From: Ceratodon purpureus
Lineage: Eukaryota > Streptophyta > Bryopsida > Pseudoditrichales > Ditrichaceae
Length of the DNA: 64,000 nt
Reading direction: 5' to 3'
Assembly (NCBI GenBank): GCA_014871385.1
Contig: CM026426.1
Span: 27,735,037-27,799,036 of the forward strand
A model generated the notes under the pieces. That model was not told the DNA's origin, did not search any database, and saw nothing but the letters and a program-made list of their open reading frames with translations. Shown piece after piece: positions 1 through 64,000 of this stretch (position 1 is the stretch's first letter; each line of letters begins with the position of its first letter). A program made the position numbers and the translations under genes.

Positions 1-1020
1 CAGAAGACTGATCCTGCTCTCCTTCACGACCTTCTGCATTATCCACGGAGTCCTCCACCACAACCTCACCCCCATCATGTAGAGTCTTGACGTCCGCCTC
101 TGAGTCAATCGTGAAACCACGAGAGCAAGATACCAGCATCTAGCTTCCAATTGAGGAGATTTGTACCTTTACAACTGTTGGGGAGAGTACATACATTGGT
201 CCGAGCTTCTCTCAATCCAAGCACTAAAGAACTTAGGGAGTTGCTGAACTTTCAGTGCCCCCTTCAGAACAAGCTCTCGCTTAAAGTACCTAAGGTAACC
301 AATATGGAGAAGGTTAGTATGAGAAAGATATAGAGAGCTCATTATGGAATTTGAATCTGACAAAGGAAAGTAACGTACCGGTAAGTAACCCGCTTGACAA
401 CCTCAGCGGTTCCAGGGAATTTAGCAAAGTTGGACTTCTTGTCAAACACCTTGTCAGCCTTCTTTCCAGTGAACATAGGGAAGGCCTTGTCTCATAACAG
501 AAACGTGAACTCTCGACATAATCGCCCGGCTCTTGGACTTCAGGAAATGCCTTCTAATTGATAACGAGGTTCTCCGCCTTGCATATGTCCTCGACTTCGT
601 TGATGACGGCTTCCTCCAACTATTATACAGAATATAATTCATGAGCAGTGACAAAAAATTGAGGAAGAAAAGAAATGATTACGTAATTGGAGAGCTTTAT
701 GATAAAACTAAACCCCAGCCCAGAATGAGGCCTTGTTCAACCAGGGGTCAAAATCGGTATCCTTGAATTCAGGTGGTAGAAATCTGTAAGACATTCGGGA
801 ACTCGGAGATGAGTTCCACCACCTCAACTAACGAGCCTTGTACTTGGCCTCAACGGCCGCTGGAACTATCTTCTGAAGCTTATCGAGTGACATCTCTGGT
901 TTAGAGTTGTCACCTGAAATGGCGATTGATCTGCAACAAGTAGAGAAGAGTTATGAAATATGATTACAAATATGTTGTAGCCAAAGGAAATACTGAAGTC
1001 AACCACGGTCAGGGTCTCAC

Positions 1021-1218
1021 TTCATTGAGGAAGTCGTCACCGTTCTTGGGATTTGCAATTGTCAAGTACTTGGTGAAGTCCTTCTTCTTAATCGATTTGA
1101 CCATGTTGTTTGAAGCCGCAGTCATGGCATTCCATACACCTGCTGCAGTTTGGTCTTCAGTGGCTGTTTTCTCCTTGTAGATTATGGCAGCTTCGTTAGA
1201 GGCTGCCACGATTTCTCT
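1021..1218 (-). CDS. Third conserved exon of locus 1
   Basis: Acceptor TTTCCAG at 1219-1225 and donor GTGAGA at 1015-1020 bound a 198-base open segment, predicted helical and lysine-rich (KSIKKKDFTKYLTIANPKNG). The paralogue at 25398-25805 carries the matching block LRKHLPLADPKHTPAFLEQ, so the segment is probably real coding sequence. Its function is unknown. Confidence 0.5.
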
Positions 1219-1311
1219 CTGGAAACCAGAGTTATCCCCCTTTTTAGTTCATAGACGAACATAAATCAATTGTTGATTGGAAGTGTCAAAGGGGAAGGAT
1301 CAAGTGCTTAC

Positions 1312-1507
1312 ACGATAAAGAAACGCAATGAAGACTTTGGTTGGCAAGGTAAACAAGGACCGAGTAGATGGTTTGTGATTCAAAGATAATTGATACTCCT
1401 TTGGTGTGAGCAGATCCTTGAATTCCTCCAATTTCATCACACCGAAGGAGCGAATTCGGAAAAGTTTAGTCGGAAGATTGCTCTTTACATGATCATTTTT
1501 TGTAGAC
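1312..1507 (-). CDS. Second conserved exon of locus 1
   Basis: A 196-base exon between an acceptor TACAG at 1508-1512 and a GTAAGC donor at 1306-1311. Spliced to the GNHRL exon it continues in frame through a tryptophan codon. It matches in length, phase and spaced residues (W..K..HV..NL..KL) the 199-base exon at 25909-26107 of the second locus. Confidence 0.5.
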
Positions 1508-1603
1508 CTGTACGAATAGACGGTAGTTAGTAAAATGCATGAACAACAAGTTCAAGGGGCGCGCAAGACGTCTGGCCATAATAGAGGGGGTTCATATTCT
1601 CAC

Positions 1604-2073
1604 CAATTGATGTCGTGCATGGCATGAAGAAGGTTTCCCACATGACCGCGTGGGTCAAGAACAATGCAGTGCACAGAGATGTGCCACGCAGGATCTTCGC
1701 TTTGATGGTTGTTGATATGTCTGTACCAGGCGGCAAGGCGATGGTTACCTTCCCAGACATAGAACATCTTCCCAGAAAAATCCTTCCAATCCGAGTCGGC
1801 CAAGAGCTCATCTTCGAAAGCAGCATTCGCTTTTTGCCAACAAGGGCTCCACTCAGCCTTGGTCTCCTCAGTCTCCATTTCTCCGACAGGTCGCACTTTT
1901 GCCATTGAGAGCATTCTGCAAAGGAGAACTAGGATACGCGACTTTGACTTTGGAATAATTCGGAGATTGTTGATGACGCCTATGGAGTCCACTTTGTGCT
2001 GTATCCGATGTCCAAATTCACTGTCCACTGCATTCGTCAATTCACTAGGACAAGAGGGCACTAGCATCATATC
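1604..2073 (-). CDS. ParB/sulfiredoxin-like GNHRL exon (locus 1)
   Basis: The exon has an acceptor ending CAG at 2074-2076 and a GTGAGA donor at 1598-1603. It encodes a long alpha-rich lead-in and then MFYVWEGNHRLAAW, a hydrophobic strand followed by G-N-H-R-L-A-A. This resembles the box II signature shared by ParB N-terminal domains and sulfiredoxin. It ends in VLDPRGHVGNLLHAMHDINW. The exon at 26199-26530 is clearly homologous (GNHRLQAW, LDPRGDFPSILTALHEVNW) and has its donor at the same codon. ParB-fold proteins bind or hydrolyse nucleotides; whether this one does is not shown. An independent GNHR-type motif in another fold remains possible. Confidence 0.55.
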
Positions 2074-2240
2074 CTGTGTCTGAGTTACCTACAAGTAGTT
2101 ATACATTTTCAAATTTTATTCCAAGACAAGGATCATAAGAAGTAAAACAATTATGAAGAAGAATAGAACAATAGCTTCCTGTACTGATACATCTCTTCTG
2201 GAAAACCAATCATCATCAGTACAAAGTAGTACATAGGCCA

Positions 2241-2640
2241 CTATGTACGTAGAGCACGGCTATAATTCTCCCTAGCCTGTCTACACTTCCAATGACAGCG
2301 CCTCCTCCAAAAATGCCTGGTCTGTTGGACAGGGCAAGGCAGTATCGCCGGGAGGGCGAAGACAACATGGGCTGGCGTCCTCACTCTAATAGACGAGGAA
2401 GGAGATGGTGGAGACATCGGAGGGGTACCAAGTCGTGGAGAAGTAGGCATGTAGCCTGGGGATGTAGGCTCATAGACAGGAGATGTAGGCATGTACTGAG
2501 GAGAGTGGACCTTGAAAGGTCCACTACCTAAACCTACAGGGTTTCCTAAATCACACCTACAATAGGGCTGATCAAATGAATCCGAGAGGTCGAAAACATT
2601 GATCACTGTGATTGGGGAACTAATGGACAAGGGTGCATCT
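2241..2640 (-). CDS. Exon with RNA polymerase II CTD-like heptads (locus 1)
   Basis: A minus-strand reading frame contains three consecutive heptads, YMPTSPV, YEPTSPG and YMPTSPR, followed by a Pro/Ser-rich tail (TPPMSPPSPSSS). They match the Y-x-P-T-S-P-x pattern of the Rpb1 C-terminal domain. The exon lies just upstream of the GNHRL exon on the same strand, separated by a plausible intron whose acceptor is at 2074. Whether it is translated is unknown, and the locus as a whole is decayed. It could mimic the CTD to bind CTD-reading factors; that is inference from the repeat alone. Confidence 0.45.
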
Positions 2641-3990
2641 CAGAATACCTACAACCAGAGGAACAAAGACAATGTCAATTTACCATTTTAGTTTACAAAA
2701 CTACTTAAGAAAGTTTAATAAGAAATGCAATGTTCAATACAAAAGCAAATAAGATTAAATTACCTCAGTTTCTGCAGGAGTTGGACCATCTCCTTCAGTC
2801 GCAGTGAGTTGCTCTGTGAACTCCTACAACACAGAGAGAAAACAAATTATAAGAAATCATATAACAAGAAAAAAGCAATAGTTCATATCAAAACAAATAA
2901 TCTCCCCATCTACTGCCATGAGTGCCCTCGCGGCCATGGCCTCGGTAGCACCCACTTCAATGCCCTCCCAATGTTCCCCCAACTCTCCCATCTCCCCCCT
3001 CCCCCCTTTCGGCACCAAATCCCCATCTACTGCCTTGAGTGCCCTCGCACCCACTTCAATCCTCTCCCCATACCCTTACGGATTTCACGACTTCTCTCTG
3101 GTTGTGGCTGCGACCACATTCGCAATTCGCAATGTACGATTCCCCTCAATCGCTGCCCAATCTATCGAAGTTGCAAATGAGAATGCAATCTGAACCTCAC
3201 ACTGCGCGACTTGTTGCATTGCAATCTCCGAATCCCGAGTCCAATACCTTGCTACATTCAACAAACCCACAACAACAAAATCTTCAATCGGATCCCTTAC
3301 CTCCTCCGTGGCTGCATCTCAATCCGTGTCGACCCCCGCGCTGTCCATCTCCTCCACCCCACGGTCTTCTCCACTAGCAGCCATTCTCCTTACAGAAGCC
3401 TCCACTTGCGATGCCGCGAGCTTGAGTATAGAAGTGCCCTTACTCTTGACCCTCCCTCGACTACCTCGACCTCTCCCTCTCCCTGGACCATCTAATCCTC
3501 TCCCTCAATCCGCAACCTCACCCTCTTCACACTCGATGTCGACTTCAGGCCCCGCCATTCTACCTTGCGAATGATCTTCGTCTACACTCCTTTACGATGG
3601 ACTTCCCGGGTCCCCTCGTCCCGCTTCTATTGCAGCTATTGCTTCGCCTCCGTCGCCCGCCTCCATGATTTCGCGTCTCGCTCTCCGAGCCACTTTTATC
3701 AAGATCTCAGTACCTGACTCCTCGCCCGCATCCACTTCTTGCGTCTTTTCCTCTAAAACCTCTTAATCAATCCTAAACCAATCGACAATCTGCCCATATA
3801 TTTGAGCAATGACGAGTATCACTACTTCGGGTCTCTTATTCTAAACAACCATTCGGTTCATGACGCATCAAAAATTCATTGCAGTAAAAATTAAACCCGC
3901 AACGAAGACAATACGTAAAACTTAATATAACTCTACTAATAAACATGATTTACATGAAGCATATTTAAATGTATCAATTATGAAACTTAC

Positions 3991-4431
3991 CACATCGGTG
4001 TTCGACTGGTCGCCCGAATGTGTATCCGTCCCTCTTGTTGAGCACTCCTTGAATCCGAATGACGGTTGTGGTGTCTCCAAAGTCGGACTGCAATTGAACC
4101 CTAATTCTTCCGTCATCTCTATTTGTTTTTCCCCGCTACTTATTACCTCATGCTCCTCAAGCTCAACTACGTTGTCCTCTAAAACCTCTTCTTTTAACTC
4201 TACTATAGACTCTAGAATGAGTTTATGAATGCTACAAAATTTAATTGCCAAAGGCAGCCCAGCTCCTCGAACCTTCAGAGGTGCACTCAAGAGGTTGCCT
4301 GTCGACTTCGCCTTTCTACGTGATTCTCTCCTCTTCCTCGCTCTCCTATTCGTAAAATCTGTACCACCTGGTTTTCTTCTAGGTTTAGGAGTGACATAAG
4401 TGGAGGGAGCTGACCCTCCACTCTCCTTCAT
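3991..4431 (-). CDS. First exon of locus 1: basic then acidic N-terminal region
   Basis: The reading frame opens with ATG at 4429-4431 and stays open to a GTAAGT donor on the minus strand (complement of 3985-3990). The first third is rich in Lys, Arg and Ser (KPRRKPGG, RRARKRRESRRKAK), like a nuclear localisation or nucleic-acid-binding tail; the rest is acidic (LKEEVLEDNVVELEEHEV). A minus-strand ATATATAAG box at about 4491-4499 lies some 60 bases upstream of the ATG, a sensible core promoter position. The frame ends soon after the donor if unspliced. I do not recognise the family. Linking it to the downstream ParB-like exons rests on strand, spacing and splice signals only. Confidence 0.5.
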
Positions 4432-4488
4432 GTGTCTAACTAACGAGAGAACTCTCCTAACAATATAGCTCTCCTTCTAACTTCCCCT

Positions 4489-4500
4489 CTTCTTATATAT
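4489..4500 (-). promoter_or_regulatory. Probable TATA box of locus 1
   Basis: Minus-strand ATATATAAG about 60 bases before the ATG at 4431. It is in the AT-rich interval between the divergent locus 1 gene and the MULE-like gene starting at 5034. Confidence 0.4.
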
Positions 4501-5033
4501 TCCAAACCTTCAACCCCTCTGACTCAGCCCTAAATACTTAGTTTATGCTTAACCTACTTAAATTAATTAAAACTATAAATAAATGCAATTCGAATCAAAG
4601 CTGATGAGATCAATCTATATTGGAAGACAATAAACCGAGCCCACAGAATAATGAAAGATTTGAATTAACCACAGGAATACTTGTATTAAATATGGAAGCA
4701 ACTCACGGCTCACTCTAATCTCAACAAACTTCACATCGAATAGAATAGGTTCCACGATTCAAATATTAAATGCGTTGTCCTAAAAACTCCTCCTTAGTAT
4801 ACTTGGGCCTGCAAAAAGCAACATTCTAATTAGTTAGCGCCGTCTCTCTTTAATCATACATTCGTTACGTAACAGAATGAATCATTACCTAGTCGTCCAC
4901 ATGGAAATTCCAACTAGAATAAAATGGTCAACAGCGATGCATCATTCCTCTCACTTTGCTCTCGCTAATCTGCTTCGCTAGTACACTCGCTCTTCTCCCT
5001 TCTTCCACTAGTATCACTGTCTAGCCTGCGAAC

Positions 5034-5828
5034 ATGGAGATGGTCTGTCTGTACGCCGAAGGCATGGGCATCCCCCTTAGGTTTTGCGTTGATGACGATG
5101 GTCTAGCTACAGTTTCCTCTCTTCGCCTGAGTCTTAGATTCCATTTCCGTAAGGATTCTATCAGTATAGAGGAGGAAATCTTTGATGACGTCACTGCCGA
5201 GGTTACCCACACCCTCGGGCAACTTTCCACGAGAGATGAGAACAATATGTTGCAGTGGAGACTCTTCCCTCGATCCTATAGAGTCTATGGTCTTACTGAT
5301 TCTCTGATGGCTGCATCAACTGAGATCCTCACCCCCCGTCGCTCATCTACATGCACAATTCAGACTCGCTTACCTCGTGATGTCAAGGTCAAAGTCGAGC
5401 CTGGTACTGAAACTTCAGACGTAGAGAAACCTCTCCCTCCGACAGTCATTTCTCTCTCCTCTGATGACGAAGTCAGTCCCGTCAAGTTGGTGCCTAAGGT
5501 CCACGCAGATGGTCCTCCTTCCAATGTGTCTCCTCCATTGTCCCAAGTCACAGTTAGCATTGTCCCCCTCCTTCAACAGCTTGCAAAGGCGCGTGGATCA
5601 AAAAACATTCTAAAGAAGATAGACTATTCCACTATTAGACACGAGAGAGTAGAGTACTTGCCTGCGAAGTTTGATGGTCCGGTTCTTTTTGAGTTGCCAC
5701 CAGCTGCTGCAGGATCCTCTAAGCTCACCGCCAAGTCCATGCAGGGAATGGACAAACGATACGACGGACACTTGTGGACCAAGACCATCACAACAAACAT
5801 CAAAAACGACTTTAGACTCTCTTTTTGA
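5034..5828 (+). CDS. MULE-like N-terminal ORF
   Basis: An ATG at 5034 opens a 264-codon frame. It starts with a compact region that looks like a PB1-type beta-rich fold (LRLSLRFHFRKDSISIEEEIFDD), followed by a Ser/Asp-rich linker (ISLSSDDEVSP) and a basic C-terminal part that leads toward the zinc finger in the next frame. PB1-like or acidic N-termini are common before the MULE zinc finger. The stop at 5826-5828 falls just before the finger cysteines, so the natural protein probably continued. Confidence 0.5.
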   Translation: MEMVCLYAEGMGIPLRFCVDDDGLATVSSLRLSLRFHFRKDSISIEEEIFDDVTAEVTHTLGQLSTRDENNMLQWRLFPRSYRVYGLTDSLMAASTEILTPRRSSTCTIQTRLPRDVKVKVEPGTETSDVEKPLPPTVISLSSDDEVSPVKLVPKVHADGPPSNVSPPLSQVTVSIVPLLQQLAKARGSKNILKKIDYSTIRHERVEYLPAKFDGPVLFELPPAAAGSSKLTAKSMQGMDKRYDGHLWTKTITTNIKNDFRLSF

Positions 5829-5834
5829 AGTTCC

Positions 5835-7525
5835 ACCTCCGTCGGATGGCTACGCTGCAGCAACCAGGAGTGTGACTTCCTGAAGCGTGTTCCCAAGATC
5901 TTCGATGTTAACGAGACTGAGTTCGATAGGTGTACCCTCCTAAGCGTTTCTCATGGATCAGCCTCTCATCTGACTCCACGCTAGTGTGCAAGGTATGTAA
6001 AGAACCTCCATCATGTGTAGCTACATGCGAGGCTAAGATTTATTACGTAGTGGGCAAAGCAAATCAGACTAGAGCTTGTATTTACATAGGAACACATGAT
6101 CATCCAGTGAAAGTTGGAGACTACAGAGACTCTAAAGCAGAGATTAGTAGCTTAATAGAAGAGCAGGTAGAGATGAACAACAAAGCAACGAAGAGCGCCG
6201 TTGTCCTAGAGGCGAGCAAACTCCTCATCGGGAGCTACTTGCTACAGCCTGAGGATGCACCACCGAGGAAGCTGACGCTCGAGGAGTTGGTACCTGTTCT
6301 GGATCGATGCAAAGACATGGCGTCACCAAACATCCGCAACAAAGTCGCCACCTTCAAAAAAATCAGAAGGTACGGAATCATGGACGATATCACCAAGCTC
6401 CGTGGAAATAGTCTCTAGGCGTATGTCCAGGAGAATAGGTTTCCTGGTCAGAGAGCTATGCGTGACAAAGTCTTCGTCTTCAAGATGTCGGAGGTCGGGC
6501 CGGGAAGTGGTGTCGACTTGGTCAGCCGTATGCAAGCTGGTGGCGACTTGGAGAACGCATGGATCATGTTCGACCATGTAAAACGCGTCAAAGACTGGTC
6601 GACCATGGCGTGCCATGTGTACGACGCCACCTACTGCCGCGTGATGACAATCGCCACTTGCGACATGCAGTCCGAGGACACGGAGGCCCAGCTCGTCTTC
6701 TGGAAAAACCTGAACCTGGTCATGGAGATCAATGGCGTTGCAGCGCCGAACTTCAAGGGGTTCATGGCGGATAACGCACAGGCGAATTGGAATGCAGTGC
6801 GAATCCTTTACGGCAATGGCAACAAAGAGGACCCAATGGAGGACCGGGAGAGGTCGTGCTTGTTCCACTGGACTCAGAACATGGTGGCGTATACGCAGAA
6901 GCACTTCCCCGAAGAACTCTGGGACTAGCACAAGGAAGATGTGTACTCAGTACAAGAATGCGACCAGCATGGCAGAGGCGGAAACTCTGTACCACGCATT
7001 GCGAGCATGGTGGGCATCCACCGGGGTCGTTGGCGAGAGCGGGACTCATCAAACTCGATCAGTGGCTGTCATTCTCGGCACCACCGCTTCCGCCAGTGGG
7101 GGGGATTCATGACCGACGGTATGATCTCTGCACTATGTTTTGATGTTTATGATACTGGTTTCCTAGCCCTAACCTACAAAACTCTAATCCGTGAATCTAA
7201 CGGCACCCACTGTCTAAATCTGCAGAAATTCACGGAAGAAGAACTCACAGAGATGCCCACCTGTAACCTCGCCAAAACAGTTCACAACAAGTGGCTCCAG
7301 GGTTCTGGAAACAACGGGAACGACCTCTACGTTGCTACCGTGGACGATTTCGTTCGGGCTTTTCTTCAAGTTGTTAACTACTACCAATTCCTCAAAGGTG
7401 ACGTCGGCGGAATCAGTACCATCGAAGAAGGAACTAAGGCTCCAGATGGCGGAACGCAACGCGAAGAAATGGGGAAATCCTACACTGCTCGAAAACCCCA
7501 TCCTCGATATGCCAGGAGTGGATGA
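5835..7525 (+). pseudogene. MULE zinc finger and DDE transposase core, frameshifted
   Basis: In successive frames one can read a CxxxxC...HxH finger of the WRKY-GCM1/FLYWCH class (CSNQEC near 5860, then IYIGTHDHPV near 6110). It is followed by a DDE core: DATYCRVMTIATCD (first Asp, about 6625), FKGFMADNAQANW (second Asp, about 6765), and an alpha-helical region with MAEAETLYHALRAWW (candidate Glu near 6975). In-frame TAG codons at 6416-6418 and 6926-6928 and a frame change near 6930-7130 break it. Spacing is consistent with MULE transposases. Confidence 0.55.
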
Positions 7526-8711
7526 GTTCTGCACCCGTCAGCCTATCATGCCTGAAGCGGAAGTGTTTGGTTCACAGAAGCGAAAAGCCGACGTCCCCAT
7601 CGGAGCTGTCGAGGAGTCTCATCGCCCGGACAAGACAAACTTCTCACGCCCAAGAGGCCCAAGACGTGCCGTCAGGGCTCGCCCTATGCAGATGCCCGTC
7701 ATTGTGGAAGACGACTCCGAACACGACACCGAGATACAATCTCTTGCCCAGGAAGTTGATTCCCCTTTACCTTCACCTATGAACAAGGGCGGCATTTGCC
7801 ATGTCAACGCGGTTGAAGAAACGAAGGTCAACGTGAAGGAGTGGCACATTTCGAGACTTCACAAACTTTCTGCAAAGTGCTCCTGGGCCCAAAGAGCTGA
7901 AACGAAAAAGAACTGCACTGAGAGAATTGTCAGGGGTCCCCATTGCATAGTTGCCCCGACCTACACTGGGCTTTGGACTAACTATCGCACGAACACAGTC
8001 GAGAAGACAGAGTTCTTCTTTCGCTCCGACGATATAGAGCGCTGCGTGAAAGGCTCTAAGCCCAAATGGGTAGCACACTGCTCGAAGGACCAGGAATTCC
8101 CCTCCATTCCAGAGGTCTGGCCAGTGAAACTAGGTACAATCCTCAAACTCACTGAGATTCTTGCCCTCGAAGCAGCAGGCTTTCAACTTCCGCCGAAGAA
8201 GCCGGTCTCCCCAAGACGCCTCTTCTCCTCTGCCCCGCCCCCTGCAAATCTCAGCTCAGTGTCGGTCCCTACAGACGCTGACCACTACCCAGGCAAGAGA
8301 GACGGCAAGATGGTGAAGCGCACTGCCACTCGTTCCACTCCAGCGCAGCGACTCTCCATGGGCTCCTCAGAGTCCCTCAAAGCGCGCCTCCGTTCCGTCA
8401 CCATGATACCTGAGCCGGGCCACGGTTGCATCATTGGGCTGGGTTCGGGCGTCGCTCCACACATCACACGGTACCAGATTACCATCAGTTCTTACCCTGG
8501 TTGCACTTGCCCAGCATTCAAGAAGACGATGACTACGTTCCGTGGCAAGACTCAGTTCGCGTATTGTAAGCACCTATACTACATACTCTTGAAGGTCTGC
8601 AACCGTGATCCCGAAGCGGAGCTTTTCATCCATGCGCCTACCTTTAGCTTCAACGAGGTCAAGCTACTCCTAGAGAGTGGAATCTTACGTCACCCCTTGG
8701 CGAAGAAGTAG
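7332..8711 (+). CDS. MULE C-terminal region with SWIM zinc finger
   Basis: A 459-codon open frame. Residues from about 390 show CTCPAFKKTM followed by FAYCKHLYYIL, the C-x-C-xn-C-x-H pattern of a SWIM zinc finger, the DNA- or protein-binding module found at the end of MULE transposases and FAR1/FHY3 proteins. The middle is a long low-complexity linker rich in Pro, Ser and Arg. The real start is probably upstream in another frame, since the first codons overlap the preceding frame and the homology-like part begins around 7410. The stop TAG at 8709-8711 gives a natural C-terminus soon after the finger. Confidence 0.6.
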   Translation: MLPWTISFGLFFKLLTTTNSSKVTSAESVPSKKELRLQMAERNAKKWGNPTLLENPILDMPGVDEFCTRQPIMPEAEVFGSQKRKADVPIGAVEESHRPDKTNFSRPRGPRRAVRARPMQMPVIVEDDSEHDTEIQSLAQEVDSPLPSPMNKGGICHVNAVEETKVNVKEWHISRLHKLSAKCSWAQRAETKKNCTERIVRGPHCIVAPTYTGLWTNYRTNTVEKTEFFFRSDDIERCVKGSKPKWVAHCSKDQEFPSIPEVWPVKLGTILKLTEILALEAAGFQLPPKKPVSPRRLFSSAPPPANLSSVSVPTDADHYPGKRDGKMVKRTATRSTPAQRLSMGSSESLKARLRSVTMIPEPGHGCIIGLGSGVAPHITRYQITISSYPGCTCPAFKKTMTTFRGKTQFAYCKHLYYILLKVCNRDPEAELFIHAPTFSFNEVKLLLESGILRHPLAKK

Positions 8712-8962
8712 GTAGCCCTCCTACTTTAGAACTGCCATTTCCACAATGGCCATTGATCATGTAGTGAATGATTTTAGTAATATCCCATGTACTAAGTCAG
8801 CAATACAGAAGCTGTATTGACTTTTTCATTATAAAGGCTTTGTCGTTTACATTGATTTCATTCTATATCAAAACATTCTATCTTGAACAAGTGCACTATA
8901 TACCTCGTATCCCCTGACATGTACCCTTTATTACAGCAAACATATACTTGTTATTAGATGTC

Positions 8963-9415
8963 CTAATCTTCGAACCTAACACGTTTAGGAGTGCCCACTA
9001 CACTATCAGCAGCAAAGCCAGCCACCGACTGTACTACATGACAAACTACATTTGCGTTCACTTTCGGTCCCACACTTGGCAAGTGTCCTTGGTATGAACG
9101 TTTCAGCAATGGCCCACCTCCCCGCTTCCGATTCACTGATTCCCTGGAATAGGTTTCCCCTGGGATCTTTCCAACCTTGGAGTATGCATGAGGTTGCAAA
9201 GGCACATCTGCGTCCTCCTCCAGCACTCTGATATCATCCGAATTTTCTGAACGTGGAGGGTCAGCTTTTACATCCGATTGTACGTCAACATCCGTTGTAA
9301 CAGGACGCCCTTGGCTGTTGGCCATCACCTCTTCTTCGTCCTCCACCTCAACATATGGTTGAAATGGACAATCATCGTCAGCAAGTGAAACAACAATATC
9401 TCTGACGTCTTCCAT
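8963..9415 (-). CDS. Acidic hypothetical protein, convergent with the MULE
   Basis: A complete 150-codon frame with ATG at 9413-9415 and stop at 8963. The N-terminal half is strongly acidic (VEVEDEEEVM, VLEEDADVP) and the C-terminal part is basic and ends in TPKRVRFED. No family is recognised. It faces the MULE-like gene tail to tail across about 250 bases, so it could be an accessory ORF of that element, as in two-gene Mutator elements, or an independent gene. Its uninterrupted frame argues that it is younger or better conserved than the MULE core. Confidence 0.4.
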   Translation of the reverse strand: MEDVRDIVVSLADDDCPFQPYVEVEDEEEVMANSQGRPVTTDVDVQSDVKADPPRSENSDDIRVLEEDADVPLQPHAYSKVGKIPGETYSRESVNRKRGGGPLLKRSYQGHLPSVGPKVNANVVCHVVQSVAGFAADSVVGTPKRVRFED

Positions 9416-9649
9416 AACCGCTGTCCTGCACTACAGAAAAGAGCTTCACAAAACACTAACACAGAAGAGGAAGAGACATTCTATATTCTTATCTTAAATA
9501 TCGTTGAAGAAGATGCTTGGCGCCCTTGAAAATCCGCTTTTCATTATTTTAAAAGTTGTCATCCTCCTAAACTGAATGGAAAAGGATGAGGGTTGAGCAG
9601 AAGTCATTTAGCATTTTAAAAAAAAAATAAAATAATGAAATTATAAAAG

Positions 9650-9685
<36 letters not shown>

Positions 9686-10600
9686 ATTTATAAAAAATGA
9701 AATTGAAAAAATAAAAGTAAATAAAAGCAAAAATAAATATTAAGGTTGAAAATAATATGAAGGAGATCAAGAAAATGAAAGAGAAAATAAAATGAAAGAG
9801 AAAATTCAATGAAAGGACTCTTTTGACCCCTTTAGCAAGATAGATAGAATAAAGGAAGTTAATAAAAAATACAAGACAATTATAAAAAATAAAAAAAATA
9901 AAAAAGTTGAAAGGCATGTAGACCATGGCGGACGATTTCTAGTAATGTTAAGAAAATGTTACGATATTAAATGTTACTTAATCCCTCTTAAGAGGTTCAA
10001 TACCAATACATTTTAAGCAGTAATTTGCATATAAATAGGAGGAGATAAGAGGAATTAATGTATGCCTGAACTAGTTAGAAGGAGCTGGAGCATAGTAATT
10101 GGTGCACGTAGAAAAATTAATCACTAAGAAAAGAGAAAACAAACTACAAATTTAATGAAAATACTGTAATTAGTCCACGGTTATAGGGTCAATTAAATTA
10201 CTAAAATTAGTAATTTTCTAAAAATATTCAGAGAATATTCAAATCTTCTAATTTTATATTTTATTTTTAGAAAAAAGGTGTTATTTTTAGGTTCTATCCC
10301 CCATTCTGTGCTCTCTGCTCTCCAAATCTCCGCTCACCGCTCTCCGCTCACGTACAAGCTACGTCCCCCGTCTCTGGCACCGTATTGATTGCGTATGGCT
10401 GACCAGGCAGTGGTTGAGCCAATCGGCTTGATACCACATTCATGGAATTGCGTAGAATATTAGCCTTTTGATGACTTGCAACAAGGAAGTCAATGAAGCA
10501 TACAAAATGCTGTTGGGCAGACCTTGGCTCATAGATGCCAAGGTAACTCTTGACTTGAGGAACAAGTTGATGACAATCCAAGGTCATAGTATTGTCAAGA
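9416..10600. other. A-rich interval without recognisable gene
   Basis: Contains a run of about 35 A at 9650-9684, then a long A/G-rich stretch to about 9910. Frames across it are low-complexity lysine or phenylalanine strings. Nothing convincing is coded. Confidence 0.6.
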
Positions 10601-10638
10601 CCATATCCATCAATTAGAGGTAGGGACCCCTGCCAAAG

Positions 10639-11850
10639 TTGCCAAAAGTGCTAGTGTGTTACAATCTAGCTGAAGAGCTGACAAAGGAAGAGCAGGATCG
10701 TTTCTCAAAGACTCAAGAGGATCTATTTGCACTCGGGACTATCACCCTGACGGAGAACTTGCGTGTTCCACTGCTCAACAGAGCCGACTTGTACCGAGCA
10801 GACCTTCGCAGAGCCGACTTTGACACAGCCGACTTGGGCGTTGCCGACTTAGCACCCACGACTTCTCCTATTACGGATTTGAATACTTATCCAGAGCACT
10901 TTTATACGTTTCCAAAAGGAGAGGTACAAGTCGATGAGATACCTGTACGGGACAAGTTGGGAGACATGAAGGTGGCAGCATGGATACTGACTAAGGAAGA
11001 ACAACTACGTAAAATCAAGTCAGCACGAAGAATGCACCTAAGATTCTGAAGATTGGTACTCAAACGGAGTCAACCTTAGCCCAGGCAGCGGAGGACCTAC
11101 TGAGGAGGTACACCAGCGTTTTTGCATGGACATACAAGGATCTGAAGGGCATACCTCCATCAGTGGCCCAACATCGAATTGTATTGGAGAAGGATTTTCC
11201 GGCAATGCATCAAGCCAGAAAAAGAATGAACCCCGACTATGCTAGCATTGTCAAACAAGACATTCACAAACTAAAAGCTGCAGGGCTCATCATTCCAGTC
11301 AAAGAGGCGACTTGGCTCTCACCCATTGTTGTTCTCCCTTAAAAAAATGGTCAATTACGAAATTGCATTCACTACAGAAAATAAAATGCTACGACTAAAT
11401 AGGACCTTACCCTCTACCCTATATTGAAGAGGTGTTGGATGCTGTGGCTGGGTACAAAATGTATACTTTCCTCACTGAATGGGGCACTTTTGTGTGGCTA
11501 GTCATGCCTTCTGGTCTGACCAATGCGTCGCTGACTTACCAGCGGGCTGTGAACAAAGCGTTCAAGGACTACTTGTGGGATTTCATGAAACTGTTCTTGG
11601 ATGACTTCACAGTCTACTGTGACACAACCGACCACTTACACAGACTGCGACTCTATTTTTAGAAGTGTCAAAAGTATGGCATCAACTTAAACCCGTTGAG
11701 GGGTACAATTATGGTGGCCTTAGACATCATACTTGGACGTGTCGTTTTCAAGGCAGGGTATATGCCCAATCCTAAGAAGACTTAGGTCCTACAAGAGACG
11801 TTGCGGCCTCGACGCGCATCCGACGTACAGGTTTTCAATAGGTTTGCACA
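10639..11850 (+). mobile_element. Ty3/gypsy retroelement fossil (fragment)
   Basis: A reverse transcriptase fragment of the Ty3/gypsy class is visible, including the region around FLDDFTVYCD and the typical lead-in with repeated short blocks seen in plant gypsy polyproteins. No LTRs, primer binding site or integrase were found nearby. It is an old, truncated and broken copy with many breaks. The upstream ORF (10639-11049) carries a short pentapeptide-like run (ADLYR, ADLRR, ADFDT, ADLGV). Confidence 0.7.
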
Positions 11851-12600
11851 GTTTGGGGAAAGTTCTTATGCAAGAGAGCGGAGAGCAGAAAATGGAGAGC
11901 AAAGAATTGACCTTTTACCAAATATTTGATAGTAATAGGGACCCTAGAACCGCGGGAAAATATTAAAAAATGACAATCTTTTAGTTACTTTTTTTAGTAA
12001 GTGAGTGTAATTCCTTGGATTTCAGGGTTGAAATCGCTTGACTTCACTACGTTATTCTTAAGGAGTACAAATTAGGGCTGATGTCATGATGACGTCATTC
12101 ATAAATACCGTTAGACTTGGTCCAAGATTGAATCTCGATACGATGTTCCTGCGTGATGTTTTTGGATCAAATTAGTAATTTTTGCATAAGATGTTGTTGT
12201 TAATTATAGGAAAAACAAATTTTACAAAATGTAAATGAAGCAAGGTCTGAATACTTCCTGGAATATTTCAAAGTTCGTGTACAATAATCGAACTGCTAAT
12301 ACCAAAATATACCATATCAGAGTCCTTGACTTCATCGAAAACTTCTCCGTCTTCCCACGCAGAGAATCCTTTTTTTTTTTAGTGATACAAGTACAAGATT
12401 CTCATCAAGTTACAGCAGGTGAGTTCGATATGAGGAGGCCTTTCCTTGTTTTTCAGCTCGTTTCTAGGTGGCGTCTTAGCATGGTGACACGGTCTCTGGC
12501 ATTCCGTGTTGTATGCAAGGGTAGAGTACGACGTCGGGGAAGTAAATCTGCAGCCTAGCTTGAAACGTTTTAGGACAACAAAAACCCATTCTAGAGCGCG
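11851..12600. other. Interval without recognisable gene
   Basis: AT-rich sequence between the gypsy fossil and the small gene at 12601. Only short unsupported frames are present. Confidence 0.5.
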
Positions 12601-12969
12601 ATGCCGAAGGTGCGTAATGCAACGTCGAGGAGGACGAGAGCGGTTGTGGGTTTAGCCCCGAAGGCACCGACAAGTTTTGAGGAGCTGCGGCCATGGCTGG
12701 TGGAGGTGGAGCGCGCCAGGCTTCGAGGCATGGACCTTCCAGCGTATAGGCACATTGCACGTCTCAACGTTTCGGATGGGGAATGGCGGTGGACAGTGAA
12801 CTATACCATTGAGCTCGTCAACATCATGGAGGAGTCCCTTATTGCGTATCCTGTGGCCTCCACTGCCGTCGTTAATCCACTTGTTCAATCAAGCTCGTCG
12901 GCAGGTCCGAATGTCGCAGATTGCTGGTTTAATGTTGACAAGAGTTGGACGGGGGGTTGTTTACATTAA
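12601..12969 (+). CDS. Small protein with EELRPW...VERAR domain
   Basis: An ATG at 12601 starts a 122-codon frame with a basic N-terminus, then FEELRPWLVEVERARLRG, LPAYRHIARLN and a W-R-W-T-V-N-Y-T-I-E-L-V-N-I-M helix. The minus-strand gene at 28226-28606 encodes a clear homologue (EELRPWFMAVERARGCGV, WDWTLAHTLEQVEIM), so two distant copies preserve the same domain and the frame is likely a true gene or exon. Its function is unknown. The C-terminal part from residue 85 has no counterpart in the other copy and may be read-through into non-coding DNA; a splice donor before it is possible. Confidence 0.55.
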   Translation: MPKVRNATSRRTRAVVGLAPKAPTSFEELRPWLVEVERARLRGMDLPAYRHIARLNVSDGEWRWTVNYTIELVNIMEESLIAYPVASTAVVNPLVQSSSSAGPNVADCWFNVDKSWTGGCLH

Positions 12970-13860
12970 GAAATAGGAAACTAGTGGTGTGTTTGCACGC
13001 CGTAGAGGATTGCAGAGGATTGCAGAGGAAAGAGCCACTCTTTGTGAATGCAGCTAGGAGAGATATTTTCGCCAAGACCTGGTATCTGGGTCTCTCTGAA
13101 GAATAGATGAGATTGGTATTATGAGAAAGATAATTGACCTTTAAAGAAAGTTCTTATAGTTATGTATGTAGTCTGATTGTTTCTCTATTGTATATTTATG
13201 TCCACAATATTGTTTTTGGTTTAATGGCTATTACTTCATGAAAGATCCTATTTTTAATACAATTTGGTACTAACATGTTTGGGCTGCTGCTGCTTATATT
13301 TTATTGTGAATTTCATAGTCACTTTGGCATAGAATATGTATTTCCATAATGAGGCCAGGAGCATCAAATTAGAAAGTTCAAATAAAATCAAATTGACAAT
13401 GGTCACATGTTCATGATCTTGTATAGCAAACATATAAGAATTACCTGCAAAAAGTCCCACAACTGGACATACATCAAATTTGATGATTTCATATTTAATT
13501 CCTTTTTGATCTTGTATTTTGTCAATTGGGCGATGTCTCCGCCGGGTTTGGGGCAAGTTACGCCTGTTCCTCTTGGTTTCACTAGTCACCAACAACCCAA
13601 CGAATACATGGCGATTCAATTGACAACCAAGTGCTCACAACTCCCGAATTTATCGCAGTAAGCATAATGACCAACCATCAACATGGTTTAATTTGAAGGG
13701 CATTTAAGACGTAACCATGGGGGCCGGAGATCGAACCCGTCACCAATCACCACAATGTTGAAGAGGTACATCACACGAGAGCCTCAAATTAAATCCAAGC
13801 TTGAGAGTACATCATCTTGATTGAGGTTAATGATACCAAGGCCAGAAGACCCTAATTTTA
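12970..13860. other. Non-coding interval with SINE-like box
   Basis: No supported gene. On the minus strand near 13727-13740 the sequence GGGTTCGATCTCC resembles a tRNA B box, as in tRNA-derived SINEs, but no matching A box or tRNA fold is clear. Confidence 0.35.
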
Positions 13861-13899
13861 TTTTTTATGTTCATTATTTACATTGATTACTTGAACATG

Positions 13900-14700
13900 G
13901 AGTGCCTTCACGTCAAACTTTACCATTTAATGTGAGATTGTGTTCTCATGACATATGATTCATTATTCATTAAGCAAGTTCAAATATAATTTTAAAATAG
14001 AAATTAAAACGTCCGTAAGTAAACCCGCGACCAAACTAAAAAATGTAAAAAAATGTTGCAAAACTGGACATAGTACAAATATTGCATTCTGATCACGTTG
14101 ACTAGATGTAGAGGAATCTGCTACGTCATATATTGCTCAGATTTGTAGAAATTCAATAATTAATCAGGTGAAGGTCTAACCCCCAACCTTCAGGGACCAA
14201 AACAGGGACCCACAATTGGACCGAATAATTTTTTTTGGGTTCTTTGGTGATTAGCAATGAAGGATTCAATAGCTCATGCGCTGCTCTGAACGTGCTCCCC
14301 TACCCCTGCCGTCAACGGCTGATGTAATTTTGTTGATTAAATTGTGTAAACAGAAACAAGATGAGTGCACGGGATACTTTTGACCTTGGGAATTCCGAAT
14401 ATAATTTAGAATTTAAAAAAATGTCCGACAACTGGACATAGGAGAATCAGAATACTGTAATCACATTGACCGGATTTGGAGGAATTTGGTAGCTCATGCG
14501 CTGCGCTGAATGTGCTCTTCTACCCTTGTCCTCAACAAAGACAATTTTAAGAGTGAAACGACTCCAGGTCAAACCCTCGACCTACGCAGTTGAAAACAAT
14601 CCTGGGACTGACCAATTTTTTTTTTGGTATTTCTACTTATGAGCTTTCTCTGAATTCGGTACCTTATGCGTTGGAGTGAATGTTAGCCTCGTGTATATTA
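13900..14700 (-). repeat. Inverted copies of the CTGCCGTTGACGGCAG repeat family
   Basis: Reverse-complementing 14215-14330 gives a unit very close to those in the 23.9-25.3 kb array (GCCGTTGACGGCAGGGGTAG, then GCAGCGCATGAGCTA). A second diverged copy lies at about 14450-14600 and a partial one near 14640. Related flanking text (AACTGGACATA) recurs at about 13460, 14065 and 14430, so the surrounding DNA is also a diverged tandem repeat. Confidence 0.6.
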
Positions 14701-15720
14701 AAAACTAGATATTCAAACAGTTAAAAAGAGTAGCAGACAGGTTTATATTAGAGATAATAGATCTAAAAAGAATGCAAAATAAAATAATGATAAGGAAGTT
14801 GAAAAAATAAAATAAAGAAGGAACATAGGTCGGGCAAGAAATAAAAATAAATAAATAAAAGAAGACTATAGAAAGGAAAATGATGCTCTCTAAAGAAAGA
14901 AGAAATGGAAAGAAGTTCAAATAAAAAAAGGCATAAAAAAACAAAATAGGGATGCAAAATCAAATGACTAGAAGGAAGATGATACTCTCCATAGTTAAAT
15001 CGCGCAAAAAAGATGGAACATAGTTGAAAAAAGATAGGGGGAAAATAAAGAAAAGAAGGCTGAAAAAACAAATGATGAAAAGGAAGATCTTGCAAGAAGA
15101 AAAAGAATACATTGGAAGATGTTGAAAATGAAAATAATATAAGGATGAAATTAAGGATGCAAGATCAGATGATGAAAAGGAAGATGATACTCTTTACAGG
15201 AAGAATAAAAGAAAAGTGGAACGAAGGAGTAAAAAGAAAGGGGGGGAAATAAATAAATGAAGGCTAGAAAATCAAATTATGAAAAAAAAGATCTTGAGTC
15301 ACAAAAACAAAAATAATAATTGGAAAGACGTTGAAAATGAAAGAAATGAAAGAATGAAATTAAGGATGCAAGATCAAAAAATGAATTGGAAGGTGATGCT
15401 CTCAACATGAAGAAGAAAAGAAATGGATTGAAGTTCAAGAAAAGAGAAGGAAAAAATTAAAAAAGGAGGATGCAAAATCAAATATTAAAAAAGAGATGTC
15501 GGATAAACAAAAAAAAGAAAAAAATATTTGAAGTGAAGTTTCAAAAAAAAGGGTAAAAGAAAGAAAAGATGGAAGAAAAATCAGATGTTGAAAAGGAAGA
15601 TGATGCTCTCAACAGGAAGAGGAAAAAAAAGATGGAACACAATTGAAGAAATAAAGGGGAATAATGAAGAAAAGAGATTGCGGATTTAAATAATGAAAAA
15701 GAAGATCTTGTATTCAACAT
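14700..15720 (+). repeat. Purine-rich low-complexity block with irregular repeats
   Basis: About 1 kb is almost entirely A and G on the plus strand. A degenerate unit containing GATGCTCTC and GGAAGA recurs roughly every 200 bases (near 14881, 14980, 15185, 15390 and 15600). Frames through it are low complexity. Confidence 0.6.
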
Positions 15721-16349
15721 CTTACCATTCAAGTCAACCTCAGTTCTCAAGGTCTCTTAATTTTGAGGGACATGCAATTCTTGACCATACCTGGGGAGTT
15801 GGGACTAGCATCAAGAATTTGTTTGCATATGTACAGTATACAATGGAATGTTTAGGACCCAAACTGTAATTTAACTCTGAGATAAAGCTCTTCCAAAATT
15901 GTGTATTCGAACATTCTATACACCATCCAATAAACAGAATTGGGACTTCGACTACGGTAAGTTGCCAAGTCATAAGAACTCTGCTTGGAAGTGTATATTT
16001 GCAGGAGGTAGGATTTGTGTTACAATGCCATAAATTCAGAAAATGCTTTCTATAACTCCTTTCTACCATAAATTCTCATTCACAAATCATAGCATTATTA
16101 GAAATTTCAATATAATGACGCAGAGCTCTTTTGAGCCCAACACAATTACAGCAATGTTTGATAGACACTCTGTCCCAAATATCAAGATATCAAAACAACC
16201 ACTCACATGGGACAGGCAATTAAGTTCTATATAACTTATTGAGTAAAAAACAATTGTAAGCTTCAATGTCAGAAGCTAACAAGGGAATTTGAAACCCGTT
16301 GCACTCCCTCCAATACAATGAGAAATAAATTATAAATTCAAATTGAAAA

Positions 16350-18214
16350 TCACAATGATGTTTCTCCTTCACTTTCAGATGCACTCAAATCTAAAAACCT
16401 CTTAACGCGAGGGTCGTATTTGCGCCTCGGTGATGGGGTTTGTGAATTAGAACTTGAACTAATTGCAGCTAATCTTTGAGCTTCTTCTTCTGCATAGATC
16501 GGCAGATAAAATTGATCGGAACTATATGATCCTCGTGATTCACATTCATTCGCCCAAGACATCGTCGTTGATGATGTACTCTTCAGACTGCAATGCACAA
16601 ATTGATTTAGAAGATTGAGATGAAGGAGCAAGACTATATTTCGAATTCAAGAATAAAACAAGGTTGACTTCACTCACATAATTCCACTGGAGGTTGGTCG
16701 AGTATTTCCTCTGCTTCATCGTCGGATAATACAGTCGTGTCAACAACTTGAGCTTCCTCAGTGGAGCTTTTTTTAGACTGTAATGGCTTTAAGACTTCTT
16801 CGAAAAGGTCGAAGTCACTTTCTAGAGCAACGAGGTATTGCTTAGATGATAGCGCGGCTCATACAGAAGCACCTATAGAATGGCAACAATAAAAATCAGA
16901 GAATTCAATATAATTCAGGTATCAAAGAAGATTAAAGAACTAAGTATTCTTGAATTGAAATGGAACAAAACTCACCAGTGCCAGCAGATAAGTCTGCTAA
17001 CGATTTCTTTTGGAGGGCAAAGTCCATTCATGAGCAGGTGAATAAGAAATCGGACCTCTCCTTAGGGGCCCTCCACGGTTTTTGGTCAGACTTGGGTTTG
17101 GTGGCAGATTCTTGGGTCACTAAATCAAACAGTGTGTCGTCTTTGTTGAAATCGACCTTTGGGTAAGCCAGGTCTGAGACTATAACAAGGTCCTTAGGTT
17201 GGCGTTTTACCTTGTCTCTTAAGCAGCGGACTATAAGAATCGTTGCACTTTTCAGTGTCTATAAGAAAACAAATTACAATCAGAAGAGCGATGTATTAAA
17301 TGATAACGAAGTACCAACAATAATAATCGAATGTATAGCATAGAGTAAAGAACTTACCGATTTTGAAGCATGAAGAGGATGTGGATTATGTAACGTATTG
17401 ACAACATTCTATTCTTCTTTCATAACTAGTTTGTTCAATTTGAAAAAAAAGCAAAAAGCTCTTTCTTGACCTTGTCATTTTCTGGATAAAACAAGAGCAT
17501 GGCTCCATTATTGTGAAGGTATTTTGCGCAAAGCCCACAATGATACAATGGAAGTCATCCACATGCGCATTCCATTTAGGAATGTGTAAGGCTGGAGAAG
17601 AAACATCCGGAACAGAGAGCCCGTCAGGGTACTCTGCTATTGTCAAGTCAACGGCAGGTTGTAACTGAATTTCTTTATTAAAGAAAAACTGCCTTGATGA
17701 GCCAACCTGTAGAGCTGTATAAATTAAAATGAAAACAAAAAGCAAAAACAACCCATCAACACAGATGGTGGACAATAAGTAATGAAATTTCATACCTTGT
17801 CAAGAAAAGTCACTATCTTCTCAAACGGTGGTGGGAATACGTTGCCATGCTTTGTTCGCCACTTCAGCAGTCCAGGAAAAGAATCATTCAGAAGCAAAAT
17901 TTGGGAGCTTTGAGCAGAGGAGCGGCTTGGTTGAGTTAACGACATTGAATCAAGGTGGGGTGGGGTGAAAGCATTCTCATCCTGCTACTTTTCAACAGTC
18001 TGTTTCTTCGCGGATCCAGTTGCCTGTGTAGCAGCCTTCACAGTGATTGCATCAATTGCAGTAATATCCACCTCCTCTTCAATTTCGACTAATTCTGGAA
18101 CCTTGCGTTTTCTGCCTTTTCCTACAACCTTTGCCTTGCCCAATCCAGTCTTGGTCTTGCTCGTTGCCTCTGGCGATGGCTTCGAAGGAGAGGCAGCCAC
18201 CACCTGTGTCAAAG
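16350..18214 (-). pseudogene. 3' half of an unrecognised multi-exon gene split by a Copia element
   Basis: Minus-strand coding segments with splice signals run from an acceptor just inside 18203 to a stop at 16350. They are a basic/acidic exon at about 17797-18203 (GKGRKRKVPELVEIEEEVD, then LLLNDSFPGLLKWRTKHGNV, donor GTATGA), an exon at about 17386-17735, one near 17010-17275, an acidic exon near 16685-16860 and a C-terminal Ser-rich exon at about 16350-16588 (DPRVKRFLDLSASESEGE). One in-frame TAG lies at 17985-17987. The family is unknown. The intron before the 18203 exon received the Copia element at 18215, and coding-like sequence resumes beyond it at about 23570-23830. Confidence 0.45.
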
Positions 18215-18361
18215 TATTGTAAATGTGTATTCAGGCTCGAGAGAGCGATTCAGATTAACGGAGAAAATATATACAGAGTCTGGAGCTTCAACAGACGGCG
18301 GAATTAGGGTTACTTTACACGTCACCAAACTTAGGGTTTGGGAGCGGTAATTTCGCTAACA
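18215..18361 (-). repeat. Copia 3' LTR
   Basis: Begins TGTTAGCG on the minus strand and ends in TTTACAATA. It is 147 bases long with one visible difference from the partner LTR and is flanked by the CAAAG duplication. Confidence 0.93.
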
Positions 18362-19022
18362 CCCCCTCTCAACCCGAGACGGGGAGGATCGGGGTGATTG
18401 TTTTCTAATCTGAATTCACAGTAAAGTACAATGGCGGACTTTGAGAGTTGTCGGGAGGTTGTCCGTCGTGGAAGATTCACCGACCTGGTGCTATTGGTGT
18501 TTTGGTCGGTAACGGCGCTACTACACTTCCTGAGTACGGAATTGTTCCGAGTGTTCGATGAGTTGTTGGTGAGTCGCCGATGTAGTGGGCCGGTTCAAGC
18601 TGATTTGAGCGTGGGAGTTGAGCGACAGCAGATTGACTCCGATCTTGATGAAGTCTCCGTCAGTGAGCTTGGGGAAGACATTCGAAGTCGAGGGTTCCGA
18701 TCAGGTACGCTTCCGATTAGGGTTTCGGTTTTCTTCTCTTGTGTGTTCTGAGATGCGTTGAGTATGTCTGAACAGTTGTGGGTTTTGCAGATAAGGCGGA
18801 AACATCTGCGATTCGCAATTGTTCGGTGAAGAAGATGGACAGGAGATCGGAGGCTGTGGGCGATAATTCTAGGTTTATAGGATACTCTAAGTTTTATGTT
18901 GTCAAGAAGGGTAGAGTCACAGGTATCTATCCGAATTGGGAAGAATGTAATTCAGAGGTGTACGGTTTTAAGGGAGCACAGTAAAGTCCTTTCGAAGTCT
19001 GAAGGATGCGCTCAATTACCAG
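18362..19022 (+). other. Antisense host-like insert with RNase H1 hybrid-binding motif
   Basis: Between the end of pol and the 3' LTR lies about 660 bases that code on the opposite strand. An ATG at 18431 starts a segment with a hydrophobic stretch (LVLLVFWSVTALLHFL). A consensus-like donor (CAG/GTACGC near 18705) and acceptor (TTTTGCAG near 18790) then lead to a segment ending in KFYVVKKGRVTGIYPNWEEC. That last motif resembles the N-terminal hybrid-binding domain of eukaryotic RNase H1 and caulimovirus protein VI (family Cauli_VI). The visible intron on the antisense strand suggests a host gene fragment captured by the element. It is partial: no RNase H catalytic domain follows. Confidence 0.6.
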
Positions 19023-22000
19023 TCAGGTTAGGGTTTTACACTGGTTTTTGAGGAATTCTAGTGAGTAGAGGTTGAGATTGGTTCGATGTGATTCGAACTT
19101 GGTTCTGCCTAGAGGTTTTGTGAGGATATCTGCAGATTGGTGTCCTGTACTAATAAATTGAAGTTTGATTTCCCCCTCTAGTACGCGTTCTCTCACAAAA
19201 TGGTGATGGATTTCTATATGCTTGGATCTGGCATGGAAAACTAGGTTATGTGCTAACTTGATCGTACTCTGGTTATCACAATGTATGAGTAATGGAGGTT
19301 CTAACGCATTTCTGATTTCGGTGTTGGATTGTGAAATGGAAATGAGCTTGGTGGGGAGAACCTGAATTTCGCAGAGAAGTCGAGACAGCCAGACTCCTTC
19401 TTGTGCTGCATCGCTGAGTGCCTTATACTCCGATTCAGTGGAGGACCTCGAGATGGTTAATTGGCGTTTACTGTTCCAGCTAATTGGACCGCCAGCAGCT
19501 TGAAAAAGGTACGCTCCGATGGACCGTCTGGTGTCTGGACATGTGCCCCAGTCGGCGTCCGTAAAACCTTGTACATGAAAGGGTTTGTCGTGGTTGTATA
19601 GGATGCCGTAATCACATGTGGATTTTAAATATCGTAAGATATGTAGAGCAGATTCAAGATGGGATTGCTGGGGGCTTGACATATATGAAGCAATTCTGTT
19701 TACTGTGTAGGTTATGTCAGGCCTAGAAATTGTAAGAAAAATCAATTTTCCAACTAACTGAGAGTAATGGGATGAGTCTATGGGAGCTGTACCGGTTTCG
19801 GTTACGAGGATCTGGCCGGCTTGGAGTGGTACTTTTGTAGGTAGGAGCGCAGGTGGCATGAAGTCTGTAATGATCGACTGCGCGTAGTCTCGCTGGTGGA
19901 GGAAGATCCCCTGAGGTAAGTAGTCAAAAGTAACCCCAAGATACTTGGTGATTTTTCCCAAGTCTGTCATATCAAATGTGTCCTTAAGGTATGTTTTTAT
20001 CCAGGATATGAGTTGCAAGCAACTACCTGTGATGAAAAGATCATCGACATACAACATAACTAATAGAATGTTGTTGTCTCGGTGCAGAAAATACAGGTTC
20101 GGGTCAAATGCACTACGGGTGAGACCTATGTTTCGGAGTGAGGAATCACACCTCTTGTACCAGGCTCTTGGAGACTGCTTGAGCCCATACAAGGATTTCA
20201 GCAATCGACAATATTTTTCTTCTTGGCCGGGAGTTTCGAAACCTGGAGGCTGGCACATATCCACCTGCTCTTTAAGGATACCATTAAGGAATGCCGTGCG
20301 CACATCCATATGATGGATTTCCCATCGGTTTGAAGCAGCTAAGGCAACTGCTGTTCGAATGGTGACCCATTTCACGACTGGATCGAATGTTTCAGAATAG
20401 TCTAGTCCGGGTCTTTGTTGGAAGCCCCTGGCCACGAGTCTAGCTTTCTTGATGGGAAGGTTTTGGTTGGTTGCAGGTTTTGTTCTGTACACCCATCTAC
20501 ATGAGATGGGCTTCACGCCTGGAGGTAAGTGTTCGAGTACCGAGGTTTTGTTCTTGTATATGCTGTCTATTTCAGATTGCATTGCGTTTTTCCAATCCTT
20601 GTCTTTAATAGCCTCTTTGAAGTTAGGTACTAACTCTGGGTTTTCTGAGTTTGTATCTACAGGAGGTTCTTCTGGGAGCATGGAAACGGGGCAGCAATCT
20701 GGCGAGTCAGAGCTGAGATAAACGAAATAGTCTCCCAGTTTAATACTGGGAGCACGAGATCTTGAGCTTCGACGGAGAGGCTCAGGAATAATATCCGAAG
20801 GTTCTGTTTCTAAAGATGGTTCTGCTGTGGGTTGGCGGGTTGGTGACTGTGGAGCTCTGGAGGGGCTATGTGAAATAGGAGGTAGTTCTACAGGTAAGGT
20901 GCTATTCTCAGGTGCTATTTCGGAAGTTTTGAGATTGTTTGATGGATATGAAATTTGTATTTCAGGTTCTAACGTGTCCAGTAAATCTGTGGGTGTAGCA
21001 GGTGCAGGATTTAATGTGAACTGATTTTCGTGGAACACTACATCTCGACTGATAACTAGTTTGCGTGACTGAGGGTTCCAGCACCGGTAAGCCTTTGATT
21101 GTTCATCATATCCTAGGAATATAGTAGGAATGGCTTTGTAATCTAGCTTGGTTCTCTTTTCTTCCGGAACATGACAGAAGGCAATGCAACCTATAACTCT
21201 AAGATGAGAGAGGTTGGGTCTCTGACCTGAGAAAGCTTCTTCGGGTGTCTGCAGGTTCAAGGCGCGGCATGGCAACCTGTTTTGGATGTAGTTTACCGCT
21301 TTGGCAACTTCATCCCACAAATAACGAGGTATGTGAGTCCCTGAAGCTACGCTTCGAATGCCTTCTAGCAAATGTCTGTTTTTCCTTTCAGCAACGCCGT
21401 TTTGCTCAGGAGCGTAGCCTGAGGTAAGTTGATGGTGAATTCCGCTTGTGACGCAGAATTCTTTAAATTCAGTAGACATATACTCTCCCCCCCTGTCAGT
21501 TCGTAGGGTAGCAATTTTTCTTGTAGGAGTTTCTACGAGAGATTTGAACCTTCTAAAGTAGGAGAATGTTTGTGATTTTTCAGACAGAAAGTAAAGCCGA
21601 GTTTTTCTGCTGAAATCATCAATAAACGTCAAGATGTACTTACAGTGATGTCGGGTTGGTGTAGACATGGGACCACACAGGTCGCTATGGATAAGCTGAA
21701 GAGGCCGAGTTGAGAAGGTAGTTCGAAGCTTTGGGAAGGCAAGGCGGTGAGATTTGCCCATGGCACAACTCACACACGGTCGTTTCAGGTATGGGATGGC
21801 AGGGACGCCGGTTACCAACTGTTTGTTGGTAAGATGGTACAGACTTTGTCTGTTGACATGGGCCAAGCGCCTGTGCCATAAGTCGGTGGTTTCAACAGAA
21901 ACCCTAGGTGTTTGTGAAGCAATGAAAGCTGTAGATTGTGAAATAATCGGTTTTGCCAGGAGTTTGTATAATTTCGATCTAGGGTCACGAGTAGCTTGTA

Positions 22001-23351
22001 GGAATACTCGGCTGGGATCAACTAGGTCAAAAATGAGACAGCTAGTGGAATTGAAAAGAACTGTATGACCTAAATCAGTAAATCTACCTACTGATAGCAA
22101 ATTCGTCTTAACACCTGGGACGTATAAAACATCAGTTACAATCTTTACTGATTTGTTGGAAAATTTTACATTTCCTTTGTATTCAACAGGCAAAACCTGT
22201 CCTGCAGCAGTGCGAATGCTGGACGTGGAGGATGCTGAGACATTGAAGAGAAGTGCAGCATTGCCTGTGACGTGTGAGCTAGCTCCTGAGTCCAAGAACC
22301 ATGGTTCTTCTTTGGTAGTGAAGGCCGACATACAGGCGACGATGGCTTCATCCTGGTCGTCTTCGAATTCGTCATCTGGTAAGTCTTCAATTGTTGCAAA
22401 AGAGCTGCCTTCGGTTGTCTTCATCTTGGATAATTGAATTTGCAAATCTCTTATCTGCTTTTCCACCTTGGTAACCGGACAATCAGCTTCGGTATGATCT
22501 GACTTACCACATTTTTTGCAGGTTCGATGAGGCTGATGAGTGCGCCCACGGCCACGACTGCTTCTCCCGAAGCGTCCTCCGCGACTGATCTGCGATTGGT
22601 TTCCTCGACCTCCACGGAACTGGTGAGCGTGCTGACCCCTGCCTGAGTTCTGGGAATAGAAGATCTCATCTTGCTGGTTGTCAGACTGCCGTGATATTTC
22701 TTCATAGAGAAGAAGTCCCTGTAATTCGGAGAAGGTCGGGCTTCGGTCCCTGCCTTTCTGAATTGCTTTGAAAGTTGCCCAGCTCCTAGGCATGCTAGCT
22801 AACACCTGGTCTACAACATCTTCGTCTTGTATTGTAACTCCGAGGCTAGCTAATTGTGCAAGAAGAGAGTTGATTTCCTGTAAATGAGTATCAACTGTTT
22901 TTCCCTCACTCATCCTGAGTGAATAGAATTTTTCCTTCAATGCAAGTCTACGAGAGGGACTCTGAACATCGTACATTTTTCTAAGTTTCTCCCAAATTTC
23001 TAACGGATCAGTAAGATGGATAATGTGCAGGATGATATGGTCCTTTACCGTTCCTACGATGATGCGACAGGCGCGGATCTTGCGCTCCGAGTCGTCTGTT
23101 GTAGGAGCTGATGCGGCTGGACTGGATGCGGCTGGAGAAGTGACTGGAGCCGCTGCGGTAGTGGAGCTGGTAACCGTTCCCGAATCTGCGCTCGAGCTGG
23201 TACTCTCCGGAGTTGGATTCGAGGTAGGTGCAATAAAACGCCACAGGTTTTCTTGCATGAGGGCCATCTTGACCTTGTAGCTCCAAAGCATGTAATTAGC
23301 CTGTCCTTCTAGTTTTGCTGATTCACTCATGTCTCTCAAAATTGAATCCAT
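19023..23351 (-). CDS. Copia gag-pol polyprotein
   Basis: One 1442-codon frame with all parts in Copia order. These are a gag region (UBN2/DUF4219-like start), a CKKCGKSDHTEADC zinc knuckle at about residue 280, an aspartic protease WFLDSGASSHV, an integrase with HHCC finger and D-D-E core (HSDLCGPM, RTDRGGEY, ENGVAERKNR), a reverse transcriptase with YVDD and an RNase H with DADW and STESEY. Integrase before reverse transcriptase sets it apart from Ty3/gypsy. The frame looks whole, in keeping with the young LTRs. Confidence 0.93.
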   Translation of the reverse strand: MDSILRDMSESAKLEGQANYMLWSYKVKMALMQENLWRFIAPTSNPTPESTSSSADSGTVTSSTTAAAPVTSPAASSPAASAPTTDDSERKIRACRIIVGTVKDHIILHIIHLTDPLEIWEKLRKMYDVQSPSRRLALKEKFYSLRMSEGKTVDTHLQEINSLLAQLASLGVTIQDEDVVDQVLASMPRSWATFKAIQKGRDRSPTFSELQGLLLYEEISRQSDNQQDEIFYSQNSGRGQHAHQFRGGRGNQSQISRGGRFGRSSRGRGRTHQPHRTCKKCGKSDHTEADCPVTKVEKQIRDLQIQLSKMKTTEGSSFATIEDLPDDEFEDDQDEAIVACMSAFTTKEEPWFLDSGASSHVTGNAALLFNVSASSTSSIRTAAGQVLPVEYKGNVKFSNKSVKIVTDVLYVPGVKTNLLSVGRFTDLGHTVLFNSTSCLIFDLVDPSRVFLQATRDPRSKLYKLLAKPIISQSTAFIASQTPRVSVETTDLWHRRLAHVNRQSLYHLTNKQLVTGVPAIPYLKRPCVSCAMGKSHRLAFPKLRTTFSTRPLQLIHSDLCGPMSTPTRHHCKYILTFIDDFSRKTRLYFLSEKSQTFSYFRRFKSLVETPTRKIATLRTDRGGEYMSTEFKEFCVTSGIHHQLTSGYAPEQNGVAERKNRHLLEGIRSVASGTHIPRYLWDEVAKAVNYIQNRLPCRALNLQTPEEAFSGQRPNLSHLRVIGCIAFCHVPEEKRTKLDYKAIPTIFLGYDEQSKAYRCWNPQSRKLVISRDVVFHENQFTLNPAPATPTDLLDTLEPEIQISYPSNNLKTSEIAPENSTLPVELPPISHSPSRAPQSPTRQPTAEPSLETEPSDIIPEPLRRSSRSRAPSIKLGDYFVYLSSDSPDCCPVSMLPEEPPVDTNSENPELVPNFKEAIKDKDWKNAMQSEIDSIYKNKTSVLEHLPPGVKPISCRWVYRTKPATNQNLPIKKARLVARGFQQRPGLDYSETFDPVVKWVTIRTAVALAASNRWEIHHMDVRTAFLNGILKEQVDMCQPPGFETPGQEEKYCRLLKSLYGLKQSPRAWYKRCDSSLRNIGLTRSAFDPNLYFLHRDNNILLVMLYVDDLFITGSCLQLISWIKTYLKDTFDMTDLGKITKYLGVTFDYLPQGIFLHQRDYAQSIITDFMPPALLPTKVPLQAGQILVTETGTAPIDSSHYSQLVGKLIFLTISRPDITYTVNRIASYMSSPQQSHLESALHILRYLKSTCDYGILYNHDKPFHVQGFTDADWGTCPDTRRSIGAYLFQAAGGPISWNSKRQLTISRSSTESEYKALSDAAQEGVWLSRLLCEIQVLPTKLISISQSNTEIRNALEPPLLIHCDNQSTIKLAHNLVFHARSKHIEIHHHFVRERVLEGEIKLQFISTGHQSADILTKPLGRTKFESHRTNLNLYSLEFLKNQCKTLT

Positions 23352-23408
23352 CTGAACTAACAGCAGCTATAAGGATCTACTACTTGATATCTGTATATTA
23401 CAGATAGC

Positions 23409-23420
23409 GCTCTGATACCA
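23409..23420 (-). promoter_or_regulatory. Copia primer binding site
   Basis: TGGTATCAGAGC directly after the 5' LTR, the standard plant Copia tRNA-iMet site. Confidence 0.85.
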
Positions 23421-23567
23421 TATTGTAAATGTGTATTCAGGCTCGAGAGAGCGATTCAGATTAACGGAGAAAATATATACAGAGTCTGGAGCTTCAACAG
23501 ACGGCGGAATTAGGGTTACTTTACACGTCACCAAACTTAGGGTTTGTGAGCGGTAATTTCGCTAACA
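23421..23567 (-). repeat. Copia 5' LTR
   Basis: Partner of 18215-18361. The primer binding site complementary to initiator tRNA-Met follows immediately on the minus strand at 23409-23420. Confidence 0.93.
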
Positions 23568-23900
23568 CAAAGTAGGCTGAAGCCAGTCTTAAAGTGGAAT
23601 ATCAAACAAAGGAGATTTATGGACTGGACTGTCCATATACCATCCACACCTCTCCTGATGGCAAGGGTCCCAAGCTTTGATCATTCTTGGAGTATACATG
23701 AACTCGTCGTTGTTTGGATCCAAATAATTAGAAAAGAAAGGAGGGATCTTGGAGATGGCCTTCCTTGGAAGAAGGATATACGTAAAGTATCGATACAGAA
23801 CTCTTTGTAGGGCAGGAAAAAAGAGCACACGCAGAGCAGCGCATGAGCTGGAGAAATCATTAAAAGTTGGAAACAAGCAAAGGTGGTAACAAGCTGAAAA
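23568..23900 (-). pseudogene. Upstream coding segment of the gene split by the Copia element
   Basis: The minus-strand frame contains a plausible globular segment, LQRVLYRYFTYILLPRKAIS and then FFSNYLDPNNDEFMYTP and WDPCHQERCGWYMDSP, ending at 23589 just before the insertion site. It may be the exon before the 18203 exon on the other side of the element. The link is inferred from strand and position; no family is recognised. Confidence 0.35.
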
Positions 23901-25330
23901 CAAATACAAGCAAAGAACCTCTGCCGTTGACTGCAAAGGTTGAAGAGCCCAGATAGAGCAGCAGATGGGCTACCGAATTCCAAAAAGGCTGGTAACAATG
24001 AGCACAATAAAATATTGAGAGAAGTTCACATTTATAGCAGTGAATGAACTATCGAAACCTCTATGGCTGATTACCGACGAATCCCAAAAAAAAAAAGCTA
24101 AATTGTATGTTGTTGACGGCAGGGGTAGAGGAGCATATTCAAAGCAGTGCATGAGCTATCGAATCCTTCATTGCTAATCACAAAAGAACAAAAACAAAAC
24201 AACTAGAACCTATGCCGTTGACGGCAGGGAAGGATGAGCCAATTCATATAAACCTCCGGAGATGATCACTAAAGAACACAAAAAATATACCTGGAATTGA
24301 TGCCATTGAACAAAGGGGAAGAAAAGCCCATTTATAGCCTTGCATGATAACTGATCACTAAAGAAGAAAAATAAAAAAATCTACAACGTTCAGGGTAAGA
24401 TGAGCCCATTTTGAGCAGAGCATGAAGTATTGAATTCTGAGAAAGTGGATAGATTTACACACAAAAAAAATAAAAAAATCTAGAACTTTTACCTTTGACG
24501 GCACGGGTAAGAACACATGAAGAGCAGCAAATGATGTACCGTATCGTCAGTTGATGATCAATATGAGCACAACTTGAAAAAACAAGTTTAGCCTCTGCCG
24601 TTAACGGCACAGGTTGATGAGCCGATTCTGAGCAGCAAATGAACTACCAAATTTTGAGAAAGTTAACAACTATAATAAAAAAATAAAAGAACTTGAACCT
24701 CTGTCGTTGACAGCAGGGGTAGGAGAGTCCATTTGAAGCCATGCATGAGAAACCAAAATCCTCCAAATCAGTTCAAAATGAAGAGCAACAAAAAATAAAA
24801 GAAAACCTCTGCCGTTGACGGCAGGGGTAATAGAACACAATCTGAGCAGTGCATGAGCTAAAAAAATTCCCTTGAAACCGCTTAATACGAGCACATAAAA
24901 ACAAAACATAAACATGTGCCGTCGACGGCAAGGGTAATCGAGCACATTCAAACTAGCGCTTGACATACCAAATTCCCCCAAAATCAGTCAAGACAAACTC
25001 AATAAAACAAAACACAAATCTCTGCCGTTGACGGCAAGGGTAATGGAACACGTTTGGAGCAGCGCATGAGCTACAAAATTCCCCCGAATCCGGTCACTAC
25101 GAGCACATTTAAACAAAACATAAACCTCTGCGGTTGAAGGTGGGGGCAATAGAGCACATTCTAAGCAGCGCATGATATACCAAATTCCCTCGACTGCGGT
25201 CAAAATGAACAAATCAAATCAAAAGAATAACCTTTGCCGTTGACTGCAGGGTAGAAAATCACATTTAGAACAGCGCATCATGAGCTACCAAATCCTTCAA
25301 ATCTGGTCACTAAGATAACAACAATAACTA
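23900..25330 (+). repeat. Tandem array with CTGCCGTTGACGGCAG hairpin
   Basis: About 13 diverged units with a spacing near 105 bases. Each has a core like CTCTGCCGTTGACGGCAGGG, then GAGCACATT..AGCAGCGCATGAGCTACCAAATTC and an A-rich tail. The core contains a perfect inverted repeat, CTGCCGT and ACGGCAG, around TG. Clear cores lie near 23918, 24108, 24210, 24590, 24697, 24806, 24912, 25018, 25124 and 25231. Units in the opposite orientation occur at 14.2-14.7 kb. Confidence 0.75.
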
Positions 25331-25397
25331 TGAATGCAAAGGAACATATAAGAAATAATTATCCAAACGTTATAAGAGAAAGTCCTACTTGCGCCCT

Positions 25398-26530
25398 CTA
25401 AGTTGCTTTGTGCAACCAGGGAGGAAATTGGAGATCTAGAAAGGCCTCTTTTGGAAATTTATGGGACACCTGGATTGATGCGGAAGAGTTCCAACGCTGC
25501 AGCCATTTCACCTTCATAGCAGGGGACATTGCAGAGGTGGCTAACATCCACAATTTCTCTTGTTGCATCTCCGGTTGATCATCGAACTTCTCATAGTGTA
25601 TTTTGATTTGTTCTAGAAAGGCTGGAGTATGCTTGGGATCCGCCAATGGCAGGTGCTTTCTCAACTCTCTTTGCAAACTTCTCTCAACCCTCTTCACTGA
25701 TGCGCTCACACACTCATCGACAGATTTCACAGTCCATGCCTTAGGATCAGGATACTTCTCATAGAACTTTCTCTAGGCTGATGGAGCAGCTTCTCCAAGC
25801 TCTTGCTAAAATCACCACATATAACATGTTAATTTTTTTCTTACAAGCAAGTGAAAAACCGCATACCAATTGCTATTAAGTAAAAAACAAATCCTTGAAA
25901 TCCCTTACTTGGTAGAGGACGGAATTCAACACTTCAAGTGTGAGCGTATACCATGTGCGCTGATTCCCTGCTTGCTTTGCTTTTGACATATCTAGAGACG
26001 CTTTGGGAACAAAGCCTTTGAAGTATGAAAGGGGCTGCGGTGCGATATTCTGAAAATGATATAGCTTGTGAACGAGATTTGTAGCCACATGCGACTTCTG
26101 GTTCCTCCTGAAACAAACATCAAAATGAAATGGATATGAGTGAATGTAACCATTAATTGTTGAAAGAGGATATACTGGTGAACTAAAACTATACTCACCA
26201 ATTTACTTCATGCAGAGCTGTCAAAATAGATGGAAAGTCACCTCTAGGGTCTAGAATGACACTCTCCACGGAATAATGCCATTCTAATTCTCTTGCATGG
26301 TCATTGTCAATTACTAGCAGCCATGCTTGCAGTCGATGATTGCCGTCCCACACCATGAACATTTTCTGGAAAAAAACCTTAAGGTCATCATCGCCCTCGA
26401 GAGTCTTCTCAAATTCGTCATTCACCTTGATCCATTCGGCACTCCACTTTGCCTTGATTGAATCTGATACATCCACTGTAGCACCGTGGTTGTTCTCGAT
26501 GGCTACATAAAAGGAGCCATTGCCCTCCAT
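25398..26530 (-). pseudogene. Second ParB-like gene (locus 2), C-terminal exons
   Basis: Three minus-strand exons match locus 1. The GNHRL exon is 26199-26530 (MFMVWDGNHRLQAWLL, donor GTGAGT). It is followed by 25909-26107 (acceptor TTTCAG, donor GTAAGG) and 25398-25805 (acceptor TTTTAG). Splice positions and phases agree with locus 1. The last exon carries one in-frame TAG near its start (about 25773-25775) and then runs open to the stop at 25398, with RRELRKHLPLADPKHTPAFL-type text and a tryptophan-rich end (VKWLQRWNSS, FPPWLHKAT). N-terminal exons may lie toward 28.6 kb but were not traced. The single stop suggests recent decay or an alternative splice site. Confidence 0.55.
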
Positions 26531-26689
26531 ATATCCACATTTTGTAAAATGTGATGCAAGGATGCCATATTTAACTATTTCTGGACTGTCCAGAGTCCAG
26601 AATTAAGTAATCACCCGATAATAGACCTGATAAATTTAGAGCATAAATGTAACAATGTATGGGAAGAACCGTCGTGGACGGGCTCAGAA

Positions 26690-27420
26690 GTATTCATCAC
26701 GGGATCTCTCGACACCGAACTTGACCAAGATATAAGTAAATTGCGAGCGAGATATTAAAGAGCAGAGGACATTTGGGCTCCAGAGTATGTGTCACGAGAT
26801 CCCTCGATAGCAAACCTGACCCAGATAATTATACGTACATTGCGAGGAAGGAACGGAAAACAGAAGAGATTTCGGCTCTACAATATTCATCACGGGATCC
26901 CCAACAGCCAACTTGACTGAGATATACGTACATTGGGATTAGGGTAATACAAATGAATAGAAGAGATGGGGGCATATAGGATCTCCGATCAAAAAACTTA
27001 TCTCCGATCAGAAGGAAGAGAATTAACTCAGGAAGAGAATTAACTCAGACGGACTCGTCGTGGGATCTCCCGATGTCGTACCTAAACAGCACATAGGGTC
27101 TCCAATCAAAAAACTTGTCTCCCTATACATTTGCTAACGCAGATTCCATGGCTATCTTGGGAATGATTCTACTCGTCATATCCATGATCCACGACGAAGT
27201 TGCATACACCACTGCATCAACAGTGACCCACAAAAGAGAGTAAGAGATGTGGGCTCGGAAGTACTCTACCATTCATCGGGGGATCCCGCGATGTCAGAGT
27301 AGAACCATGGATATCACATGGCAAACATACAATCAGGTACAAGGTCTGCGGCCTCGGAAGTATTTTTCACGCAATACCCCAATATCAAACATGACCGACA
27401 TATTATACTGTGAAGCAGAT
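26690..27420 (+). repeat. Degenerate tandem copies of the GATC palindrome with shared flanks
   Basis: Blocks such as CATCACGGGATCTCTCGACA followed by AACTTGACC.AGATATA recur near 26696, 26810 and 26888. Better palindromes are at 27056-27075 and 27274-27293. The spacing near 85-115 bases and the shared downstream text mark an old tandem array. Confidence 0.55.
27110..27245 (-). pseudogene. Remnant of a second DUF7869-like gene (C-terminus)
   Basis: The minus-strand translation contains IIPKIAMESALANV preceded by a WVTVDAVVYATSSWIMD-like stretch. It lines up with TIPKKAMEAALANLERANVV and EWVSVGAALFQSW at the C-terminus of the gene at 31.1 kb. The 3' flank is also shared (a palindrome followed by CCTAAACAG and ATAGGRTCTCC). 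It is therefore a truncated relic of another family member together with its downstream region. Confidence 0.5.
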
Positions 27421-27991
27421 TTGAAACTATTCTAGATTTGCTACTACTAAATTTATTCCAAACCATGGAAATATTAGAATACAAAATATACAAATATGAA
27501 AGCATCAAATAAAACTCTGTTTTTTATTCAAAGCAACTCTGTTTTGAAGGCATTCCATTCAAAAAATAGTTCAGAACCCACACGGGGGACACCTTCGGCA
27601 AGAGTTACAAAAAGATGAAAGTGATCTGTTTTTACATCTATGGTTACCAAACATCGTAGGATATAACGGTCTTGCTAACTTCTTGCTAAAGTCCCCTTCC
27701 GATATCTGAGCTGATTAGCAGCAAGAAGTTAAACATGTGGAGTATATGGAAGATGCCTGCAAGTTCAAAAGCAAAGAGAAAAAGAGGATCAGATGGTATG
27801 AAGTTTAGGGTTTAAAACCGACAAGTGCAGGTCTAAAGCATGGACTCATCCTCTTGACACTCACCACGAACTCAGCATCAGCCAATGAAATTCTGCGCAA
27901 TACATATAGCAAACGTAATCTATTACTATGAAAACATCAAACTAAGGGCAAGGTTAAGGGTTCTGAGGAGATAACATTTCACCTACTCACT

Positions 27992-28606
27992 CATGTGGTG
28001 GGCTCCCCAAATTCTCGCTCCCCTCCTCATTAGAATCAGCCATTAGAATCAGACCTCCCCGGAGGTGAGGGGAAAATTGATGTTGGAAGCGGTCATAATC
28101 TCCACTTGCTCTAGAGTATGTGCAAGAGTCCAATCCCACTCCACACCTGGCTGCATTAGGCGTGCAATGCGGTTCCACGCGGGAATGGCTACGTCGCGAC
28201 CACGGGCGCGTTCCACCGCCATAAATCATTGACGAAGCTCCTCCACTCCTTGTGGCCAAACAACCGGCTCCCACTCATGTGGTGGGCTCCCCAAATTCCC
28301 GCTCCCCTCCTCATTAGAATCAGCCATAGAGAAGCCCTCGCCGCAGGTGAGGGGAAACTTGATGTTGGAAGCGGTCATAATCTCCACTTGCTCTAGAGTA
28401 TGTGCAAGAGTCCAATCCCACTCCACACCTGGCTGCATTAGGCGTGCAATGAGGTTCCACGGGGGAATGGCTACGCCGCAACCACGGGCGCGTTCCACCG
28501 CCATAAACCACGGACGAAGCTCCTCCACTCCTTGTGGGGAAACAACCACCTCCCACTCGTCTGGGGGGTAACTTGACACCCTAAAACTACCGCCCGCCCT
28601 CCTCAT
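27992..28606 (-). CDS. Small EELRPW-domain gene with internal tandem duplication
   Basis: The ATG at 28604-28606 opens a frame to a TGA at 28226-28228. It holds EELRPWFMAVERARGCGV and WDWTLAHTLEQVEIM, homologous to the protein at 12601-12969. A second copy of the same DNA, period 284 bases (for example CATGTGGTGGGCTCCCC at 27992 and 28276), follows in the same frame after the stop. There the codon equivalent to Trp in RPWFMAV is TGA, which truncates the two-domain product. Function is unknown; the two loci give good evidence that the domain is real. Confidence 0.55.
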
Positions 28607-28740
28607 CACGGCAAATGAATTAGAAGGAGATGAAACAGAAGGGAAACTGAAGTTGGAACAACTATATCGTCACGGTAAGGAACTTATGCTTATGAGGGGG
28701 CGTATTATACTGTGAAGCAAAAATGAAACTCATACAGAAA

Positions 28741-28920
28741 CTAACATCATTGACACGAAGAAGGGTTTAGGGTTTCTAGGGGATGAGTAACGGTCAAGCA
28801 GTGATGAGGAAGGCGTTCTTTAATAGAGAATGAGGAAGACAGGTGACTCAGACGTAATCATCGAGGGATCTCCCGATGTCGTACCTAAACAGTATATAGG
28901 ATCTCCGATCAAAAAACTTT
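28741..28920 (+). repeat. Dispersed repeat, copy 1
   Basis: About 180 bases (AACATCATTGACACGA, AACGGTCAAGCAGTGATGA, AATAGAGAATGAGGAAGAC, GTAATCATCGAGGGAT) are repeated at 30935-31100. Both copies contain the GATC palindrome or its relic and lie downstream of DUF7869-like or neighbouring minus-strand genes. Confidence 0.65.
28859..28878 (+). repeat. GATC palindrome
   Basis: CATCGAGGGATCTCCCGATG within the dispersed repeat at 28741-28920. Confidence 0.85.
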
Positions 28921-29364
28921 AAACAGTTTTGGTGTGCTACGTTATTTTCTGTGCGATGTTAGTTTGTGTTTTTTGAGGAATTAATTTATTTTAATTTTGC
29001 AATCGGTCTATTACGTCCTGCCGATCCAGTGCATTATGATATTCACACATTCAAACCTATTTAACAAATTCAAGTAACCGTGCTCATACAACTACCATTA
29101 CAGATTGAGAATTTACAATTACGAGAACTTCATGTCATCTATTCAAAATTCTAAACCGGGCTCAATGGCAACTAAAGTCTGTGAAAGTACTTAAACAGAA
29201 TTGTCCAGAGAACGAGAACAGTAGGAATGTTTTTACAGAAAATCTACTACATGTCCGCTGAAACATAGAACTACAAAAGCTGCCTCAATGGCACCTGAAG
29301 TCTCTGACTACAACATATCCGCTACATCAGAAGTAAAATCCTCCTCGTATGGCATCCACCACAC

Positions 29365-29931
29365 TTACAAGTCCTTGCGGTTTTCTTCCATTTTGTTGAT
29401 GGCTGCTTGATATTTGGCGAAAGAATATCTAGTCACTTTTGGAGTTGCCATTGTCGGAGCTGGCACTGTTGGAGCTGGAGCTGGCTCTGTCTCCATTGTC
29501 TCCATGAGGTGGTTCTTGATAGAAATGACCTGAATCTTGATGTAAGTGAGTTGGTTCTTCTTGTTCCTTGGAGGGTGCATCACCCCAGTTGCATTTGCAA
29601 CGGCCACAAATTGCCTCAAAGCTATGTCGTTCCAAGTTCCATCCCATCCTTCAGAAACCATCCCCGAAACTTTGTCGAATTCAGGTACTTCATACTTTGT
29701 TGTCTCCTGAAACTTGGCCACATCCTTCAGCCAATGTCGTAGGCATGGCAGCTTCACATGTGCATCTTTCATGAATTGAAACTCATTTCCTCTCCTTGCT
29801 GCTGCATCTTTCCAGACTGGAAGCTCTGGTTGCTCGCAATCTCCATTGAAGACCAACTCGGGTTCCTTCTGGGAGGTTGAACCATCCTCAATCTTCATCT
29901 TCCCCTTCTTGAGAATCGGATCCTGTTTCAT
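29365..29931 (-). CDS. Hypothetical protein, 188 codons
   Basis: ATG at 29929-29931, stop at 29365, no interruption. The N-terminus is lysine-rich. The middle contains LPCLRHWLKDVAKFQETTKY and GWDGTWNDIALRQFVAVAN, which look globular and helical. A Pro/Ala/Thr linker and a helical tail (YQAAINKMEENRKDL) follow. No family is recognised. It lies on the same strand as, and upstream of, the 28.6-kb and 26.5-kb coding segments, so it might be an upstream exon of locus 2 or a separate gene. Confidence 0.45.
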   Translation of the reverse strand: MKQDPILKKGKMKIEDGSTSQKEPELVFNGDCEQPELPVWKDAAARRGNEFQFMKDAHVKLPCLRHWLKDVAKFQETTKYEVPEFDKVSGMVSEGWDGTWNDIALRQFVAVANATGVMHPPRNKKNQLTYIKIQVISIKNHLMETMETEPAPAPTVPAPTMATPKVTRYSFAKYQAAINKMEENRKDL

Positions 29932-30124
29932 ACCTGGGACCTGTAGAAAAAAAATTCAAGAAAAAAATATTAGAAAATTCTAGACCCACATGAAGTTCAT
30001 AAAACCAGATCCGAAAGAACCAATAACCACAACACACTTCAAAGAAACTAAAAAACTGATGACAAGATATGTTATCTCAAACCCTTCAACTGAAACACAT
30101 GATGTATATGAATGTAAATCCACC

Positions 30125-30175
30125 TCCACAGCCCTAAACCCTAAATCCTAAACACTAAATCCTTCAACTACAAGT
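30125..30175 (+). repeat. Short telomere-like CCCTAAA run
   Basis: CCCTAAACCCTAAATCC followed by TAAACACTAAATCC, a degenerate plant-type telomere motif within intergenic DNA. No gene is convincing between 29932 and 30930. Confidence 0.45.
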
Positions 30176-30934
30176 TCATCGCAGCACTTAGCCAAATTTC
30201 CACCGGAACAAAAGTATTCGATCGACATGTGTTATCAGTATTGCCCCTCAAACAAACAACCAATTCGTTAACAAGTAGCCCAACAAATGTCTCGAGTAGA
30301 CATCAATCAACTGCGTCTTTACCTCAACAAATGAAACCCGCTCAACTCGTCACGATAATAGTGATAAAACTTAGACAAAAATGCAACAACATACAGTGGG
30401 ATCAGGCTGTCGACATTGTATGTCCATATGTATTAGGAAAACGACAACTCCAGTGGACCAAAACGACGACTCCAGTTGACCGAATTACATGCCAACCATA
30501 TCTGCTGAAACTAATACACCAGCTAATCTCACCTGATACACAACGTCTCTATGACTCGTGTTGCTAATTGCTCAAGAACCCAACAGTCTCGATACGCAAC
30601 ACAACCAAAAACGCAACGAAGAGAATTTCAACTAAAAACTCAAGTCGATTGGCCATGGCCCCTGCATGTGTGCATTGCTCTCATTTGCTCCGGAACTTGC
30701 GTTGCTGGCGATGCCGCTGCCAAAGTCGCTGCTGAACAGAACGCCCGAGTTCAAGTTTATCGACACCAAATGAACTGGGCGTATGAATCTGCAGTTTTTC
30801 TCCTTCCCCCCTTGTTCTGAAAGCTTCTACTTGCTTCCTCCAGTTTCCCACTACTCCATGTGCTTCCACAATCAGTCTCCACGTTGCGCAGTCATGATTG
30901 TGTTGGTTCTTAAAGTGTCACAAATCTCAGAAAC

Positions 30935-31100
30935 AAACATCATTGACACGAGGAAGGATGATATTATACGGGGATGAGAAACGGTCAAGCAGTGATGACT
31001 CTTATTCCTTTAATAGAGAATGAGGAAGACACGTGACTCAGATGTAATCATCGAGGGATGACCCTCTGTCGTTCCTAAGTGGCATAGAGGATCATGGATC
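30935..31100 (+). repeat. Dispersed repeat, copy 2
   Basis: Diverged copy of 28741-28920. It ends at the 3' end of the DUF7869-like gene and includes a damaged GATC palindrome at about 31049-31072. Confidence 0.65.
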
Positions 31101-33014
31101 AACTACGTTAGCTCTCTCTAAGTTTGCTAAAGCAGCCTCCATAGCTTTCTTAGGAATGGTTCTAGTAGACGGGTCTTTCATTTTTGACCAACTTTGAAAC
31201 AAAGCTGCACCAACAGAGACCCACTCCGGAGCACGCGTCTCTACTACCCACTTAGCAGACCAACAGTTACGGTATTTCAATGCAAGGTCTCTTTCCACGC
31301 TACGAGGTTCCCAAAACTGAATTAAAAATTTCCCATGGTTTACATGGCCTTCCTCTCTGCATACAGCAGTCGCTGCTCTTCCCTGCCATACAGGACAAAT
31401 GAGTGGATCTTCAGGTCTCAAAAGAACCCAGCTGCTCGGCCGAATATCACGCCACGGATTGAAAGGACTGTGCGGAGCTTGGTTTGCTAGGCCACAATAC
31501 GCTTCTGGTTCCTCATCCTCAGGAGTCACATCCTCAAGTAAAAATTGTAAAAATCTTGGGCGCGGTACTCCGTTGGATACGTCCCTCCAGTCATGGCTTG
31601 GCCAGAAACCCTCTAACAATTTAGGATTTGTCACTGGCAAAGGCTTATCAAGCTCAGACAACAAACAAGTCCTGTAGTTAACATAAGGCCCAGAAGCTGC
31701 TGCAAATCCCTCGCATTTTGCCATTCCATTTTTCCAGGACTGAATGTACTTTTGGAGTCCGCACTTCATGAATTTCTTGTTCTCAGTGGCTTTGGCTGCG
31801 GTCTCTCTCGCCTTCACCTGATTCCCAGTAGATTTAGGAACCTCACTTCCCCACATAGGTTTGAACGGAACCGGCTTTGGTGAGCCGTGAGGAAGTTTTG
31901 GGCCGCCATCCATGTTTTCATTCCACAATCAAATAGGGGGTCTGTTGAGGGGTAGCCATTGTGGGTCGACGGCTGATTTCTTGTACCTCATAACCGGCCA
32001 ACAATCATCGTCCACATAGAACTTGAAGAGGTGCATCTCTCCAAGTCCAATAAGGCGTGCTGCACCACTACTTTGATAGCCTTTGATGAAAGACTTGAAG
32101 TCTGCAACCTCTTGAATGAACTCCGGCATGAATGACAACTCCTGGGACTGCATGAAGGCCTTCATTAGATCCGCTAGAACAAACGTATTCTTGCTTTTTA
32201 ATGCCTTCGACAAATGGCTAAAATAAGCGTCAATATCTTCGTGCGTATGACCCACTAGTAGAAATCGAGCCTGAATTTCCTTGAAAACACCCCGTGCAGT
32301 CAGAAGGGAGAGAAACGCCATGAGATATTTCCGCCAAAGATAACAAGAACCTTGGACATCGGGAGATCCCTCGATACGCGGTAAAATGTCGAGGCACCTA
32401 GACTTCCCCCTCAACAATGTCTCGAACACTGAGTTTTGCGGGGGGTACTCAAATAGTTTCCCAGACTCCCGAAAGGAGGGGCCTTCCAGTCGACGGAACA
32501 GCCTCGCCAACAACGATATTGTGGCGTTAGAATCTCCTGGCCAACACTGAGGACAGTAATGTGCATAGGCGCCATCCCCGTGCCCCTGTGAAACCATACC
32601 AGTGACGTTCATAGGAAGTTGGCCCAAACCTTGGGTAGCCTTTGTTGTAACCCGCATCCGGGGAAGGGCGGTTTTTGCAGTATCCATCTTGTCATGAATG
32701 ATGCACAGAATCTCACTGGGATTGCGCTTTGATTCTTCGCGCCATGCACCATACAGACGACGACAAGAGGCTTGGTGAGCAAGATGCTACTCCCGTTGCT
32801 TCACGAAGTCAACATATTCTGGACTTCCGTTAGCTGACTTCAGAATGAATTCTTAAACTTGGTCACATGTCGAGCATTTCGCAAAAGAACTTCCAACCGG
32901 TTTGATTGCGATATTGTTGAAGAGTGAACTTCTAATTCTACTAATTGTAGACTGGCTCACTGTAGGCAGACCTAATGAAACATTTGTCTCCAAAGCACCG
33001 GTACGTTCAAATGG
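31092..33014 (-). pseudogene. DUF7869-like gene, 3' exon
   Basis: The minus-strand frame runs from the splice acceptor at 33015-33017 to a stop at 31092. It includes FAKCSTCDQV (a CxxC), REESKRNPSEILCIIHDKMD, KTALPRM, the hallmark LLVGHTHEDIDAYFSHLSKAL and a C-terminal chromatin-reader-like region (SWVLLRPEDPLICPVWQGRA, CWSAKWVVET). I recall the KMD..KTA and VGHTHEDID motifs from the large plant and protist DUF7869 family, whose molecular role is not established. Three in-frame stops (TAA at 32853, TAG at 32787, TGA at 31929) interrupt an otherwise continuous frame. A GATC palindrome at 32357-32376 is part of the coding sequence. Confidence 0.7.
32357..32376 (+). repeat. GATC palindrome inside a coding exon
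   Basis: CATCGGGAGATCCCTCGATA. On the minus strand it encodes part of the run PRIEGSPDVQG in the DUF7869-like protein without breaking the frame. Confidence 0.8.
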
Positions 33015-33022
33015 CTGGTGAG
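33015..33022 (+). repeat. hAT target-site duplication, left
   Basis: CTGGTGAG, identical to 49922-49929. Read on the minus strand it is CTCACCAG, the 3' splice site of the host intron. Confidence 0.92.
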
Positions 33023-33180
33023 CAGGGTTGTTCAAATAGACGTCCGACCCGGCTCCGGATGTCAAGACGTCCGACCCAGACGTCCCCCGTCCCGAACGTG
33101 GCGTCCCCGACGCTCGAGAATTACGTCGCAGTAATAATTTTGCCACCCCGGAGGGGTAAAAACATATCCCAGCCGTCCGA
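33023..33180 (+). repeat. hAT left terminal inverted repeat and subterminal motifs
   Basis: CAGGGTTGT is followed by several AGACGTCC or GACGTCC copies (33037, 33068, 33079). The right end (49840-49921) has matching GGACGTCC motifs in palindromic form. Such subterminal repeats usually bind the hAT transposase. Confidence 0.75.
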
Positions 33181-33903
33181 TCGGCCGATCCCGCCATCAC
33201 GCCCCATCTCGGCCGTCCGCGGGGACGGCCGCGGGGTCGTTGGGGACGGCCGCACGTTGATCCGACGGCCAAGATGCGGCCGTGCTGGCACATCCCGGGC
33301 CGTTGGATGTGGGCGGCCCTCCTGGGCCGTCGAATCCCACGGCCGTCGCCGTGGCCGACCGCGGGGACGGCCTCAGGGACGGCGCGGGATCCGACGGCCC
33401 GGATCGACCCCGGCGCAGGCCATCGGGGACCGCTCCATCGGCGCGGCCGACCGCGGGCCGTCCGATCCCGCAGCCATCCCCGTGGCCGTCCCCGCGGTCG
33501 GCAACGGCGACGGCCGCGGGATCGGACGGCCCGCGGCAGCCATGGTCGGCCTGGGTGGGCCGTCCGATCGGGCGGCCGTCTCCGCGGTCGGCCGCGGGGA
33601 CGGCCATCGGATCGGACGGCCCTCCTAGGCCGACCATGGCGGCCGCGGAGGGCCGTCCGATCCCGCGGCCGTCCGCGTGGGCGACCGCGGGGAGACACGG
33701 CCGTCCGCGTGGCCGACCGCGTGGAGACGCGGCCGACCGCGGAGACGGCCGCGTCGGTCGTACGGCCACGCGGCGCCATCGCCCGACGCGGCCGTCTGAT
33801 CGGACGGCCGGCGCCTTCGGGCGGAGTCGCGCCCGATCGGACCGCCGCGGGGGCGTAGATCGGACGGCCGTGGGGACGGCGGTGGGGACGGCCGCGAGGT
33901 CGG
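33181..33903 (+). repeat. GC-rich GGCCGTC block 1
   Basis: Several hundred bases of almost pure G and C built from CGGACGGCC, GGCCGTC and CCGCGG words in both orientations. All six frames stay open for long stretches and give Arg/Pro/Gly-rich nonsense, so these are not genes. It ends exactly at the TATA palindrome of the kinase-like gene. Confidence 0.75.
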
Positions 33904-33924
33904 CTTCCCCTATATAAGGGGAAG
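33904..33924 (+). promoter_or_regulatory. TATA box inside a palindrome (kinase-like gene)
   Basis: TATATAA at 33911-33917 is framed by the perfect 7-base arms CTTCCCC and GGGGAAG. It is the first AT-rich DNA after GC block 1 and lies 266 bases before the ATG at 34190. Confidence 0.65.
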
Positions 33925-34189
33925 CTGCCTCTTCATTTTTTACCTTTTTTCTCCCTTTTCGAGTGAGGCTGATTGCTACTGGTGGGGGATTCGATCCTTC
34001 TCCGTTGGTCGTTCTCACCGGGAGGAAAGGGGTCCTTCATTTGGGGGGGGGGGGGGGGACTTTTCGAATTTTTAAACGGTTTTTTTCAAAACCCTTTGGA
34101 TTTGTATTGCTCTTATTAATCATAGTGGGAAGTGAGGGTTTTCTTGGACTAGCGGTTACGATTTCTTGAAGCCTTGAAGGCTTTCCACG

Positions 34190-35665
34190 ATGCCGAAGAA
34201 CAAGAAGCAGAAGAATGTGGGGGAATGGGCGAACCAATCTGATGACATGCCGAGCTTACGTTGCAGGGATTATATGGTGGCATTCATCGTGGAATTTTAC
34301 CAGGAGAATATCCTTGTTTCATTGAATAGTCGTTACGTTCGGTATGGGGAAGATGGGCCCAGGAAATTCAAGTCAGAGATGGAGACAAAGATCAGGGATC
34401 GTTTGATGGATCCGTGCTGGCATTCGGATACACAGAAGCCCGGTTACGATCATTTCGTGTCACAACGTGCACACGATGCGTTATGGAATGCTAAAGAGGT
34501 TATTACTAAGTATGCAAAGGCGCAAAGGGGGGGAGTCCAGGCCTTCAAGGATACTATTGCAAAGGCAGATTTTTTCACGAGACTAATGGCGCCCCTAAAC
34601 TCAAGAAAGCATCGACGGGCGTCTATTACTTGGTGGAATTCTCCGATTGGGATGGAGACGGCGGCTGACTTACGTAAACGGCATTTGACTATCTTGGCAG
34701 ACTTTGCAATTTTCTATTACTTGGACAAGGAAGTCCAGAGAGGTGGTTATGCTACCATACGTAGGGTTCGTATCGAAGGAAACCCGGAAATCCCACCGTA
34801 CTGGGAGTTTGCTGAGAAACGGCCGCTCAATTGGTCTATGAGGCCGGATTTGGCACGTGTGGACCACTACAATGAATCTCTTGCGATAAGGATTCCCCAT
34901 CCTGGTGTCATCCGCTTCATGGCCATTCATCAGTTGGAACATGTGGGATTCATGTTCTGGTGGAACGGTGGGACCCTTCGAGCCATGCTACAGAGAGACA
35001 ACGAGGCCCCGGGTGACCTCCCCATCGACTACATCTTCAGTGAGAATGCAGAGGACAGTCCGATTCTAGGGAAGCGTCTCCAACTTTTCCGAAGTAAGCG
35101 TACAGAACTTGCTTGGGCATTGTGTAACATCATAGATGCTGTGCACAAATACGGTTACCTCCACAATGACTTGTCACCGGACAACATCCTACTTCACTTT
35201 CCGGAAGATGAGTCCAAGATCTACATTGGGGTTTGTGATTGGGGCTTGATGACAAAGACACTAGAGAACAGAAGGTCGCCTTGGGTTTTTGAGAGTGTCC
35301 ATCAGAAGGAGGAGACTATGAGGAGGCGATATTGGGTGGATCCTCGCGTGGTATACGTACACAAGGAAAACCAAGATATTCAAATCATTCCAGATTTGAC
35401 GGTTGCATCAGAGGATTTCGCAGCTGCGAAGATTGCAGCAAAGATCAACAGGGGCAACATGTGCACGGCATACCACGAAGCGGAGCCAGTAGAAACACGC
35501 CATTTCCAAAATATCGGAGAACTCGCAATGGTTTTCGAAGGTTACCTTGAGAGAGTTTGCCAAAACAACAGTGGAACGATTGGTGGACTCGGACATCTTA
35601 TTAACCGTTCCAGAGATACACACAACTGGCCCACTCCCATCGAGCACTACCGCGTGGGTTACTGA
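34190..35665 (+). CDS. Divergent protein-kinase-like cargo protein
   Basis: A complete 491-codon frame from ATG 34190 to TGA. From about residue 190 it resembles a kinase domain. GGYATIRRVRIEG could hold strands 2 and 3. HPGVIRFMA and FMFWWNGGTLRAML fit strands 4 and 5 and the hinge. YLHNDLSPDNILL at about residue 325 is an HRD-type catalytic loop with its Asp and Asn, and CDWG at about residue 349 stands where DFG is expected. The glycine-rich loop and the strand-3 lysine are not obvious, so activity is uncertain. The N-terminal 180 residues are unrecognised. No stop interrupts the frame, unlike most genes here. It is one of the cargo genes of the hAT element and has its own GC block and TATA box. 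Confidence 0.75.
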   Translation: MPKNKKQKNVGEWANQSDDMPSLRCRDYMVAFIVEFYQENILVSLNSRYVRYGEDGPRKFKSEMETKIRDRLMDPCWHSDTQKPGYDHFVSQRAHDALWNAKEVITKYAKAQRGGVQAFKDTIAKADFFTRLMAPLNSRKHRRASITWWNSPIGMETAADLRKRHLTILADFAIFYYLDKEVQRGGYATIRRVRIEGNPEIPPYWEFAEKRPLNWSMRPDLARVDHYNESLAIRIPHPGVIRFMAIHQLEHVGFMFWWNGGTLRAMLQRDNEAPGDLPIDYIFSENAEDSPILGKRLQLFRSKRTELAWALCNIIDAVHKYGYLHNDLSPDNILLHFPEDESKIYIGVCDWGLMTKTLENRRSPWVFESVHQKEETMRRRYWVDPRVVYVHKENQDIQIIPDLTVASEDFAAAKIAAKINRGNMCTAYHEAEPVETRHFQNIGELAMVFEGYLERVCQNNSGTIGGLGHLINRSRDTHNWPTPIEHYRVGY

Positions 35666-36607
35666 TATGGAGATACATATCTACCTTTCCGTATTCCTAT
35701 AAAAGCATAATATTTTTTTTGTTACCGAACGGCGGGCATAGCTCTCAGTAGTGAATAGTCATATTTAGAGTCTATATTATTATGAGATGTTGGAATCTCA
35801 ATTTTTGTACATGGGTCAATATTTTGTTTCTAAAGTTTATTTGCATTTGGTTCAAATATGGTCTCTGTACTAAGATTGGTCTATTTCTACCCCTTGTATT
35901 ATGAGGAAAACGGATTGGCTCCACACATCCAGCTAAAAGTCGATACTCTCAATTCTAATTATGAAAATGATGCGATATGTGAATTGTAACCGTTATGCTT
36001 TGTACGTTTTACTCTTAGAAATATTGGCAAACGTATACTGAAGTTCTTTTCGTGAAGACGAAAGCGTAAGGGCCGCAAAACATGATTGCTCATAATCCCC
36101 GGTACAAACAAATACCTTAGATATAAATATGCATCCCTCAAAAAATATCATTCACGATATTCTTATTAATTTAGCAAAAAAAATAATTGAAAATTATTTT
36201 GCATACTTGTCTTGAGATTCATAATATTCTAGTGCTCGTAAGTCGTAACCCATGTCAATAGGAAGTTGTCATTTTAAAAATAGTGATATTGATAGTAATG
36301 TGCACTTAGAATAATGCTAGAAGAATATTAAAAAGGTAAATTCCTTTCAAATGTGAAGACAACTACAATATAAAAGACAACACAACTACACTCTAAAACA
36401 CTAATTATATCTATTCTACTTGCAAAATGTGGCACGTGCCAATATTCTTGAGTCCGTACATTTTAAACCTCCATCTACAAAACTGCAAACTACGTACATA
36501 CTATGCTTGCATCTTTTACTTTCCGTTGTAAATTTGTAATATGCAAGGTCCACGTTAAAGACTCGGTACGCTCCGATGCTGTAGAAAGTACTACCATGCA
36601 CCCCATT
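35666..36607. other. AT-rich spacer inside the hAT element
   Basis: No supported gene. It separates the tail-to-tail kinase-like gene and cargo gene A and probably holds both 3' ends. Confidence 0.5.
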
Positions 36608-38110
36608 CTAATAGTCTCCCCTCCACCCTAATCCATTGTAGTCATATGGATGATAATAGTTCCCATCATTGTGGAGTTCGCTTGGACCTCCCCGATCGTA
36701 CGTTTCTTGTGGCCCGTGCCTTGCAGAATTTGTGGAGGCTCTCAGAAGTCTCTCTCTCTCCTCCATCAATCTTCGATTATCCCGTCTAAGGTGAAACGCA
36801 TGATTCTCCATTTGTAGTACGTAATTTTGCCTTGTTTGCTCCAACTCCAGTTCTTCCTCAAAATAGCTATCTCTTACAACTCGACCGGGAGGGTATCCAA
36901 AAGGAGGAGGTGGTACTCTGTCATCGGGACAAAGTACGTTGGGGTTGTCCCCGCTATTGTGATCAGTACCGTCGGTGTGATAACCTAGAGGTGGAGGAAA
37001 TATTCCAGGCCGAGTCCGCGAAGATGATCTGTAATCATCTTCTGCAAATAGGGCAGATGGGGTACCATGACCACCATATCCGCGGTATGGAGGGGGAGTT
37101 GCGTAATCATCACGTCCCAGTCTCTGCGTATCTTCTTCGCGATCTGGGGAATAAACGTGAGGTACCTCTCTCGGAGGTGTTCGATGGCGCGGACTAGCAC
37201 TCCTTGCAGGACTCGGTATTTCCAACCACCCGTCGTCATAGTTACTAAAGTATCTTGATCCCGTTGCATAATCTGGCCACGGTCGTCCCCCATAGGGTCC
37301 ATACGCACCATCCGCAAAGTCAAAGGGTAAATCAGCTCCTTTCGGTTCCCCGTGGCCATAGCCTTGTTCGTGGGGTCCCATGTCCTGACGATCTAGCGAA
37401 CGGTGTCCCCCGTGGGCAGAGCTTTGTCCATACTCCTCATGGTTGGTACGCGATGACTCTCTGCCACGATGCCCTCTGCGATTCTTGGGATTTTCGTTTG
37501 AGCGACGCCCTCGATAGTTGTCTTCATCATCATAGCTTAAATGACGTCTCTCCTGTTCCTCATCATTATATTCGATGGCTAGAGTTTGTATTCCTGCATC
37601 TTGTGCCGGTGGACTCCGACGGTTTGAAATATGTAATGGGGGACAATCGCTATGTCCACTCCAGTCTGTTACAAGATCCATGCTGTCTCTATTCATTCTA
37701 TCTGTCCTCAGGCCCGAGACTGTGGTCCAGTCAACCCTCTTGTGTAAGACTATCTCCGCCCACACCATTGCCATATTCGAATACAACATGATATGAGGTC
37801 GGGAGTTCTGGATTCGTGCTGCTCGAAAAACCTCGTTGTATCGAATTTAGAAATGATTACTTTCACAATTGTCGATCCTGATCTCTCCCCGTGTTGCCTG
37901 TTTCTCCGCAGCCTCGGTACGTAGATGTACTGGGATCAACTTCATGAGGTGCTTCATCTTGACATATTCCTTGCAAGTTACCATCCGCCATGGTGATGGT
38001 TCCCCCTCCCATCCAATCTCTGCTACACAATCAGGGTCATTCGTAGCGTATGGATCCAAGGGGTGTTTCCTTTTAGGAGTGGAGGGTCCTCCCCGGTCGT
38101 TACGAGGCAT
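36608..38110 (-). pseudogene. Cargo family gene A
   Basis: ATG at 38108-38110 starts MPRNDRGGPSTPKRKHP. An in-frame TAA at 37847-37849 splits the frame, which then continues to a stop at 36608. The N-terminal part (VAEIGWEG, CKEYVKMKHLMKLIP, then NMAMVWAEIVLHKRVDWTTV) aligns with cargo gene B at 42562 (VAEEGWES, CKKYVKMYHIDKLWP, CSMVYAELILKRKISW). The TAA replaces a leucine codon of gene B. The middle is Gly/Tyr/Arg/Pro-rich and disordered. Near the C-terminus is a coiled coil, YFEEELELEQTRQNYVLQME. The role is unknown; a nucleic-acid-binding or scaffold protein would fit the composition. A TATA palindrome (38446-38468) lies upstream. Confidence 0.6.
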
Positions 38111-38221
38111 GGCGAAAGTCCGGTAAGCGAGTAGCTGTGAATACCGTGTATCGAACCAACCTTGTAACAATGCGGGTAACTTCTCACCACCGTATAAAAG
38201 TTGATTTAATCTCGTATATAT

Positions 38222-38410
38222 CTAGTGCATAAGGACTAAAACAAAACCCAGAACTCCTGCCAAAAAACCGTACGTATGAAGCACTATATTGTTGGTTTCA
38301 TAATAACCAACATACGGTGCTGACAACCCTAAACACAATCCCACGATAACCCGTGGGGAAGTAGAAAAAGCTTGGAGGAACGCAACTGAGCTGAAGTAAA
38401 TCCAGCACAT
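38222..38410 (-). CDS. Small hydrophobic leader ORF
   Basis: A 62-codon frame, ATG at 38408-38410, lies in the leader of cargo gene A. It has two hydrophobic segments (VIVGLCLGLSAPYVGYY and FLAGVLGFVLVLM) and could be a small membrane protein, a regulatory upstream ORF or chance. Confidence 0.25.
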   Translation of the reverse strand: MCWIYFSSVAFLQAFSTSPRVIVGLCLGLSAPYVGYYETNNIVLHTYGFLAGVLGFVLVLMH

Positions 38411-38445
38411 GTAGCACGAGCACCCAAGTGAAGAAAAAGGAAGCA

Positions 38446-38468
38446 GGGCCAGCCTTTTATGCTGGCCC
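38446..38468 (-). promoter_or_regulatory. TATA box inside a palindrome (cargo gene A)
   Basis: Minus-strand ATAAAAG is framed by the perfect 8-base arms GGGCCAGC and GCTGGCCC. GC block 2 begins immediately beyond it. Confidence 0.65.
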
Positions 38469-38469
38469 G

Positions 38470-39060
38470 AACCCCTAGACAGCCAGTTAGGTCAGACGAC
38501 GGCCCCCCTACGGCCGTTGGATCTCGGGGAATGGAGAATCCAACCGCCGTAACTGGTCCGTCGCGCGACCGGTCGCGGCCGTCCAGGATCGCGGCCGCGA
38601 CCAATCGTGCGGCCGCGACCGCTCCCCAAAGGGTGCGTCGGTGGACCGCCGTCCCGCGGTCGGGACGGCCGACCACGTGGACGGCCGTCCCCGGGGTCGA
38701 CCGCGGCCAACCGCGGGGACGGCCGTGCTCCACCCGGCGGTCGGAGGCTGCAGCGGCGTGGTCGGCCACAGCCGTCCACGCGGACGGCCCTTCCGACCGC
38801 GGGGTCGGCCGTGGCCGTCCCCGGGTCGGGGGGCTGCGACCGCGGTGTCGGCCGCGGCCGTCCACGCGGGGTCGGCCACGGCCGTTCCCGGGGACGGCCA
38901 CGGCCGACCCCGCGTGGACGGATGTCGTCCGCAGCCGTAGGATCTTCTCGGCGGAGAAGATCCGACGGCCGTGGGCTACGGCCGTCGACGCAGGGTCGGC
39001 CGTGGCCGTCGCCGGGGACGGCCGGGGGGGGGGGAGGGTCGAAGGAACTCCCCTCCCCTT
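38470..39060 (-). repeat. GC-rich GGCCGTC block 2
   Basis: Same word composition as block 1 (GGCCGTC, GGACGGCC, CGCGG). On its far side lies a C/T-rich tract and a perfect 12-base inverted repeat, CCAAACAATCCC and GGGATTGTTTGG (39119-39146). A shorter inverted repeat in a similar position occurs after block 3 (TCCCAA and TTGGGA near 42390). The far side may be the leader of a lost plus-strand gene. Confidence 0.7.
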
Positions 39061-39118
39061 GTGTTTTCTCTCCTCTCCTCTCCCCTCTCCTCCCCTATTC
39101 TCCCCCCTCCTTCTTGTC

Positions 39119-39146
39119 CCAAACAATCCCACTTGGGATTGTTTGG
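39119..39146. repeat. Perfect 12-base inverted repeat
   Basis: CCAAACAATCCC, spacer ACTT, GGGATTGTTTGG. It would form a stable hairpin in either strand. Confidence 0.7.
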
Positions 39147-39260
39147 ACAGCATATTTCCTACAAATGGAAAATTCATACATATCCCGGATATTGTGGGGA
39201 ATGTCCTGAAGATCCTGTGATCGGGGAGGTGGGGTCGACGTTTGAAATTGGGATCCAATG

Positions 39261-41700
39261 AACTATGTGATATTTTGGTTCTTTGGGGGTGGATAACCCC
39301 CTAGGATCTACAAATAATGTGAACACGTTTATGAAGAAGAATATATATCCTATTGAATGGAAAGAACCGTAAACATTGTGGGTATACTAAAACAGTTTTT
39401 ATCAATTGTCATTTAAATAAACGAAGTTACTCATGTTTTAGCATACGGTAATGAATTAACATTTTATACTAACGAATCAAAAGAGTAAATGTCAACAAGG
39501 AGATGATAAGATGAACATCGCGGAGAGAATGCACTAGAAGTAATTCAACGCATAAATTGATGTACACACTTGGTTTTTCATGCGGTGCAACTTACGTTTA
39601 AATGGTTAAGAGATTTGCATTTATATTTCACCGGTTTACGGTTTCATAAATCTCTTAGAAATATAGATCCAATTTCTTCTCGAATAGTGGTATACAATGA
39701 AAATATTTATATAGATTCTTTGACTCTAATTTTTAATGGAATGATTTATCCCAGTTTTATTTCTATAATTTTACATACTCTCGTTCTTTAGTATTATGAT
39801 AGAATCAAAAATAAAAACATAAATAGTAGTTTAGATTATGAGAGAAACTGAAGATAATAATAAATTAAAAAAAACCAAAACAAACATTCAATTCTCTTGG
39901 GATTATGCAATTCATGGGAGGAATAAAACTCAAATCATTGTTTTCATAACAGATGGTCCAATTCTAATTTCTCATGCCTGGTTTAGAGTTATATGAAATA
40001 TAAAAACTCTCCTTGCACTTTAATGTCTTTTATTTTACACACTTCCATACCGTAGTACTGTGTTAACATTAAAAAAAAAAAAAATCACTAGCTCACATTA
40101 TGAGATGAGGAAGGGATAATAGTAAAAAACAAAACAAAAACAGAAAACATTCAATCGTCACTGAATAATGCCAATTTGTGAACGACTAAAATTGAAATCA
40201 TTGTTTTTATAAACAATTCTAGTTTCCCACGCCCAGAATTGAGTTTTAACTTATATGAAATAAAATAAATAAATTAGGTAACTCATTTACATTATATTCT
40301 ATAGGAATATATGTTTATTCATATACACTTTAACGTAAATATAAATATGGAATTGGATTCTAACTTGTACAATGTATAGTATATACGTACAAAAGTAATC
40401 ACTTACTAATGACACAATGAGAGAATTTAACAAGCACGATAATTCATAGAGACACATAGACTATACTGTACCAAGGAAAAATTAAAAAGTCACGACGTGA
40501 AATACTTGGAGCTACAAGTACGGAAATAAAATTATTACACGAAAACATATATTGACGGGACATAATTTTAGAAATATATATATATATATATTATTGGAAT
40601 ACTAAAAATACTGATGAACGATGTTTGGTAGGGTGGTATTGTTTCGGAATAGTAATTAATTAAATTAATGAACAACACAAAGAACAAGAGGTTTGAGGAC
40701 GGATATGAATATTAGAACTATAACAACGACGGGTGTAATATTAAGAAATAACGTATCGATACACTTGGGGAAAGCTGTGAAGTAGAAGTATATTCATAAG
40801 TAAACAAATGAGTGAACCATCAAAATAATAGACGAAAAAAAAATAGTTTGAGAGGGAAAGTATCGAAATTATAATTATTAGAAGAAATAGAAGTTGGCCA
40901 TGATGTAGTGATACATGGAGAGTTCAAAACGTATATATGAAAGAGGGGTACAGTACTCAATAAAAACTAAAGCAGTAGGGTACATCTAGTAGAATATAAT
41001 TCAAAACTAAAGCAGTAGGGTAGAATTAGTAAAATGGTGGAATAGTGGTCGAATTAGTAAAATATACTTTAACATGGGTCATGGAGGAAATAAATCGAAA
41101 TACGAACGTTCGAAACGATATGAAAGGAAGAAATTCACGAAATGACATTTATGGAGCTTCGAGGGTTGGAGTTGTAGATTAGACAAATTAGACGTTAAAA
41201 AAAGGGCATAAACTAGGGGGGAATAAACATAGAGGAAAATAAAGAAGAAGTAAATGAAAACCATATTCGAAAGTGGAAATTGTATAGAGGGAGGAACGTT
41301 AAAAGTACATAAAGAGATGGTAACTCGAATTAAATTGAGAATATGAAGCCGTTTAATGAAAGTATAATAGAAGTACTTATGTATTTAAAAAAACAAAAAT
41401 TCAAAGCGGAGAATAAGAAGACGGAGAACTATTAAGATTACAATTTCTGAAACAAGTTTAGATGAGTTCGATTTCTGCAAGGAACTTCTGGAGTGCGATG
41501 GTAGACAGCATGAAATGCGTACGATAGAAACAACAGAAATAATGATTCAAATAAATGACACATACATTAACTTCGGTGGAGCGTACGGAATAATGACTCG
41601 TTGAAGAATTTAGATGCTTTGCATACCATGAAGTATTTTAATTCATGTTTACATTAACTGCTGTTCTCATTTTAATTAGTGAAAGAAATTAACAGGTTTA
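39261..41700. other. AT-rich desert inside the hAT element
   Basis: About 2.4 kb of AT-rich DNA with short A runs and a TA microsatellite near 40580. No frame is convincing. It follows a leader-like stretch (39060-39260) and may be the erased remains of a fifth transcription unit. Confidence 0.5.
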
Positions 41701-41769
41701 GTTTAATATGTGGTCGGAAGATGTAGCATTATATATTTTTATCATTTGTATTTAAAAAAAGGGGGGGAG

Positions 41770-42301
41770 GGAAATTTCCCGCGGCCGCGACAGCCTCGTC
41801 CCCACGGTCAGGGGCCGTCTCCGCGAGGGGCCGTCCGCGGGGACGGCCCTTCGACCGCGGCCGTGATCGAACGGCCGTCACCTTGGAGACGGCCCCGATC
41901 CGACGGCCGCGGGCTCTTGCCGACGGGGCCGTCTCCAAGGCCGTCTCCAAGGCCGTCTCCAAGGCCGTCTCCAAGGCCGTCTCCAAGGCCGTCCCCGCGC
42001 GGTCCGCCGCCATGGACGGCGACGGCCGCGGAGACGGCAGCGATCGGAGGGCCGCAAGCCGCCCCCTCGGGGGCCGTCTCCAAGGCCGTCCCCTCGGCGA
42101 CGGCTTTCATCGGACGGCCGTCGCCGAGGAGACGGCCCGATCAGACGCCCGCGGAGGCACGGGCCTCCGCGGCCGTCACCGTGGCCCCCGACCGGACGGC
42201 CCCTAACGGCCGTCGTCAGGTTCGGGACGACGGCCATTGGCCGCGGCCGTAGGATCGGGGGGCGACGGCCCTAGGCTCGGGGGGACGGCCGTAGGGTTGG
42301 G
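41770..42301 (+). repeat. GC-rich GGCCGTC block 3 with 12-base minisatellite
   Basis: Same words as the other blocks. At 41928-41993 the unit GGCCGTCTCCAA is repeated in tandem about five times, showing how the block can expand. The block leads into the TATA palindrome of cargo gene B. Confidence 0.75.
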
Positions 42302-42327
42302 GGCCGTCGCCATATATGGCAACGGCC
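42302..42327 (+). promoter_or_regulatory. TATA-like element inside a palindrome (cargo gene B)
   Basis: GCCATATATGGC (42309-42320) is a perfect palindrome; with one mismatch pair it extends to GGCCGT and ACGGCC on either side. It is the first AT-rich DNA after block 3 and lies about 240 bases before the ATG at 42562. Confidence 0.55.
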
Positions 42328-42561
42328 GTCCTCCACTTCCTCACTTCACTCTCCTCAATAGTCCCTCTCCTATTGCTACAGTTTCCCAATTCACTTGGGA
42401 GCTTGTTGGTACGTGGGGGTGAGGAGATGGGGGTCCCTTTTTATTGTGGGGGGGGGGAGTTTTTGAATTTTCTGTATTCGTTATTTTGTAAACCGTCATT
42501 TATCAACTCCTTGTTTTCTTTAAAACAAAACCATTACGTTTTTGTTAAAAACGAGGTTACT

Positions 42562-44615
42562 ATGGCGGATCCGGAACATGATGAGATTGGAGGAACCGGG
42601 AAGAGGAACAGGCCGAAGGGAACGTGCCACAACTTTTCTTGGGAGATCCTAGACAACAAAAACATTGTAGCAGAAGAAGGCTGGGAATCTGTAGGGGAGA
42701 TTTTCTGGACTTTCAAGGAGTGCAAGAAGTATGTGAAGATGTATCACATTGACAAGTTGTGGCCCCGAGAAGAACACGAGATGAACACACGGACTTTTAC
42801 TTGCAAGCCCTGGTCATGCATGGATGACCATTTCTTGCATCGGGCATATGAAGTCTGGACTACTATGTTTGGGCAACGGAAGCCCAGCAAAGGCCATTTC
42901 AATTATACCATTTGCAGTATGGTATATGCGGAGCTAATATTGAAGCGGAAGATTAGTTGGTGTACGTACCCCACTACGAAAGACAGGCCGTTGCAAATTG
43001 GATGGATGGTAAGAGACATTCCGGATTTATATCTGATCGATCCTTTGCAAGCAAAGTAGGTTGTAGCAGAGTTCCGAAAGCGGCAGTGGCCACATCTAAA
43101 GAGCTTTCCGAAGAATGAAGTAAAAAAATTACAGAATGAAACTCCGCATCGTTCAGAGGAAAAAAGCCTGTTGCCACTGCCAATGTGATCGCTATGATGT
43201 TCCCCGTTGCCACAGAAACTAATGTCCCTACTATTCCTAGAGCAGACCTGGGAATCACGGTGAAATCTTCCAACGATACAAAGGGCAAGGCAGCCGTAGA
43301 TGAGGTGGAAGTGGAGGTGGACAATGACTGTTCAACACATCTTACGGCTGCGGCAGCCGGATGCTCCAAGCCTTGTTCAGTGGATGATGGTCCAAGTTCC
43401 TTGGCAATAGTACAAGTGCGTACCGAAGAGGATAGCACAAAGGATGCAGTTCATTCCATTTCGGAGATTATGGAGCTGGTGAAGTCGATGCCAAACAACA
43501 AATCATTGAAGGAGTTACTAGATTTTAGCATCAAACTGACGGAGGTGTCCTCTGATGAACAGCGTGGGGGCTTAGAGAATACCACGGAGGAAGACGCTGC
43601 AGGAAAAACCACGGAGGAAGTGCAACAAATTCATAATGTGTTGAAGATTGCACACACCCTGAAGGAAGGGACTTCCGTATTAGGCGCTATGGCACCAGAT
43701 CTCATAAATATGGCTCATGCATTTGGAAGTATCACTCCGGGCATGGTACAGGGTGCCCTTGGCTTTGACACTTTGGCATCTTCCATTAAGCCTCTTCTGG
43801 AAGACCGTGTGAAATTAGGCGAAGAGAACGTGGCCCTGAGTAAGGATTTAATGGAGGCAACGCAACTAATCAAGAGTTTGAAAAAAAGCTTGGACATAGT
43901 GAAGATGAATTGGAGTGCACAATTGGAAGAGTGCGAAAAATTCCACCCGATAGTTAAGGAGAAAATAAAAATAAAAGAAATGAAGCCTGCGGTGAAGAAG
44001 GAAGTGGTGAAGGTGGAAGGAAAGGATCGTATCATTGAAGTACTGAGCGATGGTGAGGATTCCGATGACCTTGGCCTTTCTAAATTTTCAAATAAAAGTG
44101 GAGATGGGGCCACACAAGGGATGGCGTCTCAGAAGTCTAAAATGACATCTGGTCCAGTTCCATTGGACATTGGCTCTAGCCAAGCATCACCAAGACATGA
44201 GGATAGAGGAAAAGGGCTAATGGATGATTCAAAGGAATTAGACATTCTTTTACGGGATTTGGAGGTGGCTAGAAGGGAAAGAGACGAGGCCCGTACGGAA
44301 CTGGAAAGGCTGAAGACCACCATACAGATGGTAGATGATACACCATCTTCCATAAGGGCATTATCATGGCTTGGTTGGGTCCACAAACTACGAGATAAGG
44401 AGACAATAGTCTCTAGAGCACAACAGGATATGAAGAAATGTGCAATTACTTCCATGGATGTCGAAGAAGCTATCCAATCATCTTTACAGAAGTATAACGA
44501 GGCAGCAGCCAAGGGCGGCGAGGATGCTACAAAAATCACGATATGGCGCGATGTAGGAGAAATGATGGAGCGCACATTACATAGTTCCAAAAATAAAGAA
44601 GGGGTCATTGACTGA
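42562..44615 (+). pseudogene. Cargo family gene B
   Basis: ATG at 42562 starts a 165-codon frame to a TAG at 43057-43059. The same frame continues past the stop to about 43187, and the remainder is open in another frame from about 43160 to 44615. The first 165 residues match cargo gene A, including EEGWES, CKKYVKMYHIDKLWP, HRAYEVW and SMVYAELILKRKISW. The C-terminal part is Glu/Lys/Ser-rich with coiled-coil segments (RRERDEARTELERLKTTIQ), as in gene A. Either two small lesions or an unrecognised intron separates the parts. The leader holds a G run and TTTTTGAATTTT also seen in the leader of the kinase-like gene. Confidence 0.55.
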
Positions 44616-44639
44616 GCGCTAGAGGTCGAGGAGGGGTGG

Positions 44640-45731
44640 ATGCCGCACGATGTACTATCATCTCATTTGGATGAATCAAAACGTGTGGTTATCCATACCC
44701 ACAAACCGTCGGAGGAATATTCAAAGGAGACGTGTCCCATCTGTCAACAATATTTTGGGCCGGAAGGGGCCTTTGAGATGGGACATTGTAATCACAAGTT
44801 CCACATAACCTGCATCGCGAAGGCTGCTTTAATCAACAAACAGTGTGTTATGTGTCGCTCCCCAATTGGTTCACGTTTTTACGAGATGCTGGGACTACAA
44901 CACGTGATGCCGCCTGGGCATGAGTTTGATCGGTGGAATTTACCACTAGACCAACTACCTAAGAAAGAGCTGAATTATTATGATTGGGGCAAATCACTTG
45001 CTTGGAACCCGGAGACAATGACTCACCAACTATCTACGGCTAACGATGCCGGAATGGACGATCTTTCATGGATGACACACGACTATGAGGTGGAGATGAG
45101 GGCACGTGAAATTCCGGATGCCAAGGACCGAGAATTTTTTTGTAGGAACTTCGGTGGACATTGGAGTATACATGGCAATCGCTTCTTCCGGTTTCCAAAA
45201 CCAGAAGTTGTGGTAGATGCCAACGGTAAGAGAAGAGAAGTAGAACGGGACTATGGCCAACTTGATGAGTACAAGATGTATGACAGAACCCCGGTTGGGA
45301 GGGCACTTGTATTGGCCAAACTAGAAGAAGCCATTCAGCATCGTCGCACTTTTACAGAGGAATCCTTCAAATATTCGGACCTAGACTACTGGGTGATCAT
45401 TAAGAAGTCTGACGATGCTCTTCAGAAAATAGTTTGCGACTGGAGAAGGGCACTTCGTGCGGAGGATAATTCCTCTCGTTGGTCACGGAATAGGATTGAG
45501 AAGATTGTGCAAGAAACAGTAGCCAAGATTGAGAAGGCAAAGGAGTTGTGGAACGGGAAGAATTCCAAGAAGCGCAATCGAGACAACCCTTATGAAGATG
45601 ACCCCGAATGGGTAGAAGATAATCGTCGTTCTTTGGATCGCGCGGAAGAAGAATATCGATCGGGGGGTACGATTACACATCCAAGCCAGCGACGCCAAAC
45701 TCGGAGGTCAAATGCAAACAATGGACGTTGA
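44640..45731 (+). CDS. RING-H2 finger cargo protein
   Basis: A complete 363-codon frame from ATG 44640 to TGA 45731. Residues about 31-77 hold CPIC, then GHCNHKFHITC and CVMC, giving the C-C-C-H-H-C-C-C spacing of a RING-H2 finger, the signature of ubiquitin E3 ligases. Downstream are MPPGHEFDRWNLPLDQLP, FFCRNFGGHWSIHGNRFFRF and a basic coiled C-terminal region (KIEKAKELWNGKNSKKRNRD). The ATG lies only 24 bases after the stop of cargo gene B, with no room for a separate promoter. It may thus be the last exon of the same transcript or translated from a shared RNA. Its intact frame suggests it is or was recently functional. Confidence 0.75.
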   Translation: MPHDVLSSHLDESKRVVIHTHKPSEEYSKETCPICQQYFGPEGAFEMGHCNHKFHITCIAKAALINKQCVMCRSPIGSRFYEMLGLQHVMPPGHEFDRWNLPLDQLPKKELNYYDWGKSLAWNPETMTHQLSTANDAGMDDLSWMTHDYEVEMRAREIPDAKDREFFCRNFGGHWSIHGNRFFRFPKPEVVVDANGKRREVERDYGQLDEYKMYDRTPVGRALVLAKLEEAIQHRRTFTEESFKYSDLDYWVIIKKSDDALQKIVCDWRRALRAEDNSSRWSRNRIEKIVQETVAKIEKAKELWNGKNSKKRNRDNPYEDDPEWVEDNRRSLDRAEEEYRSGGTITHPSQRRQTRRSNANNGR

Positions 45732-46230
45732 GTACAGTATTTTCGTTGGACATGGTACCCGCATTACTACGGTTAATGTGACAATACACTAGGTGATAGT
45801 CGTATTTAGAGCAGTATATATATATATATATATTGGTTGCGGAGCCGGGTGTATGGACTTTAGACTACTTCTATATGTACTTGCAAAAATTACCTCTGGT
45901 TTTAATACAATTTCATTTATGTTTTCTCGGAGTTGCATTTGTGTTGAAAGAATTGTTAGTACTTAGATGCATCAAACTTCATATGTAGATTTTGTACATT
46001 CATTACGAGAAAGAAATTGCGAGAAGTACAATCAAAGTAAACATAAGTACACAACGCGGAGGACGATATTGAGGATGCAAGCACCAGCGCTTAAAAGTTA
46101 AATGTATATGATATGATAATGGTTTTCTAGAAATGGACATTCATAAAAGAGTGGCATTCTAGGGTGCTGCACCGGAAATGCTGCCTTCTAACTATCGTGC
46201 ACAATCACGCCACCTAATCGCTGTCGTCCT
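45732..46230. other. Convergent 3' spacer with TA microsatellite
   Basis: Lies between the tail-to-tail RING gene and the transposase. A TA run sits near 45816. No gene. Confidence 0.5.
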
Positions 46231-49188
46231 TCACTTCGGCCCCACTAGGACCGGAAGAATCGTATTCGTCACGCCATCGCTCTCGCGTACCTTCTTCACC
46301 CTCGCCTTAGTCTTCTTCTTTGACTCGAATGGGTTCAGGAATTTCTTTGGGCCATTCGGGTCATCCAAAGGAGTTTTTGGCCTCCCAGAATTGAAAGCCA
46401 ACACCTTCTGAGTCTTGTCTACAGCCTTTCGCTTGGACGTGGCTCTAGCAGGAAGTTTCTCAGGAAATATGTCCGGTTTTCCCAAAGCCAACTTCGGCCC
46501 AAAGAGATGCCCAATTGGAAGTCCGTCATCAGTAGAAAGGAGGCCCGGGTCCGCTTCTCGGGTTCGGACCAATCTCTTCCTACATTTCTCCGCTACTTCA
46601 GCAGCCTTAGCATCTGCCTTCATTTTTTTAGACAACTCAACCAACCTCGTGGACGATTCGAACTCACCAACTTGGACCCTAGTCTTTGCGGTTCCAAACA
46701 ATGTCCGAGATGCACCCAATACGGGTACGGGCACATCCTCCTTTGTAGTGGGTGGAACCATATCGTCCTTCAGGCGGTTGAAGTTTGGAGAAAAAACCTT
46801 AGAAGTATCAATGGTGGGGTCTCCCTCTTTCTTTGGTACGACCAAATCCACGGTAGTATGAGAGGATCCTTCCCGGAGAATCTTATCACTGTTTAATAAA
46901 CCGTCTCCATTCAGAAAAGAGGCAAGAGGAATCGTATCCTCCTCGTTGGTACCTTCTTGTTCGACATCATCATACTCGAAAGCACGCTCCATCGGCGCAG
47001 GAGAATAACGGGATTTTCCTTTCGGAGACACCTCGAGGTCGTCGACTAGGGCCTCAATAGGGGGGTCAATTGATAGATCGTCAAAGGGTAGATCAACATC
47101 AGACTCACTAGAGTAGTCAACGTCCTCGGTTTCCACGGCCTTCGGATCCTCCTTCCCCTCCAACTCCCCGTAGAACCTGCCTAAGGCACTCAACTTGGAC
47201 TAGGAAATTATCTTGGAATTTGTATACACAAACACAAGGTCATTAGCCCTCTCCGGAAGTAAACGGTTTCGCTTCCTGTCGTGGACAAAGGAGTAGCTAC
47301 TCCAATTCCGCTCGCATGAAGAAGAAGACACGGGCTGAGCTAAAATCCTTTTTGCAATTGGGGAAATGAATTTACCAGCGGATCCGTATATATCCCACCA
47401 ACCAGAAGGCGGCAGTTGTGACTTAGAGGAGTCACGTACGTCACAAAACGGAGGATAAGCTTCACAAAATGCAAAGAACTCTTCTATGACCACTTCCTTC
47501 AGTGTCGGAGAAGCCATCGACAACAAGACCTCCTTCGCCGATGCCATCGCATCAATATCATTGTGAAGGTCCTCATCGTCAATAAGATAAGGGTTTAGAA
47601 GCGCAGCAGCACACTGTAAGGGTGATTTAATCATGGCTTTACGCTCATAAAATGAGTCCTCGCAGAAATCAGCATTGTCAGAGTCTAGTTTGAAGGGCTT
47701 ATGGCGTAAAGAGAGGACATGCTTCTCAAGGTTGCGGAGAACGACGTAGGCTTTACCCAATGCCGATTCCTTCGCATCAAACTCTCGTAGGGCAAGTACA
47801 ATGGGACTCGTCATCCACTTGAAGTTTGCACATTGCTCCCAGAAAACGTCATCCAAGACAACCCTCTTAACATCGCGTGAGATCTTTGCTTTGTCACGGG
47901 CAGATAACGTCTTCTTCGTTTCGTAGTTTCTCCAGTCAGGATCCACAATGCTCTGCTCCAATGCTCCTCGAACCTTCAATAGACGCGAAATCATAATGTA
48001 GTGCGATGCAAACCTAGTCTGACCAGGCATCAGCAAGCTAAGTTTTGCCTCGTGCTTTTGAAATACGGAGAGTGGCATTTGCCTTATCTTTATGAACTTA
48101 ACCAAGTTCTTAGCCCGATCTAGGAGCTCCTTCACCCACTTCATCTTACTCCGATCCTCCAACAAAAGATCCATCGCATGGGCAGCACATCCTTGGACAA
48201 ATATGGATGGATAGAGTGCTTGGACCAACTTTCCGGCATTAAGCATCACCGGAGCATTATCGTAGCATACTTGAATGATGTTCTGTTCTCCAACTTGTTG
48301 GATAAACTTCTCAATGACGGTCGCTACGAAAACGGCATCCTTCTCTTTCCCACTCGTGTCAACGGCTCCCAAGAATAACTCACGAGCGGGAGATACCAGC
48401 ATTGCGTTTATTAGAGGGCGACTGCTTACAGAAGTCCACCCATCCAGGGCCAACATTCCCCCGTACTTCCTAACACTTGAAAAAATCCTATCATTCAAGG
48501 AAGTCTCCAAATCAGTCCTTGCTTGGGCTAGTAAATTTGTTCGGAGATGGTGGAAAGATGGAGGTGTGTATGATCTCTTCATGTTGGACGTCTTCAACAC
48601 CGCGTCCTTGAAAGAGGCACTCCGAGCCACGTTAAACGAGATACTGTTCTCGTAAAAACATGTGGCCCATGCTTTGTCGCATTCCCGCCTCTGAGTCTCT
48701 TCGAAGCCCTCTTGAAGGGTAGATTGCCTCTTTGCCTTCAAAGGAGGAAACGGTCCACTACCTTCCCCTGGAAGAGTGGAAATGAAAGGTACACCCTCAC
48801 CAAATAAAACGGGTTCATTCTTCGGAGTTGAAACCCGGGATCCAGAACATGAGTCCACATCCATGGGAGTGTTCACTCTCGGGGATATATTGCCACGAGT
48901 CACGGGGGAAGTACTCTGCTCCGACATGAATATTCTGGAGTCGTTGGGGAATTTGCCACCGCAATTCTTGAACAAGGACAGTATAGCGGGTGACAAATTA
49001 GTGCAACGACCTACTCCACTAGTCCGTACCCCTAGAACTTTGTCATAGCCCAAATGACTGAGCATCCGCTCAATCCTCTTTGCGAAAGTGTTCTTGCATA
49101 GCATACATTGAACCATCTCAGTCTTCTTCTTCTCCGCATTGATCATATGGACTTCGGTATACCATGGGGAGTAACTTTTAGACGCCAT
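46231..49188 (-). CDS. hAT transposase with C-terminal extension
   Basis: ATG at 49186-49188 opens 662 codons to a TAG at 47200-47202; the same frame then stays open to 46231. Residues about 8-50 form a BED-type finger (CMLCKNTF, MLSHLGYD). The catalytic core has LALDGWTS (about 250), VCYDNAPVM (about 312) and CAAHAMDLLL. The C-terminus is the hAT dimerisation region (SGWWDIYGS, SSSSCERNWSSYSFVHDRKR), with the last acidic residue in CERNW. The D-D-E triad and C..H motif are present, so the enzyme may be active even if translation stops at 47200. The extension is acidic and then basic, with no known domain. TATAAAAG lies upstream at 49393-49400. Confidence 0.85.
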
Positions 49189-49392
49189 TAGTGCACTTGA
49201 TAGATCGCCCGGAAAAACTTCACAAAATCAAAGTACCACGTCCTCAAGAGAACTAGAGCCTCCGAAGAAGCTCCAATTCAACACACTTCTGAACGCCGCC
49301 GTTCACCATGCAACAGATACACACGTATATTAGTGCAACTAGTAGCACATGGAGTACAATTCAGAAGTGTAATGCCAACTTTCACGAGGGGT

Positions 49393-49400
49393 CTTTTATA
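49393..49400 (-). promoter_or_regulatory. TATA box of the hAT transposase
   Basis: TATAAAAG on the minus strand, about 205 bases before the ATG at 49188 and just outside GC block 4. The flanking arms are only weakly palindromic. Confidence 0.55.
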
Positions 49401-49439
49401 CTCATCCCATGAAATGCCAAGGCGTAAGCCCTAAAAATC

Positions 49440-49790
49440 AAGGGAGGACGGCCGTCGAGGCCGTAAGTCAAGCGAGGGGCCGTCCGATCATGGATTGTCA
49501 CGGCTGTCGAAGGGGCCGTCGCCGGGGACGGCCCCTCCACAGCGGCGACGGCAAGGGGCCGTCGCCGGGGATGGCCCCCCCCACCGCGGCGACGGCAAGG
49601 GGCCGTTGCCGGGGACGGCCCCCCCTCCGCGGCGACGGCAAGGGGCCGTCGCCGGGGACGGCCACCCCCTCCGCGGCGACGGCAAGGGGCCGTCGCCAGG
49701 GACGGCCCCTTCCCGACGCGCCCGACGGCCCCCCCCGCTCCGCGGCGACGGCCGCACCCTCCCCCGCAACCCCTCCCCCGCGTAGAAGGT
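49440..49790 (-). repeat. GC-rich block 4 with 44-base tandem repeat
   Basis: Five units of about 43-44 bases, each starting near GGGGCCGTCGCCGGGGACGG, occupy about 49512-49730. The same GGCCGTC vocabulary as blocks 1-3 is used. It is adjacent to the right subterminal region of the element and upstream of the transposase TATA box. Confidence 0.75.
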
Positions 49791-49839
49791 GTGGTTTCAC
49801 CCCGGGGTGAAACCTATGCGGGTGATTTTTTTTTTCTAA

Positions 49840-49921
49840 GTCACAGGACGTCCTCTGGCGCTGGCGGACGTCCGCGGACGTCCCCACGTCCCGAGCGTCC
49901 CGAACGACCGTGACAACCCTG
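49840..49921 (-). repeat. hAT right terminal inverted repeat and subterminal motifs
   Basis: Read inward on the minus strand it starts CAGGGTTGTCACGG and holds GGACGTCC palindromes (near 49847, 49866 and 49876), the mirror of the left end. Confidence 0.75.
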
Positions 49922-49929
49922 CTGGTGAG
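49922..49929 (+). repeat. hAT target-site duplication, right
   Basis: CTGGTGAG, second copy. It follows the terminal ACAACCCTG and precedes host intron sequence with a pyrimidine tract on the minus strand. Confidence 0.92.
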
Positions 49930-50090
49930 GAAAAGAAAGAGACGCATGCAAGCAAACAAGCTCGAAGTATTACACGACAAATTAAGACAAATCACCGAAG
50001 ACGGGAAAAAGAGTTATATATTGCATGACGTAGGTAGAGTGCAACGATACTATAAGATAGAGAACGGACTGTCAATACAAAAGTAACCTT

Positions 50091-50110
50091 TATCGGGAGA
50101 TCTCCCGATG
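50091..50110 (+). repeat. GATC palindrome in the DUF7869-like intron
   Basis: TATCGGGAGATCTCCCGATG, perfect over 18 bases. It lies inside the intron interrupted by the hAT element. Confidence 0.85.
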
Positions 50111-50148
50111 CAATGACACTAGAAGAAACGCGAAGCAAAGACTCGTAC

Positions 50149-51390
50149 GTCATTGGCGTCAGCCATCACTCGCTTCCAGTTGTTGCCTGCTGGAAGATAT
50201 TTCAGAGTGTCCACTCGTCCATTTCCGATTCCTCGCATTTGATCGGGCATCTGATCTGCATTCTCGTCTACAATAGCAGCAATAGTACCCATGACTTGAA
50301 CTGTTCCGATCCTCGGTCGCTTGTAGCCCTTGTTTCCATGCGCTGTTGATAGAACCCCTTCGTTGTATCTTTGGACATAGCTATGAAAAGTTGACTTGGG
50401 AACTCTGTGAATAAGATACCACGCAGTTGCGCAAACTTCCAAACCATGCAGCGTCAAGTACTTCCTCCTACGGTCACCGTCGATTGAATGCATCTGTCCA
50501 CCCGCCGCAATCATGTATTCCCGTCTTCCCTGAAAGGATTTCGAATAGAATTTCTTACTCACTATTAGTGTGAGCTCCTGGGGAAATGTCTGACAGCAAT
50601 GCTTCGAGCAGCATCGTTCGGAGCTAACCTTCCTCACTTCAGCATCCGCTGTCTTCGTATTGTACAGCAGACGTTTTTCATGCGTTTTAGGTTTCCGCAC
50701 TATAAACCGGTAAGGTGCCTTCCGTCTGCCTCCAAGGTGCTCTTGTGGATCTACCTCCATTGGGATTCGGGAGAAATGCCCGACTATCGACCGAAGAGAA
50801 GGGCCGTTTGGATATTTGCATTCAAATATCAACCAACGCTCATTACTCATTATGGCTTCAGTGTCCCCGACAAAGACGTCGAGGATTGTCACTCCAATGT
50901 ATCCCTCGCCCAATCTTCCGTCTCGGAAATACTCCTCCGGTTCTGAGCAGAACACTCTACCGGAGGCTATAACCGCACCCGCAAGGTCCAGTTTCTGAAC
51001 TTCCAGACCAATCCAGGATTGTTGACGAACGTACTCAACATCGTTCATGGGAGGATCCTGCAACAATGCAATCGCATCACCAGCTCTCCAGAGGACTGTT
51101 CGATTCATAGCATCCCTCAAAACGATGCAGCCTCTCTGGCATGGTTCGAGGAAGAGGTCCTCTGCGTCTGACACGATGCTTGATGGTCGCACAAGAATAA
51201 ATTCTGAAGAGCCAGGTGGAATGCAAACCCCAAGCCACTGCCCAGAAGGATTAACGTCGACAACAGATCCGATTCCAACATCTCCGAAACGAGGGACGAC
51301 AAGCTTCACAGACTGACCGGGTCGAAGCTCATCTGAGCGAGCAGTTGATTCCTGAGAGAAGTCGTAACGGGAAGGTCCCACAGACGGCAT
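50149..51390 (-). CDS. DUF7869-like gene, 5' exon (continues at 33014)
   Basis: ATG at 51388-51390 (the frame is open further upstream through an acidic DSDSDSDG run). The frame continues to NWKRVMADAND and then a GTACGAGT donor at 50141-50148. It contains a beta-rich N-terminal module (LRPGQSVKLVVPRFGDVGIG), a Cys-rich RCCSKHCCQTFPQ motif and a helix-turn-helix-like stretch, WYLIHRVPKSTFHSYVQRYN. Spliced to 33014 it continues in phase 0 with PFERTGALETNVS. The full gene would be about 1050 codons. The 16.9-kb hAT element lies in the intron between the two halves. Confidence 0.7.
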
Positions 51391-51436
51391 CTGGGGACCG
51401 TCACTGTCACTATCAGAGTCCTTCTCACGAGAGCCA

Positions 51437-51920
51437 AATAAGTATCGGGGGATCTCTCGATGCGGGTCTAAATTCTATTGGATCGAGGGATCTCCCGATG
51501 AGGGTCTAAATTCAATAGGATCGTGGGATCTCCCGATGAGGATCTCCAAAGAAGTATCGAGGGATCTCTCGATTATGGTCTAAATCCTTTAGGATCGGGG
51601 GATCTCCCGATGAGGGTCTCTCGATGAGGATCTCCAAAGAAGTATCGGGGGATCTCTCGATGAGGGTCTAACTTCTATAGGATCGGGGGGTCTCCCGATG
51701 AGGATCTCCAACGAAGTATCGGGGGATCTCTCGATGAGGGTCTAAATTCTATAGGATCGGGGGATCTCCTGATGGGGGTCTCTCGATTAGGGTCTCCAAA
51801 GAAGTATGGGGGGATCTCTCGATGAGGGTATAAATTCTATAGGATCAGGGGATGTCCCGATGAGGGTCTCTCGATGAGGATCTCCAAAGCAGCATCAAGG
51901 GATCTCTCGATGAGTGTAGT
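51437..51920 (+). repeat. Palindrome array upstream of the DUF7869-like gene
   Basis: About a dozen GATC palindromes alternate two linkers, AGGGTCTAAATTCTATAGG and AGGATCTCCAAAGAAGT, with partial extra units (GGGTCTCTCGATGAGG). The array begins about 45 bases upstream of the gene's first ATG, so it occupies the promoter or leader. Confidence 0.85.
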
Positions 51921-53090
51921 TGGGTCCACTAAGAAGCAGCCTCCACCTCGCCACCCCCTGTTCGTACAGTAAGATTACTGTCCGTACAGAATAATTTCTA
52001 CAACAACACGGAAATCACATAAGTGCAGTTTATTCCACCAATATGCAACATGCAAGGGTTAATCTAAACTAAAAATTCCCCGATAACTTTGCAAATTCTA
52101 CATAATCCGCGGAGAACTACATGAACAATTCTACTTACAATAGGGGATCCTGCGATGGATCACATGATCAGCACATGTAACGTGTACAGGAGATAGAACA
52201 CACCATTCAAGAGCAATAAAATAAACCCGATTGACGAAAGATCTTCCAAGGAAAGACCGAGATCATACCTGCGAACCCTGCAAATGTAATCGGCCTCTCT
52301 AAACACCCAAGCAGGTGCTCCCTCCGCCTCCTCGAATAATTCTCCGGCACCTCAATCCCATCCTCGGTCCCCCGCAACCCTTCAATCTCAGGTTCTACCA
52401 CCCGTCTAAGGTTCTACAACCCGTCTACGACATGCAATGTTGCAGGAAACTCGTACTCTGAAACGCGCTAATGAAACAACTCTGAGGAGACTGCTCTGAA
52501 TTCATGTGAATGAATCAGGAGATGGCGGTCCAGCAGAGAATTCAAACGGAGAATCCCCGCCAATTCAGAAGGGAGAAACAAGATCAAGCCCTTCAGGTTT
52601 GAATTCGAAGGGAACATACATGTCATGATGCATAAACCATCCAGCAGTACTTTCGTGAGGGTGGTTTCCATTTCATGATGCAGTGCCACTCGATCTGTCC
52701 CCCCTACTTCTGTAGAAGTGTCCATATCATCACCTGGTCCACTATTGTACAATAGTCGCTCTCTACGAAGGACCAAGATGTATTTATATGTCAAGATCTG
52801 TTACGTAAATAGCCACACCAGGGCATGATTTATTAGAGTCACGTACCACGTCCTTTTAGCAACATATACAATATTTACATACAGTAATGTCCATCGGAAC
52901 ACTAAATTTGTACTGAATACCATTCAGTTGTACCATATATGCTTCCAATGCGTACATATATGTACCATATATGTTCCCAAACTTTTCATAGGAGTGCTGG
53001 CGTAATAGGTCCATTTCTGAGTTCAAGCTTGAAGGTTCAGAGTTCAGGGTTTCAGGGTTCACGGTTTAAGTGTTAGGGTTTAGGGTATAT
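51921..53090. other. Interval without supported gene
   Basis: Between the palindrome array and the satellite. Short minus-strand frames near 52207-52401 and 52468-52794 are not supported by recognisable motifs. At 53033-53090 degenerate GTTTCAGGGTT and TTAGGGTTTAGGG telomere-like text appears. Confidence 0.45.
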
Positions 53091-53099
53091 CTATTTTAG

Positions 53100-54453
53100 A
53101 ATTTTCGAGGTCACATAAAACTTTCGAGGGACTATCTAATTTACACACCATTCAAACGTTTTTTTTTTATTTTTTAAAAGTCACATAAATCTCGTGGGGG
53201 TCAATTTAATTTATGGTGTCTTGAAGAAAATGACAAGCAACACCAAATGCCCCCATTTTGCATTTACACACCATTCAAATGTTGTTTTTTATTTTTTTAT
53301 TTTTTTTAAGTCACATAAATCTCGTGGGGGTCAATTTAATTGATGGTGTCTTGAAGTAAATGACAAGCAACACCAAAATGTGCCCCCATTTTGCATTTAC
53401 ACACCATTTAAATGTTTTTTTTTCTTTTTTTTGAAGTCACATAAATCTCGTGGGGGTCAATTTAATTTATGGTGTCATGAAGTAAATGACAAGCAACACC
53501 AAAATTTGCCCCCATTTTGCAATTACACACCATTCAAATGTTTTTTTTTTTTTTTTTTTGGAAGTGACATAAATCTCGTCGGGGTCAATTTAATTTAGGA
53601 TGTCTAGAAGTAAATGACAAGCAACACCAAAATTTGCCCCCATTTTGCATTTATACACCATTCAATTTTTTATTTTTATTTTTTTTTTTTGAAGTTACAT
53701 AAATCTCGTGGGGGTCAATTTAATTGATGGTGTCTTGAAGTAAATGACAAGCAACACCAAAATTTGCCCCCACTTTGCATTGACACAGCATTCAAATGTT
53801 TTTTTTTCTTTTTTTTTTTGAAGTCACATAAATCTCGTGGGGGTCAATTTAATTTAGGATGTCTAGAAGTAAATGACAAGCAACACCAAAATTTGCCCCC
53901 ATTTTGCATTTATACACCATTCAAATGTTTTTTTTTTTTTTTTTTTTTTGGAAGTCACATAAATCTCGTGGGGGTCAATTTAATTTATGATGGCTTGAAG
54001 TAAATGACAAGCAACACCAAAATGTGCCCCCATTTTGCAATTACACACCATTCAAATGTTTTTTTTTTTTTTTTTTTTGGAAGTGACATAAATCTCGTCG
54101 GGGTCAATTTAATTTAGGATGTCTAGAAGTAAATGACAAGCAACACCAAAATTTGCCCCCATTTTGCATTTATACACCATTCAATTTTTTTTTTTTTTTT
54201 TTTTTTTTTGAAGTTACATAAATCTCGTGGGGGTCAATTTAATTGATGGTGTCTTGAAGTAAATGACAAGCAACACCAAAATTTGCCCCCACTTTGCATT
54301 GACACAGCATTCAAATGTTTTTTTTTTTTTTTTTTTTTTTTTTTTTGAAGTCACATAAATCTCGTGGGGGTCAATTTAATTGATGGTGTCTTGAAGTAAA
54401 TGACAAGCAACACCAAAATTTGCCCCCATTTTGCATTGACACAGCATTCAAAT

Positions 54454-54487
<34 letters not shown>

Positions 54488-55215
54488 AAGTCATATAAAT
54501 CTCGTGGGGGTCAATTTAATTTATGGTGTCATGAAGTAAATGACAAGCAACACCAAAATGTGCCCTCATTTTGCATTTACATAGCATTGAAATGTTTTTT
54601 TTTTTTTTTTTTTTTTTTTTTTGGAAGTCACATAAATCTCGTGGGGGTCAATTTAATTTATGGTGTCATGAAGTAAATGACAAGCAACACCAAAATTTGC
54701 CCCCACTTTGCATTGACACAGCATTCAAATGTTTTTTTTTTTTTTTTTTTTTTTTTTTTTGAAGTCATATAAATCTCGTGGGGGTCAATTTAATTTATGG
54801 TGTCATGAAGTAAATGACAAGCAACACCAAAATGTGCCCTCATTTTGCATTTACATAGCATTGAAATGTTTTTTTTTTTTTTTTCTATTGAAGTCACGTA
54901 AATCTCGTGGGGGTCAATTTAATTTATGGTGTCTTGAAGTAAATGACGAGGAATACCAAATGCCCCATTTTGCATTTACACACCATTCAAATGTTTTTTT
55001 TTTTTTTTTTTTTTTTTTGAAGTCACATAAATCTCGTGGGGGGTAATTTAATTTATGGTGTCTTGAAGAAAATGACAAGCAACACCAAAATTTGCCACCA
55101 TTTTGCATCTGTACACCATTCAAATGTTTTTGTTTTTTTTTTTTTTTTTTTGTAGTCACATAAATCTCGAAAGGGTCAATTTAATTTATGGTGTCCCGAA
55201 TTTAACGTGCTACAT
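53100..55215 (+). repeat. Poly-T satellite with higher-order structure
   Basis: About 16 monomers of 125-150 bases share ACACCATTCAAATG, then a T tract of roughly 10 to 30 bases, GAAGTCACATAAATCTCGTG, GGGGTCAATTTAATTTATGG, TGACAAGCAACACCAAAAT and GCCCCCATTTTGCAT. Variant markers (GTGACATA, GTTACATA, GTCACATA) repeat in the same order near 53566, 53694, 53822 and again near 54081, 54213, 54350. That gives a higher-order unit of about 520 bases; a two-monomer unit is seen near 54490-54766. Frames through it are artefacts. A lone diverged copy lies near 56080. Confidence 0.9.
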
Positions 55216-57390
55216 AGTTGTTCGTTAACATATGTATTTTTACGACAGTATCGAATCCAAAACTCCTTTCATTTTTTTTTTGGATGATGGTAGTACATCG
55301 CATTGTTACTTTTTTATATTCATTCATGTGACCTTTCACGTTTTGAAAATGAGTGACTCTTCAAAACGTGACTCTTCAAAACGTGAATTTTTAATCGTGC
55401 CTCTTTGTAATTTTCTAGGGATTTAATGTACTTCCATTTAAAATATGGTGCATCAAAAAGTATAATTTGAATTCAATCTCAATTATGATGTGAATGGTTT
55501 ATGTATTTAAGTCACACATGTAAGTAATTTCTTTAAAAAGCGTCGAAGTAACGTTGTATAAAAATGCTAAATTTTAATTAAGGTATCTTTATATCACCTA
55601 ACCTTTGTTATCAATGATTTTAATTTATAACGGGAAATTTGCTGATAACATGGTACTCTTATTTATGACGGGAAATTTTAAGAAGATAATATAAGGGTAA
55701 AATGAATGACTTAACAGTTCGCGTGAAACTAATTTAAAAAAAAAATGACTTGCACCATTTTCTTTTTAAAAATAATGATTTCATAATGAATGTTGTTGGA
55801 TCTACTATGAGTCTGATTTATCAAGTATGAAAACGTGAGGATGATTTATATCTTGCAATAAATCAATAGTGGTTGCCACTATTTAAGGTATTCAAATAAA
55901 ATTATATATATATAAAAAGTTAATGGTGGTTTTTTGAGAATGTTAGAGTTATAATCCATGCGCGGTTTAGGGTGGATGACGGTAGGACAACCTATAAGGG
56001 GAACTCCATATTAGTTCTTCGAGCTCCGCGTTTATTTATCTGGAAGTATCTATTATTGCATCTTCTAGAATGTGACATAAATCTCTTGAGGATCTATCTA
56101 ATTCATGAAATCTCGAAAGGCGTACTCCATATTAGTTGTTTTTAATTTCATTTTTCTTTTATATTTCATTCCCGTCTCTTTTAACATGCCATTCTCTTTT
56201 CCACCATATTGCATTCCCTTCTCTTTAATTTTTCATTCGCTTCTCTTTTATCTATCAATTATTTATCTTTTATTTTTAAATGTGCGTTTTCTTTTATGCC
56301 CGTGATATTATTATTTCCTATTATGAGTTTTGTTTTAATTCTTATTCAATGTAATTCCCCTCTCTTTTATATTTCATTCGGTTCTCTTTTATTTTTTATT
56401 TTTAGATTTCATAATTTTTAATTCCCACTTACTTTTAAAAGTAATCCCATTAAACTCTTTTGATTCACTTGATTCTATTTTATATATATATATATTTTTC
56501 GTTATTCTGAATATCCAATTTAATTTTCTATTTTCTTTGTTCATTTGCCATCGTTCATTAATATCCAATTAATATCAAGGGGTCACTTCAATTGACTGCA
56601 TGCACTCATGAGCCAGAGATTGGTGCCCCTTAATGTACGTCGTTCTCCTCCAAGTACCTGCTAACCCGTTTTCTTTTTTACTATGGTACTAAGATTCCAC
56701 TGTACAGTCCAAAGAGGGCTCCCCATCTTCATCGTGAGGGTCGCTCGATTGCTCCTTCGCTCTACCTCGCTTTCGCGCCTGGTATGCTGTAGGTCGCTCC
56801 GAGTCTCCCGCGTTAGTCCGCTTGCGGTAGCTTCCGTATCGAGAGTCTTAGGTCGTCGTGGGAATTCGCAAGCTTTTGTGTCGAGTTGCGAGGAAGGTTT
56901 AGGGCGATTAAGAGGTGTTTGGCAGGTTTAGGGCGATTGAGAGGTGTTTGGGAGGCGAGTGAGAGGTGTCTTTTTTCGCATTTGAGAGGTCTTTGGGAGG
57001 TGCACTAAGCCGAGATCGAGGCAGAGCTTTTGGATCGGGGGGCGGACAAGGAAATTAGATCGTCAGAGCGTGCTTTGAGGAGGAAGACGAAGCAGCGGAC
57101 GAGGGGATTTCCACCTGCAAGTGCATTCACAGGTACTTCTTCCGTACATTCTTGGGTAAATCGGGTCTGTTTCCCGTTGCTGTCTCCTCTTTTGTGTTTG
57201 CAGTTGCCAATTCCTCCAACATTGCTCAAGTCTTATGCGTTGGTATTGTTACTTGCATTGTTGGAACGAGTAGAGGGACGTGAACTTAAAATTTGTCACA
57301 ATGTTTGCTCCTCTAAACTGTTCTTTTATTTCTCATTCTCATTTTTGATTTGCAATTTCCCGTGCATCGTGCCATCGCCGTGCAGAGTTT
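55216..57390. other. AT-rich intergenic DNA and possible 5' untranslated exons
   Basis: No coding gene to about 56650. From about 56700 the base composition rises, and GT/AG signals (near 57133 and 57200) suggest untranslated leader exons of the gene that follows. This is inference. Confidence 0.35.
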
Positions 57391-57741
57391 GCAGGTAGCT
57401 ATGGCAGGGAGTTCATCCAGAGGGCCAGGGACCGCAAGAATCTAGGAGGACCCGTAAGTTTTTTTCTTAATCTCAAATTCTATGCTTAGTGACATTTTTC
57501 CTTTATCATATTTGGAAATGCCTACGTCCCAGTCCGTCTTATAATGAAGAGCAACATCAATAGAGGTTCTGTGAGGAACATTCTCTTGGTATTGTAATTA
57601 GTTTCTGTAGAGTATCCACATCCATATAAACCCAGCTCCAGCTCTTATTTACTGTAAACCCTAAGGTTTTAACATACACTGTACGGACAGTGTAACAAAC
57701 TTCAGTGATATCCGTTGATGCATAAAAAAATGTCCTTGGTC

Positions 57742-58239
57742 CATCGGGGGATCTCTCGATACGTCAGTATCCCCGTCCCATTCTGTGGGAACGGCAAGCC
57801 ATCGGGGGATCTCCCGATGACCACTCTGCACATGTCCTTGGTCCATCGGGAGATCCCTCGATGTCTTGGTATCCCCTTCCCATCCTGTGGGTATGGCAGA
57901 ACATCGGGGGATCTCTCGATGACCCACTCACTAGAAACCATATCTATAAAACATAAACTTATAACCAGGTAACCTCACCCTGGACAATAAACTGTATGGA
58001 CAGTGCTATATTGCTTAGGTATCATATCCTTGGTCCATCGGGGGATCCCTCGATGTGTTGGTATCCCCTTCCCATCCTCTGGGTATGGTAGAACATCGGG
58101 GGATCTCTCGATGACCTCAGTGCCCTTTTGTGCCTTTGCTTTTTTCTATGGTACTCTAAGATAGTTGTTGTCCTCTACGTAATGCGCATAGCCCCCTTTG
58201 CGTGTGTACCAATCGAAGTAATCGAGAGATCCCCCGATG
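57742..58239 (+). repeat. Seven GATC palindromes in locus 3 intron 1
   Basis: Copies at 57742-57761, 57800-57819, 57844-57863, 57902-57921, 58036-58055, 58094-58113 and 58221-58239. A repeated linker (TGTCCTTGGTC, then GGTATCCCC.TCCCAT) shows local duplication as well as dispersal. Confidence 0.9.
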
Positions 58240-58311
58240 ATCCGATTTTTATAACTGTTAACTGATTTGGAGCAGGAATTTGACCAACACTGATGTATGT
58301 CTGTTTTGCAG

Positions 58312-59624
58312 GAATGAACAAATAATGGAACCACTATTGGACCACAAGCCCGTGAAGCTGTTCCCCTTTGTCGATCACTAGATCCATGGCTACAATCACA
58401 AGGGTGAATCAAATCCCTGCGCAGTCTACCGCTGCGATAAGAACGTCACCGCATGGGCCATGTCGTGGAAGGATACGGCAGGAGGCTTGGCCGTCATTGT
58501 CCCCCACCTCACCTGTGATTTGCGGATCCATTCCCCGATTGGATTAAACGTTCTCGAACTGAAAGGCCTTGATGCGGAGACAGCTATCATGGTGGTGGAG
58601 GAGAAGATGCCGAAGTCCGATCGGACTGTAACTTATGGACTAATCCTCGACCTCGGCAAGCTCAGCCTCAATCAGTGTGCATCCCTCACTGCCAAGGGCT
58701 TCATGTACCTGCCGGAGGATAAGGTGAAGTGGACTCCGGCACAAATTGAAAATCAGTCGAACCAAATTGACGAGGCGCGAAGTGAGGCCGCAGCTGCTGC
58801 TCCTGTTCCATCGCAGGCTCCGACTGCGTCTACTCCTACCAAGACGCGGGGCACAAAACGTAAATCATCCTTGATCAATGACGAGGAAACTGCGGTGCCG
58901 GACACAGGGAAGGGCAAGAAGGGAAAGGGTGATGACAAGCTCACTCTCTAACAGTGTGTGACAATGTCAGCTTCGGATATTGAGAAGTTGGACAAGACCA
59001 AGCAGACGGAGATGAAGAACATGTACAGCGAGGCGTTTGAACCCCTGTACAAGTGGGGCCACGAGAGGCTGAAGGATGAGAACGATGCGCCAATAACTGT
59101 GCATTTCTCAAAGCTGCACAGGGCCCCTCCAGGTCCAATCGTCTACCGAGGTCTTGTTCCGGACAGGTTAAAAGCCTTGACGAACCAGGCGCTTCGCTCC
59201 GAGGTACAGTGGAACAGATAGAGAAATCACTGTACTTCCACTGAAGAAGGGACCGTATGGACCGGATAAAAGCGTAGAGTATTTCAATAAACCTCCAGAG
59301 AAGAATCAGATCAAGAGCTCCACGAACTTCTTCATCACTGGGGGCCAACATACGGTTCAGTGTTACCGAGATCTCGTCGAGAGTGGGGAAATTGTTGGGG
59401 CTGACAAAGACAAGGCGTCGAAGTTCTCAATCATCCCAGTGTGGGCGCCCAAGCCTGAGCACATCAAGCTCATGCTCCTCTCACGTGTCCTAAACCAGGA
59501 TATGGCCGGCCCACAGAAGGAGCACACATTCATGATGCAGGTGCTCCATGCCAGAATCAAGTGGAAAGAGTTGAAGTGCCCGATGCCAACTTTACAGGGA
59601 CGGCAGTACCCTATAGAGTTTCTG
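58312..59624 (+). CDS. Locus 3 exon 2: ParB-like domain
   Basis: After a TTTTGCAG acceptor the frame reads through a globular region (VIVPHLTCDLRIHSPIGLNV, VTYGLILDLGKLSLNQC), an Ala/Pro/Lys-rich linker with KTRGTKRKSS, and then the ParB-like part. The last contains TVHFSKLHRAPPG, VYRGLVPDRLKAL, the GGQHTVQC box II-like motif and a helical VLNQDMAGPQKEHTFMMQVL. It ends at a GTAAGT donor at 59625. The GGQH replaces the GNHR of loci 1 and 2. Two stops and one frame change are present, so translation of the whole exon as it stands is unlikely. Confidence 0.5.
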
Positions 59625-59645
59625 GTAAGTCTGTATTCCCCCCTT

Positions 59646-59796
59646 CATCGAGAGATCCCCCGATGATCCGAGTTGTATATCTGTATATATGTATCAAAGT
59701 CATCGAGAGATCCCCCGATGATCCGAGTTGTAGAAATATATATATGGCCTCTTAGAGTATTCCTCGTACTTCCCATCATCGGGCGATCCCCCGATG
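59646..59796 (+). repeat. Three GATC palindromes in locus 3 intron 2
   Basis: 59646-59665 and 59701-59720 are identical (CATCGAGAGATCCCCCGATG) and share the following ATCCGAGTTGTA. The third is 59777-59796. Confidence 0.9.
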
Positions 59797-59852
59797 GCAA
59801 CTTCCTTTGTCGGAGAGCGCTACTAACCCCTCCCCCGACGTGTGGTATGCAG

Positions 59853-61207
59853 CAATTTACTCAAGCTCTCGCATCGATCTTCACAAACGTGAAGGAATCA
59901 GAGCTAAGGGACTGCAAGATACCGCTACTGTTTCTTGAAGACGACACGGCCGTTGACCGATGGGTGGAGATTGAGAAACAGTACATGAAGGGGAAGCTGC
60001 CAGATGCGCAAGGGAATGTGCAGACGAACTATGACCTCAAGCGGAAGCCCTTTGTCCAGAATGACTTAAAACCGCTATATGGCCTGCGCTTAGAGGATAT
60101 CCACTACCTTGCTGACCTTGTGGAGAAGAAAGAAATATCTGTGAAAGATCGAAGGCCACCAAAGGTGATATTGTGGCGAGATTACCGTCCCTTCAAACAG
60201 CAGGGAATAGGGAAAGACTGATCAGATGTATGAAGAACGAGTTGATGAACAACTGTATCGGTTGGGAGCTTCCAAGCCGTAAGAGCACATACGTAATGTA
60301 TCCTGCACAGGAATGGGACGAGTTTGCCGATTCGAAGGCCATCGGTCGCGCGGAGCTGGAGAGCTGGCTGGATAAGGCGTATGCAACGGCTGCGGGGAAG
60401 AAGTGGTTGGACGACCGAAACAGGAACCTCAACAAGACGTCTGATCCTGCGGATGTTCCTGACTTTGTTAAGGTGATGTGGGACGCACACAACATGGTAC
60501 AAGAGCAAGCAAGTCACTTATCGCACATCCAGAGGGGGTTCAATCAGAAGTACAAGTGCGTGCTTACGGACCGGAGTAGGCCCGAGATTTCTGTTATTCT
60601 AGGAAGTGAAGAAGTGTATAGTTGGAGAGGAGGGGGAAAAGCACACATATTCATGTACTTCTTGTTTGATGCGATTGCTGACATGCCAGTGAAAGCTCAG
60701 GTGCTGGCCGAGAACACGCTGACTCGGATATTTGATCCTCTAGAAGGCCAGGAACTAAACAGCACGCAGGTCTTTGCACGCTCAGGAGCAGTTCTCTTCA
60801 CAGATGCGGCGGGATTCCATGCGACACTATTGCACATTGAAAGGCGCAAGAGGACAGCAAAGAGGAGGTTGTGGAACTGGCATGTGATCCACTACGTCCC
60901 TTCCCGCGAGGATGGATTTCCCGAGCCGGAGCTGGGTTCTTCGTATGTTGTGTACATGATTTTCTGCTTCGCTTATTCGCCAACGCAGTCTCCGAAGGAA
61001 TGCTTCGGGGATTTCTTTGCGGGGAAGAGGCCATTCGACGCAGTGTACCTGGCCAAGGACATTACGGAAACCATCCAGCAATGGAAACGACCTGGTCGAC
61101 CAACGATTAAGCTGGCCGCACTTTCTACTCTCTTTCAGCAGCACATCAAAGATAACATGGTACTCGTAAACGTCAACGACGGGGCTCACTTCACCCTCCT
61201 TGGACTT
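59853..61207 (+). CDS. Locus 3 exon 3: unrecognised large domain
   Basis: From the acceptor TATGCAG the frame reads QFTQALASIFTNVKESELRD and on to about 60210, then shifts and continues as MKNELMNNCIGWELPSRKST to NVNDGAHFTLLGL at a GTAAGT donor. The region from about residue 200 (VFARSGAVLFTDAAGFHATL, RRLWNWHVIHYVPSRED, FAYSPTQSPKECFGDFF) looks like an enzyme fold with a SPTQSPKE loop, but I cannot name it. Its length and lack of stops after 60230 show that it was under selection until recently. Confidence 0.5.
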
Positions 61208-61462
61208 GTAAGTACTCTGTTTGCACCCTTTGAATGCTGAAGTCATATTAGAAATTTCTCTTTCGGTGACTCGAATGCTTCCACTTTATTTCATACTTGT
61301 GCGAATAGGCTGTTTTTCTTGAGGCTTATTGTGCAGATCTTCTCCATTTATAGTACTCGCGATATATGCACTTGTTCACTCACGTATATAGAATCTAAGT
61401 CAAAGGTCCTTCTCTGTTCTCAGCCTCAGTGTTTCCTGATATGTCTTCACGGATGCAAGATT

Positions 61463-61545
61463 TATCGGGGGATCCCTCGATGGACGGTTCACGTCTAAAA
61501 AACCTAGGTATAGGGGTTTTCAAATCATCGAGGGATCCCCCGATA
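61463..61545 (+). repeat. Two GATC palindromes in locus 3 intron 3, opposite asymmetry
   Basis: TATCGGGGGATCCCTCGATG at 61463-61482 and CATCGAGGGATCCCCCGATA at 61526-61545 are exact reverse complements over 20 bases. The pair could form a long-range hairpin in the transcript. Confidence 0.9.
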
Positions 61546-61671
61546 AATCATGCACTTCTGTCCACATTTCCCGGCACTTCTGAACCCTTACGCAATGAAA
61601 TTGAACGTGACATTTGGTTAGAGTGTGCTGTTCGCATTTCATACATGTTCTTATTGCCTGCATGTCTACAG

Positions 61672-61947
61672 GAAAACGAAGCCATGGTCCTCGAAGTTGT
61701 CTTCTATGTCGATGATGAGGAACACGCTAAGAAGACGTCGAAGCAGATATGGGACATACTTTACAAGGACGCAGTTGACCCAGATAAATTGGTAACCAAT
61801 GATGGTAGTGACGATGGTGATGATGAGGCAGGCGGTGGAGAGGGTGATGATGAAGATGGTATGGCTGCTGATGAAGATGGCTGCGGACAAGCTCCGCCTG
61901 ATGATTCCGAATCCAACTCTGACGACGAGGAGACGGCTTGCACCTCG
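61672..61947 (+). CDS. Locus 3 exon 4: acidic exon
   Basis: Phase-0 exon beginning ENEAMVLEVVFYVDDEEHAK and continuing into a strongly acidic run of Asp, Glu and Gly. The donor is GTAGGT at 61948. Confidence 0.55.
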
Positions 61948-62385
61948 GTAGGTTTTCAACCTTAGGCAGGCCTACCCAATTTGGGATACCATGTTGTTTT
62001 CTAGAGTGGCAAAATCTAGCATGATCACTATCCTCGTATAGGGGTTCTGTAAGAAACTGTACCATTCTATAAGTATCATAAATTGCATACCATTATGGAA
62101 AATGAAGTATTTTATTTTTTGAATAACGCTATTCATCTCCTAACCAATTATTTCATTCCCAAGGATTGTTTCAAGCTTCCTTAACTTAGCTATTCCATGT
62201 AACATCCCCCTCACGACTAAATTCCCTACTCTTGTGAGCAAGGCACCTCTCTTTTGTTTGCTTAGCACTGCACCTCGGGTTAACTTCCAAGGCATTGTAG
62301 TATTCATGTACCATATACTCGAACCCAATTTCTACTCCAGTGCAGCTTTTCTTACCGCTAATGGTGATCTGCGCTCATATTGCAG

Positions 62386-63675
62386 GGACTGCTGAACTCT
62401 GCGCGCGTTTACGGTGGAGCTGCGTCGAGGGATCACACCGTTGACGATTCTCACGTGGGGGAGTCCTTGACGCCACAAAGCGATCTTGCCACCGTGTCGG
62501 GCAACACGAAGGACGTAGCTCGGTCGCTGCTGGATATGAGGACATTACCGGTGGATCACCAGACTCAGACTACGGAACTTGAAGGTGGCGCAGGAGACGT
62601 GCGAGAGGGTGCTGAGGGGCTGGATGACTTGGACTTTAATGTCCAGAACTTCGCTGCGGTTTCGCGAATGAATGAATTCGCACCAGCAGGAAAGGAGGAC
62701 GCGGGAGTTGACAAGGATAGGGAGGGGACGGATAGGGATGCTGTGGACCCGGAAAGGATTTCTCCTCTTCAAGAGCAGGAGACTGAGGGAGGAGTAGCTG
62801 ATACTCAGCATGAACCGTGCATCCCACCATCGGGAGATATTCCGATGACAGAAGGCACTGCACCAAATCTCCTCCATCACCCCTCCGTAGCTGAGGAGTG
62901 CGGTCCTCAGAGTTCGCAGTCCGTCACTCCTTCTGTGATTCCATGCAGCCCCCCCCCTCCTCTCCCATCCAGCCCCCCGCCTCCTCTCCCACGGATTACA
63001 TCTCCCGGGGAGACCCATCAGTCTCCCCCCGTGGCTCGTGACATGAACAAAGATGTTGTTGACGACACTCTGAAGGATTTAGACGCGTTCAGCCCGGAGA
63101 AGACGTCGTGCGACGCGGAAGCCCTGGTGTGCGACGATGTGAAGGCATGTGACGAGGTCAAAGACAAAGACGCGGAAGAGGAGGAGTTAAACTCGGAATT
63201 ATATGAAGGGCTCCCAGTCAAGGCACTGACGGAGGTATCCAACGAGCGAGATCTAGTGGCGGTGGAGAAATCTAAGGACACAGATCGTGAATGTCGCTCA
63301 CTTGTGCTGGAGAAGCATTTGCAACGATCCCTTCCGCCGGAACTTCCGTTGGGAACAACATCCGGCCCCCCGGCCACACGAGGCAAGGGTAAGACTGGGC
63401 CTAGCACCGGAACGGGAGTCAAGGGGAAGGGAAAAGGCAACGGCGCTGAGAGAGAGCCTAAGGGAAAAAGCACTCTAGCAGGAGTTCGTGCTAGTCTGGA
63501 CGAACAGGTAAGGCAGCACATATCCCAGCGAGGGAATTACACCCCACCCACTCGCAGCGCTAAGCATCTTGAAGCAGTTAGACAGGCTCACGAGTTCGTT
63601 TACAAGGACTATAATTATACAATCCCATTTACTAATAATTTTGAAAAAAAACCTTTACCAGATTCCGACGTCTAA
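62386..63675 (+). CDS. Locus 3 exon 5: disordered C-terminal region
   Basis: A 430-codon open segment from the acceptor TATTGCAG to a TAA at 63673-63675. It is acidic and then rich in Pro (PPPPLPSSPPPPLP), later Gly/Lys (GKGKTGPSTGTGVKGKGKGN) and ends in a folded-looking tail, RSAKHLEAVRQAHEFVYKDY. A diverged GATC palindrome at 62828-62847 is translated as PSGDIPM. No domain is recognised. Confidence 0.55.
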   Translation, partial: GLLNSARVYGGAASRDHTVDDSHVGESLTPQSDLATVSGNTKDVARSLLDMRTLPVDHQTQTTELEGGAGDVREGAEGLDDLDFNVQNFAAVSRMNEFAPAGKEDAGVDKDREGTDRDAVDPERISPLQEQETEGGVADTQHEPCIPPSGDIPMTEGTAPNLLHHPSVAEECGPQSSQSVTPSVIPCSPPPPLPSSPPPPLPRITSPGETHQSPPVARDMNKDVVDDTLKDLDAFSPEKTSCDAEALVCDDVKACDEVKDKDAEEEELNSELYEGLPVKALTEVSNERDLVAVEKSKDTDRECRSLVLEKHLQRSLPPELPLGTTSGPPATRGKGKTGPSTGTGVKGKGKGNGAEREPKGKSTLAGVRASLDEQVRQHISQRGNYTPPTRSAKHLEAVRQAHEFVYKDYNYTIPFTNNFEKKPLPDSDV

Positions 63676-63843
63676 GACGGTGGGCATTTCAACGGAAGCC
63701 CAAGATCCGAATTCGGACGACAGAGCGAAAGGTATCTAGTCGGACTCTAATTGTAGGACTGATAGTTTTAATGTCCTCAGATTGGACATGTGTAGATCGT
63801 GTAGTGTCTCCCGTAGATGCTTGAGGAATTTTGTAAACATCTG

Positions 63844-63978
63844 CATCGAGGGATCTCCCAATGCTAAATTCTGATGAGACATTTTTTCAGTGGACATCTA
63901 TATCGAGGGATCTCCTGATGCTGAATGTTGATCAGACCTGTTTATAGTGGACATCTGTATCGAGGGATCTCCCGATGC
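63844..63978 (+). repeat. GATC palindromes in the 3' flank of locus 3
   Basis: Copies at 63844-63863, 63901-63920 and 63959-63978 lie in a 57-base tandem unit with GCTGAATTYTGATGAGAC. The array runs off the window end. Confidence 0.9.
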
Positions 63979-64000
63979 TGAATTCTGATGAGACTTTTTT

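What the first reader, a model, noticed from the sequence alone, without database searches (positions are those of the whole stretch)
33023..49921. Giant cargo-carrying hAT transposon of 16.9 kb
Seen: 9-base inverted termini CAGGGTTGT/ACAACCCTG, an identical 8-base flank CTGGTGAG on both sides, a hAT transposase with D-D-E residues inside, and a host gene that becomes continuous once the segment is removed. Known: hAT elements make 8-base duplications and are usually only a few kb. Inference: this is a composite element that moves a kinase-like gene, a RING gene and two copies of an unknown cargo family together with its transposase. Intact frames of the kinase-like and RING genes suggest the cargo is kept for a reason, comparable in spirit to fungal Starships but with a hAT engine.
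Basis: partly seen in the sequence, partly recalled or inferred. Interest (0 to 1): 0.92.

Follow-up and report, generated by a model that had tools for sequence, protein, structure and literature searches.

The report
Four-gene giant hAT transposon in moss
In the genome of the moss Ceratodon purpureus, a cut-and-paste jumping gene of about 17,000 bases carries a protein kinase, a RING-finger protein and a third protein alongside its own transposase, and since a distant relative carries much the same set, these look like working parts of the element rather than picked-up cargo.

Summary
Window 33023-49921 is a 16,899-bp hAT element in the moss Ceratodon purpureus, on a 110.5-Mb contig that is probably the V chromosome. 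It has CAGGGTTGT ends, an 8-bp duplication (CTGGTGAG) and a hAT transposase. The flank is a multicopy repeat: 40 of 40 scored copies match the joined flanks across the junction, and 8 of 8 read have one CTGGTGAG. The "composite cargo" reading is only partly right. The element belongs to a family with four genes in fixed order: kinase (491 aa), gene B (~500 aa), RING protein (1,060 aa) and transposase (994 aa). Among scored matches 31 four-gene clusters were found, 11 with all four frames open. The window copy is decayed: only its kinase is intact. The "two cargo copies" are an N-terminal domain shared by gene B and the RING protein. A second, 12-kb family encodes the same transposase + kinase + RING trio at 27-35% identity. 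Gene upstream regions hold GC-rich arrays whose motif is family-specific. I read this as an autonomous multi-gene hAT clan with element-serving accessory genes, perhaps counter-silencing; that function is inferred and untested. New variant of a known kind.

The parts
33015..33022 (.). left target-site duplication CTGGTGAG
   Evidence: single copy in 8 of 8 empty paralogous sites read
33023..33031 (+). left terminal inverted repeat CAGGGTTGT
   Evidence: same end upstream of the kinase in 28 of 30 loci, this one included
33060..33930 (.). GC-rich repeat island 1 (GGCCGT/CGGCCG arrays): left subterminal region and kinase upstream region (limits by eye)
   Evidence: in the C4 copy GGCCGT occurs 36 times in this island against 1.8 expected
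34190..35665 (+). protein kinase gene, 491 aa, intact; Lys210, Glu229, Asp327, Asn332, Asp350 invariant in the 38 aligned sequences
   Evidence: 87 scored copies in the genome
36608..38110 (-). gene B, 500 codons with one in-frame stop at codon 88 in this copy; N-terminal domain shared with the RING protein
38460..39050 (.). GC-rich repeat island 2, upstream of gene B (limits by eye)
   Evidence: counted in the C4 copy
39300..41700 (.). AT-rich spacer between the two divergent upstream regions, no gene recognised
41760..42330 (.). GC-rich repeat island 3, upstream of the RING gene (limits by eye)
   Evidence: counted in the C4 copy
42562..45731 (+). RING-finger protein gene (1,060 aa in open copies); broken here by stops at 43057-43059 and 44613-44615 and a frame change
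46231..49188 (-). hAT transposase gene (994 aa in the C4 copy); broken here by a stop at 47200-47202; DUF659 and hAT dimerisation domains and D/D/E motifs lie before the stop
49430..49790 (.). GC-rich repeat island 4: right subterminal region and transposase upstream region (limits by eye)
   Evidence: counted in the C4 copy
49913..49921 (-). right terminal inverted repeat ACAACCCTG
   Evidence: same in 12 of 12 right ends fetched
49922..49929 (.). right target-site duplication CTGGTGAG

Best explanation
This is a decayed copy of an autonomous, multi-gene hAT DNA transposon family. Shown here: a defined unit with short inverted ends and 8-bp duplications; many copies with the same four genes in the same order and orientation (kinase >, < gene B, RING >, < transposase); a distant second family with the same transposase, kinase and RING protein; small elements without these genes but with the same or related ends; an exact empty site. 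Inferred from what is known of hAT enzymes: the transposase cuts at the CAGGGTTGT ends and pastes the whole unit with an 8-bp duplication. Inferred and untested: the kinase and RING protein are not cargo for the plant but serve the element, most likely by acting on host silencing or repair factors (phosphorylation, ubiquitylation). The domain shared by gene B and the RING protein may bring them to the family-specific GC arrays upstream of the genes and at the ends, keeping the genes expressed, much as VANC proteins do for VANDAL elements. The confidence given is for an autonomous multi-gene hAT whose extra genes serve the element; for the counter-silencing role alone I would say about one in three.
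For: Mobility: duplications, ends and empty sites. Fixed gene set: from 87 kinase and 67 transposase matches, 47 pairs in opposite orientation within 60 kb, 41 of them 11.2-16.2 kb apart; 31 clusters in order K-B-R-T, 11 with all four frames open; a full-length copy of 16,721 bp on contig C4, in which gene B ends early. Second family: 12,068 bp, exact GCTGCATG flanks, transposase 35%, kinase 28.5%, RING protein 27% identical; hAT, Pkinase and RING domains above Pfam's cut-offs; a 793-aa RING frame in its sister copy; 82 scored kinase copies, 80 without stops. Relatives in unnamed sources track each other: kinase 79/61%, RING 80/65%, transposase 86/76%. Kinase active-site residues invariant in 38 sequences, kinase fold predicted at pLDDT 85. 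Shared kinase substitutions have N/S 1.13 against 2.41 expected (p 0.002; 1.06, p 0.010, with five loci left out as likely duplicates). Arrays: 124 of 127 GGCCGT sites of the C4 copy lie in the four islands upstream of genes; family 2 has five islands with a different motif.
Against: 111 of the 142 clusters hold fewer than four genes and 21 of 67 transposase matches have no scored kinase partner; capped scoring and broken copies can explain this, but I did not test it. The 30 kinase copies used for the selection test are those most like the window's protein, which can lower N/S by itself; single-copy changes in them are not significantly below neutral (N/S 2.07, p 0.30; 1.79, p 0.09 after leaving out five loci). 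RING frames of 13 chosen open copies show no significant selection (N/S 2.3 and 2.2 against 2.7). CpG transition rates in the first island and the kinase frame do not differ (p 0.43); relative to other C-to-T changes the island ratio is lower (1.24 against 2.35) but this was not tested. The shared N-terminal domain has no Pfam match and its model is poor (pLDDT 47), so DNA binding is unsupported. No expression or transposition data. One of 12 other copies has mismatched flanks, and the second copy of family 2 has unlike flanks.
Confidence: 0.82

Rival explanations
1. Captured cargo: host kinase and RING genes were picked up by a hAT element (Pack-type or Starship-like) and are carried passively or for the plant's benefit.
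For: The genes have no known role in hAT transposition (recalled); the window copy keeps the kinase open while the transposase is broken; 111 of 142 clusters lack at least one of the four genes among scored matches.
Against: Same gene order in 31 clusters; trio shared with a family only 27-35% identical; parallel divergence in other sources. Only two copies of each family were read in full (window and C4; two on C1), and these agree within each family.
Confidence: 0.08
2. A variant of the best explanation as to function: the accessory genes act on the transposition reaction itself (transposase dose, nuclear entry or repair of the large gap) and have nothing to do with silencing.
For: Equally compatible with the anatomy; a kinase and a RING ligase could modify the transposase or repair factors (inference).
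Against: Family-specific arrays upstream of every gene fit control of transcription better; no direct evidence either way.
Confidence: 0.3
3. Nested or composite unit: two neighbouring hAT elements (left and right halves, each with GC-rich ends) now move as one.
For: GC-rich blocks inside the element resemble the subterminal blocks; gene B and the RING protein share a domain.
Against: No internal CAGGGTTGT in the window; internal blocks sit upstream of genes and recur in the C4 copy; the 12-kb family has a block upstream of each gene too.
Confidence: 0.03
4. Assembly artefact.
For: Some flanks in the assembly are masked (N) and one pair of flanks does not match.
Against: Copies at different sites with matching duplications, and exact empty sites.
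Confidence: 0.01

Closest known systems
hAT superfamily (Ac/Tam3, Hermes)
   Same: 8-bp duplication, short inverted ends starting CAGGG (start recalled as common in hATs), DUF659 and hAT dimerisation domains, D/D/E motifs; weak PDB match to Hermes transposase (E about 0.01)
   Different: 16.7-16.9 kb with four genes; typical autonomous hATs have one gene and a few kb (recalled; maize Ac is given as 4.6 kb in the abstract of PMC3260210, seen in the listing)
hAT7 elements of Puccinia carrying TET/JBP dioxygenase (PMC12730594, passages read)
   Same: hAT elements with an extra enzyme gene; in the same paper IS3EU elements carry an alpha-kinase gene
   Different: 7-bp duplications, fungi, a dioxygenase; no kinase + RING pair reported for the hAT ones in the passages read
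VANDAL elements and VANC anti-silencing proteins (PMC5735166, passages read; PMC10398659, abstract and section list)
   Same: multi-gene plant DNA transposons; tandem arrays of a family-specific motif in non-coding regions that diverge between families
   Different: Mutator-like transposase and no kinase or RING protein (recalled); anti-silencing shown there, not here; no direct comparison with VANC sequences was made here
Giant KDZ, EnSpm and Sola elements of algae (PMC12477816, passages read)
   Same: over 10 kb, accessory genes, in a host with a long haploid stage; KDZ and EnSpm enriched on sex chromosomes
   Different: other superfamilies; accessory genes mostly unknown; hAT not among the giants named in the passages read
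Starships of fungi, including Sanctuary with ToxTA, formerly ToxhAT (PMC12506042, passages read)
   Same: large unit with several genes besides the enzyme that moves it
   Different: tyrosine recombinase captain; ToxhAT, the supposed 14-kb hAT, was reclassified there for its 2-bp duplication

Membership tests
hAT superfamily | 8-bp target-site duplication | tested here: met
   window and 7 of 12 other copies exact, 1 at 7 of 8, 1 mismatch, 3 not testable; exact empty sites, 8 of 8 read
hAT superfamily | short terminal inverted repeats | tested here: met
   CAGGGTTGT/ACAACCCTG
hAT superfamily | transposase with hAT dimerisation domain and D/D/E catalytic motifs | tested here: met
   Dimer_Tnp_hAT 5e-11 and DUF659 3e-34; motifs starting at 248, 308 and 623 of the window protein (motif meaning recalled)
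hAT superfamily | catalytic activity | not testable with these tools
   needs an excision assay
Starship | tyrosine-recombinase (DUF3435) captain | tested here: not met
   no such domain in the Pfam scans of the element's proteins; hAT transposase instead
VANDAL with VANC | family-specific motif arrays in non-coding regions | tested here: met
   GGCCGT arrays in family 1, GCGCGAGC arrays in family 2
VANDAL with VANC | Mutator-like transposase | tested here: not met
   hAT domains instead
VANDAL with VANC | VANC-family protein | not tested
   gene B has no Pfam match, but it was not compared with VANC sequences
VANDAL with VANC | element protein removes silencing marks | not testable with these tools
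   needs methylation data; CpG decay test inconclusive
Pack-type gene capture | carried genes derive from identifiable host genes and differ between copies | tested here: inconclusive
   gene order is the same in 31 clusters; all 87 scored kinase hits are 88-100% identical, but only the best candidates were scored, so a distant host parent could be missed
Eukaryotic protein kinase | catalytic Lys, HxD, Asn and DxG residues | tested here: met
   K210, D327, N332, D350 invariant in 38 sequences (motif meaning recalled); kinase fold

The most novel reading that the evidence does not exclude
A clan of giant hAT transposons carries its own signalling module: a kinase and a RING-type ubiquitin ligase, with a targeting domain that reads family-specific promoter arrays. 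It uses this module to override host silencing and drive all its genes together. This would be a counter-silencing system unrelated to VANC or TET/JBP, in a haploid-dominant plant.
Probability: 0.33. Interest if true: 0.85.

Novelty: new variant of a known kind. Interest (0 to 1): 0.63.

Why it matters
In the papers I saw, giant DNA transposons with accessory genes belong to KDZ, EnSpm and Sola, and to Starships. This puts the hAT superfamily among them, with an accessory set kept across two very divergent families. A kinase and a RING protein that travel with a transposase give a concrete, testable route to how a plant element may act on its host. The kinase is deposited as an ordinary hypothetical gene (KC19_VG055000, cluster of 126 members), so gene counts for the Ceratodon sex chromosome may include element genes. 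Many copies look recent: 18 of 30 sampled kinase genes differ from their consensus at no more than 8 of 1,473 bases (counted), and second-family kinases are 97-100% identical (82 scored), so activity can be looked for in living moss.

Tried and rejected
Composite of two nested elements: set aside, no internal ends in the window and the same internal islands in the C4 copy. Cargo of host genes: weakened by the second family. Selection on the RING gene within the family: no significant signal (the 13 copies were chosen from those with open frames, which weakens the test). CpG decay as a sign of unmethylated islands: inconclusive (22 of 30 loci used, 5 left out as likely duplicates and 3 without the left end; one search failed in the script). 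Structure of the shared N-terminal domain: model too poor to search. Relatives of the kinase in viral contigs and in prokaryote genomes: none confirmed (39 and 15 pattern matches, none a relative). In one search a strict RING pattern in my script matched no family-2 frame (it does not fit family 1 either; a looser one was run on family 1 only); Pfam then found the RING domain in family 2. The 9.6-kb CAGGGTTGT pair (L056) has unlike flanks, longer inverted ends and no match to the element's proteins: set aside. Protein searches of the genome score only the best candidates, so copy numbers are lower bounds and chromosome shares are suggestive. The 18 of 82 family-2 kinases on C6 were counted by hand and put into. 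Right ends were fetched for 12 copies, chosen from the close kinase-transposase pairs (41 pairs, the window's own included). The Ceratodon genome paper is not in the library. Literature: searches listed no report of a multi-gene hAT with kinase and RING genes; only listings and the passages named were read, and subscription papers and Repbase were not searchable.


Full report
Where it is. The window lies at G000:C6:27735037-27799036 in a 362-Mb genome of 151 contigs. The best match of the kinase is a Ceratodon purpureus protein, KC19_VG055000, on a contig of 110,524,308 bases, exactly the length of C6. So this is the moss Ceratodon purpureus, and C6 is, judging from the gene name, its V sex chromosome (inference).

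The unit. CTGGTGAG flanks both sides of 33023-49921, which begins CAGGGTTGT and ends ACAACCCTG. Genome-wide CAGGGTTGT occurs 3,828 times, against 1,954 for the reversed control. The same left end lies upstream of the kinase in 28 of 30 fetched kinase loci, the window's own included. In 12 other copies whose right ends were fetched, 12 of 12 ends are the same; 7 of the 12 have exact duplications, 1 matches at 7 of 8, 1 mismatches and 3 cannot be judged. One further kinase copy (L010) shares the window's 8 bases and the roughly 110 flanking bases printed, which suggests a duplicated region rather than a second insertion; its right end was not found in the stretch fetched.

Empty site. The two flanks, joined at one CTGGTGAG, match 40 of 40 scored places (118 first-look candidates) at 96-98% over all 600 bases. 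In 8 of 8 read there is one CTGGTGAG and no insert. The flank is thus a multicopy repeat holding a DUF7869 gene, not a single host gene. A frame of about 68 codons runs across the joined site.

The genes. A full-length copy on C4 (16,721 bp, duplication GAAACAAA) has a kinase of 491 aa, gene B (445 aa there; 500 codons in the window, and open frames of 537 codons in many copies), a RING protein of 1,060 aa and a transposase of 994 aa, in two convergent pairs. In the window only the kinase is intact; gene B has one stop, the RING gene two stops and a frame change, the transposase a stop after residue 662. Scored copies: kinase 87 (57 without stops), transposase 67, RING 112, gene B 95. With 86 of the 112 RING rows entered, 31 of 142 clusters hold all four genes in order and 11 of those have all four frames open; the other 111 hold fewer genes, through capped scoring, broken copies or real differences, which I did not separate. 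The C4 copy is not among the 11.

The proteins. The kinase scores below Pfam's cut-off, but its active-site residues are invariant in the 38 aligned sequences, and its model (pLDDT 85) matches solved kinases by fold, with 9-15% identity in the 50 rows shown. The RING domain is above Pfam's cut-off, and the transposase has DUF659 and hAT dimerisation domains. Gene B and the N-terminus of the RING protein are 32% identical over 140 residues (E 7e-12), and both match the same stretch of family 2. That domain has no Pfam match, and its structure model is too poor to use.

A second family. A CAGGGTTGT pair on C1 bounds 12,068 bp with exact GCTGCATG flanks. It encodes a transposase (35% identical), a kinase (28.5%) and a RING protein (27%) in a different order, with hAT, kinase and RING domains above Pfam's cut-offs. 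Its sister copy, 99.7% identical over 11.4 kb, has a 793-aa RING frame; its two flanks differ. The family-2 kinase has 82 scored copies at 97-100% identity, 80 without stops. So transposase, kinase and RING protein seem to have stayed together through long divergence. Two shorter elements, L057 (5.1 kb, TTGACACA) and L053 (4.4 kb, ATCATTAA), have the same or related ends, exact duplications and no match to the four proteins: they look like non-autonomous derivatives.

Other sources. Relatives outside Ceratodon, from unnamed sources, diverge in parallel: kinase 79 and 61%, RING protein 80 and 65%, transposase 86 and 76%. The 65% RING protein and the 76% transposase both list a longest contig of 7,321 bases, and a 47% kinase and a 45% transposase both list 27,639, which suggests, without proving it, that they lie on the same contigs. 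No relatives were confirmed in viral contigs or prokaryote genomes.

Selection. In the 30 best-scoring of 87 kinase copies, substitutions shared by copies have N/S 1.13 against 2.41 expected (p 0.002); leaving out five loci as likely duplicates, 1.06 (p 0.010). Single-copy substitutions are not significantly below neutral (2.07, p 0.30; 1.79, p 0.09) (first run). This fits a gene needed by the copies that spread and free to decay afterwards, but choosing copies by protein score can itself lower N/S. For the RING gene, 13 chosen open copies show no significant signal; its case rests on conservation across families and sources.

Islands. The C4 copy has four GC-rich islands, each upstream of a gene, and 124 of its 127 GGCCGT sites lie in them (5.8 expected by shuffling, largest of 200 shuffles 12). 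Family 2 has five islands, near both ends and upstream of its genes, with another motif (GCGCGAGC, CTCGCGCC) and no GGCCGT in them. Family-specific arrays in non-coding parts recall the VANC targets of VANDAL elements (PMC5735166, passages; PMC10398659, abstract). Whether any element protein binds them is unknown, and CpG decay gave no clear answer.

Distribution. Family 1 kinases are over-represented on C6 (52 of 87 against 30% of the genome, p 3e-8), and there fewer are open (28 of 52 against 29 of 35 elsewhere, p 0.006). Family 2 is not enriched (18 of 82, p 0.12). Because only the best candidates are scored, this is suggestive only.

What is new. Multi-gene hATs are not without precedent: hAT7 of Puccinia carries TET/JBP genes (PMC12730594, passages). 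Giant elements with accessory genes are known in other superfamilies (PMC12477816, passages). The supposed 14-kb hAT of fungi, ToxhAT, has been reclassified (PMC12506042, passages), and a term search of the 2019 review of giant transposons found no 'hAT' in its main text (PMC6431247). In the searches listed under Tried and rejected I saw no report of a hAT with kinase and RING genes.

Noticed in passing
window 31092-32786 and 50119-51474 (minus): The flanking repeat holds a DUF7869 domain (31929-32786) and has at least 40 near-identical uninterrupted copies at the insertion site, probably itself a mobile element.
   Followed up: partly
window 51434-51917: An array of 12 repeat units around ATCGGGGGATCTCTCGAT sits at the 5' end of the open frame 50119-51474 (minus strand), resembling the upstream arrays of the hAT element but with another motif.
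   Followed up: no
window 19023-23366 (minus): A single open frame of 1,447 aa that looks like a Copia-type retrotransposon polyprotein (judged by eye).
   Followed up: no
window 5025-8711 (plus): Frames that look like a Mutator-type transposase with a SWIM-like zinc motif near the end (judged by eye).
   Followed up: no
L054+L055 and L067+L068 (contig C1): A second 12-kb hAT family with transposase, kinase and RING protein; at least 82 kinase copies at 97-100% identity.
   Followed up: yes
L057 and L053 (contig C1): Apparent non-autonomous elements with the same or related ends and exact 8-bp duplications; L057 seems to have long inner inverted repeats (same frames on both strands).
   Followed up: partly
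L010 (G000:C6:9413708): Another kinase copy with the same 8 bases and the same near left flank as the window, a probable duplicated region on the same chromosome.
   Followed up: partly
P0001: The element's kinase is deposited as an ordinary hypothetical Ceratodon gene (cluster of 126 members), so gene counts may include element genes.
   Followed up: no
P0024: A relative of the kinase is filed under a Bacilli metagenome bin, probably a misbinned plant contig.
   Followed up: no
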